Virus record (IMG/VR): IMGVR_UViG_3300040856_003274
Coordinates: 62,001 to 126,000 of that record
Length of the DNA: 64,000 nt
Source: a virus
Reading direction: 5' to 3' (one strand)
Below the pieces are notes generated by a model. That model saw only the letters and a program-made list of their open reading frames with translations, did not search any database and was not told the origin of the DNA. The translations under genes and the position numbers were made by a program. Positions 1 to 64,000 of the stretch are shown piece by piece (positions within the stretch are counted from its first letter, which is position 1; each line of letters opens with the position of its first letter).

Positions 1-843
1 ATCCGTAAGGGCGCTGGGTGCAACTCACTCTCTGCTTTCCTTAAGCAGACTGAAGGTAAGCAAGACATTGACGACACTGACCCAATACAGAAGCTCATAA
101 AGGCACGTCTTCAAGGAGTCACTTCACCTGAAGAGGCTCAAGAGGTCATTGGCACTTTTGCAGTTGCTTATCAGAAGAAAGACATCGTGAAGATGGCTAA
201 GATCGTGGAGATTGAAGCCAAGGTAATGTCTCTCATCTTGTTGTGGTACGTAAGAGATGATCAGAGCTTGTGGCAGAACAACTCTCCTATGGCAAGAACC
301 GCCGCTAGTCGAGGCTATAACCGTCGTTATCGGTCACTTAAGAAAGTGCTCACCCTAATCTTAAAGGTTTCAGAGGGTACGCTTAGCTTTGTAGAGAAGA
401 TTACAGGCGGTGTATCAGACTGGATCGTGCGTTTTCTTCCTGCTACTGCTGGCAAGTTAATCGGTAAGCCTATCAAGTGGGCTCTCTTGACAGGGATCGC
501 TCTAAAAGCGTGGCCTACGATTACTCAGCTTGTAGCACTTAGTAAGCCTCTGTTCGCTCTAGCGGTGCTCAAGCTGAAGCTCTTAGTAGGGCCTATCGCT
601 TTCGGCTCTGTAGTGTCTACCGCAGGGTTCGCTTTGGCGGTCTTGGCGGTCGCTTGGTTTGGTTACCAAGTCAAAGAATACCTCGCATGGGCGAAAGGTA
701 AGCTCCTAGAGGCTATCAAGCTCCCTTTCGCATCGCTCCTGTTGATCCTTAAGACGGTGTTTAAGGGTGGCTACAGCCTTCTTAGATGGGCTTTTAGGGA
801 CATTAAGGGCTACATTAGAGAGAACCGCGCTCTACTCACCTAA
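1..843 (+). CDS. Hydrophobic, probably membrane-associated protein, 5' end cut by the window
   Basis: The frame is open from the first base, without a stop, to the TAA at 841-843, so the gene starts before the window. The first ATG inside the window is at 187, but the preceding 62 codons read as normal protein. The last 150 residues carry several long hydrophobic stretches (for example LAVLKLKLLVGPIAFGSVV and FALAVLAVAWFGY) separated by Lys/Arg-rich turns, which suggests a membrane or amphipathic protein. I do not recognise the family. It lies 21 bp before a zincin/GNAT gene and an outer-membrane barrel gene on the same strand, so the three probably form one envelope-directed transcription unit. 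Confidence 0.7.
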   Translation: MRKGAGCNSLSAFLKQTEGKQDIDDTDPIQKLIKARLQGVTSPEEAQEVIGTFAVAYQKKDIVKMAKIVEIEAKVMSLILLWYVRDDQSLWQNNSPMARTAASRGYNRRYRSLKKVLTLILKVSEGTLSFVEKITGGVSDWIVRFLPATAGKLIGKPIKWALLTGIALKAWPTITQLVALSKPLFALAVLKLKLLVGPIAFGSVVSTAGFALAVLAVAWFGYQVKEYLAWAKGKLLEAIKLPFASLLLILKTVFKGGYSLLRWAFRDIKGYIRENRALLT

Positions 844-864
844 GAAACTTCAGGAGTCGAGGCT

Positions 865-2598
865 ATGGACAAGCGATCAGGCTTAATCAGACCCCCTCAA
901 GGCTTAGTAGACCGTCTCACCGTTATCGGGCGAGGCGCGACGGCTAAATATTGGCTCGACAGGGAAGAGAGGGAGAGGGGTCAGAAGTGCCTCGATCAAG
1001 AAGATGTAGACGGCTTTGAGTGGGTTATCGAGGACATTGACGACCTCTGTCGTAACATAAGAAAAGGCGAGGTCAGCTTAGATGACGTTAAGTGGACTTT
1101 CCAAGCTAGTTTAAACACCACTAAACTTATCTTAGACAAGTGCGCCAGCATAGGGCTGACAATCCCTGCTCTTACTACAGAGCGCGTAATCTTAGCGCAT
1201 AAGAAACAGGAAGCGGCGCTAATCTTTGAAGACGAGCGGAGCTACCGCAATGAGCTTGCTGGGCTTGTGTCGAGGCTTGAGGCTATTCTTACAAAGACCC
1301 TTAAAACGCTAGTAGGTGAGCCTCTCTTCTCTGAGACTATGAGGGAGCAATACTTAGAGGCGAGTGCTCAAGTCGAACACAACGACCAGCAGTCATGGGT
1401 TGTCTTTGACTCTTTCTTAGGTGAGGTTAGACTTAATCTTATCATTAAGCGCACACCAACCTTAGGGAGCTATGTTTACAGGGGCTCTCAACATACGCTC
1501 CTGCTTTACGTGCATCCAGGTCGTGTAGGGTTTGACTTAGGAGAGATTAGAGACGTAGTGAGGCATGAGCTAGTCCACGCTATGCAAAAGCAGATCAGCC
1601 TTAATAACGAAGTCTCTCAAGCAGGGTTGCCACGCTCTAAGAGTGGCGTTTATCGCCAAGGTATGAGGGAGAAAGAGAAGGAGCTCAAAGTCGAGTACGC
1701 AAGAAAAGGGCTCGACCCTGAGGATGTGTCTATCCATGCGCTCGATGACATTGAGTTTTACTCGCGGCTACTTGATGAGGTGGTCAACTTCCAGCGTATT
1801 ATGGGCAGTAATCCGAGTAACGCCGATATACACAACCACATCTCTCGAAGGCTGTTCTTTAAGAGCCTCAAGCGCCAGCCTAAGAAATGGCGTAAAGCGG
1901 TAGGTATCTTCTCTTCTGAGGTGATGTCTCGTAATGTTAGGCGAGCCTCTGAGTTTAAGACTCCGCGCAAATGGAGTAAGGCTCATTGTGAGTCCAAGAG
2001 CTGTGACGAGATGGGCTTTTCTGAGAAAGCCTCTTGTCGTCCATATAAGAACTGCTATACCCCTAAAAGTACCTCTAAGAGGTCACATATTGACTCTAGC
2101 AACTTAAGGAAGCGCCTTGAACATGACTCAAGAGATGTTACTAGCCCACGTCCCTCACATCGTCAACCCTCAGCAAGAACCGCCGCCTTTAGCGACTTTA
2201 CCAAGACAGCGAGCGCGGAGGTGGTTCAGCTTCAACAGAGTCTTGAGCAGAGGTTTGAGGGACTCACCCTCTGGCTCACCCACTTCTCAGACTCCAACAT
2301 CCTAAGGATTAACGCGATCAGCTTCCCTAAGGATAAAAGAAAGCAAGGATCGGGCAGTCAAGTCATGGCAGAGATTGTCGCATGGGCAGACTCCCACAAC
2401 GCGATCTTGTCGCTGACTCCGAGCAAAGACTTCGGCGCGTCTTCAGTGAAGAGGCTTGAGAGGTTTTATCGACGCTTCGGTTTTAAGCCTAACAAGGGGC
2501 GCAACAAGGACTTTCGCACTAGAGACTCCATGCTGAGATATCCTGCCACAACAAAGATCGCCAGCCTTATGGACAGATACAGGAGACGTAAACCATGA
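865..2598 (+). CDS. Zincin-like (HELVH) protein with Cys cluster and C-terminal GNAT acetyltransferase domain
   Basis: The 577-residue protein looks like a three-part fusion. Residues 234-238 read HELVH inside RDVVRHELVHAMQ, the HExxH signature of zinc metallopeptidases. Residues 375-397 hold a Cys cluster (C-x4-C-x10-C-x5-C, with EMGFSEKASC between) of a type I associate with phage proteins. Residues about 465-565 look like a GNAT fold: a KQGSGSQVM acetyl-CoA loop at 493-501 and FYRRFGF near the end. Likely roles are peptidase and N-acetyltransferase, substrates unknown. No signal peptide is visible. The stop overlaps the next start (ATGA at 2595-2598), so the outer-membrane barrel gene is translationally coupled. 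HExxH alone does not prove peptidase activity; the third zinc ligand is not identified. Confidence 0.7.
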   Translation: MDKRSGLIRPPQGLVDRLTVIGRGATAKYWLDREERERGQKCLDQEDVDGFEWVIEDIDDLCRNIRKGEVSLDDVKWTFQASLNTTKLILDKCASIGLTIPALTTERVILAHKKQEAALIFEDERSYRNELAGLVSRLEAILTKTLKTLVGEPLFSETMREQYLEASAQVEHNDQQSWVVFDSFLGEVRLNLIIKRTPTLGSYVYRGSQHTLLLYVHPGRVGFDLGEIRDVVRHELVHAMQKQISLNNEVSQAGLPRSKSGVYRQGMREKEKELKVEYARKGLDPEDVSIHALDDIEFYSRLLDEVVNFQRIMGSNPSNADIHNHISRRLFFKSLKRQPKKWRKAVGIFSSEVMSRNVRRASEFKTPRKWSKAHCESKSCDEMGFSEKASCRPYKNCYTPKSTSKRSHIDSSNLRKRLEHDSRDVTSPRPSHRQPSARTAAFSDFTKTASAEVVQLQQSLEQRFEGLTLWLTHFSDSNILRINAISFPKDKRKQGSGSQVMAEIVAWADSHNAILSLTPSKDFGASSVKRLERFYRRFGFKPNKGRNKDFRTRDSMLRYPATTKIASLMDRYRRRKP

Positions 2599-3386
2599 GA
2601 GCCTTAATCTTTCTTCTAATATTAGCCCCTACGTTAGCTTACGCTCAGGTCAACACTGAGGTGCTCAGGAGAGGAGGCCCGAAAGGCCACACAGGCTTTT
2701 CGAGCAGGTCATCCATAAAGGGCGACTACTCCACAGGCAACGTGGACTCTTCAGCTTTGGGGGCGAAGCTGAGGTTTGACTATCAGCTAGGCGACCACCA
2801 CTTCTTTTCTTATTCAGAGGGCGAGTACGGCTCGTCTGACAAGGGCGTGTTTAAAGAGAGTGGGTTTAGTCACTTGAGGTGGTCAGCCTTATGGTATGAC
2901 GATATGGGGACAGACCTTTTCGTCCAAGGTCAGTATGACCGCTTCCGTAATCTTAAGCTCAGAGCATTAGCGGGCGGGGGCTTCCGCATGGTAGGCTCAG
3001 CTCGTAAAGATTACCCTCAGCGCCCAGGTGCTCTTGGTACAGACACGGCTTACATTTGGGCTGTCGGTGTCGGTGCGATGGCGGAGTACGAAGAGCTGAG
3101 AGATGGTGATGGGGACGGGTTAGTGTTGAGGAGCACTAACTACGCTACGTTAGTGGTGGACTTAGATGAGGGACATAGCTTTACGGCTACCGCGTATTAC
3201 CAGCCCAAGTTTCAAGAAATCTCTGACTACCGCGTAACATTAGACATCACTTTAGAGTCTACTCTGTTCGGTATAGACTACCTGTTAGCTGGCCCTGTGT
3301 TCACTTACCGCTATGACTCAAGACCACCTGCGGGTGTCGAGCGTCAAGACACCGTGTTAAAGTACGCCCTGACCTTCCGCTACTAA
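2595..3386 (+). CDS. DUF481-like outer-membrane beta-barrel protein
   Basis: The 263-residue protein opens with a clear Sec signal peptide, MRALIFLLILAPTLAYA, with cleavage likely before QVNTE. The rest alternates polar and hydrophobic residues with many aromatics (KLRFDYQLGDHHFFSYSEGEYG, LFVQGQYDRFRNLKLRALAGGGF) and ends in ALTFRY, an aromatic C-terminus typical of proteins inserted by the BAM complex. The pattern resembles DUF481, the YdiY-like salt-induced outer-membrane family. It overlaps the zincin/GNAT gene by ATGA. An exported barrel in a phage genome suggests host surface alteration or superinfection exclusion, but that role is inferred. Alternative: another small beta-barrel family. 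Confidence 0.7.
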   Translation: MRALIFLLILAPTLAYAQVNTEVLRRGGPKGHTGFSSRSSIKGDYSTGNVDSSALGAKLRFDYQLGDHHFFSYSEGEYGSSDKGVFKESGFSHLRWSALWYDDMGTDLFVQGQYDRFRNLKLRALAGGGFRMVGSARKDYPQRPGALGTDTAYIWAVGVGAMAEYEELRDGDGDGLVLRSTNYATLVVDLDEGHSFTATAYYQPKFQEISDYRVTLDITLESTLFGIDYLLAGPVFTYRYDSRPPAGVERQDTVLKYALTFRY

Positions 3387-3409
3387 GATTTTTTAGCGAA
3401 AAAAGGGCG

Positions 3410-3418
3410 TATAGAATT
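3410..3418 (+). promoter_or_regulatory. Single TATAGAATT half-site upstream of the 25-bp element
   Basis: TATAGAATT here matches the half-sites of the two 39-bp inverted repeats at 13170-13208 and 32543-32581. It lies 60 bp before the 25-bp element at 3479, and the sequence between is rich in alternating GCG/TGC. Only one half is present, unlike at the two divergent regions. It may be a -10-like or activator site. Confidence 0.4.
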
Positions 3419-3478
3419 GTGCGAACGATATGCGTGCGCGGGAGCGTGCGTACACGCGTGCGTGAGCACTAGGCTGAA

Positions 3479-3503
3479 TGTCGGGGGAAAAAAGTAATCC
3501 GTA
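3479..3503 (+). promoter_or_regulatory. 25-bp conserved element, copy 1
   Basis: TGTCGGGGGA...ATCCGTA, identical to five other copies in the window. It is oriented toward the gene at 3581, 77 bp upstream of its start. A G-rich/C-rich hairpin (GGGGGGCGGTCGCTCCCC, near 3515-3533) and a perfect palindrome TAGCTCACAGTGAGCTA (3545-3561) follow before the start codon. Probable phage-specific promoter or activator site. Confidence 0.65.
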
Positions 3504-3580
3504 GTGTTATCAGAGGGGGGCGGTCGCTCCCCTGTTACTTCAATAGCTCACAGTGAGCTACTCTATGAAAGGTTAATGCG

Positions 3581-3961
3581 ATGTCTACGCATACCAACAC
3601 TACTACAGACTCTATCCGAATTGCACCTGCTGGCGAGTACCTCCGCTACTCAGGCATCGACGAGGCGCGTAAGGCGCTTCGCGAGGGTGAAGAGCTTTTG
3701 ATCGGCGGGTTCCCTAAGCACATCGTGACTGTGTGGGTGAACCCTAATGCGACTGACTCTACCCCCTCTGAGTTGCTCAACTTCGGTTTGGCAGAGGATG
3801 AGGTACAGGCCCAAGTTGTTAAGACTGATATGAGCCTCGCTCAGCTCGTTGAGCAGTTTGGTACTCTTGAGGCTAAGGCTAAGCTCGCAGAGATCGACCG
3901 CGATCTGAACCGCGTTTGCTTCAACCTCCACCTCATTGGAAAGCTCGGCTTCAACCTCTGA
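3581..3961 (+). CDS. Unknown 126-residue protein of the 25-bp-element regulon
   Basis: The ATG at 3581 is preceded by GAAAGG (3566-3571) and by a leader with two predicted hairpins below a 25-bp element. The product (MSTHTNTTTDSIRIAPAGEY...LIGKLGFNL) is soluble and mildly acidic, with no motif I recognise. Its stop lies in a TGAGAC repeat (TGAGACTGAGCGAGCGAGAC) like those at the ends of the VWA and AAA genes, and a hairpin terminator follows at 4028-4075. The shared promoter, 3' repeat and terminator suggest co-expression with the VWA/AAA pair. The reverse-strand frames over this interval lack these signals and are shadows. Confidence 0.75.
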   Translation: MSTHTNTTTDSIRIAPAGEYLRYSGIDEARKALREGEELLIGGFPKHIVTVWVNPNATDSTPSELLNFGLAEDEVQAQVVKTDMSLAQLVEQFGTLEAKAKLAEIDRDLNRVCFNLHLIGKLGFNL

Positions 3962-4027
3962 GACTGAGCGAGCGAGACTGAGCGAAGCGCCTCACCTTGT
4001 GAGAGCGCGTCTGTGGTGATACAGAAA

Positions 4028-4085
4028 CCCCTCACCCCCCAACCTGACTAGCAGGATGGGCGGTGGGGGGTTTTCTGTCGGGAGT
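4028..4085 (+). terminator. Hairpin terminator followed by TGTCGGGAGT
   Basis: A CCCCTCACC...GGTGGGGGG stem at about 4028-4070 contains an inner CCTG/CAGG stem and is followed by TTTTC and TGTCGGGAGT (4076-4085). It sits between convergent genes and would end the 3581-3961 transcript. It is one of seven similar modules in the window. Confidence 0.75.
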
Positions 4086-4099
4086 AAACCTGCGCGGTG

Positions 4100-4972
4100 T
4101 TAGCCCTGTAAGATTAGGGTGCGCCTCTCGTCTCTCACCTTGATCAACTCCTCTAGCTCAGCTTGAGCCTGCTCAACCTCCTCAGCTCTCATGAGGATTT
4201 CTTCTGTCAGCTCTGTCATAGGCATATCGTCAGAGGTGGCTTGAGACTCATAGTGCTCATAATGCTTAGAGGCATACTGACACGCGATAGGTGTGGAGTA
4301 GATGCCGTGTGTAGCGACCTCTTCCCAACTGTCGAGAGCATTGCTGAGGTGGTAAGCTACTCTCCTCCGAGTCTTAGTGTCTTGAGGCATTGAAGGTAGG
4401 GTCTGATCTGTCTTATAGCAGTAGTCTCTAACCTTATTCCTGACGGTCAAGGGCGAGAGCCCGCTAAACTCAGAGATCACCTTCCAACCTAAGCCACCTT
4501 TACGCGCCTCAAACATCTCTTCCTCTGTAGTGATCCAAGACTCCTTCTCTTTTGAAGCTACACCGTAATCAATCAAGAGACTTGGCATACTCAGTACGTA
4601 CTCTAATACACCGAAGTAGGATGCCAGCTCCTTCCATGTAAGGCTTGGCTCAACCCTCTTAATCTCTTCAGCGAGGGGCGGATAATTTTTGTAGCTTGTC
4701 TGCTCCAAAAGCTTCTGCCCTTTCTTCTTAGTGTAATACTCAGAAGAGTAGCTGTCCTTAATCTGATAGGTGCTGTAGAGGTCGTGTCTCTCTGCACTCA
4801 CCAAAACCGCCTTGATCCAACAGCGTAAGCGGAGAGGGTCTGTGAGCCGAGCGGAGACGGTATAACGCTCAACTGCTTGGCGAACCTGTGTTGTAGGTGA
4901 TTGGGTAATCTTAGCAAGGGTTTTGTAGGTCGCCCCCTTGACGATATGGTCGTATAGTCTCTTGCTGTTCAT
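4100..4972 (-). CDS. Putative DNA-binding protein with several helix-turn-helix-like segments
   Basis: The 290-residue protein contains at least three segments that look like HTH units: YKTLAKITQSPTTQVRQAV near residue 15, TWKELASYFGVLEYVLS near 110, and GWKVISEFSGLSPLTVRNKV near 165. The C-terminus is a charged helix (LMRAEEVEQAQAELEELIKV) that may form a coiled coil. This suggests a transcription regulator or DNA-organising protein, but no family is recognised. The start is ATG at 4972 with GAGGT 8 bp upstream, inside the end of the tiny 33-codon gene before it. It is the last of three minus-strand genes from the divergent region near 5.6-5.8 kb. Confidence 0.65.
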   Translation of the reverse strand: MNSKRLYDHIVKGATYKTLAKITQSPTTQVRQAVERYTVSARLTDPLRLRCWIKAVLVSAERHDLYSTYQIKDSYSSEYYTKKKGQKLLEQTSYKNYPPLAEEIKRVEPSLTWKELASYFGVLEYVLSMPSLLIDYGVASKEKESWITTEEEMFEARKGGLGWKVISEFSGLSPLTVRNKVRDYCYKTDQTLPSMPQDTKTRRRVAYHLSNALDSWEEVATHGIYSTPIACQYASKHYEHYESQATSDDMPMTELTEEILMRAEEVEQAQAELEELIKVRDERRTLILQG

Positions 4973-4976
4973 TAAC

Positions 4977-5078
4977 TTACCTCTTCGAGTAGACTTGGGT
5001 GATGTGCTTCAGGTCTTTATTGTTTTTTTTGCGGTTGTCGTTAAGTAGAGAACCGACTGCACACTTGCGCTTGCTCAT
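4977..5078 (-). CDS. Small basic 33-residue protein
   Basis: The ORF starts at ATG 5078 with a strong AAGAAAGG ribosome site and encodes MSKRKCAVGSLL...ITQVYSKR, about a third Lys/Arg. Its stop is 4 bp before the next start, and its last codons hold that gene's Shine-Dalgarno, which fits a translationally coupled operon. A longer frame to 5180 exists but lacks a ribosome site and overlaps the upstream gene. No family is recognised; it may bind nucleic acid. Confidence 0.5.
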   Translation of the reverse strand: MSKRKCAVGSLLNDNRKKNNKDLKHITQVYSKR

Positions 5079-5091
5079 TGGGTAGCCTTTC

Positions 5092-5583
5092 TTAGGTATT
5101 GAGATCGTCTGATCGGAGGCTGACTCTTGGTTTGCTCTCGCGAACGTCAAGATGAGAGAGCACCTCGCGATAAAGGTCATGGTTTTCTTTTAGCTTCTCA
5201 AGGGCTCCTCTCTTCAGATTGTACTTGGTGTCTACGAAAGAGTTAAAAGACGCGCCTAATATCCTTCTGAGAGGCTCTACGTCGTTGATTAGGTAGTTAG
5301 CCCGTTGTTTGCTGACTTTAATCCAGCCTCCGTTGGTGTTGTATACCCACTCGCCTTCATCGCGTAAGAAAGGTGTCGCGGTCTGTCGTGCGATCTCCTT
5401 GGTAGGCTCTACAGCCTTTGCGAGCTTTTGGCTCATGTCCCAAAGGAAGATCGCCAAGTCTGTCTTCATTGAGAAGGGTGTATCAGCATCGTTAAGCGTA
5501 TCGACCATCTCCTCTACGATGTCTTTGAGAGTCTCTTGGTCTTCTCGGTACGTCTTCATTGAGATGTCATCTGTGCCGTACAT
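5092..5583 (-). CDS. Unknown 163-residue protein
   Basis: The frame is open to 5718, but the segment above 5583 (LLFWSSFSLASVKF...) reads poorly, and the ATG at 5583 (MYGTDDISMKTYRED) gives a normal acidic, helical start. A purine-rich AAAGAGAAAG lies just upstream as a weak ribosome site. The protein is soluble and helix-rich (ETLKDIVEEMVDTLNDAD, AIFLWDMSQKLAKAVEP). No family is recognised. It is the first gene of a three-gene minus-strand unit with the 33-residue protein and the multi-HTH protein, divergent from the small gene at 5807. The start is not certain. Confidence 0.6.
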   Translation of the reverse strand: MYGTDDISMKTYREDQETLKDIVEEMVDTLNDADTPFSMKTDLAIFLWDMSQKLAKAVEPTKEIARQTATPFLRDEGEWVYNTNGGWIKVSKQRANYLINDVEPLRRILGASFNSFVDTKYNLKRGALEKLKENHDLYREVLSHLDVRESKPRVSLRSDDLNT

Positions 5584-5745
5584 GGGCTTTCTCTTTTCTG
5601 AGGAGAGTCTCCTCGGTGTGTAGCTGGCGAGTGTTTCCGCCTTCACAAACTTTACACTTGCGAGGCTAAAAGATGACCAAAAAAGTAAGCTCTGACTTTT
5701 CTTATCTAACAAAATCAAGCGGTTAGCCGTTTTACTGTTTTGAGG

Positions 5746-5774
5746 AGGCTTGACAGTTTTGCGGATAGTGTAGA
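5746..5774 (+). promoter_or_regulatory. Putative promoter (AGGCTT-n17-TGTAGA)
   Basis: AGGCTT, 17 bp, then TGTAGA within GATAGTGTAGAAG. The same layout (TGGCTA, 17 bp, TGTATA or TGTAGA, with TAG before TGTA) occurs at 9321-9349 and 29975-30003. A TTGACA at 5750-5755 overlaps it but has no well-spaced -10. It would drive the gene at 5807. Confidence 0.4.
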
Positions 5775-5806
5775 AGATTTAAGTATAGCGCAAGTGAGGA
5801 GTGCCT

Positions 5807-5932
5807 ATGAGAGATCGTTACCCTAAGGCGTATGAAGAGCGTCCGTACCTTGAAATCCCACCTCCACCTCCACCACCTAAACAAGAAAACAAACCAAAAG
5901 AGCGGAAAAGGGTTATTATTATAGACCTTTAA
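5807..5932 (+). CDS. Small proline-rich 41-residue protein
   Basis: ATG at 5807 follows GAGGAG (5797-5802) at good spacing and reads MRDRYPKAYEERPYLEI, then seven prolines, then a Lys-rich stretch and RVIIIDL. The gene ends 15 bp before the next start and lies below a putative promoter at 5746-5774. A Pro-run followed by a basic tail suggests an adaptor or linker peptide. No family is recognised. Confidence 0.55.
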   Translation: MRDRYPKAYEERPYLEIPPPPPPPKQENKPKERKRVIIIDL

Positions 5933-5947
5933 TCACAGGAGACAGAC

Positions 5948-6268
5948 ATGACCGCCGTTGTATTTACTCAAGACATGCCCAAATACGTAAAGGTTCAAGA
6001 CTTCGAGGAGCTTTTAGACAACCACATCCTAGGCAAGAGCTTCGAGGTAACCGTAGGTAAGCCTCCGCCAGCTAAAAAACCTTACTACTTCCCTGACTCG
6101 GTAGCCGCCGCTTTAAGGGGCGGTAAGGATTTGCTCGCTGTCGTAGACTCGCACCTGTACGAGGATTATACTGTACGGGTAGAGTGGGTTAAGAAACGTG
6201 AGCATAATCAGAGAGTTATGAGACGGTTTAAAAAAATTGGGGAGCGCGAGCGCCGCTTTAGTGTATAG
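5948..6268 (+). CDS. Unknown 106-residue basic protein
   Basis: The start follows ACAGGAGACAGAC, a strong ribosome site also seen before the gene at 15033. The product begins MTAVVFTQDMPKYVKVQDFEELLDNHIL and ends in a basic tail (RRFKKIGERERRF). A PPPAKKPYYFP segment lies near the middle. No domain is recognised. It sits in a run of short plus-strand genes typical of the accessory part of a large phage genome. Confidence 0.65.
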   Translation: MTAVVFTQDMPKYVKVQDFEELLDNHILGKSFEVTVGKPPPAKKPYYFPDSVAAALRGGKDLLAVVDSHLYEDYTVRVEWVKKREHNQRVMRRFKKIGERERRFSV

Positions 6269-6317
6269 GGGATGTGGATGACCACACCCAACCCTAACAG
6301 ATGGAGCACACCAAAAA

Positions 6318-6788
6318 ATGGTCGTATACCAACTGATACACAATCTCTCGACGCAGACTTGTGGAGAGATTGACATTCTCCCCTTTACCCAGGCTTTCGC
6401 TACTAAAGCAGAGGCTGAGAAGAGAAGGCGCGAAATCTTGTCCTCGCTAAAGGCGCTCGCAAACGCTAACAAAGCGACCGTAAAAGAAAACTTCGAGTGT
6501 ACCCCTGCTGAGTACATGAAGTACGCTGGATTTCGTGTCTCTATCGTGAAGCATAAGGTCACGAAAGAGGAGCTGCTCTCTTTTATTTCATCTATCCCTT
6601 GTGGGGAGTACCAGTCGAGTATTCAATATGTAAGAAACCACGATGCGGCAGTCGTTGCGGTATGGGATGATATTCCTAAAGATGACCCTCTCGCACACAG
6701 TGACTTGTCGTGGACGCTTTATAATGACAACATACAACAGATTACCGTTGAGCCCCGTGAAGATGAGGCTGAGGAGTCGGTATTGTAA
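6318..6788 (+). CDS. Unknown 156-residue protein
   Basis: The ATG at 6318 has only a distant GGAG. The N-terminus MVVYQLIHNLSTQTCGEI followed by AFATKAEAEKRRREILSSL resembles the layout of the next gene (MYTISLMSN..., KHRKKERAEENLKKY), so the two may be distant relatives: a short beta segment followed by a charged helix. Start and stop overlap (TAATG at 6786-6790), so they are co-translated. The C-terminus is acidic (EPREDEAEESVL). Function unknown. Confidence 0.6.
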   Translation: MVVYQLIHNLSTQTCGEIDILPFTQAFATKAEAEKRRREILSSLKALANANKATVKENFECTPAEYMKYAGFRVSIVKHKVTKEELLSFISSIPCGEYQSSIQYVRNHDAAVVAVWDDIPKDDPLAHSDLSWTLYNDNIQQITVEPREDEAEESVL

Positions 6789-7027
6789 TGTACACCATAT
6801 CGCTAATGTCGAACCCTGATGAGAGTGGCTTTAGCCACGGAGTTACCCTCTCTAAACACCGCAAAAAAGAGCGGGCAGAGGAGAACCTGAAGAAATACCA
6901 GGCGATCTACGCAAGCGATGAAGATAAGAGTGTTGTGATGAGCCACACCATCTCTAAGTCAGCTCAGAGGAGAGCACGACAAGGTGCTTGCCCTGAGCTA
7001 AGAAAGCTGTTCGCGCCGTTCCTCTGA
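6788..7027 (+). CDS. Unknown 79-residue protein coupled to the previous gene
   Basis: It begins at a TAATG overlap with the 156-residue gene and encodes MYTISLMSNPDESGFSHGV...SKHRKKERAEENLKKYQAIY, a possible paralogue of its neighbour. Its 3' end overlaps the convergent minus-strand frame 6964-7281 by 64 bp. Both frames look codon-normal, so either the overlap is real or one of them is shorter. Function unknown. Confidence 0.55.
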   Translation: MYTISLMSNPDESGFSHGVTLSKHRKKERAEENLKKYQAIYASDEDKSVVMSHTISKSAQRRARQGACPELRKLFAPFL

Positions 7028-7281
7028 AGGCAAATGAACGGGTAGTGGTTTACTGATAGCCACACCTGATCCTCTGAGACGATAAGCACCCCGTCAACCT
7101 CAAGCCTAAGCGCACAGAGGTCTGACAGGGTGCTTTTGCTATTATGGGATAAATGGGCGGTGCTCAAGTAGACGTTGCCCATGCACAAGTAGCGTAGCGG
7201 AGAGGCCACTTTACGGGCTAAATTGTAGTAGCTACTGCCGCGCTTCACGTAAACCTCAAGTGTGAGCACTAGCTCTTTCAT
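6964..7281 (-). CDS. Unknown 105-residue protein downstream of SOD
   Basis: ATG at 7281 follows directly on the SOD stop (7283-7285), so it would be translated by reinitiation. The N-terminal two thirds (MKELVLTLEVYVKRGSSYYNLARK... LRLEVDGVLIVSEDQVWLSVNHY) look like a small beta-rich protein. The last 20 residues, which overlap the convergent gene, look less natural. Function unknown. Confidence 0.45.
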   Translation of the reverse strand: MKELVLTLEVYVKRGSSYYNLARKVASPLRYLCMGNVYLSTAHLSHNSKSTLSDLCALRLEVDGVLIVSEDQVWLSVNHYPFICLQRNGANSFLSSGQAPCRALL

Positions 7282-7282
7282 C

Positions 7283-7882
7283 TTAAGCGAACCGCCAGCT
7301 CAACAGGTTGTCGATGACCTCCTCAAGAAACTCCTCCCTCCCGTTGTCGTAGTCCTTGTAATAAGCGTGCTCCCAAAGGTCTATCGTGAGGATAGGTTTG
7401 TGACCTCTCATCATAGGTGTGTTCTGATTGAGCGTTGAGTAGACCCTCAGCTCTCCCTCTTGAGTCTCCGCGAGCCACACCCACCCTGAACCGAAGTGGC
7501 TTGTGCCTTTCTTTAGCAGCTCTCTGCGGAGCTCCGCGTACCCTCCGAAGGTTTGCCTGACTTTATTTTGGAAGGTGCGGGGAGTCTCTTCGTAGGGAAG
7601 GGGAGTAGGTGAGAGGCAGAGCCAATAAAAGGAGTGGTTCCATGCTCCGCCACCGAAGTCAATCACGGACTGCTTAATCTCTTGAGGCAACCATTTAGGG
7701 TTAGAGATTAGCTCATACAGAGAGCCCACACTTTTAAGCAGACCTGGACAGTCTTCGAGGGTTTTGTTGAGTTTGTCGATGTATCCCTTTTGGTGCGACA
7801 GGTGATGGAGCCTCATCGCCTCTTCAGAGATAAACGGCTCTAGAGCGCCGTAAGAATAGGGTAGCGGTTGTAATGTTAGCAT
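7283..7882 (-). CDS. sodA: Superoxide dismutase, Fe/Mn family, Mn-type active site
   Basis: The enzyme converts superoxide to hydrogen peroxide and oxygen. The 199-residue form starts at ATG 7882 (MLTLQPLPYSYGALEPFIS) with AGAGGA 9-10 bp upstream; the longer frame to 8035 runs into the divergent phoH gene. Metal ligands are H26, H83, D168 and H172 (the last two in DLWEHAYYKDY), and the gateway Tyr34 is kept. Gly79 at the Gly77 position of E. coli MnSOD and Gln153 in NQNTP at the Gln146 position match the Mn-type second shell rather than the Fe-type, although WNHSFYW looks Fe-like. No signal peptide, so cytoplasmic. Full length. Mn or cambialistic use is inferred. Confidence 0.93.
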   Translation of the reverse strand: MLTLQPLPYSYGALEPFISEEAMRLHHLSHQKGYIDKLNKTLEDCPGLLKSVGSLYELISNPKWLPQEIKQSVIDFGGGAWNHSFYWLCLSPTPLPYEETPRTFQNKVRQTFGGYAELRRELLKKGTSHFGSGWVWLAETQEGELRVYSTLNQNTPMMRGHKPILTIDLWEHAYYKDYDNGREEFLEEVIDNLLSWRFA

Positions 7883-7976
7883 GGTGAGTCCTCTTTCGGT
7901 TAGGTTTAGGTTAGCATAATCTCTCTTTACCTGAGAGAGGTTGTGTAGACGGCTTATCAAGGAGAGAAGGTAGCCC

Positions 7977-9314
7977 ATGCAAACCATAGTAATAGACACT
8001 TCGGTGTTCATCCACGATCCAAACGCGGTAGACAACTATCAAGGCCACAGGGTCGCTGTCCCCATCTACGTCATTATGGAGCTTGATGACTTAAAAGACG
8101 CTAAGAAAGGTGAGGTGTCACAGCTTGCTCGTAAAGCCTCTAACAAGATCCTAATGTACCTCAACGAGGACTCGTTCGACGGTGAGCTAGAGGTCATCGG
8201 TTTAACGGAAGCTGATTTAGGTGTGGACACGCTCGACAAGTCTTTTATGGACACCAACCGTAAGATGGACACTCTCATCTTACAGAGTGCGATTGGTCAA
8301 AAGCGAGCTGGACATGAAGTGCTGCTACTAACCAAGGATATTAATCTTAGGATACTCGCGCTCTCTGAGGGCTTGCAGGCTGAAGATTACGACATCGACC
8401 ATGTGTCTATGAACGAGATATGGAGAGGCTCTCAAAAGATTAACACTGACCAGCTTTCTTCTGACGCTTTCGCTGACGTGGTGGAGTCTTATTGGAAGGG
8501 CGCGGTTAACCTAGACACAGTTAGAGAGCACCTCAGAGCTGACCCTATCCAAAACGAGTTTATCGTCTTTGATGAGGGCGGTAAAACTCACTTGTTTAGG
8601 CACGACAAGGGCAAGTGCGTACCTATCGACAAGAAGGAGACGCATTGTAATCTTAAGGCGCGTAATCTTGAGCAGACAATGGCGCTTAATCTGCTAGGAC
8701 GTAGCGACATCGAGCTCTGCTGTATCATCGGCAAAGCGGGGACGGGCAAGACGATACTTGCTTTGGGCTCAGCCCTAGCTCAGCTCGGCAACGGCGCGGG
8801 TTATTACGACCGTATAATCTTAACCAAGCCCGTTGTAGATGTGGGGCGCGGTATCGGTTTTCTTCCAGGGGGCATCGGTGAGAAGATGGAGCCTTGGATG
8901 CAGAGCTTCTTCGACAACCTCGACCAGCTCCTCCCTCCTACAGGGTCTGATAAAGAGAAGGGGGCGCATAAGGCTGAGAGCACATGGCTACCACTCCTTG
9001 AGAGCGGTGTGATTGAGATACAGCCTATCAACACAATTCGAGGGCGCTCTCTGAGTAGGTCATTCATGATCATTGACGAGGCGCAGAACCTCACTAAGCA
9101 TGAGGTCAAGTCTATCATTACGAGAGCCGCAGAAGGCACTAAGGTAATCTTAATGGGTGATCCCTACCAAGTAGACAACCCTTACCTTGACAAAAACAAT
9201 AACGGGCTCGTCTATGTCGTGGAGCGCATGAAAGGTCAGGACTGCTTCGGCGCTACGATGCTCAAGCGGTCTGAGAGATCAAGACTGTCAGACCTCGCGG
9301 CTGATCTCCTCTAA
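7977..9314 (+). CDS. phoH: PIN-PhoH ATPase/ribonuclease (PhoH-like)
   Basis: The 445-residue protein joins an N-terminal PIN nuclease domain (IVIDTSVFIHDP with D7, then VPIYVIMELDDL) to a C-terminal PhoH-type P-loop ATPase. Walker A is GKAGTGKT at 252-259 and Walker B is MIIDEAQN with D367-E368; LMGDPYQVDNPYLD is the usual PhoH sensor region. PIN-PhoH proteins are described as ATP-dependent RNA unwinding and cleaving enzymes, and phoH is common in large phages. The start has AAGG just upstream. It is divergent from sodA with 94 bp between them, so the two may share control. No phosphate-starvation box is recognised. Confidence 0.92.
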   Translation: MQTIVIDTSVFIHDPNAVDNYQGHRVAVPIYVIMELDDLKDAKKGEVSQLARKASNKILMYLNEDSFDGELEVIGLTEADLGVDTLDKSFMDTNRKMDTLILQSAIGQKRAGHEVLLLTKDINLRILALSEGLQAEDYDIDHVSMNEIWRGSQKINTDQLSSDAFADVVESYWKGAVNLDTVREHLRADPIQNEFIVFDEGGKTHLFRHDKGKCVPIDKKETHCNLKARNLEQTMALNLLGRSDIELCCIIGKAGTGKTILALGSALAQLGNGAGYYDRIILTKPVVDVGRGIGFLPGGIGEKMEPWMQSFFDNLDQLLPPTGSDKEKGAHKAESTWLPLLESGVIEIQPINTIRGRSLSRSFMIIDEAQNLTKHEVKSIITRAAEGTKVILMGDPYQVDNPYLDKNNNGLVYVVERMKGQDCFGATMLKRSERSRLSDLAADLL

Positions 9315-9320
9315 AAAAAA

Positions 9321-9349
9321 TGGCTACGTCAGGGCTTTCTTAGTGTATA
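9321..9349 (+). promoter_or_regulatory. Putative promoter (TGGCTA-n17-TGTATA)
   Basis: TGGCTA (9321-9326), 17 bp, TGTATA (9344-9349). The same spacing and near-identical boxes occur at 29975-30003 and, with AGGCTT, at 5746-5774. It lies just after phoH and would serve the small genes from 9383. Confidence 0.4.
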
Positions 9350-9372
9350 AAAAGCAAACCTAATACACTAAG
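9339..9372. promoter_or_regulatory. 10-bp perfect inverted repeat before a ribosome site
   Basis: CTTAGTGTAT (9339-9348) and ATACACTAAG (9363-9372), 14 bp apart, directly followed by the GGGAGG ribosome site of the gene at 9383. It could be an operator over the promoter, or an RNA hairpin touching the Shine-Dalgarno. A related TAGTGTA/TACACTA pair precedes the gene at 30064. Confidence 0.55.
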
Positions 9373-9382
9373 GGAGGTCGTT

Positions 9383-9457
9383 TTGATCCCAGCTCTTATC
9401 GCAGGCTTCCTTGAGGTCGCCTTGATCCTCTACATTGTGGAGGTGTACCGCAGATGA
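9383..9457 (+). CDS. 24-residue TTG-start membrane peptide
   Basis: GGGAGG lies 5 bp before a TTG codon, and the frame reads MIPALIAGFLEVALILYIVEVYRR, one hydrophobic helix with a basic end. Its TGA overlaps the next ATG (ATGA at 9454-9457), the coupling style used throughout the window. A single-pass membrane peptide is likely. The start codon is non-ATG, so the call rests on the ribosome site, hydrophobicity and overlap. Confidence 0.5.
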   Translation: MIPALIAGFLEVALILYIVEVYRR

Positions 9458-9684
9458 CTAGCTATGATGAGCGAGAGCGCCAAGCTCTCAGTAGAGGCTA
9501 CTACTCTCTCAAAGAGGGTGAGTCCACCTCTGTAAAACCTACTAAGGTTGTTGCCTACATGGTGACTGAGGAGGACGCGGAGACGTTCTCAGTAGGGGAC
9601 GTTTTCACCGCCCGAAATGGGCAGTGGTACATCAAAATCGCCACCAACGATTACCGCCCTTGGGTGTGGGTATCTAACTCTTAA
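9454..9684 (+). CDS. Unknown 76-residue protein
   Basis: It starts at an ATGA overlap with the 24-residue membrane peptide. The sequence (MTSYDERERQALSRGYY...VGDVFTARNGQWYIKIATNDYRPWVWVSNS) looks like a small beta domain with a Trp-rich end. No family is recognised. It belongs to the run of five short plus-strand genes from 9383 to 10766. Confidence 0.6.
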   Translation: MTSYDERERQALSRGYYSLKEGESTSVKPTKVVAYMVTEEDAETFSVGDVFTARNGQWYIKIATNDYRPWVWVSNS

Positions 9685-9700
9685 AAAAGTGAGATAAGAA

Positions 9701-9856
9701 ATGTCTGTACTGTATAAAAACTGGACTGTCCACAACCTGATCGCTCACCCTTTGAGCGAGATCATTTGGCTCATCACCTTTGGCAAGGGTGAGAAGCTCT
9801 CTAACTATGTTCACGACGTAACCCTGCCCGCTAACCATGAGAACGGAAGAGGCTAA
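9701..9856 (+). CDS. Small conserved phage protein (YKNWTVHNLIAHPLSE family)
   Basis: This 51-residue ORF begins MSVLYKNWTVHNLIAHPLSEI and ends near HDVTLPANHENGRG. The pattern K-N-W-x-V-H-N-L-x-A-H-P-L followed by an H-D-x-T-L-P tail is one I associate with a small hypothetical protein of many tailed phages; its function is unknown. The central ISOLEUCINE/TRP-rich stretch (EIIWLITFG) may be a membrane-touching helix. It ends 5 bp before the next gene. Confidence 0.7.
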   Translation: MSVLYKNWTVHNLIAHPLSEIIWLITFGKGEKLSNYVHDVTLPANHENGRG

Positions 9857-9861
9857 TCAGC

Positions 9862-10329
9862 ATGAAGATTAACGACCTAAAACAAGGCTTCGCTCAGCGC
9901 GTAAAGTCACACATTAATAATCTAGATGACCTGCTCTCTGATGCTTCAGTGAAAGGCGACCATCGCGAGGTCGCGAGACTGTTTCATGAGAGCGTCGTTG
10001 CAGAGAACCTTCTAGAGTGTCTAGAGGGGGAAGACTTGAACAAAGACCATGTGAAGGTCATCGTCTATCCCTCTGACGCTAAGTCTACACCCTCTGTCCG
10101 TAAGGTGAAGACAAGACATGAGATTGGCCTCATTGTGGGAGGTAGCTTAGAGCTTGCCAAGTTTAACGCGAACAGCTTCAGCGTCATCATCAACGGAGAC
10201 GCTAAGAAATCTGTAAAGTTGAAAGGATTAGGTTTGTCCTATACCGCTCACCCCAACCCCTACTTGCCCCCCTATCGAGGCACTGTCGTGATGGTGTCTA
10301 ACGATTGGGAGAAACTACCTTTAAAATGA
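9862..10329 (+). CDS. Unknown 155-residue protein
   Basis: The start is close behind the 51-residue gene. The N-terminal 55 residues (MKINDLKQGFAQRVKSHINNLDDLLSDAS...AENLLECLE) are helical and look like a small coiled coil. The rest alternates beta-like stretches (KVIVYPSDAK, FSVIINGDAKK, RGTVVMVSNDWEKL). The stop overlaps the next ATG (ATGA). No family is recognised. Confidence 0.6.
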   Translation: MKINDLKQGFAQRVKSHINNLDDLLSDASVKGDHREVARLFHESVVAENLLECLEGEDLNKDHVKVIVYPSDAKSTPSVRKVKTRHEIGLIVGGSLELAKFNANSFSVIINGDAKKSVKLKGLGLSYTAHPNPYLPPYRGTVVMVSNDWEKLPLK

Positions 10330-10766
10330 GCCTCTCTCAAGGTGAACGTAATCTCGTTCACCTAGCGTTACAAGGAGGGATACCTTCTTTTAACATCGAG
10401 CTCCCCGAAGACGTGACTTTTTGGCACTACGCTAGCTCTCTTGAAGTGCGTCGTCACGGTGAGCGGGTGCTCACGGTACGTGATTTTGATGAAGCGCACT
10501 TGATGCTAATCTTACAAGGTAGAGCATGGAAGGATGCTACGCTCGGAGTTTTAGACCTCGCACAAATCTTCGCCCAAGGCTTCTCCCTCTCTCTGAAGAG
10601 AACAGCAGAAGGGACTGCCCTTGGAGTCTCAGCTCCTCCTCCATTAAAAGGCACTGCTCCCCCTTTGAAGAAGAGCGTCCTCTTGTCTCATGTAGAGAGT
10701 GAGGGCTACTCTCTCCTTGTACGTAAGCGAACCCTCGCGAGTCTCCTCACCCGCACCTGCCAATAA
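10326..10766 (+). CDS. Unknown 146-residue protein
   Basis: I use ATG 10326 (MSLSQGERNLVHLALQGG), which overlaps the previous stop as ATGA, rather than the ATG at 10305. The protein has a helical N-terminus, a central beta-like part and a proline-rich linker (SAPPPLKGTAPPLKK) before a basic C-terminus. Function unknown. It is convergent with the VWA gene across a terminator. Confidence 0.55.
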   Translation: MSLSQGERNLVHLALQGGIPSFNIELPEDVTFWHYASSLEVRRHGERVLTVRDFDEAHLMLILQGRAWKDATLGVLDLAQIFAQGFSLSLKRTAEGTALGVSAPPPLKGTAPPLKKSVLLSHVESEGYSLLVRKRTLASLLTRTCQ

Positions 10767-10795
10767 GAAAAGCCCGGGCGCTCGCCTGTAATATT

Positions 10796-10858
10796 ACTCC
10801 CGACAGAAAACCCCCTCACCGCCCAACCCGTCTAGGACAGGTGGGAGGTGAGGGGGTC
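10796..10858 (-). terminator. Hairpin terminator with TGTCGGGAGT, serving the VWA gene
   Basis: Read on the minus strand, a CCCCCTCACC-type stem (10811-10856) is followed by TTTTC and TGTCGGGAGT (10805-10796). It lies 50 bp after the VWA stop and before the convergent gene ending at 10766. Same module as at 4028-4085. Confidence 0.75.
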
Positions 10859-10909
10859 ATCAAACCAAGAGCAGGTTGTCGTCGTCAGCGCGTCAGCGCG
10901 TCTCAAGTC

Positions 10910-13006
10910 TCAGAGACGCGACTTGATCAGTGCGATGAGCACCTTAGCAAAACCCTCAAAGGGCAACGCGAGGCTGTCATCACCGAAGAGGTTCTGAAGT
11001 GTCGAGAGGGCGATGCCTGAGCCTAAGCCGACACCTACCACAATAACACCCTTTTCCCTCGCCCTTCTGACCATATAGCGCGTGGGTGCTTGGTGGTCAC
11101 CGTTTGCGGCTCCATCTGTTAGCACCAACAACACTTTGTGTGTCGCGTCTTGGGCGTAGAGCCCATTATTCGCTTCACCGTATAGTGCATAGTAGATGCC
11201 ATCAGCCGTGGGAGTGCCACCGTTCGCATACACCTCAGAGCAACGGCGCTTTGAGGTGAGGTCCCATTTTTCACTGAACCGCTTGTGGTAGCGGATAGTG
11301 GCCTCACAACGGCGCGTGTAATGATCACGCGTGCCGTAAAATGATCCACACATGAACGCGAGAGCCTCAGTACGCGCACCTATTGCGCTGAACGCATCCA
11401 TCAGTGCATACAGTCCTGAAGCGGTTGGCGAGGTGTGACCATCCATACTAGATGAACCGTCCACAACCACGCTAAGCGCGATGTTTGGCTTGATGATGTC
11501 AACGTCTTTTCGCATAGGGCGCGTAGGAACGACACCTTGGCTAAGCTCAACCTTCGACGGTACGAGTCTCCGGGTCGATAACTTCCCGCGCTTCGTACCA
11601 TGCCTAGTCTCACGGCGGAAGCCGAGAAACAATCGGTTGAGCTCCCGCTTCGCTGACCCGCTCTCTGCGCTCGCACGCTGAGATACTTGACACTGAATAA
11701 AAGTGGGCGCGACGTGCGCGTCACGCACGTCATCATCCTCATACGAGAAAGGTTGATATTGCTCCTCGTCAGCTTTCAACTCCGCTTGAGCTTCGTTGAT
11801 TTTTGAGTCAACAACATCTGTCCAATCAGGCTGAGAGATGTCCCAATCGTCCTCAAAGGGGCGAGGTTGTGGGTCATCAGACCCTCCCCCTATCCCCCCT
11901 TCAGAGTCAGAGTCACTGTCAGAGTCAGAGTCACTGTCAGAGTCACTGTCAGAGTCACCCTTTGAGTCACTGTCAGAGTCAGAGTCACTGTCAGAGTCAC
12001 TGTCAGAGTCACTGTCAGAGTCACCCTTTGAGTCACCCTTTGAGTCACCCTTTGAGTCACCCTTTGAGTCACCCTTTGTTGAGTCATCGTCGCTAGGTTG
12101 TGGATCACCTCCGCCTTGTTGATCAGACTCTTCACCTCCACCGCCACCACCTCCACCGCCACCCGTAGGAGGCTTAGGGGGGGGAGTCAGCGCGAGGTCA
12201 CGAGCGAGATCAAGCGCGATAATCCAAGGCATCCACTGATCACGCTCAGTCTTACCTCCGAGTGCATGGCAACGCGCCACGTACTCGTCAAGTTTAGGCC
12301 AAGCGTGTACCAACGGGTGATACTCAGTCAGCGCCTTAACTTGCTTAGGTGTCTGATAACCGAACCCTTTGTCTCTGATGAGGAAAAAGATGCTCTGCAC
12401 AAAAGCAGTGCGGTCATTCTCAGTCTCGATCTTCTGATAATGGGAAGACCGAGCGGTCGTTTCCATATCATACAATGAGTCTGCGAGCGCCTCAAGAGTG
12501 AGTCGCGCCCCTGGGAAGGTGGCGCATCCGAACCGCTCGATCCTAATGTCCTCGATGATGTTAGTCATCGACTGTAGCTGACTCTCAAGGCCAACATAGT
12601 TAAAGCCTTTCATCTTAGCCTCTGTCTCAGCTACGACCCAATCGGGTACGGAGCCGAGAGCAGAGAGCAGACTATGAAGCGCCTCATGTGTCGCTCCTCC
12701 GCGTAGGTAGAGCTCCACCTGAGCATTAACCTCTTCAGGAGTCGAAGCGATTGTCACCATCGGTGACACAGAGCCAATGCGACTATCCGCGTAGAGCTTA
12801 GCATCGGTAACCGACGCTTTGCGTGTGCAGATCGCATGAGTGAAAAATCGCATTGTCCAAGCATTCCTGTTGGAGTAGGACGAACCTTGACTCCTGATGG
12901 TCGGTGTGATCGCGTCTGAGTTATGCAAAATACTGATCAGGGTCTGTCGATGCGCTTGGCGCACAACAAACCCGCTTTTGGTTTTGTTTCGAGTTATCGC
13001 TTTCAT
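10910..13006 (-). CDS. VWA-domain protein, CobT-like, with HExxH segment and Asp-Ser linker
   Basis: I take ATG 13006 (MKAITRNKTKSGF), with AAGGG upstream, giving 698 residues. The frame above it to 13183 crosses the 25-bp element and reads as non-coding. Residues 107-111 read HEALH in GATHEALHSLLSAL, a zincin-like helix seen in VWA proteins of this type. A Gly run (about 278-290) and an Asp-Ser/Lys-Gly-Asp-Ser repeat (about 309-372) form an acidic linker like that of cobaltochelatase CobT. The VWA domain has a full MIDAS: DGSSSM (D516), GGTPTADG and LVLTDGAAN. It diverges from an AAA gene as expected for a MoxR/CobS-VWA/CobT pair. The role in phages is unknown; protein remodelling is likely. 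Confidence 0.85.
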   Translation of the reverse strand: MKAITRNKTKSGFVVRQAHRQTLISILHNSDAITPTIRSQGSSYSNRNAWTMRFFTHAICTRKASVTDAKLYADSRIGSVSPMVTIASTPEEVNAQVELYLRGGATHEALHSLLSALGSVPDWVVAETEAKMKGFNYVGLESQLQSMTNIIEDIRIERFGCATFPGARLTLEALADSLYDMETTARSSHYQKIETENDRTAFVQSIFFLIRDKGFGYQTPKQVKALTEYHPLVHAWPKLDEYVARCHALGGKTERDQWMPWIIALDLARDLALTPPPKPPTGGGGGGGGGGEESDQQGGGDPQPSDDDSTKGDSKGDSKGDSKGDSKGDSDSDSDSDSDSDSDSDSDSKGDSDSDSDSDSDSDSDSDSEGGIGGGSDDPQPRPFEDDWDISQPDWTDVVDSKINEAQAELKADEEQYQPFSYEDDDVRDAHVAPTFIQCQVSQRASAESGSAKRELNRLFLGFRRETRHGTKRGKLSTRRLVPSKVELSQGVVPTRPMRKDVDIIKPNIALSVVVDGSSSMDGHTSPTASGLYALMDAFSAIGARTEALAFMCGSFYGTRDHYTRRCEATIRYHKRFSEKWDLTSKRRCSEVYANGGTPTADGIYYALYGEANNGLYAQDATHKVLLVLTDGAANGDHQAPTRYMVRRAREKGVIVVGVGLGSGIALSTLQNLFGDDSLALPFEGFAKVLIALIKSRL
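11895..12080 (-). repeat. In-frame microsatellite coding the Asp-Ser linker
   Basis: Repeated TCAGAG/TCACTG hexamers and CCCTTTGAGTCA 12-mers (plus-strand reading) encode (Ser-Asp)n and (Lys-Gly-Asp-Ser)n blocks. All units are multiples of 3 bp, so copy-number changes keep the reading frame. The linker length probably varies between strains. Confidence 0.9.
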
Positions 13007-13080
13007 GCGGATATCCCTTTGGTCAAAAGGCTCAGAGAGCCTGTTAAAACATGGGGAGCGAGCGCCCCCCTTACCTACAC

Positions 13081-13105
13081 TACGGATTACTTTTTTCCCC
13101 CGACA
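13081..13105 (-). promoter_or_regulatory. 25-bp conserved element, copy 2
   Basis: Reverse complement of TGTCGGGGGA...ATCCGTA, pointing at the VWA gene 75 bp downstream. It is followed (minus strand) by a GGGGGGCGCTCGCTCCCC hairpin. Confidence 0.65.
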
Positions 13106-13169
13106 TTTGACTCTATAAGGTCGCCTGCGCCTAGCGTTATACGCGGGCGCTTGCGCCCGTGTAGGGACG

Positions 13170-13208
13170 TATAGAATTGGCAATGGGATTTGGTGTCTGA
13201 ATTCTATA
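13170..13208. promoter_or_regulatory. TATAGAATT-N21-AATTCTATA inverted repeat
   Basis: Two perfect 9-bp arms (13170-13178, 13200-13208) with a 21-bp spacer. The identical arms and identical spacer length recur at 32543-32581, also between divergent elements. The spacer sequences are unrelated, so spacing is what is conserved. Probable dimer-bound operator or overlapping divergent promoters. Confidence 0.6.
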
Positions 13209-13354
13209 CGTGGTGGGAGGGGTCGGGCTCGCGTGTGTGGGTGTAATGTGCGGGTAATGTTACGCGCTATGCGAGCTCGCGAGCTCGCGCTACCTTAGGC
13301 GCTGGCTCGCGAGTCTGTATGCGAGCCCGTAATGTTACACCTACACACGGCTAA

Positions 13355-13379
13355 TGTCGGGGGAAAAAAGTAATCCGTA
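13355..13379 (+). promoter_or_regulatory. 25-bp conserved element, copy 3
   Basis: Identical 25-mer facing the AAA gene, 188 bp upstream of its start and 81 bp before copy 4. The AAA gene may thus have tandem promoters. Confidence 0.6.
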
Positions 13380-13460
13380 ATGTTAGTAAAGGGAGCGGGT
13401 AGCTGACCTACCGCTAACAAGGCGTTTGTGCTAGTCTTAGGGCTAACATTAGCGTTACGT

Positions 13461-13485
13461 TGTCGGGGGAAAAAAGTAATCCGTA
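13461..13485 (+). promoter_or_regulatory. 25-bp conserved element, copy 4
   Basis: Identical 25-mer, 82 bp upstream of the AAA start. Followed by GGGAG-gcactacg-CTTCCC and GCTCTCT-CAG-AGAGAGC hairpins in the leader. Confidence 0.65.
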
Positions 13486-13567
13486 ACCTTATCAGATGGG
13501 AGGCACTACGCTTCCCTTGTTTCACTGTGCTCTCTCAGAGAGAGCCCTTAAACTTTAAGGAGTATAC

Positions 13568-14617
13568 ATGAGTAAGCATGTATGTCCGTTCTGTAACTCT
13601 CGCGTCAACACTACCCGCAACTGTTGCGATAGCATGAAAGCTGTCCGTGACAGCATGGTTGAAGGAATCAAGAGAGCGCCTCTTCAAGAGGCGCTTTTTG
13701 GCGTTCCTTTGAGCGTCAACCAAACGGCCTACTCCCAAGAGGAGTTGCTCCCGTTCGATCCGCACTTTCAGCTTCCCCGTCAAGGGACACCCGCGTGGAC
13801 TTCTATGCGGAGGGTCGTAAAGGCTTGGGAGTCTAACAAGCCCTTCGTCGTAACGGGAGGCATGGGGCGCAGTAAAGACGCGATCCTCGGATTGCTCAGT
13901 AACCTCACCAATAGGCCGTGTCTTCTCATTAGCTGTGCTCGCTCAACCGATATTGAGGGATTCCTCTATACTCTCGGCTTCAACGCAGAGGGTACTAGCT
14001 ACTCTTATGGGGCTTTATGGAAGGCCCTCACAGAGGGGCATCCCCGAACGGGGGAGCCAATGGTGATCGTCTTAACAGATTTCGACAGGATGAGCCCTGA
14101 TCAGCTCGAAAGGTTTCGCATGATCCTTGATACGACCGCAGGGCGCATTAATGCTCCCGATGGTCGCATCGTGCCTATCAAGCCAGGTACTCTCATTTGC
14201 GCTACCGCTAACTCGGTTGGTAGTGGCGCGGAAGGGTATGTTTGCGAGGTCATTGATGAGTCTATGAAAGACCGCTTTGCGCGGTTCATCGAGGCTGAAG
14301 CGATGGACTCCACAGACAGGGCGCGTATATGCTGTGAGCGTTACTCAGCGCCCACAGAGTGGGTTGAGCCTATCGCAAACTGTCTCAGTGCTCTTGAGTC
14401 TAGTATAGCTCAAGAGGCGCTAGAGTCATTCAATGACTTCAGCTTCCGCGCAACCTCAGCATGGGTCGAGAGCGCTATGCAGGAGCTTGAGCTAGGGAGT
14501 GGGCAACCGCTCCGTGACGCGCTTTTCGATGTCCTCGACAAGCGCGAGCCCGAAGTGAAGCAAAAGATCGAAAACTTATTCGATCCTCACCTCCCTCGCG
14601 ATCCCGCAGGGAGCTGA
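13568..14617 (+). CDS. AAA ATPase-like protein of the MoxR/CobS type with degenerate P-loop
   Basis: The 349-residue protein starts with a Cys-rich segment (CPFCNSRVNTTRNCC, C6, C9, C19, C20) that may bind zinc. The AAA core is recognisable: PFVVTGGMGRSKD (97-104), VIVLTDFDRMS (166-176), LICATANSVGSG and MKDRFARFIEAE, laid out as in CobS/MoxR proteins. The P-loop is GGMGRSKD instead of GxxGxGK[ST] and Walker B is TDFD instead of DEID, so ATP hydrolysis may be weak or absent. It diverges from the VWA/CobT-like gene and shares its control elements and terminator type, so the two probably act together. The stop lies in a TGAGACGCTGAC repeat. Confidence 0.75.
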   Translation: MSKHVCPFCNSRVNTTRNCCDSMKAVRDSMVEGIKRAPLQEALFGVPLSVNQTAYSQEELLPFDPHFQLPRQGTPAWTSMRRVVKAWESNKPFVVTGGMGRSKDAILGLLSNLTNRPCLLISCARSTDIEGFLYTLGFNAEGTSYSYGALWKALTEGHPRTGEPMVIVLTDFDRMSPDQLERFRMILDTTAGRINAPDGRIVPIKPGTLICATANSVGSGAEGYVCEVIDESMKDRFARFIEAEAMDSTDRARICCERYSAPTEWVEPIANCLSALESSIAQEALESFNDFSFRATSAWVESAMQELELGSGQPLRDALFDVLDKREPEVKQKIENLFDPHLPRDPAGS

Positions 14618-14664
14618 GACGCTGACTGAGACGCTGACTGAGACGCTGACTGAGACGCTGAGAT
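14614..14664 (+). repeat. 12-bp tandem repeat (TGAGACGCTGAC) overlapping the AAA stop codon
   Basis: About four copies; the TGA stop of the AAA gene is the first TGA of the array. Similar TGAGAC and CGCTGAC repeats overlap or follow the stops of the VWA gene (10880-10912, minus) and the gene ending at 3961. Confidence 0.8.
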
Positions 14665-14679
14665 TACAGAACGGTTGAG

Positions 14680-14729
14680 AGCCCCCCTTCCTGCGCTTGC
14701 GTAGGTCGGGGGGCTTCTCTGTCGGGAGT
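14680..14729 (+). terminator. Hairpin terminator followed by TGTCGGGAGT
   Basis: AGCCCCCC (14680-14687) pairs with GGGGGGCT (14708-14715), then TCTC and TGTCGGGAGT (14720-14729). It would end the AAA transcript. Same module as at 4028 and 10796. Confidence 0.75.
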
Positions 14730-14734
14730 AATCC

Positions 14735-14787
14735 CCTAACCTTAAGCCCTAACCTTAAGCCCTAACCTTAAGCCCTAACCTTAAGCC
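14735..14787 (+). repeat. 13-bp tandem repeat (CCTAACCTTAAGC), four copies
   Basis: Four consecutive near-identical copies between two terminators. Similar CCTTAACCCTCACCTTAACC runs occur at 33003-33030. No coding role; it may be a slippage product or a binding array. Confidence 0.8.
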
Positions 14788-14825
14788 CCTTGCTCGCCTC
14801 CTCTGTGGAGGTCAGCAAGGGGCTT
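14783..14825 (+). terminator. Strong intrinsic terminator
   Basis: AAGCCCCTTGCT (14783-14794) pairs perfectly with AGCAAGGGGCTT (14814-14825). An inner CCTC/GAGG stem lies in the loop and TTCC follows. It is a second terminator behind the AAA gene, 60 bp after the first. Confidence 0.8.
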
Positions 14826-14872
14826 TCCTATACGGACTACTACCTAAAATCTGTATGAGGGTCGGGTCTGAG

Positions 14873-14905
14873 GTGGCTAGGTGAGGTGTGCGATTGCCTA
14901 GCCAC
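14873..14905. promoter_or_regulatory. 9-bp perfect inverted repeat
   Basis: GTGGCTAGG (14873-14881) and CCTAGCCAC (14897-14905), 15 bp apart, in the 200-bp region before the gene at 15033. A second small hairpin, GGTGGC-AATCAG-GCCACC, lies at 14993-15010 just before the ribosome site. Either could regulate that gene. Confidence 0.5.
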
Positions 14906-15032
14906 TATGAGCACTTAGCCCCTAGAGCTTTTTGTGCTTATTTGCAAGCGAGGCGAACGAAACATGAGGGCTAGTGTGTATAGGAGATAGCAGGTGGCAA
15001 TCAGGCCACCGCTTCGACACAGGAGACAGCCC

Positions 15033-15647
15033 ATGAAGGCTACCCTAACTAAGTGCGAGCGTTTCGGCGCTGACCATAAGATGATTGATCACGGCTTCAG
15101 TAAGTACGCGATGCCAAGGCTCGGCACAGATGAGCAAGGTTCGCCCGTGGTGGTCTTACAGGTGTGGGATTACGATAACCCTATCCGTGAAGAGCAGATA
15201 CACCTCACACATCATGAGGTCGAGAGCGTGTCTCTCAGCAAGGGCCACGGCTCTTACTCAGAGGAGGGAGTCACGGCACACTATGCAGAGTGGACGTACA
15301 CGCTGACACTCACAGAAGAGGCGGGCTATGTTGTCTTAAAGGGAGTGGGTGATGAGATGGTGTTCATCTCTTGGACTGCGCTTTATGGAGACGGTCAGCG
15401 GAGCTTCCAAGACCAAGAGGGCAACGCGGTTATGTGGAGCGCGGGAGGCTTTCATGAAGAGCTCCCCTCGGTGGAGGATGAGGCTAGGGCGCTGGCGCGT
15501 CGGCTTAACCCGCTCACCGATCTTGACCTCATCTCTAGCCTCCGTGGTCTTTGGGAGCGCAAGCAAGGGTTGCGTCACCAAGCCTGCGACATACTACGCA
15601 AGGGGACTGCTAAGCTCCTCTTTGATGGTAAGCCACCTGAGGTCTAA
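15033..15647 (+). CDS. Unknown 204-residue protein
   Basis: I use ATG 15033 (MKATLTKCERFGADHKMIDHG) because ACAGGAGACAG lies at ideal distance; the GTG at 14994 would make a basic, unlikely extension through a hairpin. The protein is acidic with a beta-rich first half (VVLQVWDYDNP, AEWTYTLTLTEEAGYVVLKG) and a helical C-terminus (EARALARRLNPLTDLDLISSLRGLW). No family is recognised. It lies alone between the AAA terminators and the repeat island, and its stop is followed at once by a 15-bp tandem repeat. Confidence 0.65.
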   Translation: MKATLTKCERFGADHKMIDHGFSKYAMPRLGTDEQGSPVVVLQVWDYDNPIREEQIHLTHHEVESVSLSKGHGSYSEEGVTAHYAEWTYTLTLTEEAGYVVLKGVGDEMVFISWTALYGDGQRSFQDQEGNAVMWSAGGFHEELPSVEDEARALARRLNPLTDLDLISSLRGLWERKQGLRHQACDILRKGTAKLLFDGKPPEV

Positions 15648-15649
15648 TC

Positions 15650-15793
15650 TCTCGGAGCGTCAGCTCTCGGAGCGTCAGCTCTCGGAGCGTCAGCTCTCGG
15701 AGCGCCTGCTCTCGGAGCGTCAGCTCTCGGAGCGTCAGCTCTCGGAGCGCCTGCTCTCGGAGCGCCTGCTCTCGGAGCGTCAGCTCTCGGAGG
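15650..15793 (+). repeat. 15-bp tandem repeat, about 9.5 copies
   Basis: TCTCGGAGCGTCAGC alternating with a TCTCGGAGCGCCTGC variant, beginning right after the stop at 15647. In another frame it would encode LSERQ repeats, but that frame crosses the real gene out of phase, so I treat the array as non-coding. Confidence 0.9.
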
Positions 15794-16019
15794 ATTTCTT
15801 ACTGTCTAAAATCTGTATGGGGGGTCGCGGGTGCAGGTACGGGGGAGGAGGTTGGAGGTACTCATACACTCGCGAGGCTGAGGAGGTCTTGAGGTTGAAG
15901 GCGCTCATACACTCGCGAGGCTAGACCGCTTGAGGCTTGGGAGTGTTCATACAAGTAGAGAGTGTGGCTACCTTGTGGAGGTGCTCATACAGAGGTGGCG
16001 GGTGGCGGGTGGAGCTAGA

Positions 16020-16215
16020 CTGTGAGAGTGTTCATACAGAGAGGGAAGAGGAGGAGGGGAAGATGGAGGCACTCATACAGAGAAGGTGAGGGGAGGGGGA
16101 AGGTGGAGGCACTCATACAGAGAGGGAAGAGGAGGAGGGGAAGATGGAGGCACTCATACAGAGAGGGAAGAGGAGGGGGAAGGTGGAGGCACTCATACAG
16201 AGAGGGTGAGGGGAG
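16020..16215 (+). repeat. Purine-rich tandem block within the island
   Basis: About five units of GAGG-rich sequence, each containing GGCACTCATACAGAGA or a close variant. This is the left-end form of motif A. The strand is almost pure purine between CTCATACAG sites, which could favour triplex or unusual DNA structure. Confidence 0.75.
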
Positions 16216-17242
16216 GCTTCGGTGAGGGTGTTCATACAGAGGCGGTGGGCGAGGGTGAGGTTGGGTGAGGTTGGGTGAGAGTGTTCATACATTACTCTCT
16301 TCAGTCCTCCAAGACGTGTGGGTGCTCATACAGAGTAGAGGAGGACGAGCTACCCGCTGACCTTAGGGAACAGGGGAGAGGGAGGAGGGGGAGAGGGGGT
16401 CGCGTATGTGAGGTGTAGGTGTTCATACTCGCACGCGTACAACGCTCAACGCTCAACGGTTGACCTTAGGGAACAGGGGAGGTGGTGCAACCCTCAACGC
16501 TCAACGGTTGACCTTAGGGAACACACCCAATAACGCTCAACGGTCGCAACGCTCAACGGTATGTGTTGACGCTAGGGAATGAGCACAACCTCCAACGCTA
16601 ACATTAGATGTGGGTGTTCATACATACGCGAAGCCGTGGCTCTGTATGAGTTGACCTTAGGGAACAGCAGAGAAGCTAGAGGCGCGTTGACCCTGTAGCA
16701 TTAGGTGTGGGTGTTCATACAGAGGCTGGCTAAAATCTGTAACGCGTGCGCGTATGCGCCATGTGCGCCTGACCCTCAACGCTATAAGTTGACCTTAGGG
16801 AACAGGTGACCGCCTGAGTAGTTGAGCTAGAGGTCAGGTGAGGACTCGGCCCTGTAATATTAGATGTGAGCGTTCATACAGGGTGGGGGGGCTGTGGTGA
16901 TCTCGCATAGCCTTGTGTGACGTTAGGGAATGGAGAGGGCTCAACCCTAACATTAGATGTGGGCGTTCATACAAGGTGGGGGGCTAGGCGCGTGAGCCAG
17001 CTTGACATTAGGGAATGGGAGGAGGTGAGAGGGCCTCTCAATCAATCAACGACAAAGCCCTCTCATGTACAGGTTCTAGCCAGGCAGGTTTTCCAACACC
17101 GCGCTTAACGAGTCTTTAGAACCTGTATAGCGCACAAGAGAGGCTCGGTCGCCTCTCAAAATCGGCTGAGCTAGAGTAGTTTAAGTGGGGACATTCATAC
17201 ACGCGTGTGTCTCAAAAGCCCCATTTTACGGCACTTAGGAAG

Positions 17243-17258
17243 TTGCCGATTTTGATAG
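17243..17258 (+). repeat. TTTGATAG block, copy 1
   Basis: TTGCCGATTTTGATAG, following a CAAAAGCCCC segment. Related copies lie at 18242-18257, 19605-19620 and 19658-19673, each downstream of a GGGCTC/AAAA-rich segment. Confidence 0.6.
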
Positions 17259-18241
17259 GATGAGCGAGGCGAGGGCTAGAGAGGCTCAAAAGGGGCTCAG
17301 AGAAGGCTCTAATGTTATGTAGGTGTTCATATAACGAGGGGTGGGCGGGTGCGGTGAGTGAGGCGCGAGTGGAGGTGGCGCGAGGGTAACCCTAATAACC
17401 TACTTAGAACCTGTACAGGCTGTGGTGGGGTGTAGCTGAGCTGAGCCGAGACACGCTGACGTTAGGGAACAGGTTATGGCTTACTGAGCCTGTGGAGGCT
17501 GACATTAGATGTGGGCGTTCATACAGACAGGGTGTTTAGAACCTGTAGCGCGGAGGCGAGCTCTCGCCTCTTACTGACTCGCTCAACACTATGAGCTGAC
17601 GTTAGGGAATGGGTAGCGGGCTTGAGCTGAGCTTGGGCCTAACTGAGTCTGACATTAGGGAACAGTTGGGCGGGAGGGGTCGGTGGCGACCCTAACGTTA
17701 GATGTGGGCGTTCATACTACTCTTTATCTAAAATCTGTATTAGGGGGTTCGGGCGCATCTGTAGAGGCGGGCTCTCGTATGTGTTGACGTTAGGGAACAT
17801 CTAGACAGGGGGCAGAGCTGAGAGCAGACACGCTCAGCCCAACTCGCAATATTAGATGTGGGCGTTCATATAATGAGCGGTGGGCTGGTTGGGCTCACTC
17901 CTTGTACACTTGACGTTAGGGAACAGCTCGCTTGTCTTGAGCGCCCCGCGCCACCTCTCGCTCCTATGTGATGTGGGCGTTCATACAGACAGGCGGGGCT
18001 CGCCCTTAAGACACGCTCCTTGACATTAGGGAACAGGGAGACAGGTTGCGCTCTCTCCTGTCACGCTCTGAGACACCTTGACTCGTTCGCTCAAGGCTAC
18101 TAGAACCCGTATAGTTAGAACCTGTATAGGTCGCGCTCAGCCTCTCTGCTTGAGCCTTGAGCAGGGCTCTAGTGGGTGGATGATGGGGACATTCATACAC
18201 GCGTGGGGGGCTCAAAAGCCCCAAAATAGGGCTCAAAATGG

Positions 18242-18257
18242 TTGCCGTCTTTGATAG
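18242..18257 (+). repeat. TTTGATAG block, copy 2
   Basis: TTGCCGTCTTTGATAG, preceded by a GGGGCT-CAAA-AGCCCC hairpin near 18206-18221 and by TAGGGCTCAAAATGG. Confidence 0.6.
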
Positions 18258-19604
18258 AGAGGCGTTTTGCCCCCTCTGAGCCTCTCTCTGAGCCCTCTAG
18301 CGGTAGCTGTTATAGGTATTCATATAAGAGTGGTGGCTGTGAGGCTGAGCGAGCTTGCGCAGGCTCGCGTGGAGTCTCCTAGTGCTTCCGCGAGCTGTCG
18401 AGAGAGACGCGAGGGTGACCCACCCGTTGGCTTGACGTTAGGGAATGGGCAGAGGCTATTTAGAACCTGTATGATGAGCAAGCACCCGCCCTCTGACATG
18501 ATGTCGGTATTCATATAATGAGCGGTGAGCCCCGCCTCGCCTCCCTAACCTTAGTTTGACATTAGGGAACAGTGGGCGAGGGTGGGCGAGGCGGCACAGC
18601 ACCCCTAATGTCATGTCGGCGTTCATATAGCGAGCGGTGGGCTGTCTCCTTCAAGGCAAGCTGGCTTGACGTTAGGGAATGGTAACGGGAGCTGACCTTG
18701 ACCCTCACCTGCTGTGGCTTGACATTAGGGAACAGTGGACGAGCTCTCCTGAAGCTAGGCTAGAACCTGTATAATCTAAAATCTGTATTAGGGGGCTCGG
18801 AGGGCTACCGACCCCTCCCGTAATATTAGATGTAGGCGTTCATATAAAGACGATCTCGCCTTGCCCCTCTAGACTGGTAGACGCTAGGGAATAACTAGCC
18901 CTATCTAAAATCTGTATTAGGGGGCTCGGAGGGGCTATCGCACCCTCTACGGTCTGATGAGAGCGTTCATACAAGGTCGGTGCTGAAGCAAGGCTCTCGT
19001 ATGTGTTGACGTTAGGGAACAACAGGTCGGCTCGAAATCTCCCTGTGGCGAGCGCCCCTTTACAGGTTCTAGCTAGCCTTGTACGGCTGAGGGCGGGTCG
19101 AGTAGCTCAAGCAGCACCCCACAGGCTAAGTTGACATTAGGGAACATTACAGCGGCCTTAGCGTCAGCGTCTCTAACATTAGCCTAATATCATGTCGGCG
19201 TTCATATAAGGGCTGAGCCGAGATCGTCCTAGCTCGTATCTGCCGTGGCTTGACGTTAGGGAACAGGCGGGCAGAGGTGAGCCAACCTAAGAGATAAAAT
19301 GTAAACATTCATACAAGGAGCTAGGGCTACGCTCAGATGACCCAATATACCTGACGTTAGGGAATAGCTCAGCCTGACAGGTAGCCCTTTTGCCTCGCTT
19401 GATGTTAGGGAACATCAGGGCTACCCTCGCGCTTGTCTGAAGTCGGCTTGAGATACGCGGAGCGCCCCTCTCACGTTCGGATGTAAACCGCGCCCACACG
19501 CTAAGCTCTACTAGAACCTGTATAGAGCCCGACTCAGAGTGCTTTGTTGGGGACATTCATACCCGTAGAGAGGGCCAAAACACCCTCCAAGAGGGCTATT
19601 TTTG

Positions 19605-19673
19605 TTGGCGACTTTGATAGGATGGGGCTCAAACCCCCGAAAATACGGTACTTTTTGTTGGCGACTTTGATAG
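19605..19673 (+). repeat. TTTGATAG block, copies 3 and 4
   Basis: Two copies of TTGGCGACTTTGATAG at 19605-19620 and 19658-19673. A GGGCTCAAACCCCC segment lies between them. Confidence 0.6.
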
Positions 19674-19743
19674 ACCTATTTTTCGTGGGATCATTCATAG
19701 CGTGTGCGGGTGAGAGCGGCTTTTTGGCTCGCCTTTTGGAGAG

Positions 19744-19827
19744 ACTAGAACCTGTATAAACTAGAACCTGTATGGTACTAGAACCTGTATAATACTAGAA
19801 CCTGTATGGTACTAGAACCTGTATAAT
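19744..19827 (+). repeat. 17-bp tandem array of motif C, five copies
   Basis: ACTAGAACCTGTATAAT and ACTAGAACCTGTATGGT units head to tail, flanked by a block TGTGGGA(T/C)CATTCATAGCG that repeats with the next array. The period of 17 bp is exact. Confidence 0.9.
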
Positions 19828-19894
19828 CTCTCTTATGTGGGACCATTCATAGCGTGTGCGGGTGAGGGTGGCCTTTTGGCTCGCCTTTTGGAGA

Positions 19895-19997
19895 GACTAG
19901 AACCTGTATAATACTAGAACCTGTATAATACTAGAACCTGTATGGTACTAGAACCTGTATGGTACTAGAACCTGTATAATACTAGAACCCGTATAAT
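19895..19997 (+). repeat. 17-bp tandem array of motif C, six copies
   Basis: Same unit as at 19744. The last copy has CCCGTATAAT. It is flanked by the same GCCTTTTGGCTCGCCTTTTG segment as the previous array, so the whole block was duplicated. Confidence 0.9.
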
Positions 19998-20080
19998 CTC
20001 TCTTATGTGGGATCGTTCATAGCGTGCGTATGTGAGAGGACGCGCTCCCCCTCCTAGACGATGTAGGCGTTCATACATAC

Positions 20081-20180
20081 TTAGAACCTGTATGGTACTA
20101 GAACCTGTATAATACTAGAACCTGTATGGTACTAGAACCTGTATGGTACTAGAACCTGTATAATACTAGAACCTGTATGA
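20081..20180 (+). repeat. 17-bp tandem array of motif C, six copies
   Basis: Starts TTAGAACCTGTATGGT and ends TAGAACCTGTATGACCTGA. It follows a motif A copy (ATGTAGGCGTTCATAC) directly. Confidence 0.9.
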
Positions 20181-20274
20181 CCTGAGCCTCCCCCTAGGTG
20201 ATGTAGGTATTCATACAGGGGGGGCTGACCCCCCCCCTCCCCTGTGAGTTGACCTTAGGGAACAGCAGACAAGC

Positions 20275-20340
20275 CTAGAACCTGTATAATATTAGAACCT
20301 GTATAATACTAGAACCTGTATAATACTAGAACCTGTATGA
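20275..20340 (+). repeat. 17-bp tandem array of motif C, four copies
   Basis: Four TAGAACCTGTATAAT units, the last ending in GACCTGAGCCTCC, the junction sequence that recurs through the rest of the island. Confidence 0.9.
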
Positions 20341-20599
20341 CCTGAGCCTCCCCCTTGTCCCTTGTGTTGACGTTAGGGAACAGGGGGGGTGAGCCTCCCC
20401 CTAGAGGATGTCGGTATTCATACAAGGAGGGCGAGCCCCTTTTAGTTGAAGGTTAGGGAACAGTAAAACGTCTCAGATCGCTCTCTGAGGCGCTTTAGCT
20501 CTCAAGCCTGCTCTACCCCTAGCTTAAGGACTCTAAAGAGCACACGAGCGAATTTAGAGCCCTCCCTCGAAGGCTTTAAGCTGGTTATGCGACCCGCCA

Positions 20600-22960
20600 A
20601 AAGACCCCCTAGATGATGTAGGTATTCATACAGGGCGGGCTGAGGGTGGCTCAGGGCAACCCCTTGTGTTGAGGTTAGGGAATGGGAGAGGCTGTTTAGA
20701 ACCTGTATAATATTAGAACCTGTATGACCTGACCCGACCCTGCCCCTTGTGTTGACGTTAGGGAACAGGTGGCCTGAGCCTCCCCCTAGATGGTGTCGGT
20801 ATTCATACAGGGCGGGCTGAGCCTCCTCCTCCCTTGTTGAGGTTAGGGAATGGAAGGAGCTGTTTAGAACCTGTATGGTACTAGAACCTGTATGACCTGA
20901 CCCGACCCTGCCCCTTGTTGACATTAGGGAACAGGTAGCCTGACCCTCCCCCTAGATGGTGTCGGTATTCATACAGGGCGGGCTGAGCCTCCTCCTCCCT
21001 TGTTGAGGTTAGGGAATGGAAGGAGCTGTTTAGAACCTGTATGGTACTAGAACCTGTATGGTACTAGAACCTGTATGACCTGACCCGACCCTGCCCCTTG
21101 TTGACATTAGGGAACAGGAGGCTAGGCTGACCCCCTAGAGGATGTAGGTATTCATACAAGGCTCCCCCTAGGCGCTCCCCCTCCCTTGTTGAGGTTAGGG
21201 AATGGGAGAGGCTGTTTAGAACCTGTATGGTACTAGAACCTGTATGACCTGACCCCCCCCCTCCCCTTGTTGACATTAGGGAACAGGAGGGCTAGGCTGA
21301 CCCCCTAGAGGATGTAGGTATTCATACAGGAGGGCTGAGCCTCCCTCTAGGCGCACCCTCTTGTTGACATTAGGGAATGGGAGGAGCTGTTTAGAACCTG
21401 TGTAATATTAGAACCTGTATGACCTGACCCCCCTCCCCTTGTGTTGACATTAGGGAACAGGAGGCTAGGCTGACCCCCTAGACGATGTAGGTATTCATAC
21501 AGGGTGGGCTGGGGGTGGCTCAGGACGCACCCTCTTGTTGACACTAGGGAACAGGGGGCTGTTTAGAACCTGTATAATATTAGAACCTGTATAGCATGGG
21601 CTCCCCCTAGGCGCTCCCCCTTGTGTTGAGGTTAGGGAACAGGAGGGCTAGGCTGACCCCCTAGATGGTGTCGGTATTCATACAGGGCTCCCCCTAGGCG
21701 CTTCCCTTGTGTTGAGGTTAGGGAATGGGAGAGGCTGTTTAGAACCTGTATGGTACTAGAACCTGTATGACCTGACCCCCCCTCCCCTTGTGTTGACGTT
21801 AGGGAACAGGAGGGCTAGGCTGGCCCCCTAGACGATGTAGGTATTCATACAGGGTGGGCTGGGCCTCCCCCTAGGCGCACCCTGTGAGTTGACATTAGGG
21901 AATGGGAGGAGCTGTTTAGAACCTGTATGACCTGAGCCTCCCCTCCCCTTTGTTGACGTTAGGGAACAGGCGGCTAGGCTGACCTCCTAGATGGTGTCGG
22001 TATTCATACAGGGTGGGCTGGGGTGGCTCAGGACGCACCCTGTGAGTTGACATTAGGGAATAGGAGAGGCTGTTTAGAACCCGTATGACCTGAGCCTCCT
22101 CCTCCCCTTGTTGACGTTAGGGAACAGGTGGCCTGACCCTCCCCCTAGGCGCTCCCCTGTGAGTTGACGTTAGGGAACAGGTGGCTAGGCTGACCCCCTA
22201 GATGGTGTTGGTATTCATACAGGTGGCCTGAGCCTCTCAGGACAGCCCCTCCCTTGTTGACATTAGGGAATGGGAGGAGCTGTTTAGAACCTGTATGACC
22301 TGAGCCTCCTCCTCCCCTTGTTGACGTTAGGGAACAGGCGGCCTGAGCCTCCCCCTAGAGGGTGTCGGTATTCATACAGGTGGCCTGAGCCTCCCTCTCC
22401 CCTGTGAGTTGACATTAGGGAACAGGTGGTCTGACCCTCCCCCTAGGCGCTCCCCCTTGTTGACATTAGGGAACAGGTGGTCTGACCCTCCCCCTAGAGG
22501 GTGTCGGTATTCATACAGGTGGGCTGGGGGTGGCTCAGGACAGCCCCCCTTGTTGACGTTAGGGAACAGGAGGGCTAGGCTGACCCCCTAGAGGATGTAG
22601 GTATTCATACAGGGGGGGTGGGCCTCCCTCTAGGCGCTCCCCTTGTTGACGTTAGGGAACAGGGGGGGTGGGCCTCCCCCTAGGCGCTCCCCTTGTTGAC
22701 GTTAGGGAACAGGGGGGTGGGCCTCCCTCTAGGCGCTCCCCTTGTTGACGTTAGGGAACAGGGGGGTGGGCCTCCCTCTAGGCGCTCCCCTTGTTGACAT
22801 TAGGGAACAGGGGGGGTGAGCCCCTGTGGAGCCTCCCCCTTGTTGACGTTAGGGAACAGGGGGGGTGAGCCTCCCCCTAGAGGATGTCGGTATTCATACA
22901 GGGGGTGAGCCCCTGTGGAGCCTCCCCCTTGTTGACATTAGGGAACAGGGGGGGTGAGGC
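20600..22960 (+). repeat. Homogeneous right half of the island
   Basis: Units run B (GGGAATGGGAGGAGCTG) - C (one or two copies, then GACCTGA) - B (GGGAACAGG) - CCCCCTAGA - A (GTCGGTATTCATACAGG). Successive units differ at few positions, in contrast to the left half. Toward 22.6-22.9 kb, C drops out and only B blocks with CCTCCCTCTAGGCGCTCC remain. The pattern points to recent unequal recombination or slippage. Confidence 0.85.
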
Positions 22961-23364
22961 CGATTGGAACACGCGGGGCGCTCCCCAGCCCCCCCCAAAT
23001 AGCCATATTAAACCTGCATGGAAAATGACAACCTTAATTTGAAACCCTCTTTAAGAAAGGTATTTCCTCTCAGAGAAGGGGGTCAAATGCAGGCGCATGG
23101 GACTTTCTCGCGGAGGGAAGGGGGGTATGCTTATATATTATTGGGTTTTGAGCGCGGAGGTATGGACTTATTAAAGGGGTTTGTCTCAGGGAGGGGGGTC
23201 ATATAGGGGGGCTTTTTGGTTTTGGTTTTACGGGGAAGTGGATCTTAAATTTCTTTTGGCTAATTTTTTTTGAGGTTGTTTTTGAAAAGGGGTGTGTGGG
23301 TGTTAGAGCTCCTATAACGTGACTAAGGTAAAACCTTCATTAAGACGAGAGGTAAGGTTACGCT
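22961..23364. other. Non-coding junction between the repeat island and the domain-repeat operon
   Basis: The last motif B ends near 22950. What follows is A/T- and G-run-rich, with a short frame (23018-23206) that has no ribosome site. A small AAGGT-AAA-ACCTT hairpin lies near 23325, shortly before GAGAGGTAAGG, the ribosome site for the gene at 23365. I see no clear promoter here. Confidence 0.5.
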
Positions 23365-24387
23365 ATGAGTGCTAAACATAAGAGAGACGTGGAGTTGCTT
23401 TTGTCTTATATGCCTGACAATGGTTTCTTACAGGGCTTATCAAACAGACTAAGGACAGGTATGAGCTTGACACCTAAGCAGGTGAGCGCCTTGGAGGGTA
23501 TTAAAGCTCGAATGTCGTCTAAGCAAGCTAAGATTAAGCGAGACAAGGCGAGGGTATCAGAGGCTCTAAGGGTATATTCAGAGAACCCTTTCTTGCAGAG
23601 TCTCTTGGAGCATTTAAGTGACGGCAAGTCTATGAGCGCGAAGCAAGACGAGGCGTTAACGGCAATCGAGGAGAGAGCCGCTCGTAGATTAGCGAATATG
23701 GAGAGGCGGTCTGCTGGAGTTAAGCGTGAGATGTTGAGTGTCTTGAGGGGTTTATCTAGAGTGTCTGACTTGAGCCCTGAGGAGAGTGAGTTTGTGAGGC
23801 GCATGATGAGTCTAGTGGAGGGCGACCTTAAGATTAGCGTGAGGCAGAAGAGTTACATTAGGGGTTTATGTAGTAGGCATTTGGACTCGGCGCGTGGTCG
23901 TAGCTCTGCGGATAAGTTTGGTGCTAAGGTGAAGAAGCATTTTGGTGGGAGGGGTAAGAAAGCGTCGGTGAGTCGTGCTTGGGATTATGACAGGGGGGAG
24001 TGGGCATATCGTGTGGGTGGTGGTAAGATTAAGTATGCGAGTGAGGAGGTCTTAGATTACAAGGTTGAGTGGGGTGATCCGCCGAAGCCTAATGCGTGGA
24101 GAGCAATACTTAAAGGTAGGATGTCAGATGGTCGTATTGAGGTCACTTCGCCTTTGATTGTGGGGAGGATTATGTTCAACATCTTCCCTCATGAGATAGA
24201 TGTTTCTTACAGACGTAAGGGTTACTCTGCTGTTGACCTTGGGACGATCAGGAGGCATGGCGACATGGACAGTATTTTCAGTCATGCGACGTACACTAAG
24301 TATATTAAGCCTGCGATTTTGAGTGGTGCGCTTGAGCTGGGGAGTCAGGGGAAGAAGATCGCTTCAGGAGAGGGGTTTGAGGGATGA
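23365..24387 (+). CDS. Domain-repeat protein 1: three helical modules plus one WGDPPKPN domain
   Basis: The N-terminal 180 residues hold three related helical modules: FLQGLSNRL..GMSLTPKQVSAL, FLQSLLEHL..GKSMSAKQDEAL and FVRRMMSLV..LKISVRQKSYI. I have seen such modules in phage and bacterial nucleic-acid proteins. A basic hinge (KKHFGGRGKKAS) follows, then one copy of the domain starting VEWGDPPKPNAWRA and ending GKKIASGE. The next two genes carry five and six more copies. The stop overlaps the next ATG (ATGA at 24384). Function is unknown; the basic helical half suggests DNA or RNA contact. Confidence 0.75.
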   Translation: MSAKHKRDVELLLSYMPDNGFLQGLSNRLRTGMSLTPKQVSALEGIKARMSSKQAKIKRDKARVSEALRVYSENPFLQSLLEHLSDGKSMSAKQDEALTAIEERAARRLANMERRSAGVKREMLSVLRGLSRVSDLSPEESEFVRRMMSLVEGDLKISVRQKSYIRGLCSRHLDSARGRSSADKFGAKVKKHFGGRGKKASVSRAWDYDRGEWAYRVGGGKIKYASEEVLDYKVEWGDPPKPNAWRAILKGRMSDGRIEVTSPLIVGRIMFNIFPHEIDVSYRRKGYSAVDLGTIRRHGDMDSIFSHATYTKYIKPAILSGALELGSQGKKIASGEGFEG

Positions 24388-26144
24388 GCACTTATAGTCT
24401 TAAAGCTCAATGGGGAGCACCCCCGAAGCCTAACTTGTGGAAGGTAGAGCACAGTGAAGACCATCAAGGTCATAATAAATGGACGGTCACGTCCCCTGCG
24501 ATGGCAGGCGCTGTAATGCTAATTCACTCTAAGAAAGCCTATCCTGAATGGTGGGTAAACTACTATAGGGATAGGAAAGAGACGCATAGTAGGTCTACTA
24601 ACTATAAACGGATTTATAGTTATTTTGCCCACGCAAATGGAGAAATGACGGACGCTGAATGTTTCAAGCATTTTTTTAGTGAGGGGTTTTACAGGGAAGT
24701 AATCACAGGTTTTATTAAAAACGGTTTGATTGAGCTCAAAGTGCCTAAGGTAGCTTCTTCTAACCTTGAGGCTCAATGGGGCGACCCTCCTAAACCTAAT
24801 GTGTGGAAAGTAGAGTACGATAAGGCTTTTACTCAGTACACGATCAAGTCGCCTGTGTTAGAGGGTCATTTCGTTGTGAAGATGTACCCACCTAGCTCGG
24901 CGGAGATAAAATTCTTTGACGCTACAAGAGGAGTGACTTGGGCGAGGTATCTCAGCCCTGTAACGATAGAGGATATCTTGTCTCGTCAATTCTATCTTGA
25001 GAGCATTAAACCTGCGATTTATTTGACGCAGGAGATAAGACTTAAGAAAGGCTTAAAAGTGGCTTCTTCAGAGATTAAACTTCAATGGGGCGACCCTCCT
25101 AAACCTAATGTGTGGAAGGTAAAAGAGAGGCCAGGGAGAGGTGTTAAACACCGTGGTTACATCTTCGACATCTCTACACCTTTAGACCCTTATCTAGGGA
25201 TAACGATCCATCAAAGTCCATCTAACTGGGGAACAAGAAAAGCCTATAGGACAGCCGTGTATTACGGGTCTAGCTGTCTTATTGAGAATGCGGCTGGCTT
25301 TCTTGTCTCTGAAGGTGCTCATCCCGCAGATACTTTCAGCACTCAGTCTTTTTGGGATCGCATAAAAGATGAGATTAGAGATAAGACACCTACTTCTATG
25401 AAGGTAGCTTCTTCTAACCCTCAAGCTCAATGGGGCGACCCACCTAAGCCTAACATATGGAAGGTGGAGACGCTTCAACGCTCTAAGATGGTCGCGCTAA
25501 CTCGCGTAACTTCACCTGTCTTACAGGGCTCAATATGGCTTGGCGTATATGGGGCGGTTTTTTACTGCCCACATGACAAGATGCCCTCACCTCTTACAGA
25601 AGAAAAGATGGTAGAGTTTGAGAACAATCTTGATCCGACGAAAGACCATGTTGATATTACAAGGATCATGGGGATCAATCCAAAGAGACTTTTCCTCTCT
25701 AATAAGTTTTATTTAGAGCACTTAGCGCCTAAGATTGCAGGCGGGATCATTAGGTTAAACGGTAATGTTAAGGTTGCTTCAGGAGAGGCTCTCAAAGCGA
25801 TGTGGGGCGACCCCCCTAAACCTAACGTATGGTCGGTTGAGGAGGTTAGATATGGCTGGGAGCCAATGTATCGAGTGTTCTCACCTTTGATGGAGGGTGA
25901 GGTATGGTTAAGCGACTCGCTTCTCGTTTACTACTTCCCCAAGGGCTTAGGTCTTCCTCAAAGAAAACTAGGGCCTGACTGTGACCTGCGAAGCCTATCG
26001 TTAGTAGACGGTAACTACCCGTTGCAGAGGTTAAAAAGCGCCAAGAGCAAAGAGCACTTCTTGTCTCAAGCGTTTTGGTTAGAGCACCTTAAGAGCAATA
26101 TACATCTTAAAACAAGTAAGCTGGCTTCTAAGAGAGGTAAATAA
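24384..26144 (+). CDS. Domain-repeat protein 2: five WGDPPKPN domains
   Basis: The 586 residues are five tandem domains of roughly 100-130 residues and nothing else. Each opens with (L/I)xxxWGxPPKPNxWKV, has T-S-P-(L/V/A) about 25 residues later, a Tyr/Phe-rich beta stretch, a (F/Y)(Y/W)LExIKPxI-like helix and a closing K(V/L)AS. The core is highly conserved while the middles differ greatly in length and sequence, so the duplications are old. No signal peptide or membrane segment. It is coupled to genes 1 and 3. I do not recognise the domain. Confidence 0.8.
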   Translation: MSTYSLKAQWGAPPKPNLWKVEHSEDHQGHNKWTVTSPAMAGAVMLIHSKKAYPEWWVNYYRDRKETHSRSTNYKRIYSYFAHANGEMTDAECFKHFFSEGFYREVITGFIKNGLIELKVPKVASSNLEAQWGDPPKPNVWKVEYDKAFTQYTIKSPVLEGHFVVKMYPPSSAEIKFFDATRGVTWARYLSPVTIEDILSRQFYLESIKPAIYLTQEIRLKKGLKVASSEIKLQWGDPPKPNVWKVKERPGRGVKHRGYIFDISTPLDPYLGITIHQSPSNWGTRKAYRTAVYYGSSCLIENAAGFLVSEGAHPADTFSTQSFWDRIKDEIRDKTPTSMKVASSNPQAQWGDPPKPNIWKVETLQRSKMVALTRVTSPVLQGSIWLGVYGAVFYCPHDKMPSPLTEEKMVEFENNLDPTKDHVDITRIMGINPKRLFLSNKFYLEHLAPKIAGGIIRLNGNVKVASGEALKAMWGDPPKPNVWSVEEVRYGWEPMYRVFSPLMEGEVWLSDSLLVYYFPKGLGLPQRKLGPDCDLRSLSLVDGNYPLQRLKSAKSKEHFLSQAFWLEHLKSNIHLKTSKLASKRGK

Positions 26145-26145
26145 A

Positions 26146-28332
26146 ATGAGCATTCAGTTAAGAGTTATGTGGGGCGATCCTCCCAAGCCTAATGTGTGGC
26201 AGATTAAGCATACTCCTGCAATCCCTGCTAGGAAGAAGTCTGAGAGTTGGGTCATTCAGTCGCCTTTGCTCCTTACTAGCTTCACTGTCTACAAGAGAAA
26301 GCAGACAGGCAGGTTTGTTGTTTACTACGGCGAAGGTCTTAATACAGGTAAGGTTTCAGGTAATAACGGAGATTGGTATTTAGAGTACATCTTGTCTAAT
26401 GAGTGGTACATGGAATACATAAAGCCTCTTATAGAGAGCGGATATATTAGGAAGCGAGATGATAACCTCAAGATCGCGAGTGAGATGAAGGACGCAGAGG
26501 TCATGTGGGGCGATCCTCCTAAGCCTAATGCGTGGAAAGTCTTCTTTGAAGACGGCTACGGCGCTAGAAATGACCGATGGAGGGTAGTGTCGCCTCTTAT
26601 TGTGGGACGTATTTTGATAGTGGAAGACGGCCCTTACTTCCGCTTTTCTTATGTCGTCAGCCTCAAAAATTATGTTACTATGTTTAGTGTGCCTAAGAAT
26701 AAAGTGAAAGGTAATACGCTCGGCAAGGCGCTGTTTAGTCACGCGATGTGGGAGAAGATAAGACCTTATGTTACGGACGGGACGATTGTCCTCAACGTAC
26801 CCAAGATTGCTTCAGAGCAACTTCCAGGTAATCTCGAAGCTCATTGGGGGACTCCTGCTAAGAAGAACATATGGAAGGTAAGAAACATCTTCAACAACCC
26901 TGATATGGTTGAGGTCACGTCACCTTTTATGGAGGGTGCGATTGAGGTGCATACTAACCAAGGTTATTCTAACGGGATTTACTACCCTGATTTGAATAGC
27001 ATTGAGGGTAAAGTGGCGCTTTGGAAAATAGAGAGGGGAGATTTAAGCTACGTCTTGAGCTCAGAAGGTTACAAGAACCTTATAAAGAAGCATATCGACA
27101 TGGGAGTTATTAAGATTAAGAGAGGCTCTAAGGTAGCGTCCTCAGAGATTAAGCTCCAATGGGGTGACCCCCCTAAGCCTAATATGTGGAAAGCAGAGCG
27201 GATAAAAGGGAGCACTCAATCTCGTTTAACGTACTTAATAACCTCACCTCTATTTAGGAGGACAATAGACGGTGATCGGTTTGCGCTAAAGGTACAAATC
27301 GACCCGTGGGCTAACGAGGCTATCATCAACCTATTTTACCAATATAACGCTAGAACAGGGATGCCTTTAGGTACTTATCAACTGTCAGAAGACTACTTCC
27401 ACAACATCGACCATTTACTTGCTCATTCTTCTACATGGGCGCTTGCGATAAAGCCAGCTTTAGCTCGCGCTGAGAGAGAATGGAGTCAGTCGATATTAAC
27501 AAGTAAAGTAGCGTCTACTGCTGTTAAACTCCAATGGGGTGATCCCCCCAAGCCTAATATGTGGAAGGTTAGACGCTATTTGGGTCAAAACAACTTTATT
27601 ATCACATCGCCTTTATTTAGTGATGTTTATAACTACGGTGGCGACGTTACGGCGCTAAGGGTAAGCATATCAAGAAGCACCAACCCCAATCGCGGCACGT
27701 TTATACCCAAAGCATCTTTCAGCTTCGGGTTGTTGGAAGAAAACGGCAACTTTATAAATAAGGTTAGCGGAGGTGAGAAGTTTGATAAAGACTTTGAGCT
27801 AGAGGTGGTCAATAATCGAGTCCTTCTAAACTCTGAAGAAGTGTTGAAATCACATAGCTTTTGGAAAAATGCCGTAAAACCTGCATTAGAGAACATAAGC
27901 ACAGGATGGTCATACGGAGAGGTTTTCAAAAGTAGAGTAGCCTCCCTCCGCACTAACTGGTTTCCTGACCATGTAACAAGTAACCCCCAAGTTAAGCTAA
28001 ATTGGGGGAGCCCTGCGAAGCCTAACATTTGGAAGGCTTGGAGAGGCGATAGCGGAGACTCTTTCTTTTACTACATAGAGTCACCTTTGTTGAAAGACAC
28101 TTGCATAGAGATCCGTGTAGACCAAAGGAGCACTGTGGCAGAGGTTTTCTTCTATGATGACAATGATGGGGACATGCGAAAAGTTAAGCATATAAGTCTT
28201 GCTTCTAGAGGGACTGACCCCTTTGAGTTAGATGAGGATGTTCGATCAGAGGAGTTTTGGAATTTTGTGGTTAGCCCTCAGCTTAAGGGACACGGGCATC
28301 TCAACAATGTTAGGATCGCCTCTGAGTTTTAA
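26146..28332 (+). CDS. Domain-repeat protein 3: six WGDPPKPN domains
   Basis: The 728 residues carry six further copies: VMWGDPPKPNVWQI, VMWGDPPKPNAWKV, AHWGTPAKKNIWKV, LQWGDPPKPNMWKA, LQWGDPPKPNMWKV and LNWGSPAKPNIWKA. Two copies have Ala-Lys in place of Pro-Lys. Each ends in K(V/I)AS or R(V/I)AS. The start is 1 bp after the previous stop, with GAGAGG upstream. The stop TAA (28330-28332) overlaps the stop of the convergent PEPCK gene. Possible roles are virion decoration, a modular binding scaffold, or binding to the nearby DNA repeats; none is shown. Confidence 0.8.
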   Translation: MSIQLRVMWGDPPKPNVWQIKHTPAIPARKKSESWVIQSPLLLTSFTVYKRKQTGRFVVYYGEGLNTGKVSGNNGDWYLEYILSNEWYMEYIKPLIESGYIRKRDDNLKIASEMKDAEVMWGDPPKPNAWKVFFEDGYGARNDRWRVVSPLIVGRILIVEDGPYFRFSYVVSLKNYVTMFSVPKNKVKGNTLGKALFSHAMWEKIRPYVTDGTIVLNVPKIASEQLPGNLEAHWGTPAKKNIWKVRNIFNNPDMVEVTSPFMEGAIEVHTNQGYSNGIYYPDLNSIEGKVALWKIERGDLSYVLSSEGYKNLIKKHIDMGVIKIKRGSKVASSEIKLQWGDPPKPNMWKAERIKGSTQSRLTYLITSPLFRRTIDGDRFALKVQIDPWANEAIINLFYQYNARTGMPLGTYQLSEDYFHNIDHLLAHSSTWALAIKPALARAEREWSQSILTSKVASTAVKLQWGDPPKPNMWKVRRYLGQNNFIITSPLFSDVYNYGGDVTALRVSISRSTNPNRGTFIPKASFSFGLLEENGNFINKVSGGEKFDKDFELEVVNNRVLLNSEEVLKSHSFWKNAVKPALENISTGWSYGEVFKSRVASLRTNWFPDHVTSNPQVKLNWGSPAKPNIWKAWRGDSGDSFFYYIESPLLKDTCIEIRVDQRSTVAEVFFYDDNDGDMRKVKHISLASRGTDPFELDEDVRSEEFWNFVVSPQLKGHGHLNNVRIASEF

Positions 28333-29891
28333 GGGAGAAACTTGGCGAAGTTTTCGCTAAACAACCTTGAGAGCTTCTCTGCCTCACAAATATATTCTTC
28401 TCTGCTAGCCCATGCTTTAACTGGGTCTAATGTTAGGGAAACTCCCTCAATGTTTAACGGGTAGTTAAGACTAAACACAGGGTCTGCCCCTGTCTCACAG
28501 TCTCTAAGAGCCCCTGCTAGGATCGCGCTGATAATCTTTCTTGTCTCTCTCAGAGAGATGCGCTCCGCGCCACTAGAAGCACTTGCGCCCGACCATCCCG
28601 TATTAACCAAGTAAGCCTGAGCGCCGTGTGTCTCTAACTTTTGTTTGAGAAGCTCAGCATACCTTAACGGGTGCAGAGGTAAGAAAGGCCCTCCGAAGCA
28701 AGGAGAGAAAGTAGCTTTGGGCTCTGTTACACCCAACTCCGTACCTGCGATCTTAGCGGTGTAGCCACTGATGAAATGATACATCGCTTGCTCAGGAGAC
28801 AACACGCTTACAGGAGGCAGGACACCAAAAGCGTCACAGGTTAAGAAAATGACCGCTTCAGGATGCCCTGCCATGCTTGGCAAGCCTCTCGACGCTAGAG
28901 AGCTTTCAATAAACTCGATGGGGTAAGAAACACGCGTGTTCTGTGTCTTAGAGGTGTCTCTGTAATCTACCTCTCTTGAAGCCTCATCAAGCACGACGTT
29001 TTCAAGCTGAGCGCCGAAGCGGATCGCGTTATAAATGAGAGGCTCATCTTCTGCGCTGAGGTCAATCACTTTAGCATAACAGCCCCCCTCAAAGTTAAAC
29101 ACACCCTCATCACTCCAACCGTGTTCGTCATCGCCCACTAAAAGCCTCTCAGGGTCATTTGAGAGGGTAGTCTTGCCTGTACCACTCAAACCAAAGAAAA
29201 GGGCGCTAGAGCCTGTTTTGAGGTCTACATTACAGGAGCTGTGCATGGGGAGCACTCCCTTGAGGGGGAGCAGGTAGTTTAAGACTGAGAAAATCCCTTT
29301 CTTCATCTCACCGCCATACTCCGTACCTCCGATGAGCGCCACGCTTTTTCCTAGATGGAAAGCGACGAATGTCTCTGAGTGCATCCCTGACGCTTTGTAG
29401 TTAGCGTTCTTCACTGCTGAGGCATTAACGATGGTGAAGTCGGGCTCAAACCCTTCAAGCTCTTCAGAGGTAGCTTGGATGAACATATTAGAGACAAAGT
29501 GAGCTTGCCACGCGAGTTTTGCGATCACCCTAACCTTAATGCGGTGTTTTGGGTCAGCTCCTGCGAACCCTTCAAAAACGTATGTCGGTTTGCTTGTAGT
29601 AGCGTCATATTCAGAGCAGACGAGATCGTAAAGCTCCTTGAAAGTTTCTTCAGAGATCGGCTGGTTTACCTCGCCCCACCATATCTCGTCTTTTGATCCA
29701 TGCTCTTCGACAAAGTATTTATCTTTAGGGGAGCGTCCCGTGTATTTACCCGTATCAACTGCGATTGCCCCTGACTTCGTAAGTACACCTTTCTTCTCTG
29801 AGAGGTTTGCTTCTACTAGAAGAGGGGTACTCAAGTTGTACCGAGTCTCGCTTCCAAGATTAACACGATGGATATACTCATTAGGGGTCAT
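28329..29891 (-). CDS. pckA: Phosphoenolpyruvate carboxykinase (ATP)
   Basis: The enzyme interconverts oxaloacetate + ATP and phosphoenolpyruvate + CO2 + ADP. At 520 residues it has the normal bacterial length. The start is ATG 29891 (MTPNEYIHRVNLG) with AAGGAGA upstream; the longer frame to 29966 has no ribosome site. Key features are intact: TGRSPKDK (substrate Arg), GGTEYGGEMKKGIFS (metal Lys), LPMHSSCNV (metal His), P-loop GLSGTGKTT at 234-242, DDEHGW (metal Asp) and NFEGGCYAK. It is convergent with the domain-repeat operon and divergent from the DGQHR-like gene. An intact PEPCK beside phage genes suggests an auxiliary metabolic gene redirecting carbon at the PEP-oxaloacetate node. Confidence 0.95.
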   Translation of the reverse strand: MTPNEYIHRVNLGSETRYNLSTPLLVEANLSEKKGVLTKSGAIAVDTGKYTGRSPKDKYFVEEHGSKDEIWWGEVNQPISEETFKELYDLVCSEYDATTSKPTYVFEGFAGADPKHRIKVRVIAKLAWQAHFVSNMFIQATSEELEGFEPDFTIVNASAVKNANYKASGMHSETFVAFHLGKSVALIGGTEYGGEMKKGIFSVLNYLLPLKGVLPMHSSCNVDLKTGSSALFFGLSGTGKTTLSNDPERLLVGDDEHGWSDEGVFNFEGGCYAKVIDLSAEDEPLIYNAIRFGAQLENVVLDEASREVDYRDTSKTQNTRVSYPIEFIESSLASRGLPSMAGHPEAVIFLTCDAFGVLPPVSVLSPEQAMYHFISGYTAKIAGTELGVTEPKATFSPCFGGPFLPLHPLRYAELLKQKLETHGAQAYLVNTGWSGASASSGAERISLRETRKIISAILAGALRDCETGADPVFSLNYPLNIEGVSLTLDPVKAWASREEYICEAEKLSRLFSENFAKFLP

Positions 29892-29974
29892 AACGTCTCC
29901 TTTATTTATTAAATACTTACAGAGCATATCGAAGGATATGCTGCGCTTCGTTATGTAAAAAAACAACAGTATTA

Positions 29975-30003
29975 TGGCTACCTTTTCTCTCTCGTAGTGT
30001 AGA
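29975..30003 (+). promoter_or_regulatory. Putative promoter (TGGCTA-n17-TGTAGA)
   Basis: TGGCTA (29975-29980), 17 bp, TGTAGA (29998-30003), nearly matching 9321-9349. It lies 60 bp before the start of the gene at 30064. Confidence 0.4.
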
Positions 30004-30036
30004 GGTTTTGCAGGAGCTTTTCTTGCACTACACTAC
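29994..30036. promoter_or_regulatory. 9-bp inverted repeat in the leader of the DGQHR-like gene
   Basis: GTAGTGTAG (29994-30002) and CTACACTAC (30028-30036), 25 bp apart. The left arm overlaps the putative -10 box. The arrangement mirrors the inverted repeat at 9339-9372. Confidence 0.5.
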
Positions 30037-30063
30037 CTATTTTCCGAATGGAGGGAAAATAAT

Positions 30064-31065
30064 ATGGCTACAATGAGTTTTGGTGAGAACAACGCGGCAC
30101 ACGGTAAGTGGAATGTGTTCACAACTATGTTGAGCGTCGAGGACTTGATCGAGTTACTTTCTAAGAATGTCTCCCCTAACGAAGAGATTTGGAAGACTGA
30201 CTTTTACAGCGGTAATAAGAAAGCAGGAGTGACCGCGCTTCAACGCGAACCAACAGCATCTCGTATTGACCCTCTCAAGCGTTATATCGAGAGCAATATC
30301 GTGGATGACAATGCTGTGTTTGCAGGGGCGCTCCCTGCGCTATCCGTGGCTGTGATGGGTGATCTTAAGCCTTCTCCTAACGGCGGTATTATCGTTAAGT
30401 GGGATAACGACTTTAAGGCTGTCCTCGTTGACGGTATGGGGCGCTATTCTTCACTCTCGGCGCTCTTCGCGAGTGATCGTAAGAAATATAACATTAACGT
30501 ACCTGTAACCTTTTACACGATGGAGGGTCTTGAAGAGGACGGGTGTCGTCAAATCCTGCATGACTTTAACCGTTATGCGACAACCATGCGCCCTGTGTCT
30601 GCGTCTCAGTTTGATAGCAACGACATCTTGCGCCCCTTTGCAGATAGCTTGTATGAGAAGCTCACGCAAGCAGGTTTCCGTGTCTCTAAAGGACACATGG
30701 CGAACGCGTCTTATATGTTTTATACATCGACAGACCGCTTCTACTCCGCGACTAAGGAGACAAAGAACAGGAAGCACCTGTTAACGGCTGAAGTCGTCAA
30801 TGACAAGGGCGATGTAGATACAATCGCTCAGTGGGTTGTCGATTGCATCAATATCCCTTCTGCCAAGAAGAATAAGCTCAAGGCGACAACTGTGCAGAAC
30901 CTCTTGCATGGGTTAAGCCAGGTGCGTGGGGTTTCCGCTAGCGATGTTCGGGTAGACTTCACAAAGCCTTTCGTGAGCACTTTAGGGTGGAATGACTCGC
31001 TCCGCGTTAAAGATCAGTTTGACCGTAACCAACGTCTGCTCAATCTCCGCACTTTCGCACCCTAA
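30064..31065 (+). CDS. DGQHR/DndB-like protein
   Basis: The 333-residue protein has the layout of the DGQHR superfamily, which includes DndB, the regulator of DNA phosphorothioation. VLVDGMGRYSSLSAL (D123-G-M-G-R127) stands where VDGQHR is usual, and LHDFNRYATTMRP (D167, N169, R170) stands where FxDLN and TxKxV follow. The PALSVAVMGDL strand before it also fits. The change of Gln-His to Met-Gly at the signature suggests altered activity. The start follows GGAGGG. No dnd or ssp genes are near, so a stand-alone regulatory or nucleic-acid role is more likely than restriction. The superfamily call is fair; the function is open. Confidence 0.6.
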   Translation: MATMSFGENNAAHGKWNVFTTMLSVEDLIELLSKNVSPNEEIWKTDFYSGNKKAGVTALQREPTASRIDPLKRYIESNIVDDNAVFAGALPALSVAVMGDLKPSPNGGIIVKWDNDFKAVLVDGMGRYSSLSALFASDRKKYNINVPVTFYTMEGLEEDGCRQILHDFNRYATTMRPVSASQFDSNDILRPFADSLYEKLTQAGFRVSKGHMANASYMFYTSTDRFYSATKETKNRKHLLTAEVVNDKGDVDTIAQWVVDCINIPSAKKNKLKATTVQNLLHGLSQVRGVSASDVRVDFTKPFVSTLGWNDSLRVKDQFDRNQRLLNLRTFAP

Positions 31066-31079
31066 TAAGAAAAGCTGGA

Positions 31080-31144
31080 AGTCCCGACAGAAAAGCCCCC
31101 ACCGCCCAACCTGTTAAAAGCAGGTTAGAACGGCGGGGGCTTTT
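31080..31144 (-). terminator. Bidirectional hairpin terminator with TGTCGGGACT
   Basis: AAAAGCCCCC (31091-31100) and GGGGGCTTTT (31135-31144) are perfect 10-bp arms around an inner AACCTG...CAGGTT stem. They can terminate both the gene ending at 31065 (+) and that ending at 31231 (-). The minus-strand reading continues into TGTCGGGACT (31089-31080), a one-base variant of the usual tag. Confidence 0.85.
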
Positions 31145-31230
31145 GCTTAGTCTCTACCATCCGATCTGCACTAGGGCATCTCAGAGGGTAGAGGCTTAAG
31201 GTTTACAACATCAGCTTTTCGGGTGTGCTA

Positions 31231-31815
31231 CTACAGGATTACGACCGCATGAGGGTCGTCAATCTTGTAGGTTCTGTATTGCTCGGTGAGGAGCTTTCCG
31301 CGTGTTCGGATCACGCTCTTGAGCGCGTCTTTGACATACGTCAGACGACGCTTATTTGGAGCGGGCGGGTCTTGATCCTTAACGACAATCGAGCTTGAGA
31401 GCTTCCTACCTCTCAGGTAGAAGGACCCGTTGTGCTCTGTGAAGTTAATCCCGTTGATGATAACACTATTGCCCCATGTTACTTGGGGTTGAAGGTCGTT
31501 TGCGGTGAGCACAAGGCTCTCTAGCACACCTTTAGTGCGAACCTTGGAGGCGCGGTCGCCAATGAAGGCTACCGCCCACTCCTCATCGCTACAAGGCGCG
31601 TGACCCTGTGCGACGAGGATCGCGTCTGTCTCAGCGCGTACTGCTACAGCATCTGCTTGGATGCTTTGCAGATGCGCTAAGTCTTTCTCAGCGTCACCCT
31701 TGTAATCGGGTGAGAGATCTAGACTAACCTTAACGACGTGCTGTCCATATCGGACTTTAGAGCCCGCCTTACCGCGCTCGACTCCCTTTAGCTGTGTTTG
31801 AAAAGTCACGATCAT
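31231..31815 (-). CDS. Unknown 194-residue protein
   Basis: ATG 31815 lies below a leader very similar to that of the gene at 33149 (GGCTCATTACGAG followed by TTACAGGAG). The protein begins MIVTFQTQLKGVERGKAGSKVRYGQHVVKVS and ends with basic beta-like segments (RRLTYVKDALKSVIRTRGK). No family is recognised. It lies second in a minus-strand unit below the 25-bp element at 32395, after an intervening hairpin plus TGTCGGGAGT module that either attenuates readthrough or starts a new transcript. Confidence 0.65.
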   Translation of the reverse strand: MIVTFQTQLKGVERGKAGSKVRYGQHVVKVSLDLSPDYKGDAEKDLAHLQSIQADAVAVRAETDAILVAQGHAPCSDEEWAVAFIGDRASKVRTKGVLESLVLTANDLQPQVTWGNSVIINGINFTEHNGSFYLRGRKLSSSIVVKDQDPPAPNKRRLTYVKDALKSVIRTRGKLLTEQYRTYKIDDPHAVVIL

Positions 31816-31892
31816 GTGACAACTCCTGTAATGTTAAGGGGCTCGTAATGAGCCTCTGTTTAAGATTAAGGAAGTCTCAGAGACTCCCGACA
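31816..31892 (-). promoter_or_regulatory. Conserved leader: TGTCGGGAGT, two hairpins, ribosome site
   Basis: On the minus strand: TGTCGGGAGT (31892-31883), a GGGAGTC-n5-GACTTCC hairpin, CTTAAAC, then GGCTC-ATTAC-GAGCC and TTACAGGAG before the ATG. The leader at 33075-33148 has the same order and spacing. Stem positions change in a pairing-compatible way in places. Confidence 0.6.
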
Positions 31893-31898
31893 CCTCAA

Positions 31899-31942
31899 GC
31901 CCTCACCTCCTAAACTGCTTAGAGCAGAATAGGTGGTGAGGG
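31899..31942 (-). terminator. Hairpin terminator or attenuator upstream of the 194-residue gene
   Basis: CCCTCACC (31899-31906) pairs with GGTGAGGG (31935-31942), with an inner CTGCTTAGAGCAG stem. It follows the 124-residue gene and precedes the TGTCGGGAGT leader. There is no strong T-run, so partial termination is likely. Confidence 0.6.
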
Positions 31943-31962
31943 TTAAGGTGTTGGCCTTATTA

Positions 31963-32337
31963 TTAGCGGTAAAGATCGACCATAGCGAGCACAACAAAGA
32001 TGTAGAGCGCCTGATAAGCGTCCTTGTCGCTAAGAGCGCTGAGACGCTCAGCGTGCTCAGGGGTCACGTCGCTATACTCGCCATCAAGTCCTCCGAGCCA
32101 CTCGATAAGCGTGTCTTGAGGATAGTGTCTTGTATCCATAGACATGATCTCGTTTACGCAATCATAGACCACATAATCGTTACCGTACCAATCTATGCCC
32201 ACAAGAGCCTCCCACTGCTCGTAAGGTGGAGGTGCGGTCTTGCTCTTCATTTCGTGTATGAGGCGCAGGTTGATGTTGCCGACTTTGGTCTTAAGACCTT
32301 GAAGCGCGTACTTGCGCTGTCCGTTGTGTGTAGCCAT
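31963..32337 (-). CDS. Unknown 124-residue protein of the 25-bp-element regulon
   Basis: It starts at ATG 32337 with GGAGATAACC just upstream, 58 bp below a 25-bp element (32395-32419) and a GGGG-n-CCCC leader hairpin. The product (MATHNGQRKYALQGLKTKVGNINLRLIHEM...) has Trp- and acid-rich central parts (WEALVGIDWYGNDYVVYD) and a helical end (YQALYIFVVLAMVDLY). No family is recognised. The opposite-strand frame at 31933-32424 lacks a ribosome site and is a shadow. Confidence 0.7.
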   Translation of the reverse strand: MATHNGQRKYALQGLKTKVGNINLRLIHEMKSKTAPPPYEQWEALVGIDWYGNDYVVYDCVNEIMSMDTRHYPQDTLIEWLGGLDGEYSDVTPEHAERLSALSDKDAYQALYIFVVLAMVDLYR

Positions 32338-32394
32338 TGGTTATCTCCAAGTGTGGCTGTTATGGGGAACGGTATTGCCCCCCTATACCTACTC

Positions 32395-32419
32395 TACGGA
32401 TTACTTTTTTCCCCCGACA
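32395..32419 (-). promoter_or_regulatory. 25-bp conserved element, copy 5
   Basis: Reverse complement of the 25-mer, 57 bp upstream of ATG 32337. Followed on the minus strand by a GGGGCAATACCGTTCCCC hairpin. Confidence 0.65.
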
Positions 32420-32440
32420 TTTAGGCCGAGAGCGCACTGG

Positions 32441-32530
32441 CGTGTGCGCGTACCCATGCGCGTGTGCGCGTACCCATGCGCGTATGCGCGTACCCATGCG
32501 CGTATGCGCGTACCCATGCGCGTATGCGCG
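32441..32530 (+). repeat. 20-bp tandem repeat CG(T)GTGCGCGTACCCATGCG-like, four and a half copies
   Basis: Unit CGTGTGCGCG TACCCATGCG, changing to CGTATGCGCG after two copies. Alternating purine-pyrimidine GCGC/CATG could favour unusual helix forms. Comparable GCG-rich stretches lie between the TATAGAATT sites and the 25-mers at 3430-3466 and 13262-13315. Confidence 0.85.
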
Positions 32531-32542
32531 GTAATATTAACG

Positions 32543-32581
32543 TATAGAATTGAGACATTTAATCGGTTTGTTAATTCTATA
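32543..32581. promoter_or_regulatory. TATAGAATT-N21-AATTCTATA inverted repeat, second copy
   Basis: Arms 32543-32551 and 32573-32581 are identical to those at 13170-13208, with the same 21-bp spacing. It sits between two divergent 25-bp elements. Confidence 0.6.
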
Positions 32582-32623
32582 TGTGTGCTATGCGGGCGCG
32601 TGCGTATCGAGCGTGAGCCTTAA

Positions 32624-32648
32624 TGTCGGGGGAAAAAAGTAATCCGTA
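32624..32648 (+). promoter_or_regulatory. 25-bp conserved element, copy 6
   Basis: Identical 25-mer, 71 bp upstream of ATG 32720. Followed by GGGG-acaatct-TCCC and CGACC-TAG-GGTCG hairpins. Confidence 0.65.
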
Positions 32649-32719
32649 ATGTTATTAGAGAGGGGGGACAATCTTCCCTAACATTAACCGACCTAGGGTC
32701 GTTACATGAGGAGCTACGC

Positions 32720-32998
32720 ATGAAAGCGCAACTCAAAACACTTGCTACACTTTTCCTGATGGTTGTTTCAGCAACAACCATTATCGTGCATAAATATCGG
32801 GAGTACGCCGACAGTGACGCGCACACTTGTGTTGAAGCGTACCGCACTAGCGGTCACGCCCACATCAAGTTTAAAAGTGTTTCGCACCATTACAATTGGT
32901 GCGACTTGCACATTAACGATTGGTATGAGTTATCAGTACCAATCGTCCAGATCAAAGCTGACGAGATCCGAGCCCGTAAGGGATATGTGAGCAAGTAA
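32720..32998 (+). CDS. Unknown 92-residue protein with N-terminal membrane anchor or signal
   Basis: The start follows GAGGAG in the leader of a 25-bp element. Residues 6-24 (KTLATLFLMVVSATTIIVH) form one hydrophobic segment after a Lys, which suggests a signal anchor. The rest has two Cys (HTCVEAY, YNWCDLH) that could pair outside the cytoplasm, and several His. A periplasm-facing small protein is likely, perhaps an envelope or lysis-related factor, but no family is recognised. A hairpin module ends the unit at 33024. Confidence 0.65.
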   Translation: MKAQLKTLATLFLMVVSATTIIVHKYREYADSDAHTCVEAYRTSGHAHIKFKSVSHHYNWCDLHINDWYELSVPIVQIKADEIRARKGYVSK

Positions 32999-33023
32999 AC
33001 CTAAACCTTAACCCTCACCTTAA

Positions 33024-33084
33024 CCCTCACCCTCTGAGATGCCCTAGTGCAGATCAGAAGGTGAGGGCTTGAGGTGTCGGGAGT
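33024..33084 (+). terminator. Hairpin module followed by TGTCGGGAGT
   Basis: CCCTCACC near 33024-33032 pairs with GGTGAGGG at 33060-33067. The TGTCGGGAGT tag is at 33075-33084. The loop contains CTCTGAGATGCCCTAGTGCA, which occurs inverted at about 31160-31185, so the two flanks share copied sequence. Confidence 0.65.
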
Positions 33085-33148
33085 CCTCGCGACTCCCTTA
33101 ACCTTAAACGTGGGCTCATTACGAGTCCTAACCTTACAGGAGAGTAGC
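33075..33148 (+). promoter_or_regulatory. Conserved leader: TGTCGGGAGT, two hairpins, ribosome site
   Basis: TGTCGGGAGT, then a GGGAGTC-n5-GACTCCC hairpin, CTTAAAC, a GGGCTC-ATTAC-GAGTCC hairpin and TTACAGGAG before ATG 33149. It matches the leader at 31816-31892 in order, spacing and much of the sequence. Confidence 0.6.
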
Positions 33149-33505
33149 ATGAGCGCGACCTTCGATAAGCCAAATGATCCTCATCGTGTCGTCTTAGACG
33201 ACGAGGGCAATCCCCTCTCGGAGGACACTATCGTATATGTGTCTCTGTATACTACAGTGCGCCTCTATGGAGGCCCTGAAGAGGGTGGTTGGTGGTATAA
33301 CCACCACGATTTATCTCTTACAATCCCTGTGCGCAACCGCGCTGAGGAGATCGCAAAGCTCCACGATTATATGGAGCAATACGCTACTGAGCAGGAGTTG
33401 TTCGGTGGCGATATATACTCCGTTTGCGGAGGGCAAGAGGCGTGGAGTTGCGTGGAGGCCCGCCCAGGGGAGTCTCAAACTACAGAGCGCCCACGATACG
33501 AGTGA
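33149..33505 (+). CDS. Unknown 118-residue protein
   Basis: I use ATG 33149 (MSATFDKPNDPHRVVLDDEGN), directly after TTACAGGAGAGTAGC; the longer frame from 33074 crosses the conserved leader. The protein is acidic (EYATEQELFGGDIYSVCGGQEAW). No family is recognised. Its leader matches that of the 194-residue gene at 31231-31815, so the two are probably regulated alike though the proteins do not look related. Confidence 0.65.
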   Translation: MSATFDKPNDPHRVVLDDEGNPLSEDTIVYVSLYTTVRLYGGPEEGGWWYNHHDLSLTIPVRNRAEEIAKLHDYMEQYATEQELFGGDIYSVCGGQEAWSCVEARPGESQTTERPRYE

Positions 33506-33539
33506 TCAACAACCCTTCATCAAGGCTTAACACCTCAAA

Positions 33540-33598
33540 CCCTCACCTTCTGATCTGCTTTAAGCAGTTTAGACGGTGGGGGTTTAAGTGTCGGGAGT
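33540..33598 (+). terminator. Hairpin module followed by TGTCGGGAGT
   Basis: CCCTCACC at 33540-33547 faces GGTGGGGG at 33575-33582, around a CTGCTTTAAGCAG inner stem, then TTTAAG and TGTCGGGAGT (33589-33598). It is the last of the seven modules. Confidence 0.65.
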
Positions 33599-33644
33599 TT
33601 AAATATTTCTTTTGTAATCTTACTCACACAGAGGAGGTGCTACC

Positions 33645-34124
33645 ATGTTAGACCCGAAACACCTAGTAGACTTATACTTAACCAAGACCGCAGGCAAGAA
33701 ACCTAAGCGAGCTGTGCCTAGTAAGTACACGAAAGGCTTACCTAAGAGCGTAAAAGAGAAGCGCGAGGGTCAGATTAGAAATAGATTAAAAGGCAAGGCT
33801 AAGGACATATATAAACCTTTAGCAGGTGATAATGTTAAGACGAAACCTTCTCAATACAGTAAAACTAAGTTTGCTGAGAAGGTGCGCGAGGAGATGACAA
33901 GCAACACGAAAGACGGTTTCTTATCAGCCGCGAGTAAAGTCTCAGGTATCTCTAAAGCGATATTGACTCAAGTGCATGAGCGAGGCTCAAAGGCATGGGC
34001 AACAAGCGGTCACAAACCTGGAGCTACTCAAGTCGCATGGGCGAGAGCGCGTGTGTATTCTTTCTGCACAGGGGGCAAGACTACAAAAACAGGGGACAAA
34101 GACCTCTTTGAGAAGTTAGGGTAA
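33645..34124 (+). CDS. Basic 159-residue protein with a phage-type C-terminal motif
   Basis: ATG 33645 follows GAGGAGGTGCTACC. The protein is strongly basic. Its first half (VPSKYTKGLPKSVKEKREGQIRNR) resembles the short basic viral domain often labelled DUF5824. The second half (ILTQVHERGSKAWATSGHKPGATQVAWARARVYSFCTGG) resembles a small module with conserved H-x-P-G and W-x-x-A-R-V that I associate with phage proteins. It may be a virion-internal or DNA-binding protein. The names are from memory and moderately sure at best. Confidence 0.65.
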   Translation: MLDPKHLVDLYLTKTAGKKPKRAVPSKYTKGLPKSVKEKREGQIRNRLKGKAKDIYKPLAGDNVKTKPSQYSKTKFAEKVREEMTSNTKDGFLSAASKVSGISKAILTQVHERGSKAWATSGHKPGATQVAWARARVYSFCTGGKTTKTGDKDLFEKLG

Positions 34125-34128
34125 TCTT

Positions 34129-34197
34129 ATGTCGTGTTACTACTCAGAAGAGCTTTTAATGTGCATCTGTGAATACTTTGAGCTACTATTAGTGTAA
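34129..34197 (+). CDS. Possible 22-residue peptide
   Basis: ATG 34129 follows TTAGGG, and the frame MSCYYSEELLMCICEYFELLLV fits exactly between the 159-residue gene and the convergent stop at 34198. It is acidic and hydrophobic, perhaps membrane-active. Evidence is only its position and a weak ribosome site. Confidence 0.25.
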   Translation: MSCYYSEELLMCICEYFELLLV

Positions 34198-34524
34198 TCA
34201 CCCGCTATGTGCGATAAGAGCTGCGAGAGCGCACAATAAGAGCGCCACGATACCACGCCAATTAAAGCCATAGTAGGCTGTGTTAAGGATTAGGTCTATT
34301 GTGAGGCTACACAAGCCCCATGTGACTCCTGCTTTCCATACGTCACCGACCTCTACCAGCCTCCACCAAGCATGAAGAGTGATGTAGTTGGTGAAGAGGC
34401 TAGTGTAGAGCCACCACTTAAAGGGAGTCCAGTCAAAACCGTAGATTTCTTTAGCGTTGCCCTTATACCAAAAGATTATGTTGGCAAAGCAAAGCCCTAA
34501 TGCAGGGAGGATATATGGGTTCAT
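34198..34524 (-). CDS. Small integral membrane protein, about four helices
   Basis: The 108 residues hold several hydrophobic segments: ILPALGLCFANIIFWY, WWLYTSLFTNYITLHAWW, WGLCSLTIDLILNTAYY and GIVALLLCALAALIAH. The start (34524) is 1 bp after the glmS stop (TGA-T-ATG), so it is translated with glmS and is the last gene of the long minus-strand operon. No family is recognised. A holin is possible from size and topology but nothing specific supports it. Confidence 0.65.
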   Translation of the reverse strand: MNPYILPALGLCFANIIFWYKGNAKEIYGFDWTPFKWWLYTSLFTNYITLHAWWRLVEVGDVWKAGVTWGLCSLTIDLILNTAYYGFNWRGIVALLLCALAALIAHSG

Positions 34525-34525
34525 A

Positions 34526-36244
34526 TCATTCCGTTGTAACGCTTTTAGCGAGGTTTCGTGGGCGGTCTACGTTCACGCCGAGTATTGTAGCGATGTGGTA
34601 GTTGATGATCTGACCGCAAATAGTAAAGAGAATGGGGTTAAGGAAGGTAAAGTTTGAGCAAGGTATCTCGACGTAATAATCAAAAACTGACTTAGTTTCT
34701 TTAGAGCACTTCTCATCTACAACACCGTATACGAGCCCGCTCCGCGCCTTAATCTCTTGTATGTTAGACACTGTTTTACTCTCGCTCTCTTTGTCCACGA
34801 AAGCAAGCGTCGGTGTGCGCTCGTCTATAAGGGCTAGAGGGCCGTGTTTAAACTCGCTCGCGCTCATACCTTCAGCGTGTATGTAGCATATCTCTTTAAT
34901 CTTAAGGGCAGTCTCTAATGCGCTAGAGATAAGAGTACCCCTAGCTACTACCATTAGGTTCTTAGCGGTGCTTATCTCTTTAGCGAGAACACTTAGTTTG
35001 TGGGAAGCTAAGAAAACTTCTCTTAAGGGGAAAGTCTCTGCGTAATCTCTAAGGTCATACGCTAAGGACAAGAGCGCGATAGCTTGATGTGTAACAGCCT
35101 TAGTAGACGCTACGCTAATCTCTTGTCCTGCTTCAATATAGAGGGAAGCATCGCAAGACCTGTCCAGGCTTGACCCTTTTGTATTATGAATAGCGAGTGA
35201 GGTGAGGCCGAGTTTCTTTACACATCGGAGAGTGTCTGCTGTCTCTCCTGATTGAGATACCGCGATGAGCAAGGTCTTCTCACCTACTGCGATGTGCTTG
35301 TCGTACTGAAGCTCTCCCGCGCTTAAGACTCTTACAGGTATTTTGTAGCGTGCTTCAAGAGCACTCGAAGCCATATGAGAAGCATATAGAGCACTACCAC
35401 AACCAGTAATGATAACTTGGTCTTTACCTTTGAAAAGCTCTCTTATATAGCAAGGATGCCTTGCGCTCATAAACATAGGGATGGAGGTTTCTTGCGAAGC
35501 AATCTCCTTGGACATGTAGTCTTTGTAACCATCTAGCCTATAGCTGTTATCTGTGTGTTCAAAAGGTCGGAACACTACACCTTTAACCTGATCCCCTGCT
35601 GAAATCTCTACCGCACAACACTCAGGTAGGTCAGCGTATAAGAAAGTATCTTCAGGTAAGCTGTTCTTATCTGAGGAGATGTAATAGCTTAAGGTTTGAG
35701 TAGCGCCTAATACGAGCGGGCTTCCCTTCTTAGCGACAAACAGGTTAAGAGGCTGGTGCGTAAAGAAACACACGATAGCGAAAGAGCCTTCTAAGAGCGC
35801 AATCGTGTCCTCAATCGCTTTGAGAGGACTACCCGACAGCTTGTACTCTCTCTCAATAAGGTTGGGGATAACCTCTGTATCTGTCTCAGAGTAAAAGTGG
35901 TGGCCCTCTTTTGAAAGTTGCTCTTTAAGGGCAAGGTGGTTTTCAATGATCCCGTTGTGAACAAGGAACACCTTACCGTTCATAGACATATGTGGGTGAG
36001 CGTTTTGCTCTGAAGGTTTTCCATGTGTCGCCCATCGGTTATGTCCTATAGCGGATTGGGTAGATGAGCCTTCTTCAGGAAGGTTCTCAGGATGCCCTAT
36101 GGTCTTCTCTAAAACTACCGCTGAGGTCGAAGTTGAGCTGGCTATCCCTGCGCTATCGTAGCCCCTATATGCGAGCTTTAAGAGCCCTTCTCTAACGACT
36201 TTATACGAGTCTTTGTGTCCTGTTGATCCAAATATACCACACAT
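34526..36244 (-). CDS. glmS: Glutamine--fructose-6-phosphate aminotransferase
   Basis: The enzyme makes glucosamine-6-phosphate from fructose-6-phosphate and glutamine, the first step to UDP-GlcNAc. The start is ATG 36244, because processing must expose the nucleophile Cys in MCGIFG, and AAGGAAAG lies upstream. The N-terminal glutaminase domain has LAYRGYDSAG, GHNRWATHG, HNGIIENH and SETDTEV. Two SIS domains follow (ITGCGSALYASHMAS, IAVSQSGETADTL, TKAVTHQ, RGTLISSALETALKIKE), and the end VDRPRNLAKSVTTE is the conserved C-terminus. At 572 residues it is slightly shorter than bacterial GlmS (about 608), with all key segments present. It sits at the end of the virion operon, 14 bp after a structural gene. 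Confidence 0.95.
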   Translation of the reverse strand: MCGIFGSTGHKDSYKVVREGLLKLAYRGYDSAGIASSTSTSAVVLEKTIGHPENLPEEGSSTQSAIGHNRWATHGKPSEQNAHPHMSMNGKVFLVHNGIIENHLALKEQLSKEGHHFYSETDTEVIPNLIEREYKLSGSPLKAIEDTIALLEGSFAIVCFFTHQPLNLFVAKKGSPLVLGATQTLSYYISSDKNSLPEDTFLYADLPECCAVEISAGDQVKGVVFRPFEHTDNSYRLDGYKDYMSKEIASQETSIPMFMSARHPCYIRELFKGKDQVIITGCGSALYASHMASSALEARYKIPVRVLSAGELQYDKHIAVGEKTLLIAVSQSGETADTLRCVKKLGLTSLAIHNTKGSSLDRSCDASLYIEAGQEISVASTKAVTHQAIALLSLAYDLRDYAETFPLREVFLASHKLSVLAKEISTAKNLMVVARGTLISSALETALKIKEICYIHAEGMSASEFKHGPLALIDERTPTLAFVDKESESKTVSNIQEIKARSGLVYGVVDEKCSKETKSVFDYYVEIPCSNFTFLNPILFTICGQIINYHIATILGVNVDRPRNLAKSVTTE

Positions 36245-36258
36245 AAGTTTTCTTTCCT

Positions 36259-37119
36259 TTACAGAGCAGACCAATGTTCAGGGTAAGTCCCGTCATCTTG
36301 CTCTATATTATCTAGTAATGAGTAATAAGGGCGAGGAGAGAGCTTATCGTAGCCTGGCTCGCGGGGATCAGGAAGTAGCCCGTCTTCGTAAAAGTTTTTA
36401 TCTATCACTTTAAGATTACGGGCTACGGAGAAATCTAGGTCTTTATCCTCGAAAGTCTCAGCGGTGACGATGTTAGGGGAGTCCCCTAAACGCCTTAAGA
36501 TCAAGTCCTTTTCTTGTTCGAGCTGTTCGTATAGGTCACAGAGTTTGATAATACGCGCCTCTAGCTCGTTGCGTCTAATCTTAATCTCTTGAGGGAACAC
36601 TTCTCTAATCTGAGAAACTGAGATCATCACCTCTTTGGCTTGATCCCAATAATGACCTCTCCGCCCTGTCTTGTTTTGATGGTATTTGTGGAAAGGTAGC
36701 GTGCCTTTTAAGTCTAAGGTTTGCTTTGTAGGGTCTTTTGATTGTGGAGAAGCTACTCCCCCGTAGGGATACCTTTGATAGTAAACTGTTTTACCTGAGT
36801 CCTCGTCTTTTAGAGGTACAGTGCTGTCAGGCCCTAAGAACATTGAGATGTCGAAAGGGTTACCGCCGACTGCGACATAAGCCTGTATGAGCTTATGGAT
36901 AGAAGACCCGCTATCCACTACAAGACCTAAACGGCGCTCTGTTTTCTTTGTAGGATCGGTAGGGAGGTCTTCGTAAAGGACAATCACTTCCCCTATCCTC
37001 TTTTGCTCAACGTCGATTGAGGCTAGTCTTCTAGCGGCATCTCGTCTTGCTTCGCCCACAAACTTTCGGAAAGCTCTCCATGAGCCCTCTCGGAATGTAC
37101 CTAAAAAGTTAAAGCTCAT
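36259..37119 (-). CDS. Probable virion structural protein, 286 residues
   Basis: I use ATG 37119 (MSFNFLGTFREGSWRAFRKF), with GGAG upstream and 1 bp after the preceding stop. The middle contains a Gly-Lys-Thr-rich polar stretch (YPYGGVASPQSKD) and a long charged helix (KIRRNELEARIIKLCDLYEQLEQEKDLILRRL) that may be a coiled coil. Family not recognised. Its position between tail genes suggests a baseplate or fibre-linked part. Confidence 0.65.
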   Translation of the reverse strand: MSFNFLGTFREGSWRAFRKFVGEARRDAARRLASIDVEQKRIGEVIVLYEDLPTDPTKKTERRLGLVVDSGSSIHKLIQAYVAVGGNPFDISMFLGPDSTVPLKDEDSGKTVYYQRYPYGGVASPQSKDPTKQTLDLKGTLPFHKYHQNKTGRRGHYWDQAKEVMISVSQIREVFPQEIKIRRNELEARIIKLCDLYEQLEQEKDLILRRLGDSPNIVTAETFEDKDLDFSVARNLKVIDKNFYEDGLLPDPREPGYDKLSPRPYYSLLDNIEQDDGTYPEHWSAL

Positions 37120-37120
37120 C

Positions 37121-39298
37121 TTAAAACTCCAATCCGTCAGGCAACGAGGGTAGCTCTTCGGTGTCGCTCCCTTGCTCCCCTTCACTAACGACGTTTTCTT
37201 TAATAAACTTGAAGGTGTCGATTAGGAGTGTAGGCACACCGCCAAAGACAAGCCCTACACCAGCGGAGAGATCCCTCACGTCGTCAGCAGGTTTGTTGTC
37301 AGCATTTAAGAAGTTAGTCATTAAGCCCTGACCGCCTTTTGCTTCTACAAGCAGGACATTAAAACTACTTACTGAGCCTATTCTGACTAAAAGAGCGTTT
37401 AAGAGCGCCGTTATCCTTAAGATGAAGTTTTGAAGCTCAGCGATACGGCTCTGTATAGCTTCGATGTAACCTATAATCTTCTCTACGATCCCTTTAAACC
37501 CTTTTAGGAGAGTCTCGAAGAAATCGTTAACTTGCTGGAGGATGTCCTCTACATCAGGGAATACTCTAGGGAACACTCGATAGGCTTCCCATGCGCTCTC
37601 AGGGACTGTGGAAGAGCTAACCACACTTAAGACTTTTTCAGCAGCCTCCAGCGCCGTTACCCCTAGAGCACCTTGAGTTAAAACCTCATAGACGGGCTTT
37701 TGCTCTTCATATCTACTATTAAACCTTCCGTAAAATACAGCAACGCCTGTATTTTTGCTACCCTGCCTGAGCAAGAATAACGGAGAACGGGTTTTTGCGA
37801 GCTTCTCCCCGTTCTTATATAGAGCACCTGACGGTACAAGTGTTAACTTTCCTCCCGCCGACATTTCTGATTTTCCAAAAAGGACACTTATAAATGAGCT
37901 TAGGGCAGTGCCGTACCTTTCGATAAAGTCATCACGAAAAGTCTTAGGGAGCGTAGTAAACTTCCCTAAAAGTTCTTTTGACAGGTCTGAGCTAATCTTA
38001 TCTAAGGAGTTTTCATAATACTCCAGATCAGTAATGTCGTTGAGCCCTCTAAAAGAAACCTCGTAAGTCTTTAGTATTACTTTAATACTCTGAGAACCGT
38101 ATTTACCTCCTAAAGGTGTGTTTTTACACACCATAGCAATGATCAAACTATGTTTGATGAGCTGAGTAAAGCCAGTGATGTCTACAGGCTTTTTGATCTC
38201 TAGAGGTTTTGAGATAGCGTTAAAGTTTTGCCATTCCGCATAAGAGCTTTTGATAAGCCCTGTGCGTATTCGGACATAAAAAACTCCCCTGTTGAAAACT
38301 TTTGTAGGCAAGTCTTTAAACTCAAGCGTGAGAGACACGTAATCACTCAGAGAGAACCCGTTAAAGCTACTAGATAAGTCTATTTCTTTAGTGATTTGGT
38401 AATCTTTTATGTCACGGTACTCAATCCCAGGCTTGTCTATCTGAGTGAAAAGTTGTACCTCGCTTTCAGGTAGTCCTTCTAGCTTATGTTCCCCATAAAG
38501 CACTATCTGCTTGCCCTTTGTATCTACGCAAGGGGTGACAATACCTTCTCGACTAGTCGAATGGGGAGGCCCTGCCGTGACTTTTAAAGGCATTAAGCCG
38601 TCTTTGTAGGCTGAGATGTCTACGAAAGCCTTTTCAGGTACGGGTGCGCCCTCAGGGTATTGCCAACTGATCTTAACCGCGTCAGCAGGTACACCACTGT
38701 CAGTGACACCTGCGCTACTCTTAATATTAGAGAAGCGATCCCCTACCTTTTGCAGATAAGAAAAGCTGAGGTCTGTCGCTAGCGCCGTGATCTCAGGAGC
38801 TTTTGAGCCCAAGAAGTAAGAGTCTATCTCATTAACGGTCTTTACGAATTTATGCACTAGGCTGGCGGGCGCACTGTAGTAAAAAAACAGCGCAAATACC
38901 TTCGTACTCTCGCTAAACAAGAACACGGGGTTGTTCGGGTCTGAGCTGTTAAGCATTGCCCCCGTTAAGCGTCCCTCGAACCCCTCGTACCCTCCTTCGA
39001 GTCTCTCTTGAAGAAATACTTTAGAGACATTAGTGGGGATGTCTTTATATACGTAAACACCCAAGTTACGGAGATCATTAAGTAAAGACTTAACTAAGCC
39101 GAGAAGCTCTTTAATGATGAGGTTAATCGGATTAGCGAAGTCGAAGACGAAGTTTTTAATGAGGTCTAACACGTCGTTGGCGATGTTTAGTACCTTCAGC
39201 AAAAACTCCGCTGCTTCGTTTACGCCATCTCTAACATCTTTAAGGAAGTCAGGGACGATAAGATCAGCTTTGCCCCACTCGTTTAACTGCTCCGCCAT
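37121..39298 (-). CDS. Probable virion structural protein, 725 residues
   Basis: The protein has amphipathic helical ends (VNEAAEFLLKVLNIANDVLDLI at the N-terminus; FFETLLKGFKGIVEKIIGYIEAIQSRIAELQNFILRI near residue 600) around a beta-rich centre (AVKISWQYPEGAPVPEKAFVDIS, which looks like an Ig or FN3-type strand pattern). It starts at a TAATG overlap with the 65-residue gene. No enzyme motif is visible. A baseplate or tail-tip part is the best guess from context. Confidence 0.65.
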   Translation of the reverse strand: MAEQLNEWGKADLIVPDFLKDVRDGVNEAAEFLLKVLNIANDVLDLIKNFVFDFANPINLIIKELLGLVKSLLNDLRNLGVYVYKDIPTNVSKVFLQERLEGGYEGFEGRLTGAMLNSSDPNNPVFLFSESTKVFALFFYYSAPASLVHKFVKTVNEIDSYFLGSKAPEITALATDLSFSYLQKVGDRFSNIKSSAGVTDSGVPADAVKISWQYPEGAPVPEKAFVDISAYKDGLMPLKVTAGPPHSTSREGIVTPCVDTKGKQIVLYGEHKLEGLPESEVQLFTQIDKPGIEYRDIKDYQITKEIDLSSSFNGFSLSDYVSLTLEFKDLPTKVFNRGVFYVRIRTGLIKSSYAEWQNFNAISKPLEIKKPVDITGFTQLIKHSLIIAMVCKNTPLGGKYGSQSIKVILKTYEVSFRGLNDITDLEYYENSLDKISSDLSKELLGKFTTLPKTFRDDFIERYGTALSSFISVLFGKSEMSAGGKLTLVPSGALYKNGEKLAKTRSPLFLLRQGSKNTGVAVFYGRFNSRYEEQKPVYEVLTQGALGVTALEAAEKVLSVVSSSTVPESAWEAYRVFPRVFPDVEDILQQVNDFFETLLKGFKGIVEKIIGYIEAIQSRIAELQNFILRITALLNALLVRIGSVSSFNVLLVEAKGGQGLMTNFLNADNKPADDVRDLSAGVGLVFGGVPTLLIDTFKFIKENVVSEGEQGSDTEELPSLPDGLEF

Positions 39299-39495
39299 TA
39301 CTTACCTCCACCGTTTTTTATTTTGTGGATTTGGATTTTCGCGTTGATCAGCTTTTGCTTCTCAATCTCTACCTGTCCTTCAAAAAACTTCTTAAGCTGT
39401 AAGAGGCGCTCGTAATATTCTTTGCCCGCAGGGAGATCTTTTAACTGAAGGTCTTTGTCTAGCTTGCCCCATGAGTCCTTATCGTTTCCTGACAT
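39298..39495 (-). CDS. Small coiled-coil protein, 65 residues
   Basis: MSGNDKDSWGKLDKDL is followed by a helix rich in Lys, Glu and Leu (YYERLLQLKKFFEGQVEIEKQKLINAKIQIHKI) with heptad-like spacing. It is coupled at both ends (stop TAATG with the next gene; start 3 bp after the giant gene's stop), which supports it as real. It may bridge the giant protein and the 725-residue protein. Confidence 0.7.
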   Translation of the reverse strand: MSGNDKDSWGKLDKDLQLKDLPAGKEYYERLLQLKKFFEGQVEIEKQKLINAKIQIHKIKNGGGK

Positions 39496-39498
39496 AAT

Positions 39499-42400
39499 CT
39501 AGTCCTCCAAGTTAGTAGCGAGCCTCTTGGCTCGGTTTATCGCTTCCTTTTGCCGACGCGGAAGCTCAAAAATATCGTATCTGAGAAGCTCTTGGAAACT
39601 CCCGTCTTTACGATTAACTCTGTAATCTAGCCAAGAATATCGAGACTCTAACAAGTCTTCCCCTTGGTTTAGAAGCTCACTAATTCTCGTAAGCATCGAG
39701 GGCTGGTTGAAGTCATCCTCGAAAAGAGTATACGGCTCAGCAGACCCTGTAGGAGTTTCATTGTCAAGGTCGGAGTCTTCAATAAATACGCGCCTGTCTA
39801 GGATACTTAAGCAGTCTGAGTCATTAACGTAAGGGGCGATGCTCACTTGACCTCTCACATCCTCAACGAGAACATTCAAAGCCACTCCTAAACCTATTGT
39901 AGGATCGACGTTAGACCCTACATCTTGAGCGTGTGCCTCTTCTTGAAAGTCTCGGTATGTTCCGTACTTCTTATTCGCATACAGAGTCCTGATCTGATCC
40001 ACAAGCGATAACGTGCGCTCTCTAAGCAATAGGATTTGACCTACCGCATTTTCGGAGAGTAACCCTGTAGGCTTGATGATCTTGTAGGAGTACGGCGCTA
40101 CTGAGAGGTAGTTGCCTCCAAAAGAAAGCGTGTTCGGGTCAGCATACTCTGTAGGTCTTAAATCCATTTGACCCTCTAGCCCATTGTCTGACAAAAGGCT
40201 ACCGTTGACGGTAGGGTACACTGTAAAAGCGCGTTGATTATCGTCACTGTCTTCAATCACGTCCCCAAACGCGGAGTTACCTACAACACCTGTAAGAGAA
40301 GTAACTGTTAACTCCGTAGGACTCACGCTTAATACTTTGTAAAAGCCTCGGTTGTCATCGTAAGGGCTAGGAGAGCCCGCTTGATGTACAAGATTGCCAA
40401 GAGAGTCTAAGCGACCTGGCACTCCAATGTCTCCGAAAGGTCGAGCCCCTTGCTCCCCTAAATCGTTTAGAACACCCGCAGGGTCAATAATCACAATATC
40501 GCCCTCTTCGACACCTTCATCGACATAGTTAAGGTAAAGGGGGTCTGACACATCCCGATCCGTGTTATTGTCCTTTAAGAAATTGATAGAGTCCTCATAG
40601 TTTGTGCGCCAAGGGGTATACCCTCCAAAGCCAGCCTCTGCCGTCATGGTGACTCTAACAGTGTCTGTGATTGCGTCTAAAAGCTCTTCACAAGACTGCT
40701 GGTGAGGTATGGGGGCTTGTTTTAATAAAACTACCGCTTCATCGTATGTGTGATCTGCGTCGAGCTCCCAATCTAGCTCTAAATAAAGGCGCTCTGCTTC
40801 TACTTTTGTAATCTTAGACTGGAAAACGGTGACTCCTCTACGTTTTACCTTTAACTCGTCCCCTGCATTAATATTAACGCGGGAGTATGTAAAGAGTCCT
40901 AGTTGAGTGCCTCCGTTAGACTCGAAAACTGTTTTTAATCCGTTAGCGCCATCAGCAAAGGAGATGCTGTTAGCTCTTCTCATCTCGTAGATGTAAGAAA
41001 GCTCAGAAGCATCCGTTTTAATAGAATTGTTCGCTTCGTGGAAGCGCCTAATATGAGACACCTCAAAGTTGACATATTCTTTCTCTGTGGGGATAGCCGC
41101 AGGGACAAAACTCGATAAAGACCTTAGCCCTAGTTTAAGATTAAGGTTCAGAGGGTTATTAGTGTTTTGCTCGTCAATCACTCTCTGAGCCGTCCCTTCA
41201 CCTAAGTCTTGAACGGGCTGAGGTATTGTAGGCTCAAGATAGATACCTGCGGTTGCTCGGTAAGTAGCAGTGAAAGTGTCAAACGGGCTTAAACACCGCA
41301 AGGCGCTCTCGGCAGGGTTCGTGATTAACACTCCTCTAGGGTTATTTAACGTGAGCCATTGCGCATCCGTAAGATAGCTGAGGTTAAAGCTACTTGGAGT
41401 ATTGTTATAAAGGTAAGGCCCTGAGTACCTCTTTCGCCATTCTTCCAAGACTACATTAGTGAAGGGCTGGACGGCTAACTCGCCTGCTAAAATACCGAAG
41501 CTACCGCCTGTCGCATCCACAGGTCTGCCTACAGAGAAATCAAGAGTGTCTCCATTTATGGTATTAAATGCCATTTCTTCGACACCGTAAATGGAGCTCG
41601 CTGGGTCATGGTAGCCCTGTGGAGTGAAGCCCTCAGCATAATCAAAGTCAAGAGGTAGAGAGGTCATCCCCGATATGTAAGCACCTCGCAGATTGGTCAA
41701 AAGGTCTGCGAAGTCGTTAGCAGGTATCACATTGCCCAAGGCATCCCTAAAGTTTGAGAGTGTTTTAAACGTAATATTATGCTCAATGAGCGCATAGTCT
41801 GCGCAAATGATCGCGTAGCGGAGATCAGTAGAGCTTCCTGAGTAGAGCTGTCTAAAGTTTGTGATAATGTGGACACGTCCACTTACTACAGGGAAGAAAT
41901 ACCGATACGATTGCGGGTCGTTGATAGGCTCTTGTACCGTAATCGAGTATGTGCCTCCTGATGAAGTAATCTCTTTGAAGAGTGGGAAGGCAGATATTAC
42001 GGGCAGGTCTTTCTCAAAAGTACCGTAATCTAAGCCCGCGTCAGCAGGGACAACGCCTCTAATCAAGTAAGAACCCGCTTTTGTGGTGCAAGGGTAGCCA
42101 GCCACCGCAGAGCTTTTAATCTTAAGCACATCGCTCTTCTCAATGCCGTCGAGAGCACCTGAAGAAAGAGTCACGTCCTTGAGGATAAAGTCCGAGTCTG
42201 AGCTAGCGAGGTCTTCTGCTAAGACAGTGCCAACCACCACAGGTTCTGAGCTAGGGATCACAGACACACTTAGAGTTTCATTAGAAGCCTCTAAGATATC
42301 CTTAACGGGCTGGTTACCCGAACCCTCCCAACCGTGAGCCCTCAAACCCCACCTTGCGCTGGTAGCGTCATAGATGCCTACACCGAGGTGGTCAAGTGTC

Positions 42401-45400
42401 CTTCTCTTAAAGGTAAGAGGGTCGCCTCCGTTAATCTCTAGGGCAGAGTTTACTGAGCTATCAGGGTTTCCTGTAAGCCCTGTCTCAACTTGCTCTACAT
42501 CAAGCGTTGCTTCTAAAGAAAGACCGCTTATAGAGTGCATACGCCCGCGCTCGCCCGCGTGAGAGAGAGGGTACACCTCTGTAAAGGTGAGTCTGTCTTC
42601 TTCAATATTAGCGGTACGGGAGCTAGCTCTAATGTTAACGCTGAAGTCTAAGTGACCTTCGCTGTCGTTAGGATTAGAGACGAAGAAGTTAGCGCCCGAA
42701 GTCACTTTATGGAAGTAATGACTAGGGTCAATAAGAGGAGAGCCCAAAGTAGTGGTGGTAATGACAAGGTTTGTTTGAAACGAGAAGCTACCAAACAACA
42801 GTGCGAAACTCGCACTGACTGTTCCGTCTGCGCTTATTCTTTGTACACTGCCTGTGACACTGCCTGACGGTGTAGTTTTAGTGAGCCTAATCGTATCAAC
42901 GACCTCGCCCTCGTTTACCGCTACGAAAGGGTCTATGTCTCGTTTATAGAGATTAATCTCGATAATCGTACCGAACTCTGCGTTAAACCATAAGTCTTCA
43001 AACGGCGTAAGGTCTAAGCCTCCTATAGACTCGACTTTGAAGGTATACACATAAATATTCAACACAGCGTCATAGACGCGACGTACCGCTACCCCTGAGA
43101 AGTGGCCTGGGTCTTCGTAAGCAAGCGCGTTATTTAAAACGTAAGAAATCTTATTGCCGATCTCTGTGTGGCTTACATATCTAGGCGGCTCAACGCTATT
43201 AGAGTCTACTCTGCCTACCGAAAGGAAGCCTCTACTACCTAACGTAGAACCCTCTAATGTCTCTGAGAGCATTAGATCATAAGGCTCTGCGTCTGCGACA
43301 CCGCTTTTAGGCGTGTAAGCCCCTGCGTCCGTCACAGGGAGCAATGATCTTGAAAAATCTAAGATACCCATGTCGTCAGGTACAGCGGAACGCTCAACGA
43401 TCTCGTCAGGGTAATCTGACTGAGTAACCGTAGCGTTATCTTGGTCTAAAACCGTTTGGAGCTTCTTTTGGAGTGCTCTCAACCTAATCTTCTCTACAGA
43501 AGGACTTGAGAGGTAAGGTACGGGGTAGTCCCCACTATCAGACTTATCTTCACTAAAGAGCGCAGGTAATCTTAAGGGCTCGATATCGCTATACGAAAAA
43601 GAGATATCCGCGTCATAGAACATTCCAGGTGTAGGAGGAGTTTGACCTAACATTTCTTTTAGAGGAAAAGGCACTGTGTCTTCTAGGCTTGGTAAAGATC
43701 GGTCTGCGATCTCCCCGTTAGAGCGGAGCGTGAAGTCAGAACCTGCTCTGTAAGTATCCGAGAAAGAGGAGACGAGAACCATCTCTTCTATCGTAGGGCT
43801 AATACCTGCATCGCTAGAAGGCTGTGTTGCTTCCGCGAAGAGGGTATCGCCCTCGGAGATGACAGCCCCCTCTCTAAGGCTAGAGATGTCTTGAACGCGC
43901 CTAACGGGGTCTGACTCGTCGCTCTTTAAGTCGATTACGCATCCAGCATAGATATTTCTTACCGATACTTTGGCGTATACGGGCTCGTCTTGTATCTCGA
44001 CGTATTTAACATCTCTAAGGTTAATGATTTGCCCGTTCGCATACCCTACGTTTAGAGTATCGCCTACCTTAAACGCTGGAGTAGATAGTTCTACATCCCC
44101 TGTCGTCAAATCACTTAAAGAGCCTCCGTTAGAGATGAGTTTGGTAAGGTCAGGTAGCTCGTTCTCGTCTAGGGGGAAGTCTTTGATTAGGAGAGGAGTG
44201 GCTAAGATTGCAGGTCTAGGAGTCACTGAGAAAGACTCCGCGCCGACAAGCCCTAATGATGTGTCTAACTCAGGAAACCCGTGAGGTGAGTAACTTACAA
44301 CACGCGCTCTCGGAAACCGCTTTCTTAGAGTAGCGTCTGTAACCGCGCTCACTTCTCCTATTACGTTGTTTTGAAGCTGACCGATTACATTCCCATTTGT
44401 ATCTGCCCACCCATAATCAAAAACACCGCGCCCTGTCTCAACGACTCGACCTGCGGTAAAGATACCATCGTTAGGGTACTCGTCTGAAACGTGGCCTTTG
44501 TAGATTTGACCGTATCCTTGAGCTCTTTGAGGGAAGAGTCTTGAGAGCTTATGGAGCTCACCTAGCCTCTTATAGACTCCCCTAAGAGTGTTTTTCTTAT
44601 CGCCGTTGATTTTTATTGTTTTTTTACGAGTGCCTACAAGCACAATGTCATCAACATCGTTCTCTACGTAACGCTTCTGATCATTCGTAAGTCTTTTAAT
44701 CTCGCTAGAGGTCATGTCTTGGTCGTCAAACACAACACCATCAATCAGAGAGGGTGTAATGTGCGGGCGCAAGAGCGGGTCACTGCTAATAGGAATGTAA
44801 GGCGAGTTAGACACCGCTGAGAAAGCCTCTCGGAAGAGTATTCTTGGCGTGTAAGAGCCCTCGATCAGGTTCTCGAAGCCAGGTGTCTCGGTTACGCGGT
44901 CTTCTCGCCTAATATTAAACTTGAGCTTACCGTCTCGGTCACCAATGAAGACACCCTCTGAAGTCTCTACCATCTGCTCAAGAGAACACACTACATTATG
45001 GTAGAAGCTCAGGAAAGATCGAGCTACGCGCTCCTTATTTTTAATCCTTGTGCGGGTCGAGAGTATGCCTGATACACCTTTATCGTTACTCTCGTCAGGC
45101 GCTGAGGCGAGAAAAGAGCCGAAGGTGTTAAGGTTCTTTTCTCGGTCTTCGCTTAAGACCTCTTTCGCAAACTCCTTGAGCGGTAAAGCGCGGAAATAAA
45201 ACCCGTCAGGGTCTACGTACTCGTACTTGCCTTTTAAGATGAACCCATTGTTCTCTTCAGGAGATACGAGTTTAATGTAAGAGATGCCTAGTAAGGGGCT
45301 TACAAGCACTCCGTCTCGGAAATACGGAGAGGGCGCTTTGATTAAGCTGAACGCTCCGAATAGCTCGTCTCCAGCATCGAAGCCTTTAAAGTGGTTAGAG

Positions 45401-48400
45401 TCAAAAGCCATATCCCCTGTGGAGGGATTTATGGTGAAGTCGAGGTCTTGGCGCAGAGCTTCACCGATACCCTCACTGTTTAAGCGTATGAGGGTGTAAG
45501 GGTTTGATGTTAGATAAGCACCCTTGCCTACAACGATGGGGGTATTCTTTTGGTATATAGGTGTCTTGCTAATCTTAAGGGAGTCCGAGCTGGAGTACCC
45601 TTTCTGAAAGATGTCCGTCAACTCTATCGTGGTTTGGTTGCCGTCTTCAGAAACAGTTGCTGAAGCGATGATAAAGGAGTCTCCGCCTACCTCAAGTACA
45701 TTCCCCGTAATCGCGTACTCTAGGAAGTTACCGAAAAGAGTAAGGTTCTTCGCGCCCCTAGACACGGGCGCGAACACGGGAGGGTTGCTGAGGTTGAAGG
45801 CTTCCTCAAAAGGCACTAGGAAAGACTCTGTGACGGAACGGTCTGTGATGAGCATCAACTCAGGGTTACTTGCAGAGCGGGAGCCGAGCTCTTTTGTAGG
45901 AGTAGGGGTGATCTCAACGGAAGTCTCATTTGCGTCAGCGTCGTAAACGCTAGAAGTCACATAAAGAGTAGACGCTCCTAATCTTAAGAGCTTACCTGCG
46001 CTAATCTCAGTCCTATCTCCCTTGAGCTTAAAGAGCCTTTGATCAACCGCTAAGAAGAAAGGCTCATGATAGTAAGGCTCTCCTAGCGTGAATATAATCT
46101 CTCCACCCTGAGCTGAGAAAACCGCATATGTGACGGTTACAGGTCTGCCGTCTGTTATAGAGCGGTTGAAGTCTAGCCTCCCCTCGCTAATCGTAACCGT
46201 CTGAGCGCCTCTATAGTTTTCGAGATTAGCCTCTACGTAAACGACAGGCTCAAAGCTCGTATCTAGAGGCAAGCCGTTAAGATTAAACTCATAAGTGTAC
46301 TGAGAGCTTCTTTGGGCGCTTTCGCTTTTAATGAAGAAGGGGAGCTTCTTAGTAATCCGATCTTCCGAAGTGGCTCTACCGTCTATATCACCAGGTTGAT
46401 ACGTAACCTCTATCTCTTGGTCTTTCACAAGAGGCTTTGAGAGCTGGAAGCTCCCTGCGAGAGAGTTAGCTTTAAAGTCTGCACCCTCAATCAGCACCTC
46501 AACAAGGTAAGCAGAGGTCGCCTGCGTATTAACCACACCGTTGTGAGGGTCTAGCTCTAAGACATCAGCAGAGAAAGACTCGCTGTAATATACCACGCTG
46601 TCAGCGAGGCTTGTTACGATCTCTAAGCCTACTCTCAACTCTCCTGTGGGTAGATACTCAATGATCGCTTCGTTATCTGTGAACGCTTCAACTCGAATAA
46701 GAGTGCCTAAAAACTTATTAAACTCCCTACTTCCGATATTCAAGATGAAGTCTGAGAGGGTTTCTTTATCCGCGTTCAAGCCAGGTAGGGCGAGGTTGTC
46801 TGCTACATCACCAAGAGCCACACCTTTATTGAGGATATACGGAGTCTGATCCGCTTCATCTATACGGATGAATATCTGCCTACCCTTCGTAAGGGACTCG
46901 AAAGGTGACGTGATCTTATCTTCAGGTATGGGTGTCAGTTTTCTGACAATGAGAGGCTCTTCATTAAGATGGTTGAAGGGCTCGTAAAAGACCTCCGCGA
47001 ACAAGCTATCGCGGTTAGTGTCATCCTTAAGGATCGTGCAGAAGACATTATCTTCTTCAACCTTAAGGTTAGTCTCTACGATCCCGTTTTGCCTATTATA
47101 GTTGACGCGCACATAACGAATACCTGAGCTGAGGGCGAGCTTTAGGACTTGACCCTCTACAACATCTGCAAAGAAACTAACAGACGTGCTCTCTATGTTT
47201 CCAAAAGAGTCGCAAGACACAAGACCCGTAGCCAGCGAGTTGCGGAAAGACTCGATGAGAGTGACCTGTCCTTGAGGCTCACTGACCACGTAATCTAACC
47301 CTAATGTCAAATATTCATAGTCGTTAACACCGTCTGAATATTTGACGAAGCCTCTAAGCTCAGGTGCGGTGCTCCCGCTCAGTATTTGAGTGTCACCCAA
47401 AGAGATATTGACGGTAGGTCTTTGGATAGGGATCGTCTTCGCGACCCTCTCAACCCACTTAAACTGATTGTCCTCGAAGTTGTAGGCGATATCTTCAAAC
47501 GGATAGAGTATCTTTTGCCGTATCCCGCTGTCGTATTTAAAAAATGCGCTCTCGGTATAGCCGAGGCCGTCTTCTAGGGGATTAAAGTCTAAGAAATGGA
47601 AAGGACTCCGAGAGATTGTTCCGATAGGTATATCGTTAATGATTGACGTAGACTTAAAGTCAGAAACTTGCCTAGACAGGTCTAAGTTAACGGGGGATCG
47701 GTACACTCCAAGCGCGACACCTGACTCAATACTCCATGTGTGGTCGGAGTGGTAAAAGACAGGTAATCCGAAGGCTTCAATCGCAGAGGTGTCTTTGTTG
47801 CCATTATCGTCGTAAGGGCTTAACTCTAAGATTGTCCCCACCTCTACTCTAATGACAAGGTATCGGTTAATCAGACTTACGCTGACACCTTGTCCTAAAA
47901 CGCTATTAAGGCTACCTATAAGATTACTGCCTACATAGCGCCAGCGCACATAAGCGCCGTCTTTATGGAAGTGGAGGCTGTCTCCCTCTTTAAGCTCAAA
48001 TAGGGATCTTTTCTTAGAGACAAGCTCTCTTCCTCCAACGTAACGGCTCGGCACTAGCTCGCTCTGTCTAAATAAAATGCGCCCACCTTGATTAGACTTT
48101 TGCCATGTCGAAGGGGCATGAGTAGGCAGACCTACACCGTCTGCCTCTAGCGCAACAAAAGCAGAGCTTTCTTTTATCTCCTTACGCTTAGGAAGATCGC
48201 TTACTCTATCGACCACCTTAACTCGCTCTAAACAAGCATTCTCCGTGTAAATAAAGAAGTCTCCTACACCTTGAGCAGATGTTACGAGCCCGCACCCGTT
48301 AGGTCTAAAGGTAGGTGTGTCAGAGCTGTTAGGTTTTGTACCTGTTTTATCGGGATCACCGAGATACCCGCTTGTGAGGTAACCGTCTTCAGACAGTGTT

Positions 48401-49851
48401 GAGGGAGGTATTCTTAGTTTTGTGCTCTTGGCAAGGTTGTTGACCTCTTGCCCGTTTTCGTTCCTTAACGTCACAGGGTATTTTACGGGCAAAGGCTCTT
48501 TATTCAGGGCGATGCCGTTATAGAGGACTTGAGCGCCTACATACAACCTATTAAAGGAGTTGCTAGTGATGTCAACCTTGGCTAGATCAATCTCGCTAAA
48601 CTTGAGCTTTCCCGTAGAGAGCGCGACTCCTACGTGACCCTCTAACAGAGTAAGCCCGCTTAAAAGAGTCTCTGTATCTACTAGAGTAACGGAGAGAGGT
48701 CTGCGGTTGCCGATGTGGAGCATAGGTCGGCTTTGAGGGGGAGGGGGAGGGCTGATATAAAGGTCTTCACCGAACGTGCCGACAACACCATCGTTTTCTT
48801 CATTAAGGTTTAAGGTTGAGTACCAAAGGGTTGAACCGTAATAAGCCTCTACGAAAGTCGGATTGAATAGAATTTGACCACTCTCGACAGACAACAACCC
48901 TGAGAGAGGTGGGTTGTAGTCATCGAAGGCGATTTCTTTGTTATCGAGCTGTGTTTGAGATACTGCAAGGACACCTGAATACTCCTTGCCCATAGAAGCT
49001 ACGGGTACGGACGCTTCATTAGGGACATCCCCTAATCTTAATGTAGCATAGAGATCATTTGACTCGCCATCGAGAAACTCACCTTGTCTTATCCATGTTG
49101 GCAGGGGGCTCAGTGTAAAGGACTCTGAGGTGAGCTGTCCTAGATTGACAGGCTTGGAACCTTTAATGAGAGTCCAGTTACGAGTTGCACCATCCCATTT
49201 AAAGCGCGACTGATTAGGATCATTCTTAGTCCACCAAAAGCGAGCGTCTTCTACGGTATAGGTAGCGCCCGTGATCGTGTCTCCCCTATCTTGTGAGAGA
49301 GCGGCTTGGTTCGCACCGCTCTCAGTAAGGTTTCTCGTCTCGGTAGTGTTCTTTAGCGTAACCTTACCGCTGGTCGAGTTAAAGTCGAAATGGAGACTAG
49401 TAAACTCTACAGGGTCGCCATTGATTAAGACAGTGAGGGACAGGAGCGTATCTACTTTGAGCCCTTGCAAATCGTGGACAAGAAACTCGTTAGTTGCGTC
49501 ATAGTAAGGATCGGCTAGTCCCTGTCTAATCGTAAGATTAAGATACCTGAAGGTTACTTCAGCGTTGTCTAACACTTTTGTGGGGTCAAGGGCGAGGTTG
49601 GAAGAGTTAGCCGCCCATACAAAGTATTCTTCTAGTTGCTCCTCAGAGAGGTTTGCGCTTCGGTAAATCTCAGCACGCAGGTCAATAAAGTCGGGCAGTG
49701 TGTTAAGGAAGTTTGCGGAAAACCCGCTGAATAAATCGCCCTTCTGCTTAAAGTCTCTAACGACTTTAATCTCCGCCTCGTTTGTGGTGCTCGCGTTCGA
49801 GTCTGCGCTCTTTACGCCTTCTAATACAACACCTTTGAAAAGCTCACTCAT
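39499..49851 (-). CDS. Giant virion protein, 3450 residues
   Basis: An uninterrupted 10.35-kb frame within the tail operon. The sequence is almost entirely beta-rich, with repeated short strands ending in polar turns, many Asp/Thr/Ser and few Cys, and no signal peptide or membrane segment. Repeating phrases such as VTYQPGDIDG, GDTLNVGYANG and GELRVGLEIV suggest many Ig- or FN3-like or beta-sandwich domains. The C-terminus is helical (FQELLRYDIFELPRRQKEAINRAKRLATNLED). From size, position between the spike region and the small coiled-coil gene, and composition, it is probably a baseplate-attached fibre or large baseplate part. The exact role is unknown. All plus-strand frames inside it are shadows. 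Confidence 0.8.
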   Translation of the reverse strand: MSELFKGVVLEGVKSADSNASTTNEAEIKVVRDFKQKGDLFSGFSANFLNTLPDFIDLRAEIYRSANLSEEQLEEYFVWAANSSNLALDPTKVLDNAEVTFRYLNLTIRQGLADPYYDATNEFLVHDLQGLKVDTLLSLTVLINGDPVEFTSLHFDFNSTSGKVTLKNTTETRNLTESGANQAALSQDRGDTITGATYTVEDARFWWTKNDPNQSRFKWDGATRNWTLIKGSKPVNLGQLTSESFTLSPLPTWIRQGEFLDGESNDLYATLRLGDVPNEASVPVASMGKEYSGVLAVSQTQLDNKEIAFDDYNPPLSGLLSVESGQILFNPTFVEAYYGSTLWYSTLNLNEENDGVVGTFGEDLYISPPPPPQSRPMLHIGNRRPLSVTLVDTETLLSGLTLLEGHVGVALSTGKLKFSEIDLAKVDITSNSFNRLYVGAQVLYNGIALNKEPLPVKYPVTLRNENGQEVNNLAKSTKLRIPPSTLSEDGYLTSGYLGDPDKTGTKPNSSDTPTFRPNGCGLVTSAQGVGDFFIYTENACLERVKVVDRVSDLPKRKEIKESSAFVALEADGVGLPTHAPSTWQKSNQGGRILFRQSELVPSRYVGGRELVSKKRSLFELKEGDSLHFHKDGAYVRWRYVGSNLIGSLNSVLGQGVSVSLINRYLVIRVEVGTILELSPYDDNGNKDTSAIEAFGLPVFYHSDHTWSIESGVALGVYRSPVNLDLSRQVSDFKSTSIINDIPIGTISRSPFHFLDFNPLEDGLGYTESAFFKYDSGIRQKILYPFEDIAYNFEDNQFKWVERVAKTIPIQRPTVNISLGDTQILSGSTAPELRGFVKYSDGVNDYEYLTLGLDYVVSEPQGQVTLIESFRNSLATGLVSCDSFGNIESTSVSFFADVVEGQVLKLALSSGIRYVRVNYNRQNGIVETNLKVEEDNVFCTILKDDTNRDSLFAEVFYEPFNHLNEEPLIVRKLTPIPEDKITSPFESLTKGRQIFIRIDEADQTPYILNKGVALGDVADNLALPGLNADKETLSDFILNIGSREFNKFLGTLIRVEAFTDNEAIIEYLPTGELRVGLEIVTSLADSVVYYSESFSADVLELDPHNGVVNTQATSAYLVEVLIEGADFKANSLAGSFQLSKPLVKDQEIEVTYQPGDIDGRATSEDRITKKLPFFIKSESAQRSSQYTYEFNLNGLPLDTSFEPVVYVEANLENYRGAQTVTISEGRLDFNRSITDGRPVTVTYAVFSAQGGEIIFTLGEPYYHEPFFLAVDQRLFKLKGDRTEISAGKLLRLGASTLYVTSSVYDADANETSVEITPTPTKELGSRSASNPELMLITDRSVTESFLVPFEEAFNLSNPPVFAPVSRGAKNLTLFGNFLEYAITGNVLEVGGDSFIIASATVSEDGNQTTIELTDIFQKGYSSSDSLKISKTPIYQKNTPIVVGKGAYLTSNPYTLIRLNSEGIGEALRQDLDFTINPSTGDMAFDSNHFKGFDAGDELFGAFSLIKAPSPYFRDGVLVSPLLGISYIKLVSPEENNGFILKGKYEYVDPDGFYFRALPLKEFAKEVLSEDREKNLNTFGSFLASAPDESNDKGVSGILSTRTRIKNKERVARSFLSFYHNVVCSLEQMVETSEGVFIGDRDGKLKFNIRREDRVTETPGFENLIEGSYTPRILFREAFSAVSNSPYIPISSDPLLRPHITPSLIDGVVFDDQDMTSSEIKRLTNDQKRYVENDVDDIVLVGTRKKTIKINGDKKNTLRGVYKRLGELHKLSRLFPQRAQGYGQIYKGHVSDEYPNDGIFTAGRVVETGRGVFDYGWADTNGNVIGQLQNNVIGEVSAVTDATLRKRFPRARVVSYSPHGFPELDTSLGLVGAESFSVTPRPAILATPLLIKDFPLDENELPDLTKLISNGGSLSDLTTGDVELSTPAFKVGDTLNVGYANGQIINLRDVKYVEIQDEPVYAKVSVRNIYAGCVIDLKSDESDPVRRVQDISSLREGAVISEGDTLFAEATQPSSDAGISPTIEEMVLVSSFSDTYRAGSDFTLRSNGEIADRSLPSLEDTVPFPLKEMLGQTPPTPGMFYDADISFSYSDIEPLRLPALFSEDKSDSGDYPVPYLSSPSVEKIRLRALQKKLQTVLDQDNATVTQSDYPDEIVERSAVPDDMGILDFSRSLLPVTDAGAYTPKSGVADAEPYDLMLSETLEGSTLGSRGFLSVGRVDSNSVEPPRYVSHTEIGNKISYVLNNALAYEDPGHFSGVAVRRVYDAVLNIYVYTFKVESIGGLDLTPFEDLWFNAEFGTIIEINLYKRDIDPFVAVNEGEVVDTIRLTKTTPSGSVTGSVQRISADGTVSASFALLFGSFSFQTNLVITTTTLGSPLIDPSHYFHKVTSGANFFVSNPNDSEGHLDFSVNIRASSRTANIEEDRLTFTEVYPLSHAGERGRMHSISGLSLEATLDVEQVETGLTGNPDSSVNSALEINGGDPLTFKRRTLDHLGVGIYDATSARWGLRAHGWEGSGNQPVKDILEASNETLSVSVIPSSEPVVVGTVLAEDLASSDSDFILKDVTLSSGALDGIEKSDVLKIKSSAVAGYPCTTKAGSYLIRGVVPADAGLDYGTFEKDLPVISAFPLFKEITSSGGTYSITVQEPINDPQSYRYFFPVVSGRVHIITNFRQLYSGSSTDLRYAIICADYALIEHNITFKTLSNFRDALGNVIPANDFADLLTNLRGAYISGMTSLPLDFDYAEGFTPQGYHDPASSIYGVEEMAFNTINGDTLDFSVGRPVDATGGSFGILAGELAVQPFTNVVLEEWRKRYSGPYLYNNTPSSFNLSYLTDAQWLTLNNPRGVLITNPAESALRCLSPFDTFTATYRATAGIYLEPTIPQPVQDLGEGTAQRVIDEQNTNNPLNLNLKLGLRSLSSFVPAAIPTEKEYVNFEVSHIRRFHEANNSIKTDASELSYIYEMRRANSISFADGANGLKTVFESNGGTQLGLFTYSRVNINAGDELKVKRRGVTVFQSKITKVEAERLYLELDWELDADHTYDEAVVLLKQAPIPHQQSCEELLDAITDTVRVTMTAEAGFGGYTPWRTNYEDSINFLKDNNTDRDVSDPLYLNYVDEGVEEGDIVIIDPAGVLNDLGEQGARPFGDIGVPGRLDSLGNLVHQAGSPSPYDDNRGFYKVLSVSPTELTVTSLTGVVGNSAFGDVIEDSDDNQRAFTVYPTVNGSLLSDNGLEGQMDLRPTEYADPNTLSFGGNYLSVAPYSYKIIKPTGLLSENAVGQILLLRERTLSLVDQIRTLYANKKYGTYRDFQEEAHAQDVGSNVDPTIGLGVALNVLVEDVRGQVSIAPYVNDSDCLSILDRRVFIEDSDLDNETPTGSAEPYTLFEDDFNQPSMLTRISELLNQGEDLLESRYSWLDYRVNRKDGSFQELLRYDIFELPRRQKEAINRAKRLATNLED

Positions 49852-49860
49852 GTCTTAACC

Positions 49861-50463
49861 TTATCCGATTATGCTAAAAGTAGGCGCAGAGCCGATTAAA
49901 ACGGACACGGCGGCTGGCGGGACGGGGGTTACTGCACCAACGCCAAATCCTAATAGGGTTTGTTGCCCTAAAGCTACACTAATACCTTTAGATAATAAAG
50001 ATTGATTAAGCTGAGGAGAGCCTCCACTTGAAACAAAAGCTGACTTGATCGCGCTAAGCAAAGAAGCCTCTAATGTAGGCACGTTAGCGGCGATTACTTT
50101 TGTGGAGTCAACCCCTGCGACAACACCTGACGACTGTCCTTTGTATACGATGCCACTCATAGAAGAAGCGCACGCGAGCCCTACTGCTTTATAGAGCTCT
50201 AAAGCGATAGGCCCCTTTAGATCGCTCGCTTTAGTGGCGGTGGCGACAAAGCTCGGAGAAGGAGGGAACGTAGTCACTCCGTTAACTTCCCCTTTTCCTC
50301 CCACAGAGCCTGTTGCAGTACCTTGGAATGTAATATTAGAGGGCGTGTTTACCCATGTTGCGATCCCTGTCGAAATGGCGGAAGCTAGGATGCTCCAGCT
50401 TAATCCTTTGAAAGTGCTATTAGAGAGGATTTCTTGATTTAGTGTGGCGGGTGTCAGTTTCAT
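49861..50463 (-). CDS. Probable baseplate protein, 200 residues
   Basis: The protein is rich in Ala, Ser, Gly and Thr and nearly free of charge (GIATWVNTPSNITFQGTATGSVGGKGEVNG, TFSIIG at the end). It begins with MKLTPATLNQEILSNSTFKGLSWSIL. The style fits small tail or baseplate proteins of myoviruses. It lies 10 bp after the spike-like gene and 9 bp before the giant gene. Family not named. Confidence 0.65.
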   Translation of the reverse strand: MKLTPATLNQEILSNSTFKGLSWSILASAISTGIATWVNTPSNITFQGTATGSVGGKGEVNGVTTFPPSPSFVATATKASDLKGPIALELYKAVGLACASSMSGIVYKGQSSGVVAGVDSTKVIAANVPTLEASLLSAIKSAFVSSGGSPQLNQSLLSKGISVALGQQTLLGFGVGAVTPVPPAAVSVLIGSAPTFSIIG

Positions 50464-50473
50464 TAAACTTTTC

Positions 50474-52795
50474 TTATGGAGAGAGTCTTACAGTCGAGCT
50501 TCCCATATTATAAGTTGATAATGGCTTGCCTGACAACGGGTCTAAATCCGTTGAGCTGACTACTCCTCCGCCTAGAGCCCCCGTGACGAGACTGATTGAG
50601 TTAGCGGATACGGTTGCTTTGGCAGAGGAGGTAATGTTAACAGCACCCCCTGCCGTCATAGAGAGGGTAGCTGTGACATTAACCGCCATCTTTTGAGGTG
50701 TGTTAACCGTTATCCCTGTAGCGGAGTCAAAGGAAGCTGAAGAGAGCCCTGCTCCAAGCTCAGATTGGCCTAAAGTTGTTGTGTAAATCTGTCTCCCTAC
50801 CTCAACCGTTGTACTGTGTTCTCCAGCAACGAGCGTTTCTTCGCGGTTACCAAAAGTGTTGAGGTAGCTGTCAGCCTTCGGGTTTGTCGGAAGGTTCGTA
50901 ATGTTAACCTGACGGCTCGCACCACTCGTAGGTAGGTTGGAGCTAATATTAAGAGAGTGTCCGTTCGTGTAGTTTTCAGACCCGTTCTCCGCAGAGATCG
51001 CGTATCCTCCAGCAGAAGAAACCTGATATGCGCCCCCCGTATTGATCTCAATATTCTGAGTGTCAGATAGATCAAATGTCTGCGCCGAGATTTTAACCTT
51101 GTTAGCGGCTTTAAGCTGTATAAGACCTCTGCCTTCAATCAGCACATCAGGTGCGTTCTCGACAGCTTGGGCAGTGGTTACTTTACCTCCACCGAAGATG
51201 CTTACCGCGCCTCCCTCAGATCTAATGTTAACGCCAACATTACCTGTTAAGCCACCCTCTTTAGAGATGAGCTCGATTTCTTTGTCTGCCGTGAGCTTAT
51301 AGCCTTCACCTGTACCAAGCCTCATGCCCCCTAAGGAGTAAAGCTCGAAAGCGTTGTCTGCTCTGCTACCAACAAAGCTCGCTAAAAACTTACCTTCCTT
51401 TGTGACGGTGATGAAAGAGCTTTCCCTAAACGCTCCTCTACCTCTCACATCAACAGGAGGTGTCACGATTAAGCTAAAAGCAGACTGATCGTTGAGCGGG
51501 CGGTCTGTGCCTATTACGAAATCCTTAACGAGGTTATCTCCGTCAAAGACAATCGGCACAAGAGGCGCTCCGTACTTTTCTTTGCCTGCTTCTGTGAACG
51601 GGTCATTACCGACAAGCGTGCCTAACACCATCTCTACAAAGTTGGGGGTAGGGTCTGACTCGCCGTTGTCAGGATAGTTATCAGCATCAAACCCGTCAGT
51701 TTGCTCCGTAACAGGGAGTGTTCCGTTAGAGGTGTGCTTTAGCTCTATGCGGTATTCTGTCAGGGAGTTTTCACTTAAGGGGCTTGAGGTATAGCTGTTT
51801 TCGTAGTTAACAGAGCTATCTCCAACTCTATAGAAGACTTTACCTCCGTAAGAGGAATAGTCTTCAAGGTTTTCGTCTAACCTGAAGCCGTCTGAGTCGA
51901 TGAAGAGCCCCCACTGTAAAAACTCATAAGGGTTTAAGTCCTTCGCAAACGTAATACCGCCTGATCTCTCAAACGCTGTTTCACCGCTGTAGTTTTCTTC
52001 TTCTCCTATGGGAGGATAGAAGAGGTAGGACGGTGTGAGGAAGTCGTCGTCAAACAACCCTTCCTCTATGTTTTCATAAGAGTGACCCCAATCAAGCCCA
52101 TCAGAGAACATTTGAGTCGGTAAGAGCCTAGCGTCTCGTTGCACCATGCCTGCGTACACGCGTGCGCCCGCGAGACTATGGAACTGTTGCAATGAGCGCG
52201 TGACCAAAGCCTGATCTTGATCTCTAAGAATAATCTCGTTAGCTCTACGGTTCGTGATCGTCACGCTCTCGTCTAGATGGAGGTCAGCGCCTTGCCTTGA
52301 AGAGATAAGAGCCTCACCTTCTTCAAGGTGGCGCATCTTAAAACGTATACGAGAAGCAAACCCTTTGAGATCGTCCCGATCAGCCCCTGTTTCCATTTGA
52401 CCTTCTTCAGGAGAGAAGTCTTGCCCTACAACCCAATCTCTCGCGAGCCATGATGGAGGCGGGAAATAAGAGACGATGACAGGCTGTCGAGCTGAAGCTC
52501 TACCATCACTTTCTTTAGGGGCAAAGGCGACGACAGCGTAATCTCCGCTACAAGGCATCATCCCAAAGAAACTACGGCGACCGCCTCCAGGGAATGTTAT
52601 TGGCGCTTTAAACTCAAAAGTTTCGGACTCTTTAGTCTTCGAGTGTAAATGGACATACCCTTCTTCAAAGTTGACGTGGGTAATCTTAAAGATTGCCAAA
52701 CCCCACTGACCCCAACCTCGGCTACCACTTTCATTGGCGATGTTAAGAGGGGTAGTGCTGTTGATGTAAGTTGTTTCTGCGCCTTGTGGTATCAT
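50474..52795 (-). CDS. Baseplate spike-like protein (gp5/VgrG-type), 773 residues
   Basis: Residues about 15-110 look like an OB-fold (WGQWGLAIFKITHVNFEEG, ... RRSFFGMMPCSGDYAVVAF, RQPVIVSYFPPP), as in gp5 N-domains. The C-terminal third reads as short repeating strands (VNIRSEGGAVSIFGGGK, LIQLKAANKVKISAQTFDLSDTQNIEINTGG) typical of the triple-stranded beta-helix of a membrane-piercing spike. It overlaps the hub gene by ATGA, as expected for a hub-spike pair. No lysozyme domain is visible. Confidence is good for baseplate, moderate for spike. Confidence 0.75.
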   Translation of the reverse strand: MIPQGAETTYINSTTPLNIANESGSRGWGQWGLAIFKITHVNFEEGYVHLHSKTKESETFEFKAPITFPGGGRRSFFGMMPCSGDYAVVAFAPKESDGRASARQPVIVSYFPPPSWLARDWVVGQDFSPEEGQMETGADRDDLKGFASRIRFKMRHLEEGEALISSRQGADLHLDESVTITNRRANEIILRDQDQALVTRSLQQFHSLAGARVYAGMVQRDARLLPTQMFSDGLDWGHSYENIEEGLFDDDFLTPSYLFYPPIGEEENYSGETAFERSGGITFAKDLNPYEFLQWGLFIDSDGFRLDENLEDYSSYGGKVFYRVGDSSVNYENSYTSSPLSENSLTEYRIELKHTSNGTLPVTEQTDGFDADNYPDNGESDPTPNFVEMVLGTLVGNDPFTEAGKEKYGAPLVPIVFDGDNLVKDFVIGTDRPLNDQSAFSLIVTPPVDVRGRGAFRESSFITVTKEGKFLASFVGSRADNAFELYSLGGMRLGTGEGYKLTADKEIELISKEGGLTGNVGVNIRSEGGAVSIFGGGKVTTAQAVENAPDVLIEGRGLIQLKAANKVKISAQTFDLSDTQNIEINTGGAYQVSSAGGYAISAENGSENYTNGHSLNISSNLPTSGASRQVNITNLPTNPKADSYLNTFGNREETLVAGEHSTTVEVGRQIYTTTLGQSELGAGLSSASFDSATGITVNTPQKMAVNVTATLSMTAGGAVNITSSAKATVSANSISLVTGALGGGVVSSTDLDPLSGKPLSTYNMGSSTVRLSP

Positions 52796-55700
52796 TCGTC
52801 CTCCCCGAAAAGGTCAGAGATATTATCAGCTCGGTTATTCGCGTTATCGACAGCTTGATTAAAGCCATTGATGACAGCCTGTATTGGGTTTTCTTTATCA
52901 GGCCGATTACCACCTATTGAAGTCCCCCTAAGGAGGTCTTGACGCTCCTTCCAACGGCCTGATACTTGAGCGACTTGATCCTTAGACCATGCCGTGATTT
53001 GATCGACACCCTCAATGGCGATGAAGTTTTCTCCGTTAAAAGCCTCGATCTCAAACAACTCTTCAGCGGCTCGGAAAGAGCTCGGAGCTCTCAAGTCATG
53101 TAAAGGCTGTATATCTGTTAACCTCAACGCGTTGTTGGCAGGGCTAATCTTTGTCGGAGCATTGCGTCGATCTACGACTAAGTTTCTTAAGCCCTGAACG
53201 ATTTGCTCGTCTCTAGTAAGACTGCCGTCTGTGCGGGAGCCTAACTCTGCGAGAAAGTCTGAGACTTTAGATGCCTTTGTGCCTGCTTCAGCACTCGTAA
53301 GACCGCTTTTCAAGCGCACCTCTAAGTCTGACTGAGCATCGCCTTTGGAGGAAGTATAGACGGCTTTGATTAAGCCATCTACAATCTCAGGGTCTGCGTT
53401 ACTGAGAGGGTCATAGTCATAGCCCCCCGCGAGCTTAGACCAGTTAGCCCCAGGCTCTATGGAGAGCCCTCTACCGTAAGGGAAAGAGCCTATAACCTCA
53501 TAACCCCCATTGTCGGATACAGGAAAAACAGGAGTTTGTACGTCCACCTTTTCCGTCTCCTCAGTTTTTTCTTTTCGGGTTAAAGTTTTGAAGAGGGTGT
53601 TTAAAATCTTCCCGCTTGTAATGTTAAACACTGCTGCGCCTTTTCTGATAATATGTATATGGGTTGAGTTTCGTTTCAACCTCTGTTCCTTAGTTAGAGT
53701 TTGGCCCTCATTAGGAGCGAACTCAACAAGGTTAGGGTTTTCTATCGTCTCTATTATCCAAACTTGAGCCCACTTTGCGCTGTAATACTTTGCCATGTAC
53801 TTCGCAAGGTAACTCAGGAATGAGCGGAAGTGCTTTAAGCCTGTTGCTTTGAAAGCCTCTCCCACAGTGAGGCTAGTCAAGTCTACCCCCTTGCGGAACA
53901 CTTCTATCTCTTCTTCAGTACCGATTAGAGCATCTCTGTCATAGTTATCGGTGTTATTTTCGAGGTTTGATAAGCTGGAGGTATCTTCGTAATCTTCTAG
54001 TAACTCTTCATCAAAAACCCCTAACAGAGCGGTGCTTAGAGGCTCCTCGCTATCTTTCCTCAGCTTTTTCCTGTAGAGCGCCGTCAAAGACCGCGTTAAG
54101 GCGCTTTGAGCCCGAACGCTGTCAAAGACCCTCTTATTTTTTATACTTATCTGCTTAGACTTGTAGCTCATATTGTGATCTTGGAAAGAGATCGCTCTTA
54201 TGTCGTGAGTCGGTGTCTCTTCCTTTTTCTTACCTGCCTTTAAGATTACGAGCCCTCTCTTCACGGAGCTACCTGCGAGCTCGATCTCACCATAGTTTTT
54301 AGTGTCGATCCCAACGCTCTCGAAAGGGTTAATGAGGTTTGGAGTGGACTTAAACTGCTTCGGCGCAACAACACCAATAAGATTAGCCTCTTTGACGAAA
54401 CCTTCTCTAATGTCTACACCATCAGAACTTGTCTCTCCTTCCATGCCCATTCCTGGCGTGTTACGAACAGGGGAGACTCCTTGTTGCTCAGGGTTAGGGT
54501 GCGCAGAGGAGTAATATCGGTAAGAGCCAGCTATAGAGTCGTTTGTAAACTGAGATTTCATATCCGAGAGCACTTCAAGCAGAGTCGCAGAGCGGTCTAC
54601 ATCTTCACCGCCTCTAACTTGAGAGGACACTTGCTCAAACAGCTCAAAGAAGCCGAACCCTTGACTCGCCTGTGAGCCCTGTCTCTGTTGCTTTAGCTCT
54701 GTGTCAAGGCTGAGGATTTTCTCGTCTATTCGTGCGAGCTTAGCTTTGAGCTTTGTTAGCTTCGCGCTCGCTTTTCTAATTTTAGCCTGTTCCTTACTAG
54801 AGTCTAGGCTGTCTATGTTAGCCTGCTCCCTAAAGATTTGACCCTCAAGCGTAGCCTTTTGCTCTACAAGACCTTCTTTCCTTCGCTTGCGCCTTTTGCT
54901 TTTAGGTATCCCATAAAGCTCTTGGTCGGTTCGCTCTAAGGTTGTTCCGTACTCTTTCGCCTGAGTAACGATTTCTTGGACATTAAACATAACATCCTGC
55001 TCATCGTCATAAGAGACTTTATAGTAGTTGTAGATGTCTTTGTCGTAGATGCCTGATGGCACTACAGGGCTGATAATATTAAGGCTCTCCGCTTTCCTTA
55101 TAAGATTAAGGACAACATTACGGTCTTTATAATCTGTCCCGTCATCGGTAACGTAAAACAAAGGATTAACAAGAGTCGGGTCGAGCGCCATTACTACGTT
55201 CGGGAAGCCTACTTCTTTAGGGTGGTTATCCTTTGAGGTGATGATAGGCGTTGGGGGAAGGTCTAATCTCGACAAGTCCACAGTATCTACCGCAGAGGCT
55301 CCTCGCGAAGCCTCTCTCGTATTTCGAGGTGCGTGAAACTTTCTTCTCCGCGCTGTGAGTTGTAAGGAGGTCGTACATTGACCTCCATAAGAGAAGCTGT
55401 GGCTGAGGCTCTCTACGTAATAAAAAGTGTCTATGTGTGAAATATAAACAGGGTAGCCAGCTCTAAGCTCAGGTCTAAAAGGTATTGTGAGGCTCGCGGT
55501 ATTCATCTTCGAGTTAGCAACAGCCATTTTCGCAACTGCCGCGAAGAAAGCTGACTTAGGAGTGTTGTAATAGTGAGTCTCAAAGTCGCCCTGTCGCCAG
55601 CCATATTGGGCGACAAGTCGGTAGTCTACATAGCGCCCTGAGACACCCCATTCGCCTTCCATCCCTAAGCCCTGTATCTGTTGCCAATGTCCTGCCCTCA

Positions 55701-56970
55701 CTACGTAGTAAGTCGCTTCGGGCTCGTTTTCGGTGAAGCTGAGGTTAATGATGTCTTCAGGCTCTATGCGATATACTCTACTCGCTGAGGTGTCTAAGTT
55801 GTAAAACGGAGGTTTGAATACTAAGTCTCCGTCCATATCTTGATAAAACTCGAAGTCCGTCATCTCCTTAATCTTATTCGCCATGTCCATCTTAGACTCG
55901 TAAGTGGACTCAAAGAAGTTAACACTACCCCATGCGCTCACGTCATCTACATAAGCTGAGATTTCAACAGGTGACACAGTAAAGCTAGGTAGCACCGCCG
56001 CGATTTGATCAGCGCCTCCTACAATCTTACCTGTCTCAGGGTTTACTCTAATCAAACCCAAGTCGTAAGCGGCTCGGAGCACAGAGCTGGCTTCCATATA
56101 TTTAAACTCTGTGCCTACGCGAGAGTTTTTAATAAGGTTCTTAGCTTGGCTTCGGTTAAGCCCTGAGAGGAAGGCTTGTTGGGTCGCGGAGTAGAGCTGA
56201 CCCGACGCGCCGTACATCCTTAAGCCGTAAAGCCGAGTAGAGAACCTGCGTTTCCAATACTCTAAGTTGATTGAGTAAAGGTCTTGGTTTTGGAATGTCG
56301 CGTTAATGTTAGTCTTTTGAGAGAAAGTCCAAGAGACACCGTGTGCCGCGCCTTGGAAATCGCGATACAGGGTATACAAAACCTCGTAGGCATTCTTGTT
56401 AGCGAAGTTATGCCCTCTCAAGGTAGTGCGGATACCTGAGTTTGTAGGCCGAGCGCCGAAGACCGACCCGCTCGTAGAGATATATTGATAGCTCCAAAAG
56501 TGTAGCATAGAGCTACAGCTTAGAGACGCGGAGTAGTTACCTCCGCTGTAGTCAAAAGAAACGCTCGTCACCACACCGTGGAAGATGTGGTAGTAGGGAT
56601 ACTGAGGTAACTCTTCGCTCTGTTTTAGCCCTTCTACTTTAACGAGCCCTTTTGTGGGGAAATAGCCTCTAGCATAGATATGTACCTCCATGCCTGTATG
56701 AAAGATGATCCCTCCGTCTTTGTATATCTTAGCACTCTCAAAGCGCGGGATTGAGAGCGTAAGGGAAGCTGAGGTCGCACCGCTCTCTACTCCGCCGTCT
56801 ACACTGATTTGGGTGACATACTTTTGAATGTCGAACCTAATATTACCGCCGTCTGCTCCAGGTAGCTCTGCCATACCGTTAAGGTAAACTAGAGCGTCAG
56901 GGGTGTAGCTGACTATTTTCTTGCTGTTGGGTCGCCATGTACCCGAATACGGCCTATTAGCGTTAGACAT
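52792..56970 (-). CDS. Tail hub protein, gp27/gpD-like, with long C-terminal extension
   Basis: The N-terminal 540 residues match hub proteins: a beta domain with IRFDIQKYVTQISVDGG and YYHIFHGVVTSVSFDYSGGNYSASLSCSSML, then GYPVYISHIDTFYYVESLSHSFSYGGQCTTSLQLTARR near 500-540, the closing signature of the late-control-D/XkdQ type. Residues about 700-770 form a coiled coil (LEGQIFREQANIDSLDSSKEQAKIRKASAKLTKLKAKLARIDEKIL). The remaining 600 residues are unassigned, which makes the protein (1392) far longer than gp27 (about 390) or gpD. The extension may carry tail-tip enzyme or docking parts. Downstream of two small tail genes, upstream of the spike. Confidence 0.8.
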   Translation of the reverse strand: MSNANRPYSGTWRPNSKKIVSYTPDALVYLNGMAELPGADGGNIRFDIQKYVTQISVDGGVESGATSASLTLSIPRFESAKIYKDGGIIFHTGMEVHIYARGYFPTKGLVKVEGLKQSEELPQYPYYHIFHGVVTSVSFDYSGGNYSASLSCSSMLHFWSYQYISTSGSVFGARPTNSGIRTTLRGHNFANKNAYEVLYTLYRDFQGAAHGVSWTFSQKTNINATFQNQDLYSINLEYWKRRFSTRLYGLRMYGASGQLYSATQQAFLSGLNRSQAKNLIKNSRVGTEFKYMEASSVLRAAYDLGLIRVNPETGKIVGGADQIAAVLPSFTVSPVEISAYVDDVSAWGSVNFFESTYESKMDMANKIKEMTDFEFYQDMDGDLVFKPPFYNLDTSASRVYRIEPEDIINLSFTENEPEATYYVVRAGHWQQIQGLGMEGEWGVSGRYVDYRLVAQYGWRQGDFETHYYNTPKSAFFAAVAKMAVANSKMNTASLTIPFRPELRAGYPVYISHIDTFYYVESLSHSFSYGGQCTTSLQLTARRRKFHAPRNTREASRGASAVDTVDLSRLDLPPTPIITSKDNHPKEVGFPNVVMALDPTLVNPLFYVTDDGTDYKDRNVVLNLIRKAESLNIISPVVPSGIYDKDIYNYYKVSYDDEQDVMFNVQEIVTQAKEYGTTLERTDQELYGIPKSKRRKRRKEGLVEQKATLEGQIFREQANIDSLDSSKEQAKIRKASAKLTKLKAKLARIDEKILSLDTELKQQRQGSQASQGFGFFELFEQVSSQVRGGEDVDRSATLLEVLSDMKSQFTNDSIAGSYRYYSSAHPNPEQQGVSPVRNTPGMGMEGETSSDGVDIREGFVKEANLIGVVAPKQFKSTPNLINPFESVGIDTKNYGEIELAGSSVKRGLVILKAGKKKEETPTHDIRAISFQDHNMSYKSKQISIKNKRVFDSVRAQSALTRSLTALYRKKLRKDSEEPLSTALLGVFDEELLEDYEDTSSLSNLENNTDNYDRDALIGTEEEIEVFRKGVDLTSLTVGEAFKATGLKHFRSFLSYLAKYMAKYYSAKWAQVWIIETIENPNLVEFAPNEGQTLTKEQRLKRNSTHIHIIRKGAAVFNITSGKILNTLFKTLTRKEKTEETEKVDVQTPVFPVSDNGGYEVIGSFPYGRGLSIEPGANWSKLAGGYDYDPLSNADPEIVDGLIKAVYTSSKGDAQSDLEVRLKSGLTSAEAGTKASKVSDFLAELGSRTDGSLTRDEQIVQGLRNLVVDRRNAPTKISPANNALRLTDIQPLHDLRAPSSFRAAEELFEIEAFNGENFIAIEGVDQITAWSKDQVAQVSGRWKERQDLLRGTSIGGNRPDKENPIQAVINGFNQAVDNANNRADNISDLFGEDE

Positions 56971-56983
56971 TTGTTAAGCTCTC

Positions 56984-58267
56984 TTAAGTGTTAAGGACGA
57001 AACCCGTACCGCCAGGTACATCTTCTTCTTCCTCTTCAGCAGGTGCAGAGGTGAAGAGCGCCCCTGATGTTTGGAAACCACTGTCAACGACAGGATTAGG
57101 AGGCGGAGTAGCTGAAACAGGGTTACTTAAAATCCTCTTCGCCTGTGCTGACTTATACCTAGAGACTGAAGCGGTGTCTGAAGAGAAGTCCAGCATTTTT
57201 TTCACCTCAAACTCAAAGCTAAACTCTAAGCCTCCCATTTGCTTCTCTTCGGAAAACCCGTAAGAAAAGCTCTTCATTGTCCCTAGATAAGCGATCTGAT
57301 CGTACTCAAGCACGACTTTGCCTGCCATAAGATTAGCCTTGGAGCGCCCTATCGTGTCTCTTATCAGAGCCCCGTTGTTGTAAATATTAAGCAACGTGAT
57401 GAGTTGCTGGTAAGCCGCTGAGTGGTTGCGAGAAGCATACTGAACACCTGACGGCACGCGAGTTTCTGTTTCTCTAACACCGCTTCCTAAAGACGTAAGA
57501 TTAGGCGGTAAGATTGCCACCTCGTCTGCGGTAATCCCTTGAGTAGTGTTTCTTACTCCTGACGCAAAAGCTCCAATCACACCTGAGATAGATAGCGTCG
57601 GCAACCCTTCTCCCCATGCTTGATAAACAAAACCTGTTCTCGTAGCTTCGGAGTAGTTTTGTATGCGCTGATATTGAAGCTGAAAGCTGTTAGGGTTGAT
57701 TAACATTAATAACGGAGGTGTATCCGCCATTTTTTTAATTTGACGGAGAGTCTCTATCACCATCCTTTGATCTATAAAACCTGCTTGCTTCGAGGCGAGC
57801 CCCGTAGACTCGCGCTGGTAGCTCTCTTCAACTGAAGAAACTCTACGGTAAGCATTAGAGGCGATCCCCGACATTACGGTAGCATCGGCCTGCTCAAGAG
57901 CATAGTAGGTCAAGTCACTTGTAATAGAGCCTTGTCCCCTACCTGAGTTTAGGTAATCGTTTTTTGCGACTTTAGTCACTGAGCTGAAAGCGACACCTGA
58001 AGACCTAAATGAAGGGCTACCTCCAAAGTCGTAATCTTCTACTAATCTTAAGTTTTCTTGTAGATACCCATCATCAAGACCTCCCGAAGCGACTACACCG
58101 TCTAGTATTGTAGGGAGAGCCAAAGAAACCGTGAAGGGTGAATACTTCCTCAGTCTCTCAATGGAGCTGTCTATGGGCATTGAGTTAGGGTCTGACTCGT
58201 AAACTTGTCGGTATGAGGGGTCTTGCGCTAGCCCTTCAAATAAGCCCATATGTTGTACGCTGTTCAT
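56984..58267 (-). CDS. Tail protein A, paralogue of the next upstream gene, 427 residues
   Basis: Residues about 189-235 read INPNSFQLQYQRIQNYSE...TGFVYQAWGEGLPTLSISGVIGAF, matching the 213-residue neighbour's VNPSSLSISYTRQSEAI...GFIEQHWGNQPASIDIQGSTGGF position by position. Both continue with a YQ.L..LL.I.NNGA(L/I) helix and a closing strand set (GTMKSFSYGFSEEKQMGGLEFSFEFEV). The C-terminus is low-complexity and acidic (TSAPAEEEEEDVPGG). It overlaps the neighbour by ATGA. Position between tape measure and hub suggests a distal tail or tube-initiating protein. Confidence 0.75.
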   Translation of the reverse strand: MNSVQHMGLFEGLAQDPSYRQVYESDPNSMPIDSSIERLRKYSPFTVSLALPTILDGVVASGGLDDGYLQENLRLVEDYDFGGSPSFRSSGVAFSSVTKVAKNDYLNSGRGQGSITSDLTYYALEQADATVMSGIASNAYRRVSSVEESYQRESTGLASKQAGFIDQRMVIETLRQIKKMADTPPLLMLINPNSFQLQYQRIQNYSEATRTGFVYQAWGEGLPTLSISGVIGAFASGVRNTTQGITADEVAILPPNLTSLGSGVRETETRVPSGVQYASRNHSAAYQQLITLLNIYNNGALIRDTIGRSKANLMAGKVVLEYDQIAYLGTMKSFSYGFSEEKQMGGLEFSFEFEVKKMLDFSSDTASVSRYKSAQAKRILSNPVSATPPPNPVVDSGFQTSGALFTSAPAEEEEEDVPGGTGFVLNT

Positions 58268-58905
58268 CGACCTTGCCCCCCTACATTAAGCGTGCGTCTG
58301 TGCTCTTCTCTGTAGACTTGAAAAGACATGCTGTACTCGAAGCTGTAAGGTTTATCCGCGCTCTCGGTAACGCTAAAGTTTTCAAACCAGCCGTAATAGT
58401 CAGACCCGTCAAATGACAGCTTGACATACCCTTGAAAAGCGATTTGACCATTCTTAGAGTAGATCGCTCCGTTGTTATGGAACAGTGCTAAGAGGTCTAA
58501 AAACTTGTCGTAGGCGATGGTGTCTCTTCTTGAGCCCCCTAAATCAATCCCTTTTATAGAATCGGGAAGCCTCGCGTTGCTAGGCCCTAATCCTGTAACA
58601 GAAGTGATCCCTGTGTAGGCTCTCATAAAGCCTCCCGTAGAGCCTTGTATGTCTATTGAGGCAGGCTGGTTGCCCCAGTGTTGTTCTATGAAGCCTCCAA
58701 GGGTCTGTATCGCTTCAGATTGTCTTGTGTAGCTAATACTGAGGCTACTAGGGTTGACGTGGAGGACGAGCTTAAGATTATCAGGTAATAAGCTCGTCAA
58801 GCCGTCAGGCGATATGAGGTCAAAGATGACGGGACGTATGCCTCTACCTGAGTATTGATCAGAAGGGCTATTAAAAGCACTCTTGATTGCGTAAGACTCA
58901 GCCAT
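58264..58905 (-). CDS. Tail protein B, 213 residues
   Basis: It contains the same domain as the 427-residue gene without its long ends: NPSSLSISYTR near 51, GGFIEQHWGNQP near 70-81, SIDIQGSTGGF after it, FHNNGAIYSKNGQIAF and a final FSVTESADKPYSFEYSMSFQVYRE. Gene pairs like this, one short and one long, occur near the tape measure in large myoviruses and usually encode tail-tube-end or baseplate hub parts. Function inferred from context. Confidence 0.75.
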   Translation of the reverse strand: MAESYAIKSAFNSPSDQYSGRGIRPVIFDLISPDGLTSLLPDNLKLVLHVNPSSLSISYTRQSEAIQTLGGFIEQHWGNQPASIDIQGSTGGFMRAYTGITSVTGLGPSNARLPDSIKGIDLGGSRRDTIAYDKFLDLLALFHNNGAIYSKNGQIAFQGYVKLSFDGSDYYGWFENFSVTESADKPYSFEYSMSFQVYREEHRRTLNVGGQGR

Positions 58906-58924
58906 AGGTTACTCCCTTTGTTAT

Positions 58925-61900
58925 TTATGAGTAGAGTGAAGAGGTTCGACCGCCTCCACCAAGACCTCTCGATTTCTCAGCCGCGAGGACTTTTCTTACG
59001 GTACGGGTAACCGTAATAGGGTCACCCATAATATTTATTATAACATTAGAGTTTCCACCCCTACCGCCAGCGCCACCGAAACGACCTGCCCTATCAAACA
59101 CACCGTTAGGCTTACCGTACACGACACCCATAGCGCGGTCGAACGAGTTAATCGGAGTAACAACACCGTTACCATAGCCGTCACCTTGGTAAACAAAATC
59201 ACCTGCGCTTGGCTTTACTTTAGGATCTCCTACATTGGAGGCTGTGGGTAATGTACTACCTGGGGTAGCCAAGTTAGTGAAACGCTTAGCCGCTTCTCGG
59301 TGTTCATAGTAATGGTCAAATCCTTGACCAAAACCTTTTGTTTCTTTTACGCGCTTCAATATTTTCATCGCTTCTTCCCCGCTATAGCCTTCACTAACTA
59401 ACCTTTCAAACGCCCTCTCTACTTGTTCGTCATCTTTAATGTCTTTTAAAAGCTCCTTCATCTCTTTGTTAACAGTTAATCCTTCCTTTGCTACCTTCCC
59501 CTGTTTTTCCGCTTCCTTTACTTGGTTGTTTATTTGTGTTTCTAAATATGGGATGTTAGTCTCTATCGTATTACCCCAACCTTGGTTTAAATCTTCTATT
59601 GTCGCCTCATGTTTAGTCGCGATCTTTTCTCTGAGGTCATCTTTACCCGCCCTGACTTTTGCGAGCCCCTCATCAAGTTTTTCTCGTTTCCCCCTAATCG
59701 CGGCTATCCTTTTTTCCCTCTCTTCAGGGTGTAAGTCCTTGTCTTTTGCGACCTCGGACTCTTCTTTCCGAGTCTCCTCAATCTGCTTCTCTAAAGTTTT
59801 AATAGCTCTGTCGTAAGCACCGTAAAGCTCTTGCGCTCTCTTTTTCCCTGTACTATCGAGATTACCTCCAACAAAGAAATTTAAGATTGAGTCAAGGGTG
59901 CTGTATATCCCCTGTAGGAAATATGTGACTCCCATCTCAATACGTTGAGCGATATCTACTGTATTGTTGGCGATCTGCTCAGAGAGCTCTAAGTTTCTGT
60001 CTCTTTGCTCAGTAGCTTTAGTTAACACTCCTTCATTAAGGCGCATGAAAGCATCGAAGCTGGCTTTACCTAAATCTTTCTCCCCCACTATTTTGCCCGT
60101 ATCTTTATTATATTGGGCTTGTATCAGTTTCCCTTGTTTATCTATGTAAGCGCCATACTTTTCTATTTGAGCTATTTTTTTGTCAGTAGTGTCGGCTTTG
60201 CCCTCTCTTTGGAGGAGGTCAAAGTCTCCCCTTAAGCCGTCAATAGCCGCAATAAAAGAGTCCGTCTGTTCTCCGCTATATCCCATCTGCTCTTCTAAGA
60301 AAGATCGGTACACGATAGATGCTTGGCTGTCTGTGTTGAGCTGTCTTACATCAGTAAGCCCGAACCGCTTCATCATCGCTTGCTGTGCTTTGAGGAAACC
60401 TGTCATACCGAGAGCACCTGCCGACACCGCCCCACCTGATCTACCCTGCGTACCCACATGAAGCTGTAAGATTTGACCGATCTCCTTAGCTAAACCGACA
60501 GCCATGTCGCTCCCTCCGTCTTGTTGACGGATCGCGGCTAAGAGTCTAGAGCGTTCTTCGACGCTTACGCTCCTGAGAGCTTTTGACAGAGCCTTTTCAT
60601 TAGAGGTGTCAACTTCACCTAAACCTGCGGTTTTGAAAGCCTCTGCTAAAAGTTTGCCTTGATCCTTAGAGCGGCTAACATTACCGACCCTCGCCCCATA
60701 CTCTTGAGAGAAGATTTCTTTACGAGCTTTATCTCCCATCATCATCATCGCTTTGTAGTTTTCCTTAACTCCCTGACCCTTGAAGCCCTGAGCTAGCTTC
60801 TTGAGCAAGCCACTCTCTTCAAGACCACGCGCCCCTAATATCTTTCCTAATCTCGTCGCAAAGAAAGCGGCTTCCTCGATGCGAGTGTTATAAACTCCCA
60901 TACCAGTAGTCGCTTGTAAGACCATAGAGTAGAAGCGTTTAACTCCAAAACCGCTTTGCATAGCCTGATCGGTAATCGCGGCAAATCTTACGGCAATATC
61001 TTCGAGGCTGTAACCATAACGCTCTGTAATAGAAGCAACGTCTTCTACAGAAGCACCTAGTATACGTTGCTGGGCGGTCATGTGTTGGATAACTTTAACG
61101 TAAGCCGCTTCTGAGTCTTTAGCGTCGGTCATCGCCCCTTTCATTTCTTTAAGGGTAATACCTGCCGCCTGGAACTCTGCTACCATACCCATAGCCGCCT
61201 CTGCGGTAACCCCTAAGCCTTGGCTAAGGTAGAGGTCATTAACTCCCTCTCTAATGTCACGGAGGCTAGCATTAAGGCTTACAGACTCATCCCCTAAAGT
61301 ATTAACGAGAGCATCAGCACCGCTCGCTGATTCTAAGAAAGCCTTGTTGAGTTGCTTCCCTGCTGACTCGATATCTATAATGAAAGAGATAACATTAGCG
61401 AAGCCTTTAGCGAGTGCTCCGAATATTCTTAAGGCAGGGCCGAAAGACTTGAGCAACTTACCTATCATGCCGAAAACCTTAGCACTCGCTCCTGCACCCT
61501 TTTGAGTACCTCTGCCCTCTAATGTTCTGCCGAAGTCTCCAGCTTTGCTCAAGCTCTCCCCTATACCTTTTAGGTCACGGTTTTTGAGCTTAGATAGGAA
61601 GTCTCCTAAACCTCCCGTCATCATATCAGCGGCAGTGGCTATGTTTTCAGAGGCATCTGCGAGAGGGTTCTTACCACCTCTTTGATTAAACTGCTTATTG
61701 AGCTCCGCAACAGCTTCAGCTTCTTTCTTGTATATCTTTAAGCGGTCATCAACCTCTTGCTTAGCCTCTTCGGTAATACCCTGCATAAGCTCAAGAGACT
61801 TTTTAGCCCTCTCTCTCTCTAATCTCGCTCCGTTCTTATAAAATTCCTGATCTGCTTTATTTTTAGCCTTGTTTGACTCCTCTAATAAGAATTCTGCTGA

Positions 61901-62341
61901 CTCAAGGTGTCGATAATAGTTCTGCCTATGATCTTCTGCCATACGCATTTTTCGCTTGTATGCCCAGCTCAAGTCCACGATCTCATTTCTGTGTAGCTCT
62001 TTCGATTTTTCGTAAGCCACTTTCAGACTCGCTAAGTAGTCTCCCCCAAAGTCTACTTTTGAATGAGCCGCGCTGAGCTCCCTCATCATCCTGCTTTGAT
62101 ATTCTGCAAACTCTCTTAGGTTTGCCCCTGCTTTAGTAAAAGCCTCTTTAAAGGTATCCGAAAATTGCTTAAGCACTTGTTTATTTTTAAGCGCCCAGTT
62201 TTCTTCTGCTCGGCTCATCGTTTTGAGCCTACCGACATAATCCTTATAAAGCGCCTCCATATTACGCTTAAACTCAGCAGTAGATTTCTTTTGGTGTTCT
62301 TCGGTAAATCTCTCGCCTGCTTCAATCACTTGATTTGGCAT
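58925..62341 (-). CDS. Tail tape measure protein, 1138 residues
   Basis: The protein is mostly helical: an N-terminal coiled-coil part (EFKRNMEALYKDYVGRLKTMSRAEENWALKNKQV), a hydrophobic segment near 290-330 (FGPALRIFGALAKGFANVISFII), Ala/Gly-rich helices (GLGVTAEAAMGMVAEFQAAGI) and a charged C-terminal part. It is the longest helical gene between chaperone-like and hub genes, the usual place of a tape measure. At about 1.5 angstrom per residue it would set a tail of roughly 170 nm; this is an estimate. No peptidase or transglycosylase motif is visible. Confidence 0.85.
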   Translation of the reverse strand: MPNQVIEAGERFTEEHQKKSTAEFKRNMEALYKDYVGRLKTMSRAEENWALKNKQVLKQFSDTFKEAFTKAGANLREFAEYQSRMMRELSAAHSKVDFGGDYLASLKVAYEKSKELHRNEIVDLSWAYKRKMRMAEDHRQNYYRHLESAEFLLEESNKAKNKADQEFYKNGARLERERAKKSLELMQGITEEAKQEVDDRLKIYKKEAEAVAELNKQFNQRGGKNPLADASENIATAADMMTGGLGDFLSKLKNRDLKGIGESLSKAGDFGRTLEGRGTQKGAGASAKVFGMIGKLLKSFGPALRIFGALAKGFANVISFIIDIESAGKQLNKAFLESASGADALVNTLGDESVSLNASLRDIREGVNDLYLSQGLGVTAEAAMGMVAEFQAAGITLKEMKGAMTDAKDSEAAYVKVIQHMTAQQRILGASVEDVASITERYGYSLEDIAVRFAAITDQAMQSGFGVKRFYSMVLQATTGMGVYNTRIEEAAFFATRLGKILGARGLEESGLLKKLAQGFKGQGVKENYKAMMMMGDKARKEIFSQEYGARVGNVSRSKDQGKLLAEAFKTAGLGEVDTSNEKALSKALRSVSVEERSRLLAAIRQQDGGSDMAVGLAKEIGQILQLHVGTQGRSGGAVSAGALGMTGFLKAQQAMMKRFGLTDVRQLNTDSQASIVYRSFLEEQMGYSGEQTDSFIAAIDGLRGDFDLLQREGKADTTDKKIAQIEKYGAYIDKQGKLIQAQYNKDTGKIVGEKDLGKASFDAFMRLNEGVLTKATEQRDRNLELSEQIANNTVDIAQRIEMGVTYFLQGIYSTLDSILNFFVGGNLDSTGKKRAQELYGAYDRAIKTLEKQIEETRKEESEVAKDKDLHPEEREKRIAAIRGKREKLDEGLAKVRAGKDDLREKIATKHEATIEDLNQGWGNTIETNIPYLETQINNQVKEAEKQGKVAKEGLTVNKEMKELLKDIKDDEQVERAFERLVSEGYSGEEAMKILKRVKETKGFGQGFDHYYEHREAAKRFTNLATPGSTLPTASNVGDPKVKPSAGDFVYQGDGYGNGVVTPINSFDRAMGVVYGKPNGVFDRAGRFGGAGGRGGNSNVIINIMGDPITVTRTVRKVLAAEKSRGLGGGGRTSSLYS

Positions 62342-62352
62342 AAGGATATCCC

Positions 62353-63546
62353 CTAATCATTGTCGTCTAAGATAACCCGCCTCTCTGACAAGCCCATTAA
62401 ATCTTGAGAGACGTTTGAAGAGGGCTCACTACCTTCTTTATATAGGCTCTTAAACTCTTTAGGTGCTTCATACCCTGCGTTGAACCAACGGTCGTAGACA
62501 GGGTTGACCGTCTTAGGTGCAGATATCCTATGCACTTTAGAGGTCTTCTTAATCTTAGAGGGGTCAACCGCTTCCAGCTTCGTCGCGTAGCTTTGCTCCT
62601 CTTCTGCGAGCCTAGCCTCTTCCTGAGCCTTGAGCATTTCTTGATGCCTACGGGCAAACTCCTTATCCGCGTTGCTCTTAATCTCTTCCTTGAAGTTACG
62701 GACAACCTTATCGTGTAAGTCCTCCTCGCCTGTAACCCAGCGCCTAAACTCTTCTGCTAACTCGTCAGCAGACTTAGGTTGGAATATCTTCTCCCCGTTG
62801 ACCTCTAAGACATTACCAATACCACCACTCTTGAGGAAGTCTGACTTATCCGTCTCCCCTATAAAGCGGTAGTAAGCAATATCATGCGTCCTTTGATGGT
62901 TAGCTTCATCCTCGCTAAGTTTCTTCTTATCTGCGTCTGTAATCTTTTGAACCGCTTTAGGGTTTTGAGACGACATAACCGCCTTAGTTAACTCCCACTC
63001 GCCCATGTACTGAACCCTGCTGTCTTCATGTTGATTATAAGACAGCCACACCTCTTGTATTGGGTTAAGGCTCATCTTTTCAGTGCCAGGCAGTCCTGTC
63101 ACATGACTAAGATTAGGGTAGCCTTTACCGATATCACTCCACATCTTGCGAGAGATCGTCTCGTAAAGAAAGCTCTCGATGTAAACAAAGCATTCGTTTT
63201 GCTTGGAGAAAAGCTCTAACAGTGCGTGATATATTTTGTTTATAAACGGTTGGGGCATATCCTGTAGAGTCTTGTATATCTCATAAGAGTGAGACACGCT
63301 GTCCTCTAGCAGGTATTGTCCGTCAAATAACCACACGCTATGCGCGATAGCCCACAGATACCAGTTTGAGGCGCTAGGGCTGTAACGCTCTTGTATGAGA
63401 AACAAGTCAGAGTCGTTAAGGGTACGGAGGGAAATCTGTACCCCGTTAACTAGGACTTTCTTAGTGAGGAACCCTCTCTCGATCATGGGGATGATATCTT
63501 CGTAGATCGCCTCACGTTGTTTTGAGGTAGAGGGCTCTATGATCAT
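62353..63546 (-). CDS. Probable tail assembly protein upstream of the tape measure, 397 residues
   Basis: The N-terminal half (KKVLVNGVQISLRTLNDSDLFLI, ...WYLWAIAHSVWLFDGQYLL) looks like the beta-strand and helix set of proteins that act as tail assembly chaperones in large phages. LNPIQEVWLSYNQHEDSR follows. The last 150 residues are charged helix (EFARRHQEMLKAQEEARLAEEEQ). It lies directly before the tape measure. No slippery frameshift site was recognised. It starts at a TAATG overlap with the 143-residue gene. The chaperone call is inferred mainly from position. Confidence 0.55.
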   Translation of the reverse strand: MIIEPSTSKQREAIYEDIIPMIERGFLTKKVLVNGVQISLRTLNDSDLFLIQERYSPSASNWYLWAIAHSVWLFDGQYLLEDSVSHSYEIYKTLQDMPQPFINKIYHALLELFSKQNECFVYIESFLYETISRKMWSDIGKGYPNLSHVTGLPGTEKMSLNPIQEVWLSYNQHEDSRVQYMGEWELTKAVMSSQNPKAVQKITDADKKKLSEDEANHQRTHDIAYYRFIGETDKSDFLKSGGIGNVLEVNGEKIFQPKSADELAEEFRRWVTGEEDLHDKVVRNFKEEIKSNADKEFARRHQEMLKAQEEARLAEEEQSYATKLEAVDPSKIKKTSKVHRISAPKTVNPVYDRWFNAGYEAPKEFKSLYKEGSEPSSNVSQDLMGLSERRVILDDND

Positions 63547-63977
63547 TAGTTGCTCATCTTAAAGTTGGGATTAGACGGCGCTGAATGATTAGGGTTAAGG
63601 GTAGCATTAGGCTTCGATTTATCGGCGCTAGGGGCGCGGTTATCAAGCGTCTGTGTAGGCATACGGTATACTTCCACACCGCCGATGGACTCAGGCTTTG
63701 CAGGAGGAGGTGGTTGCTGGGCTTCCTGCTCTTGGCGCTCTTTAAGTAGACGGAGGTTTTCTTCGTTTACTTCTCGCTGATACTCTTCATCAAGGTTAGG
63801 GTGGTAGCTCCCATCGCTTGCGCGTGCGGGCGTGGGCGCGGGAGACTCTTCCTTCTTAGGAGGAGGAGGTGGTGCTACATTAGGGATAGCAGACTCTCTC
63901 TTTATGGGGAGTCCTTTCTCTGCGAGCACGTTTTCAGGGGTGATGTCTACCTTCTCGGCTTCTTCACTGTTTGCCAT
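63546..63977 (-). CDS. Pro-rich acidic protein, 143 residues
   Basis: The sequence is low-complexity: NVAPPPPPKKEESPAPTP, a charged helix (LDEEYQREVNEENLRLLKERQEQEAQQ), PPPPAKPESIGGVEVYRMP and an Asn/Pro-rich tail ending in FKMSN. It looks like an intrinsically disordered linker or scaffold protein. The ATG at 63977 lacks a clear ribosome site, so the start is uncertain and the frame stays open toward the window end. It is coupled to the 397-residue gene. Confidence 0.6.
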   Translation of the reverse strand: MANSEEAEKVDITPENVLAEKGLPIKRESAIPNVAPPPPPKKEESPAPTPARASDGSYHPNLDEEYQREVNEENLRLLKERQEQEAQQPPPPAKPESIGGVEVYRMPTQTLDNRAPSADKSKPNATLNPNHSAPSNPNFKMSN

Positions 63978-64000
63978 ATCGAGAGATTTAGAGAACGCGG

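Follow-up and report, generated by a model that had tools for sequence, protein, structure and literature searches.

A 7-kb locus in the genome of a large uncultured myovirus (about 260 kb) conserves some 160 short sites amid otherwise random DNA. Such conserved words in random surroundings point to one large platform where DNA-binding proteins dock, and our leading, still tentative, reading is that the island is a cis-acting platform on which sequence-specific proteins assemble on double-stranded DNA. We infer that the motifs are bound by proteins, the mass of sites being what matters.

Extent and composition of the island

The array of short motifs, named A, B, C and D, extends from position 15,807 to 22,955 of the window (the whole 64-kb stretch of DNA analysed), with a D site first and a B site last. 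It lies in a somewhat wider zone without genes (about 15,648-23,364), and no open frame longer than 90 codons was found in the island, save a 150-codon frame on the minus strand that is built of the repeats. Using relaxed definitions, 52 A sites were counted on the plus strand and 2 on the minus strand, against 57 and 0 for B and 46-47 and 2 for C, together with 5 sites of D, a C-like variant (TAAAATCTGTA). The total is about 160 sites, roughly one per 45-50 bp, nearly all on the plus strand. Exact copies of TTAGGGAACAG (34) and TAGAACCTGTAT (41) in the 168-kb record are every one on the plus strand and within the island, and TTCATACAG occurs 20 times on the plus strand of the island and once, on the minus strand, elsewhere in the record. 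Dinucleotide shuffles of the 64-kb window gave expected numbers of 0.19 for TTAGGGAAYRG (49 observed), 0.01 for TAGAACCTGTAT (41 observed) and 0.01 for GGYRTTCATAYA (30 observed).

These counts and shuffles bear out the initial annotation, which had described a gene-free island of motifs A, B and C, each in dozens of copies and mostly in one orientation. Its coordinates were correct, the gene-free zone being slightly longer, and its motifs are real, but A, B and C are longer than first given (A about ATGTNGGYRTTCATAYA; B about TTGACNTTAGGGAAYRG; C TAGAACCTGTAT). Within the 168-kb record, sites are confined to the island apart from one nearby D-like site, and the best PWM matches outside the island are far under typical site scores. 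The core ATACAGG/CCTGTAT, said to be common to A and C and to allow opposed protein sites, was found in 15 of the 52 A sites; of the 32 A sites in the left half, only 1 has it. It is thus mostly a trait of the recently amplified right half, and the idea of opposed sites holds for a minority of A sites.

Coordinates of the different parts, and of the neighbouring genes, are collected in Table 1. The A-only left edge (first ~0.5 kb) has a 40-bp period and purine-rich spacers, purine content rising to about 71% per 300 bp. Between 16.3 and 19.47 kb, the left half contains 24 B, 20 A and 7 C sites, with unrelated spacers. Spacing is restricted there, the A-to-B distance being 39-56 bp in 13 of 14 cases, and no helical phasing of the sites was detected in this left-half analysis. 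The B-only right edge covers the last ~0.3 kb of the island. Sites were multiplied repeatedly by tandem duplication.

Table 1. Parts of the island and neighbouring features, with positions in the window
Feature	Position	Strand	Remarks
MoxR-like AAA_5 ATPase gene	13568..14617	+	upstream neighbour
Lone D-type site CTAAAATCTGTATG	14838..14861	+	upstream of the 217-aa ORF, just past a terminator-like hairpin (14783-14825); top C/D match outside the island, 18.5 bits
217-aa ORF	14994..15647	+	neighbour; without family or phage relative
Tandem array of a 15-bp unit, CTCTCGGAGCGTCAG, 9.6 copies	15649..15792	+	right after the stop of the 217-aa ORF; abuts the left of the island
Left edge: one D, then 12 A only, spacing 38-53 bp	15807..16340	+	
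Left (old) half: A and B alternating, with C/D	16340..19690	+	
Reverse-orientation C site	17080..17091	-	one of two; the other near 19,074
C-rich core: four clusters of 4-6 copies each, TAGAACCTGTATRRTAC, 17-bp period, linked by A sites	19690..20340	+	
Right (young) half: higher-order repeat of ~160-180 bp, A-B-C-(C)-B	20610..22520	+	
Right edge: tandem array almost B-only, 49-bp period, G-rich spacers	22600..22960	+	
Three co-directional ORFs (340, 586, 728 aa)	23365..28332	+	downstream neighbours

Motifs are kept while spacers are randomised

Between copies of the left half, identity of the cores amounts to 0.86 for B, 0.80 for A and 0.93 for C (80-93%), whereas that of the flanks is 0.25-0.29, at or barely over the shuffled background (0.25-0.26), and information content falls to background immediately beyond the motif cores. 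In the right half, the mean pairwise difference is 0.057 in motif columns versus 0.324 in spacer columns, a contrast that was not equalled when the motif mask was rotated (0 of 203 rotations). Both halves thus indicate that the motifs, and not the repeat unit, are conserved, which supports the cis function proposed earlier for the island.

This pattern can be set against that of a selfish or neutral satellite, devoid of function and generated by tandem duplication and gene conversion. The many short tandem repeats of the genome and the clear higher-order repeat structure of the right half would suit such an origin, but decay under neutrality would affect motifs and spacers alike, whereas here motifs are 80-93% identical and spacers random. 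Coding density is high in the remainder of the record, so that 7.5 kb of ballast would be atypical, and we consider a satellite very unlikely.

With its short conserved repeats and unique spacers, the left half has a CRISPR-like look. CRISPR arrays have a single repeat, about 23-47 bp long, and spacers near-constant in length, whereas the island has three interleaved repeats of 12-17 bp and irregular spacers of about 24-60 bp. No spacer matched a phage or plasmid at E<=1e-5, a level that single short spacers could escape; palindromic cores are absent, and neither a cas nor an integrase gene was found among the genes examined. No exact repeat exceeds 31 bp in the left half or 116 bp in the right, so that short reads can thread the island, although the copy number of the right half may be inexact. 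We consider it extremely improbable that the island is an integron attC array, a CRISPR-like one or an artefact of assembly.

Genome context and search for counterparts

Genes flanking the island encode MoxR-like, VWA, 217-aa orphan and WGDPPKPN-domain proteins, the latter named after a new repeated domain, WGDPPKPNxWKV...SP...KVAS, present in 12 copies in the ORFs of 340, 586 and 728 aa. Searches for relatives of the VWA, MoxR, 217-aa and 340-aa genes gave nothing useful. The predicted structure of the 340-aa protein was of too low confidence for use (pLDDT 46), and the model of the WGDPPKPN domain (pLDDT 74) matched no known fold. The genome abounds in short tandem repeats, inside and between genes.

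A motif scan of viral contigs gave no match for B, and only single-copy, chance-like matches for A and C. The B scan of genome contigs returned 42 single matches and no array, blastn against phages and plasmids no match to the island, and a literature search of incomplete coverage no description of such an island. The initial annotation knew of no described counterpart, and none was found in the collections searched (contig motif scans, phage and plasmid blastn). No A, B or C site was found in two relatives, the sequence of close relatives stopping short of the island region; one of these, mostly 89-96% identical, ends 5 kb before the island, and some 82 kb (G000 8-90 kb) are missing from it. 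The distant relative LR745208.1, a 485-kb huge phage, has no clustered 10-mers or array comparable to the island.

Weighing RNA, regulation and replication

RNA stems had been suggested in the initial annotation, and a long non-coding RNA of the plus strand, with A, B and C as RNA motifs and the spacers as hairpins, would fit the co-orientation of all sites. Attractive individual stems can be found by eye, and for the A-to-B spacers of the right half pairing is better with the own partner, on the plus strand only (7.20 vs 6.37 bp, P=0.0003 without adjustment for the 16 tests and with relatedness uncontrolled). In the other spacer classes, however, an arm pairs with its own partner no better than with a swapped one. 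Fold z-scores of the island (-1.00 on the plus strand, -0.92 on the minus strand) are not clearly beyond those of the flanks (-1.04, -0.58), the folds of plus-strand spacers in the left half are no more stable than those of coding DNA controls (mean z -0.25 vs -0.19), and no Rfam family was matched. The hairpins picked by eye, such as GACATTAGGG/CCCTAATGTC at 18563, failed the own-versus-swapped tests or the shuffles. Apart from one weak exception, then, stems find no general support, and we judge the RNA explanation improbable.

The sites might also titrate a regulator of the host or of the phage, or constitute a stacked activator or promoter region for the plus-strand operon starting at 23,365. 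Many sites in one place, together with ongoing amplification, suit selection on site number; C frequently reads TGTATAAT; and the lone D site, before the 217-aa gene and after a terminator-like hairpin, is placed as a promoter element would be. Yet sigma-70-like promoters and terminators are not above shuffles (2 vs 4.4; 3 vs 6.3), and the other genes of the phage show no enrichment of A, B and C in their upstream regions, so that no regulon is visible. A promoter array was rejected on these two grounds, and we hold a sponge or regulatory array, taken together, to be unlikely.

Iteron origins are usually built as arrays of conserved short direct repeats. The island resembles them in this respect, within non-coding DNA and at a single locus per record, and A, B and C could be iterons for phage initiator or helper proteins, in an origin or a replication enhancer. 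However, it is GC-rich (0.49-0.61 vs about 0.47 for the genome) and lacks an AT-rich unwinding stretch. GC skew, proposed earlier as a check for an origin, is positive on either side of the island without a change of sign. A sharp flip (-0.43 to +0.27 within about 2 kb) occurs instead 24 kb away in the same genome, at a separate AT-rich locus with CAAATTAATTTG iterons and 33% GC (G000 53.33-53.56 kb), which is a better origin candidate. A similar AT-rich locus is present at 67.2 kb in the relative G002, where the skew change is weak. No initiator family was recognised among the neighbours of the island, but most proteins fall in no family. Its GC-richness, the lack of a skew switch and the presence of the other locus make an origin less likely, and we regard it as improbable. 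The functions first listed (origin, partition, packaging, anchoring or sponge) have been narrowed only slightly by this, the cis function itself being retained.

A proposed docking platform for proteins

For the protein platform, which we favour, some 160 recognition sites, asymmetric and co-oriented and falling into three kinds (A, B and C/D), would form one cis unit, and probably two or three sequence-specific DNA-binding proteins would jointly coat the locus as a large nucleoprotein complex. Its likeliest specific role would be centromere-like or anchoring, i.e. the tethering, positioning or partitioning of the ~260-kb genome, though we see this as doubtful. More improbable is a new type of centromere or anchor combining three interleaved site classes, alpha-satellite-like higher-order amplification, putative phage proteins and a possible link to Volactin-like filaments. 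A predicted actin-like protein, assigned to the Volactin family by sequence similarity (E=1.8e-76), is encoded at G000 25306-26343, and would be only circumstantial support for a partition role. Several points count against the platform. The actin-like gene is ~52 kb off and also present, 69% identical, in the array-less LR745208.1; helical phasing, frequent in cooperative arrays, is absent; and the weak plus-strand pairing of the right-half A-to-B spacers would suit RNA.

AlpAC and similar phage actin systems bind repeated sites to move DNA, the alpS site of AlpAC of prophage CGP3 being TTAAnnG (PMC5539076). AlpAC-alpS and ParMRC, where a DNA-binding adapter uses the sites, share with the island the repeated short sites, and the genome of this phage also has an actin-like gene. 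However, alpS and parC are far smaller and lie beside their own genes, whereas the 7 kb of the island hold ~160 sites of three kinds; adapter and motor genes adjoin the sites in AlpAC and ParMRC, and none such was found beside the island. The EBV oriP family of repeats is a single dense array of protein sites, with spacers, that serves as tether and enhancer. It resembles the island in its density and spacers, but consists of about 20 copies of one site type, whereas this bacterial virus has three types and ~160 sites. In Borgs, the tandem repeats are short, perfect units that lie head-to-tail and formed recently (PMC9879509). Borgs and this phage both have a large extrachromosomal genome with tandem repeats in and between genes, but Borg units are free of SNPs, whereas the units of the island are imperfect and its motifs persist between fully diverged spacers.

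Kilobases without genes are rarely retained by phages. That a 7-kb locus conserves nothing but ~160 short sites implies that a cis function needed by large phages is under strong selection, one without earlier description as far as searched. The bait sequences for a search of partner proteins are now defined, under either role. If the island is a sponge, it would be a regulator decoy of unusual size; if anchoring or partition is true, it would offer a handle on the placement and organisation of large phage genomes in the cell.

The virus and its relatives

Judging from its gene content, the virus is a tailed phage: its record (G000, 168,266 bases) carries two contractile-tail markers, baseplate J and a tail sheath C-terminal domain, together with genes for DnaB-like and SNF2-type helicases, a eukaryote-type topoisomerase IB and PhoH. 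Its close relatives are a pair of contigs from a single sample, and the island lies outside both. The first (G001, 72 kb), which ends 5 kb downstream of the island, is mostly 89-96% identical to G000 in aligning stretches (G000 160.3 kb to window position 27,957), some stretches being lower, near 77-84%. The second (G002, 105 kb) is ~86-94% identical to both G000 ends, and bridges the G000 start by a match at protein level. Since G002 spans both ends, the phage genome is probably circular or circularly permuted; its length would be ~260 kb, with ~91 kb absent from G000. A distant relative is the uncultured huge phage LR745208.1 (485 kb), whose baseplate protein shows 40% identity over 97% of its length. 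The abundance of short tandem repeats within and between genes, exemplified by the Asp-Ser repeats of a VWA protein, is reminiscent of Borg elements.

Features of the phage genome. Plain positions are those of the window (G000:62,001-126,000); L handles are stretches of the records.
Feature	Coordinates	Remarks
Motif array	15,807 to ~22,955	enclosing gene-free stretch ~15,648-23,364
Single D-type site	14,844	upstream of the adjoining 217-aa gene
AT-rich iteron-like locus (230 bp)	G000 53.33-53.56 kb (L011:13330-13560)	CAAATTAATTTG/AAATTGTTTTC repeats, 33% GC
Similar AT-rich repeats	G002:67177-67360 (L038:7177-7360)	weak skew change
Volactin-family actin-like protein	G000:25306-26343 (L010:5306-6343)	69% identical in LR745208.1
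New repeated protein domain WGDPPKPNxWKV...SP...KVAS	24070-28329; also L010, L011, L015, L022	>30 copies, many ORFs; no Pfam family above cut-off, no fold match
Repeated module TAATGTCGGGGGAAAAAAGTAATCCGTAATGTTA	13350-13490, 32400-32650; G000 ~58.75-59.04, 65.4-65.5, 75.0-75.5, 94.4-94.7 kb	copies frequently inverted, lying where neighbouring genes diverge; resembles a divergent promoter or leader
Repeated leader, ~100 nt, adjoining gene starts	33000-33115; L011:17505-17610, 18028-18120; L012:181-274	two hairpins, CCCTCACC..GGTGAGGG and GGGAGTCC..GACTCCC; absent from Rfam
ATP-type phosphoenolpyruvate carboxykinase	28329-29966 (-)	apparently full length
DndB-like (DNA sulfur modification-associated) protein	30064-31065	
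3450-aa ORF	39499-49851 (-)	distant LR745208.1 relative, 29% identity
Short tandem repeats	11901-12078, 14614-14661, 14734-14788, 32440-32530; L011:19536-19925	within and between genes

Anatomy of the array

The initial annotation had described dozens of motif copies, mostly one way round, and the strand ratios bear this out, being nearly uniform (A 52:2, B 57:0, C 46:2). Within the whole record all three families are limited to the island, the top match elsewhere being the single D-type site. Old-half logos give approximately ATGTNGGYRTTCATAYA for A and TTGACNTTAGGGAAYRG for B, and TAGAACCTGTAT for C; none of the three is palindromic, so that bound complexes would be directional. From left to right come a 15-bp tandem array, purine-rich DNA with A sites only, the old half, where A and B alternate and C and D also occur, C clusters with a 17-bp period, the young half, whose higher-order units of ~160-180 bp read A-B-C-(C)-B, and a right end of B only, with a 49-bp period.

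No exact repeat in the old half exceeds 31 bp, so that this half at least is unambiguous for short reads; in the young half exact repeats extend to 116 bp. An assembly artefact is highly improbable. A CRISPR array was discarded, since three kinds of short repeat are interleaved and the spacers are irregular. Scans of the island for promoters and terminators gave no excess.

Motifs are conserved, spacers are not

Were the island a tandem repeat in decay, its motifs and spacers would be expected to diverge in step. Pairwise identity in the old half was 86% among B cores (n=24) versus 26-28% in the 28 bases on each side (26% when shuffled), 80% among A cores (n=20) versus 28-29% in the flanks, and 93% among C cores (n=7) versus 25-29%. 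Across ten young-half units, the difference was 0.057 in motif columns versus 0.324 in spacer columns, a gap equalled by none of 203 motif-mask rotations; the mask, set by motif matching, is somewhat biased to conserved columns, but the gap far exceeds such bias. Divergence is unequal in both halves, unlike in a decaying tandem repeat; a neutral satellite is, in our view, highly improbable. The contrast is the pattern that would be expected for maintained recognition sites.

RNA and origin readings

Many stems looked plausible by eye, and were submitted to a comparison of true with swapped partner arms. Only in young-half A-to-B spacers, on the + strand, did a spacer's own arms pair better (P=0.0003, uncorrected for the 16 tests made, and with relatedness of units uncontrolled); in all other spacer classes true partners did no better than swapped ones. 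Fold energies of the island are unexceptional, and it has no Rfam family match. RNA stems, an earlier suggestion, thus retain that one uncorrected signal, but are not supported as a general rule, and an RNA reading of the island is decidedly improbable.

A replication origin had also been proposed. The island is GC-rich, however, and GC skew is positive throughout the surrounding region, with no sign change at the island, so that an origin or replication enhancer is improbable too. A better candidate origin is the AT-rich iteron-like locus, whose repeats coincide with an abrupt GC-skew flip, although gene direction likewise switches nearby.

A possible protein-binding platform

Our favoured, still tentative, reading is that the island is a platform for protein binding in double-stranded DNA, on which occupied complexes would be directional. 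It is preferred because motifs are kept and spacers are not, because the locus is non-coding and not clearly RNA, and because the sites are asymmetric, dense, repeatedly amplified and limited to one locus. Elements made up of many protein-binding sites are already known; the island falls in none of the families tested, and the literature and sequence collections searched hold no phage counterpart of such a higher-order array, with three motifs spread over 7 kb. That it acts as a sponge or regulatory array is unlikely. The likeliest single role for the island, itself doubtful, would be anchoring or partition, in which the phage Volactin-like protein may be a partner; its gene lies far from the island, and is conserved in LR745208.1, which has no array.
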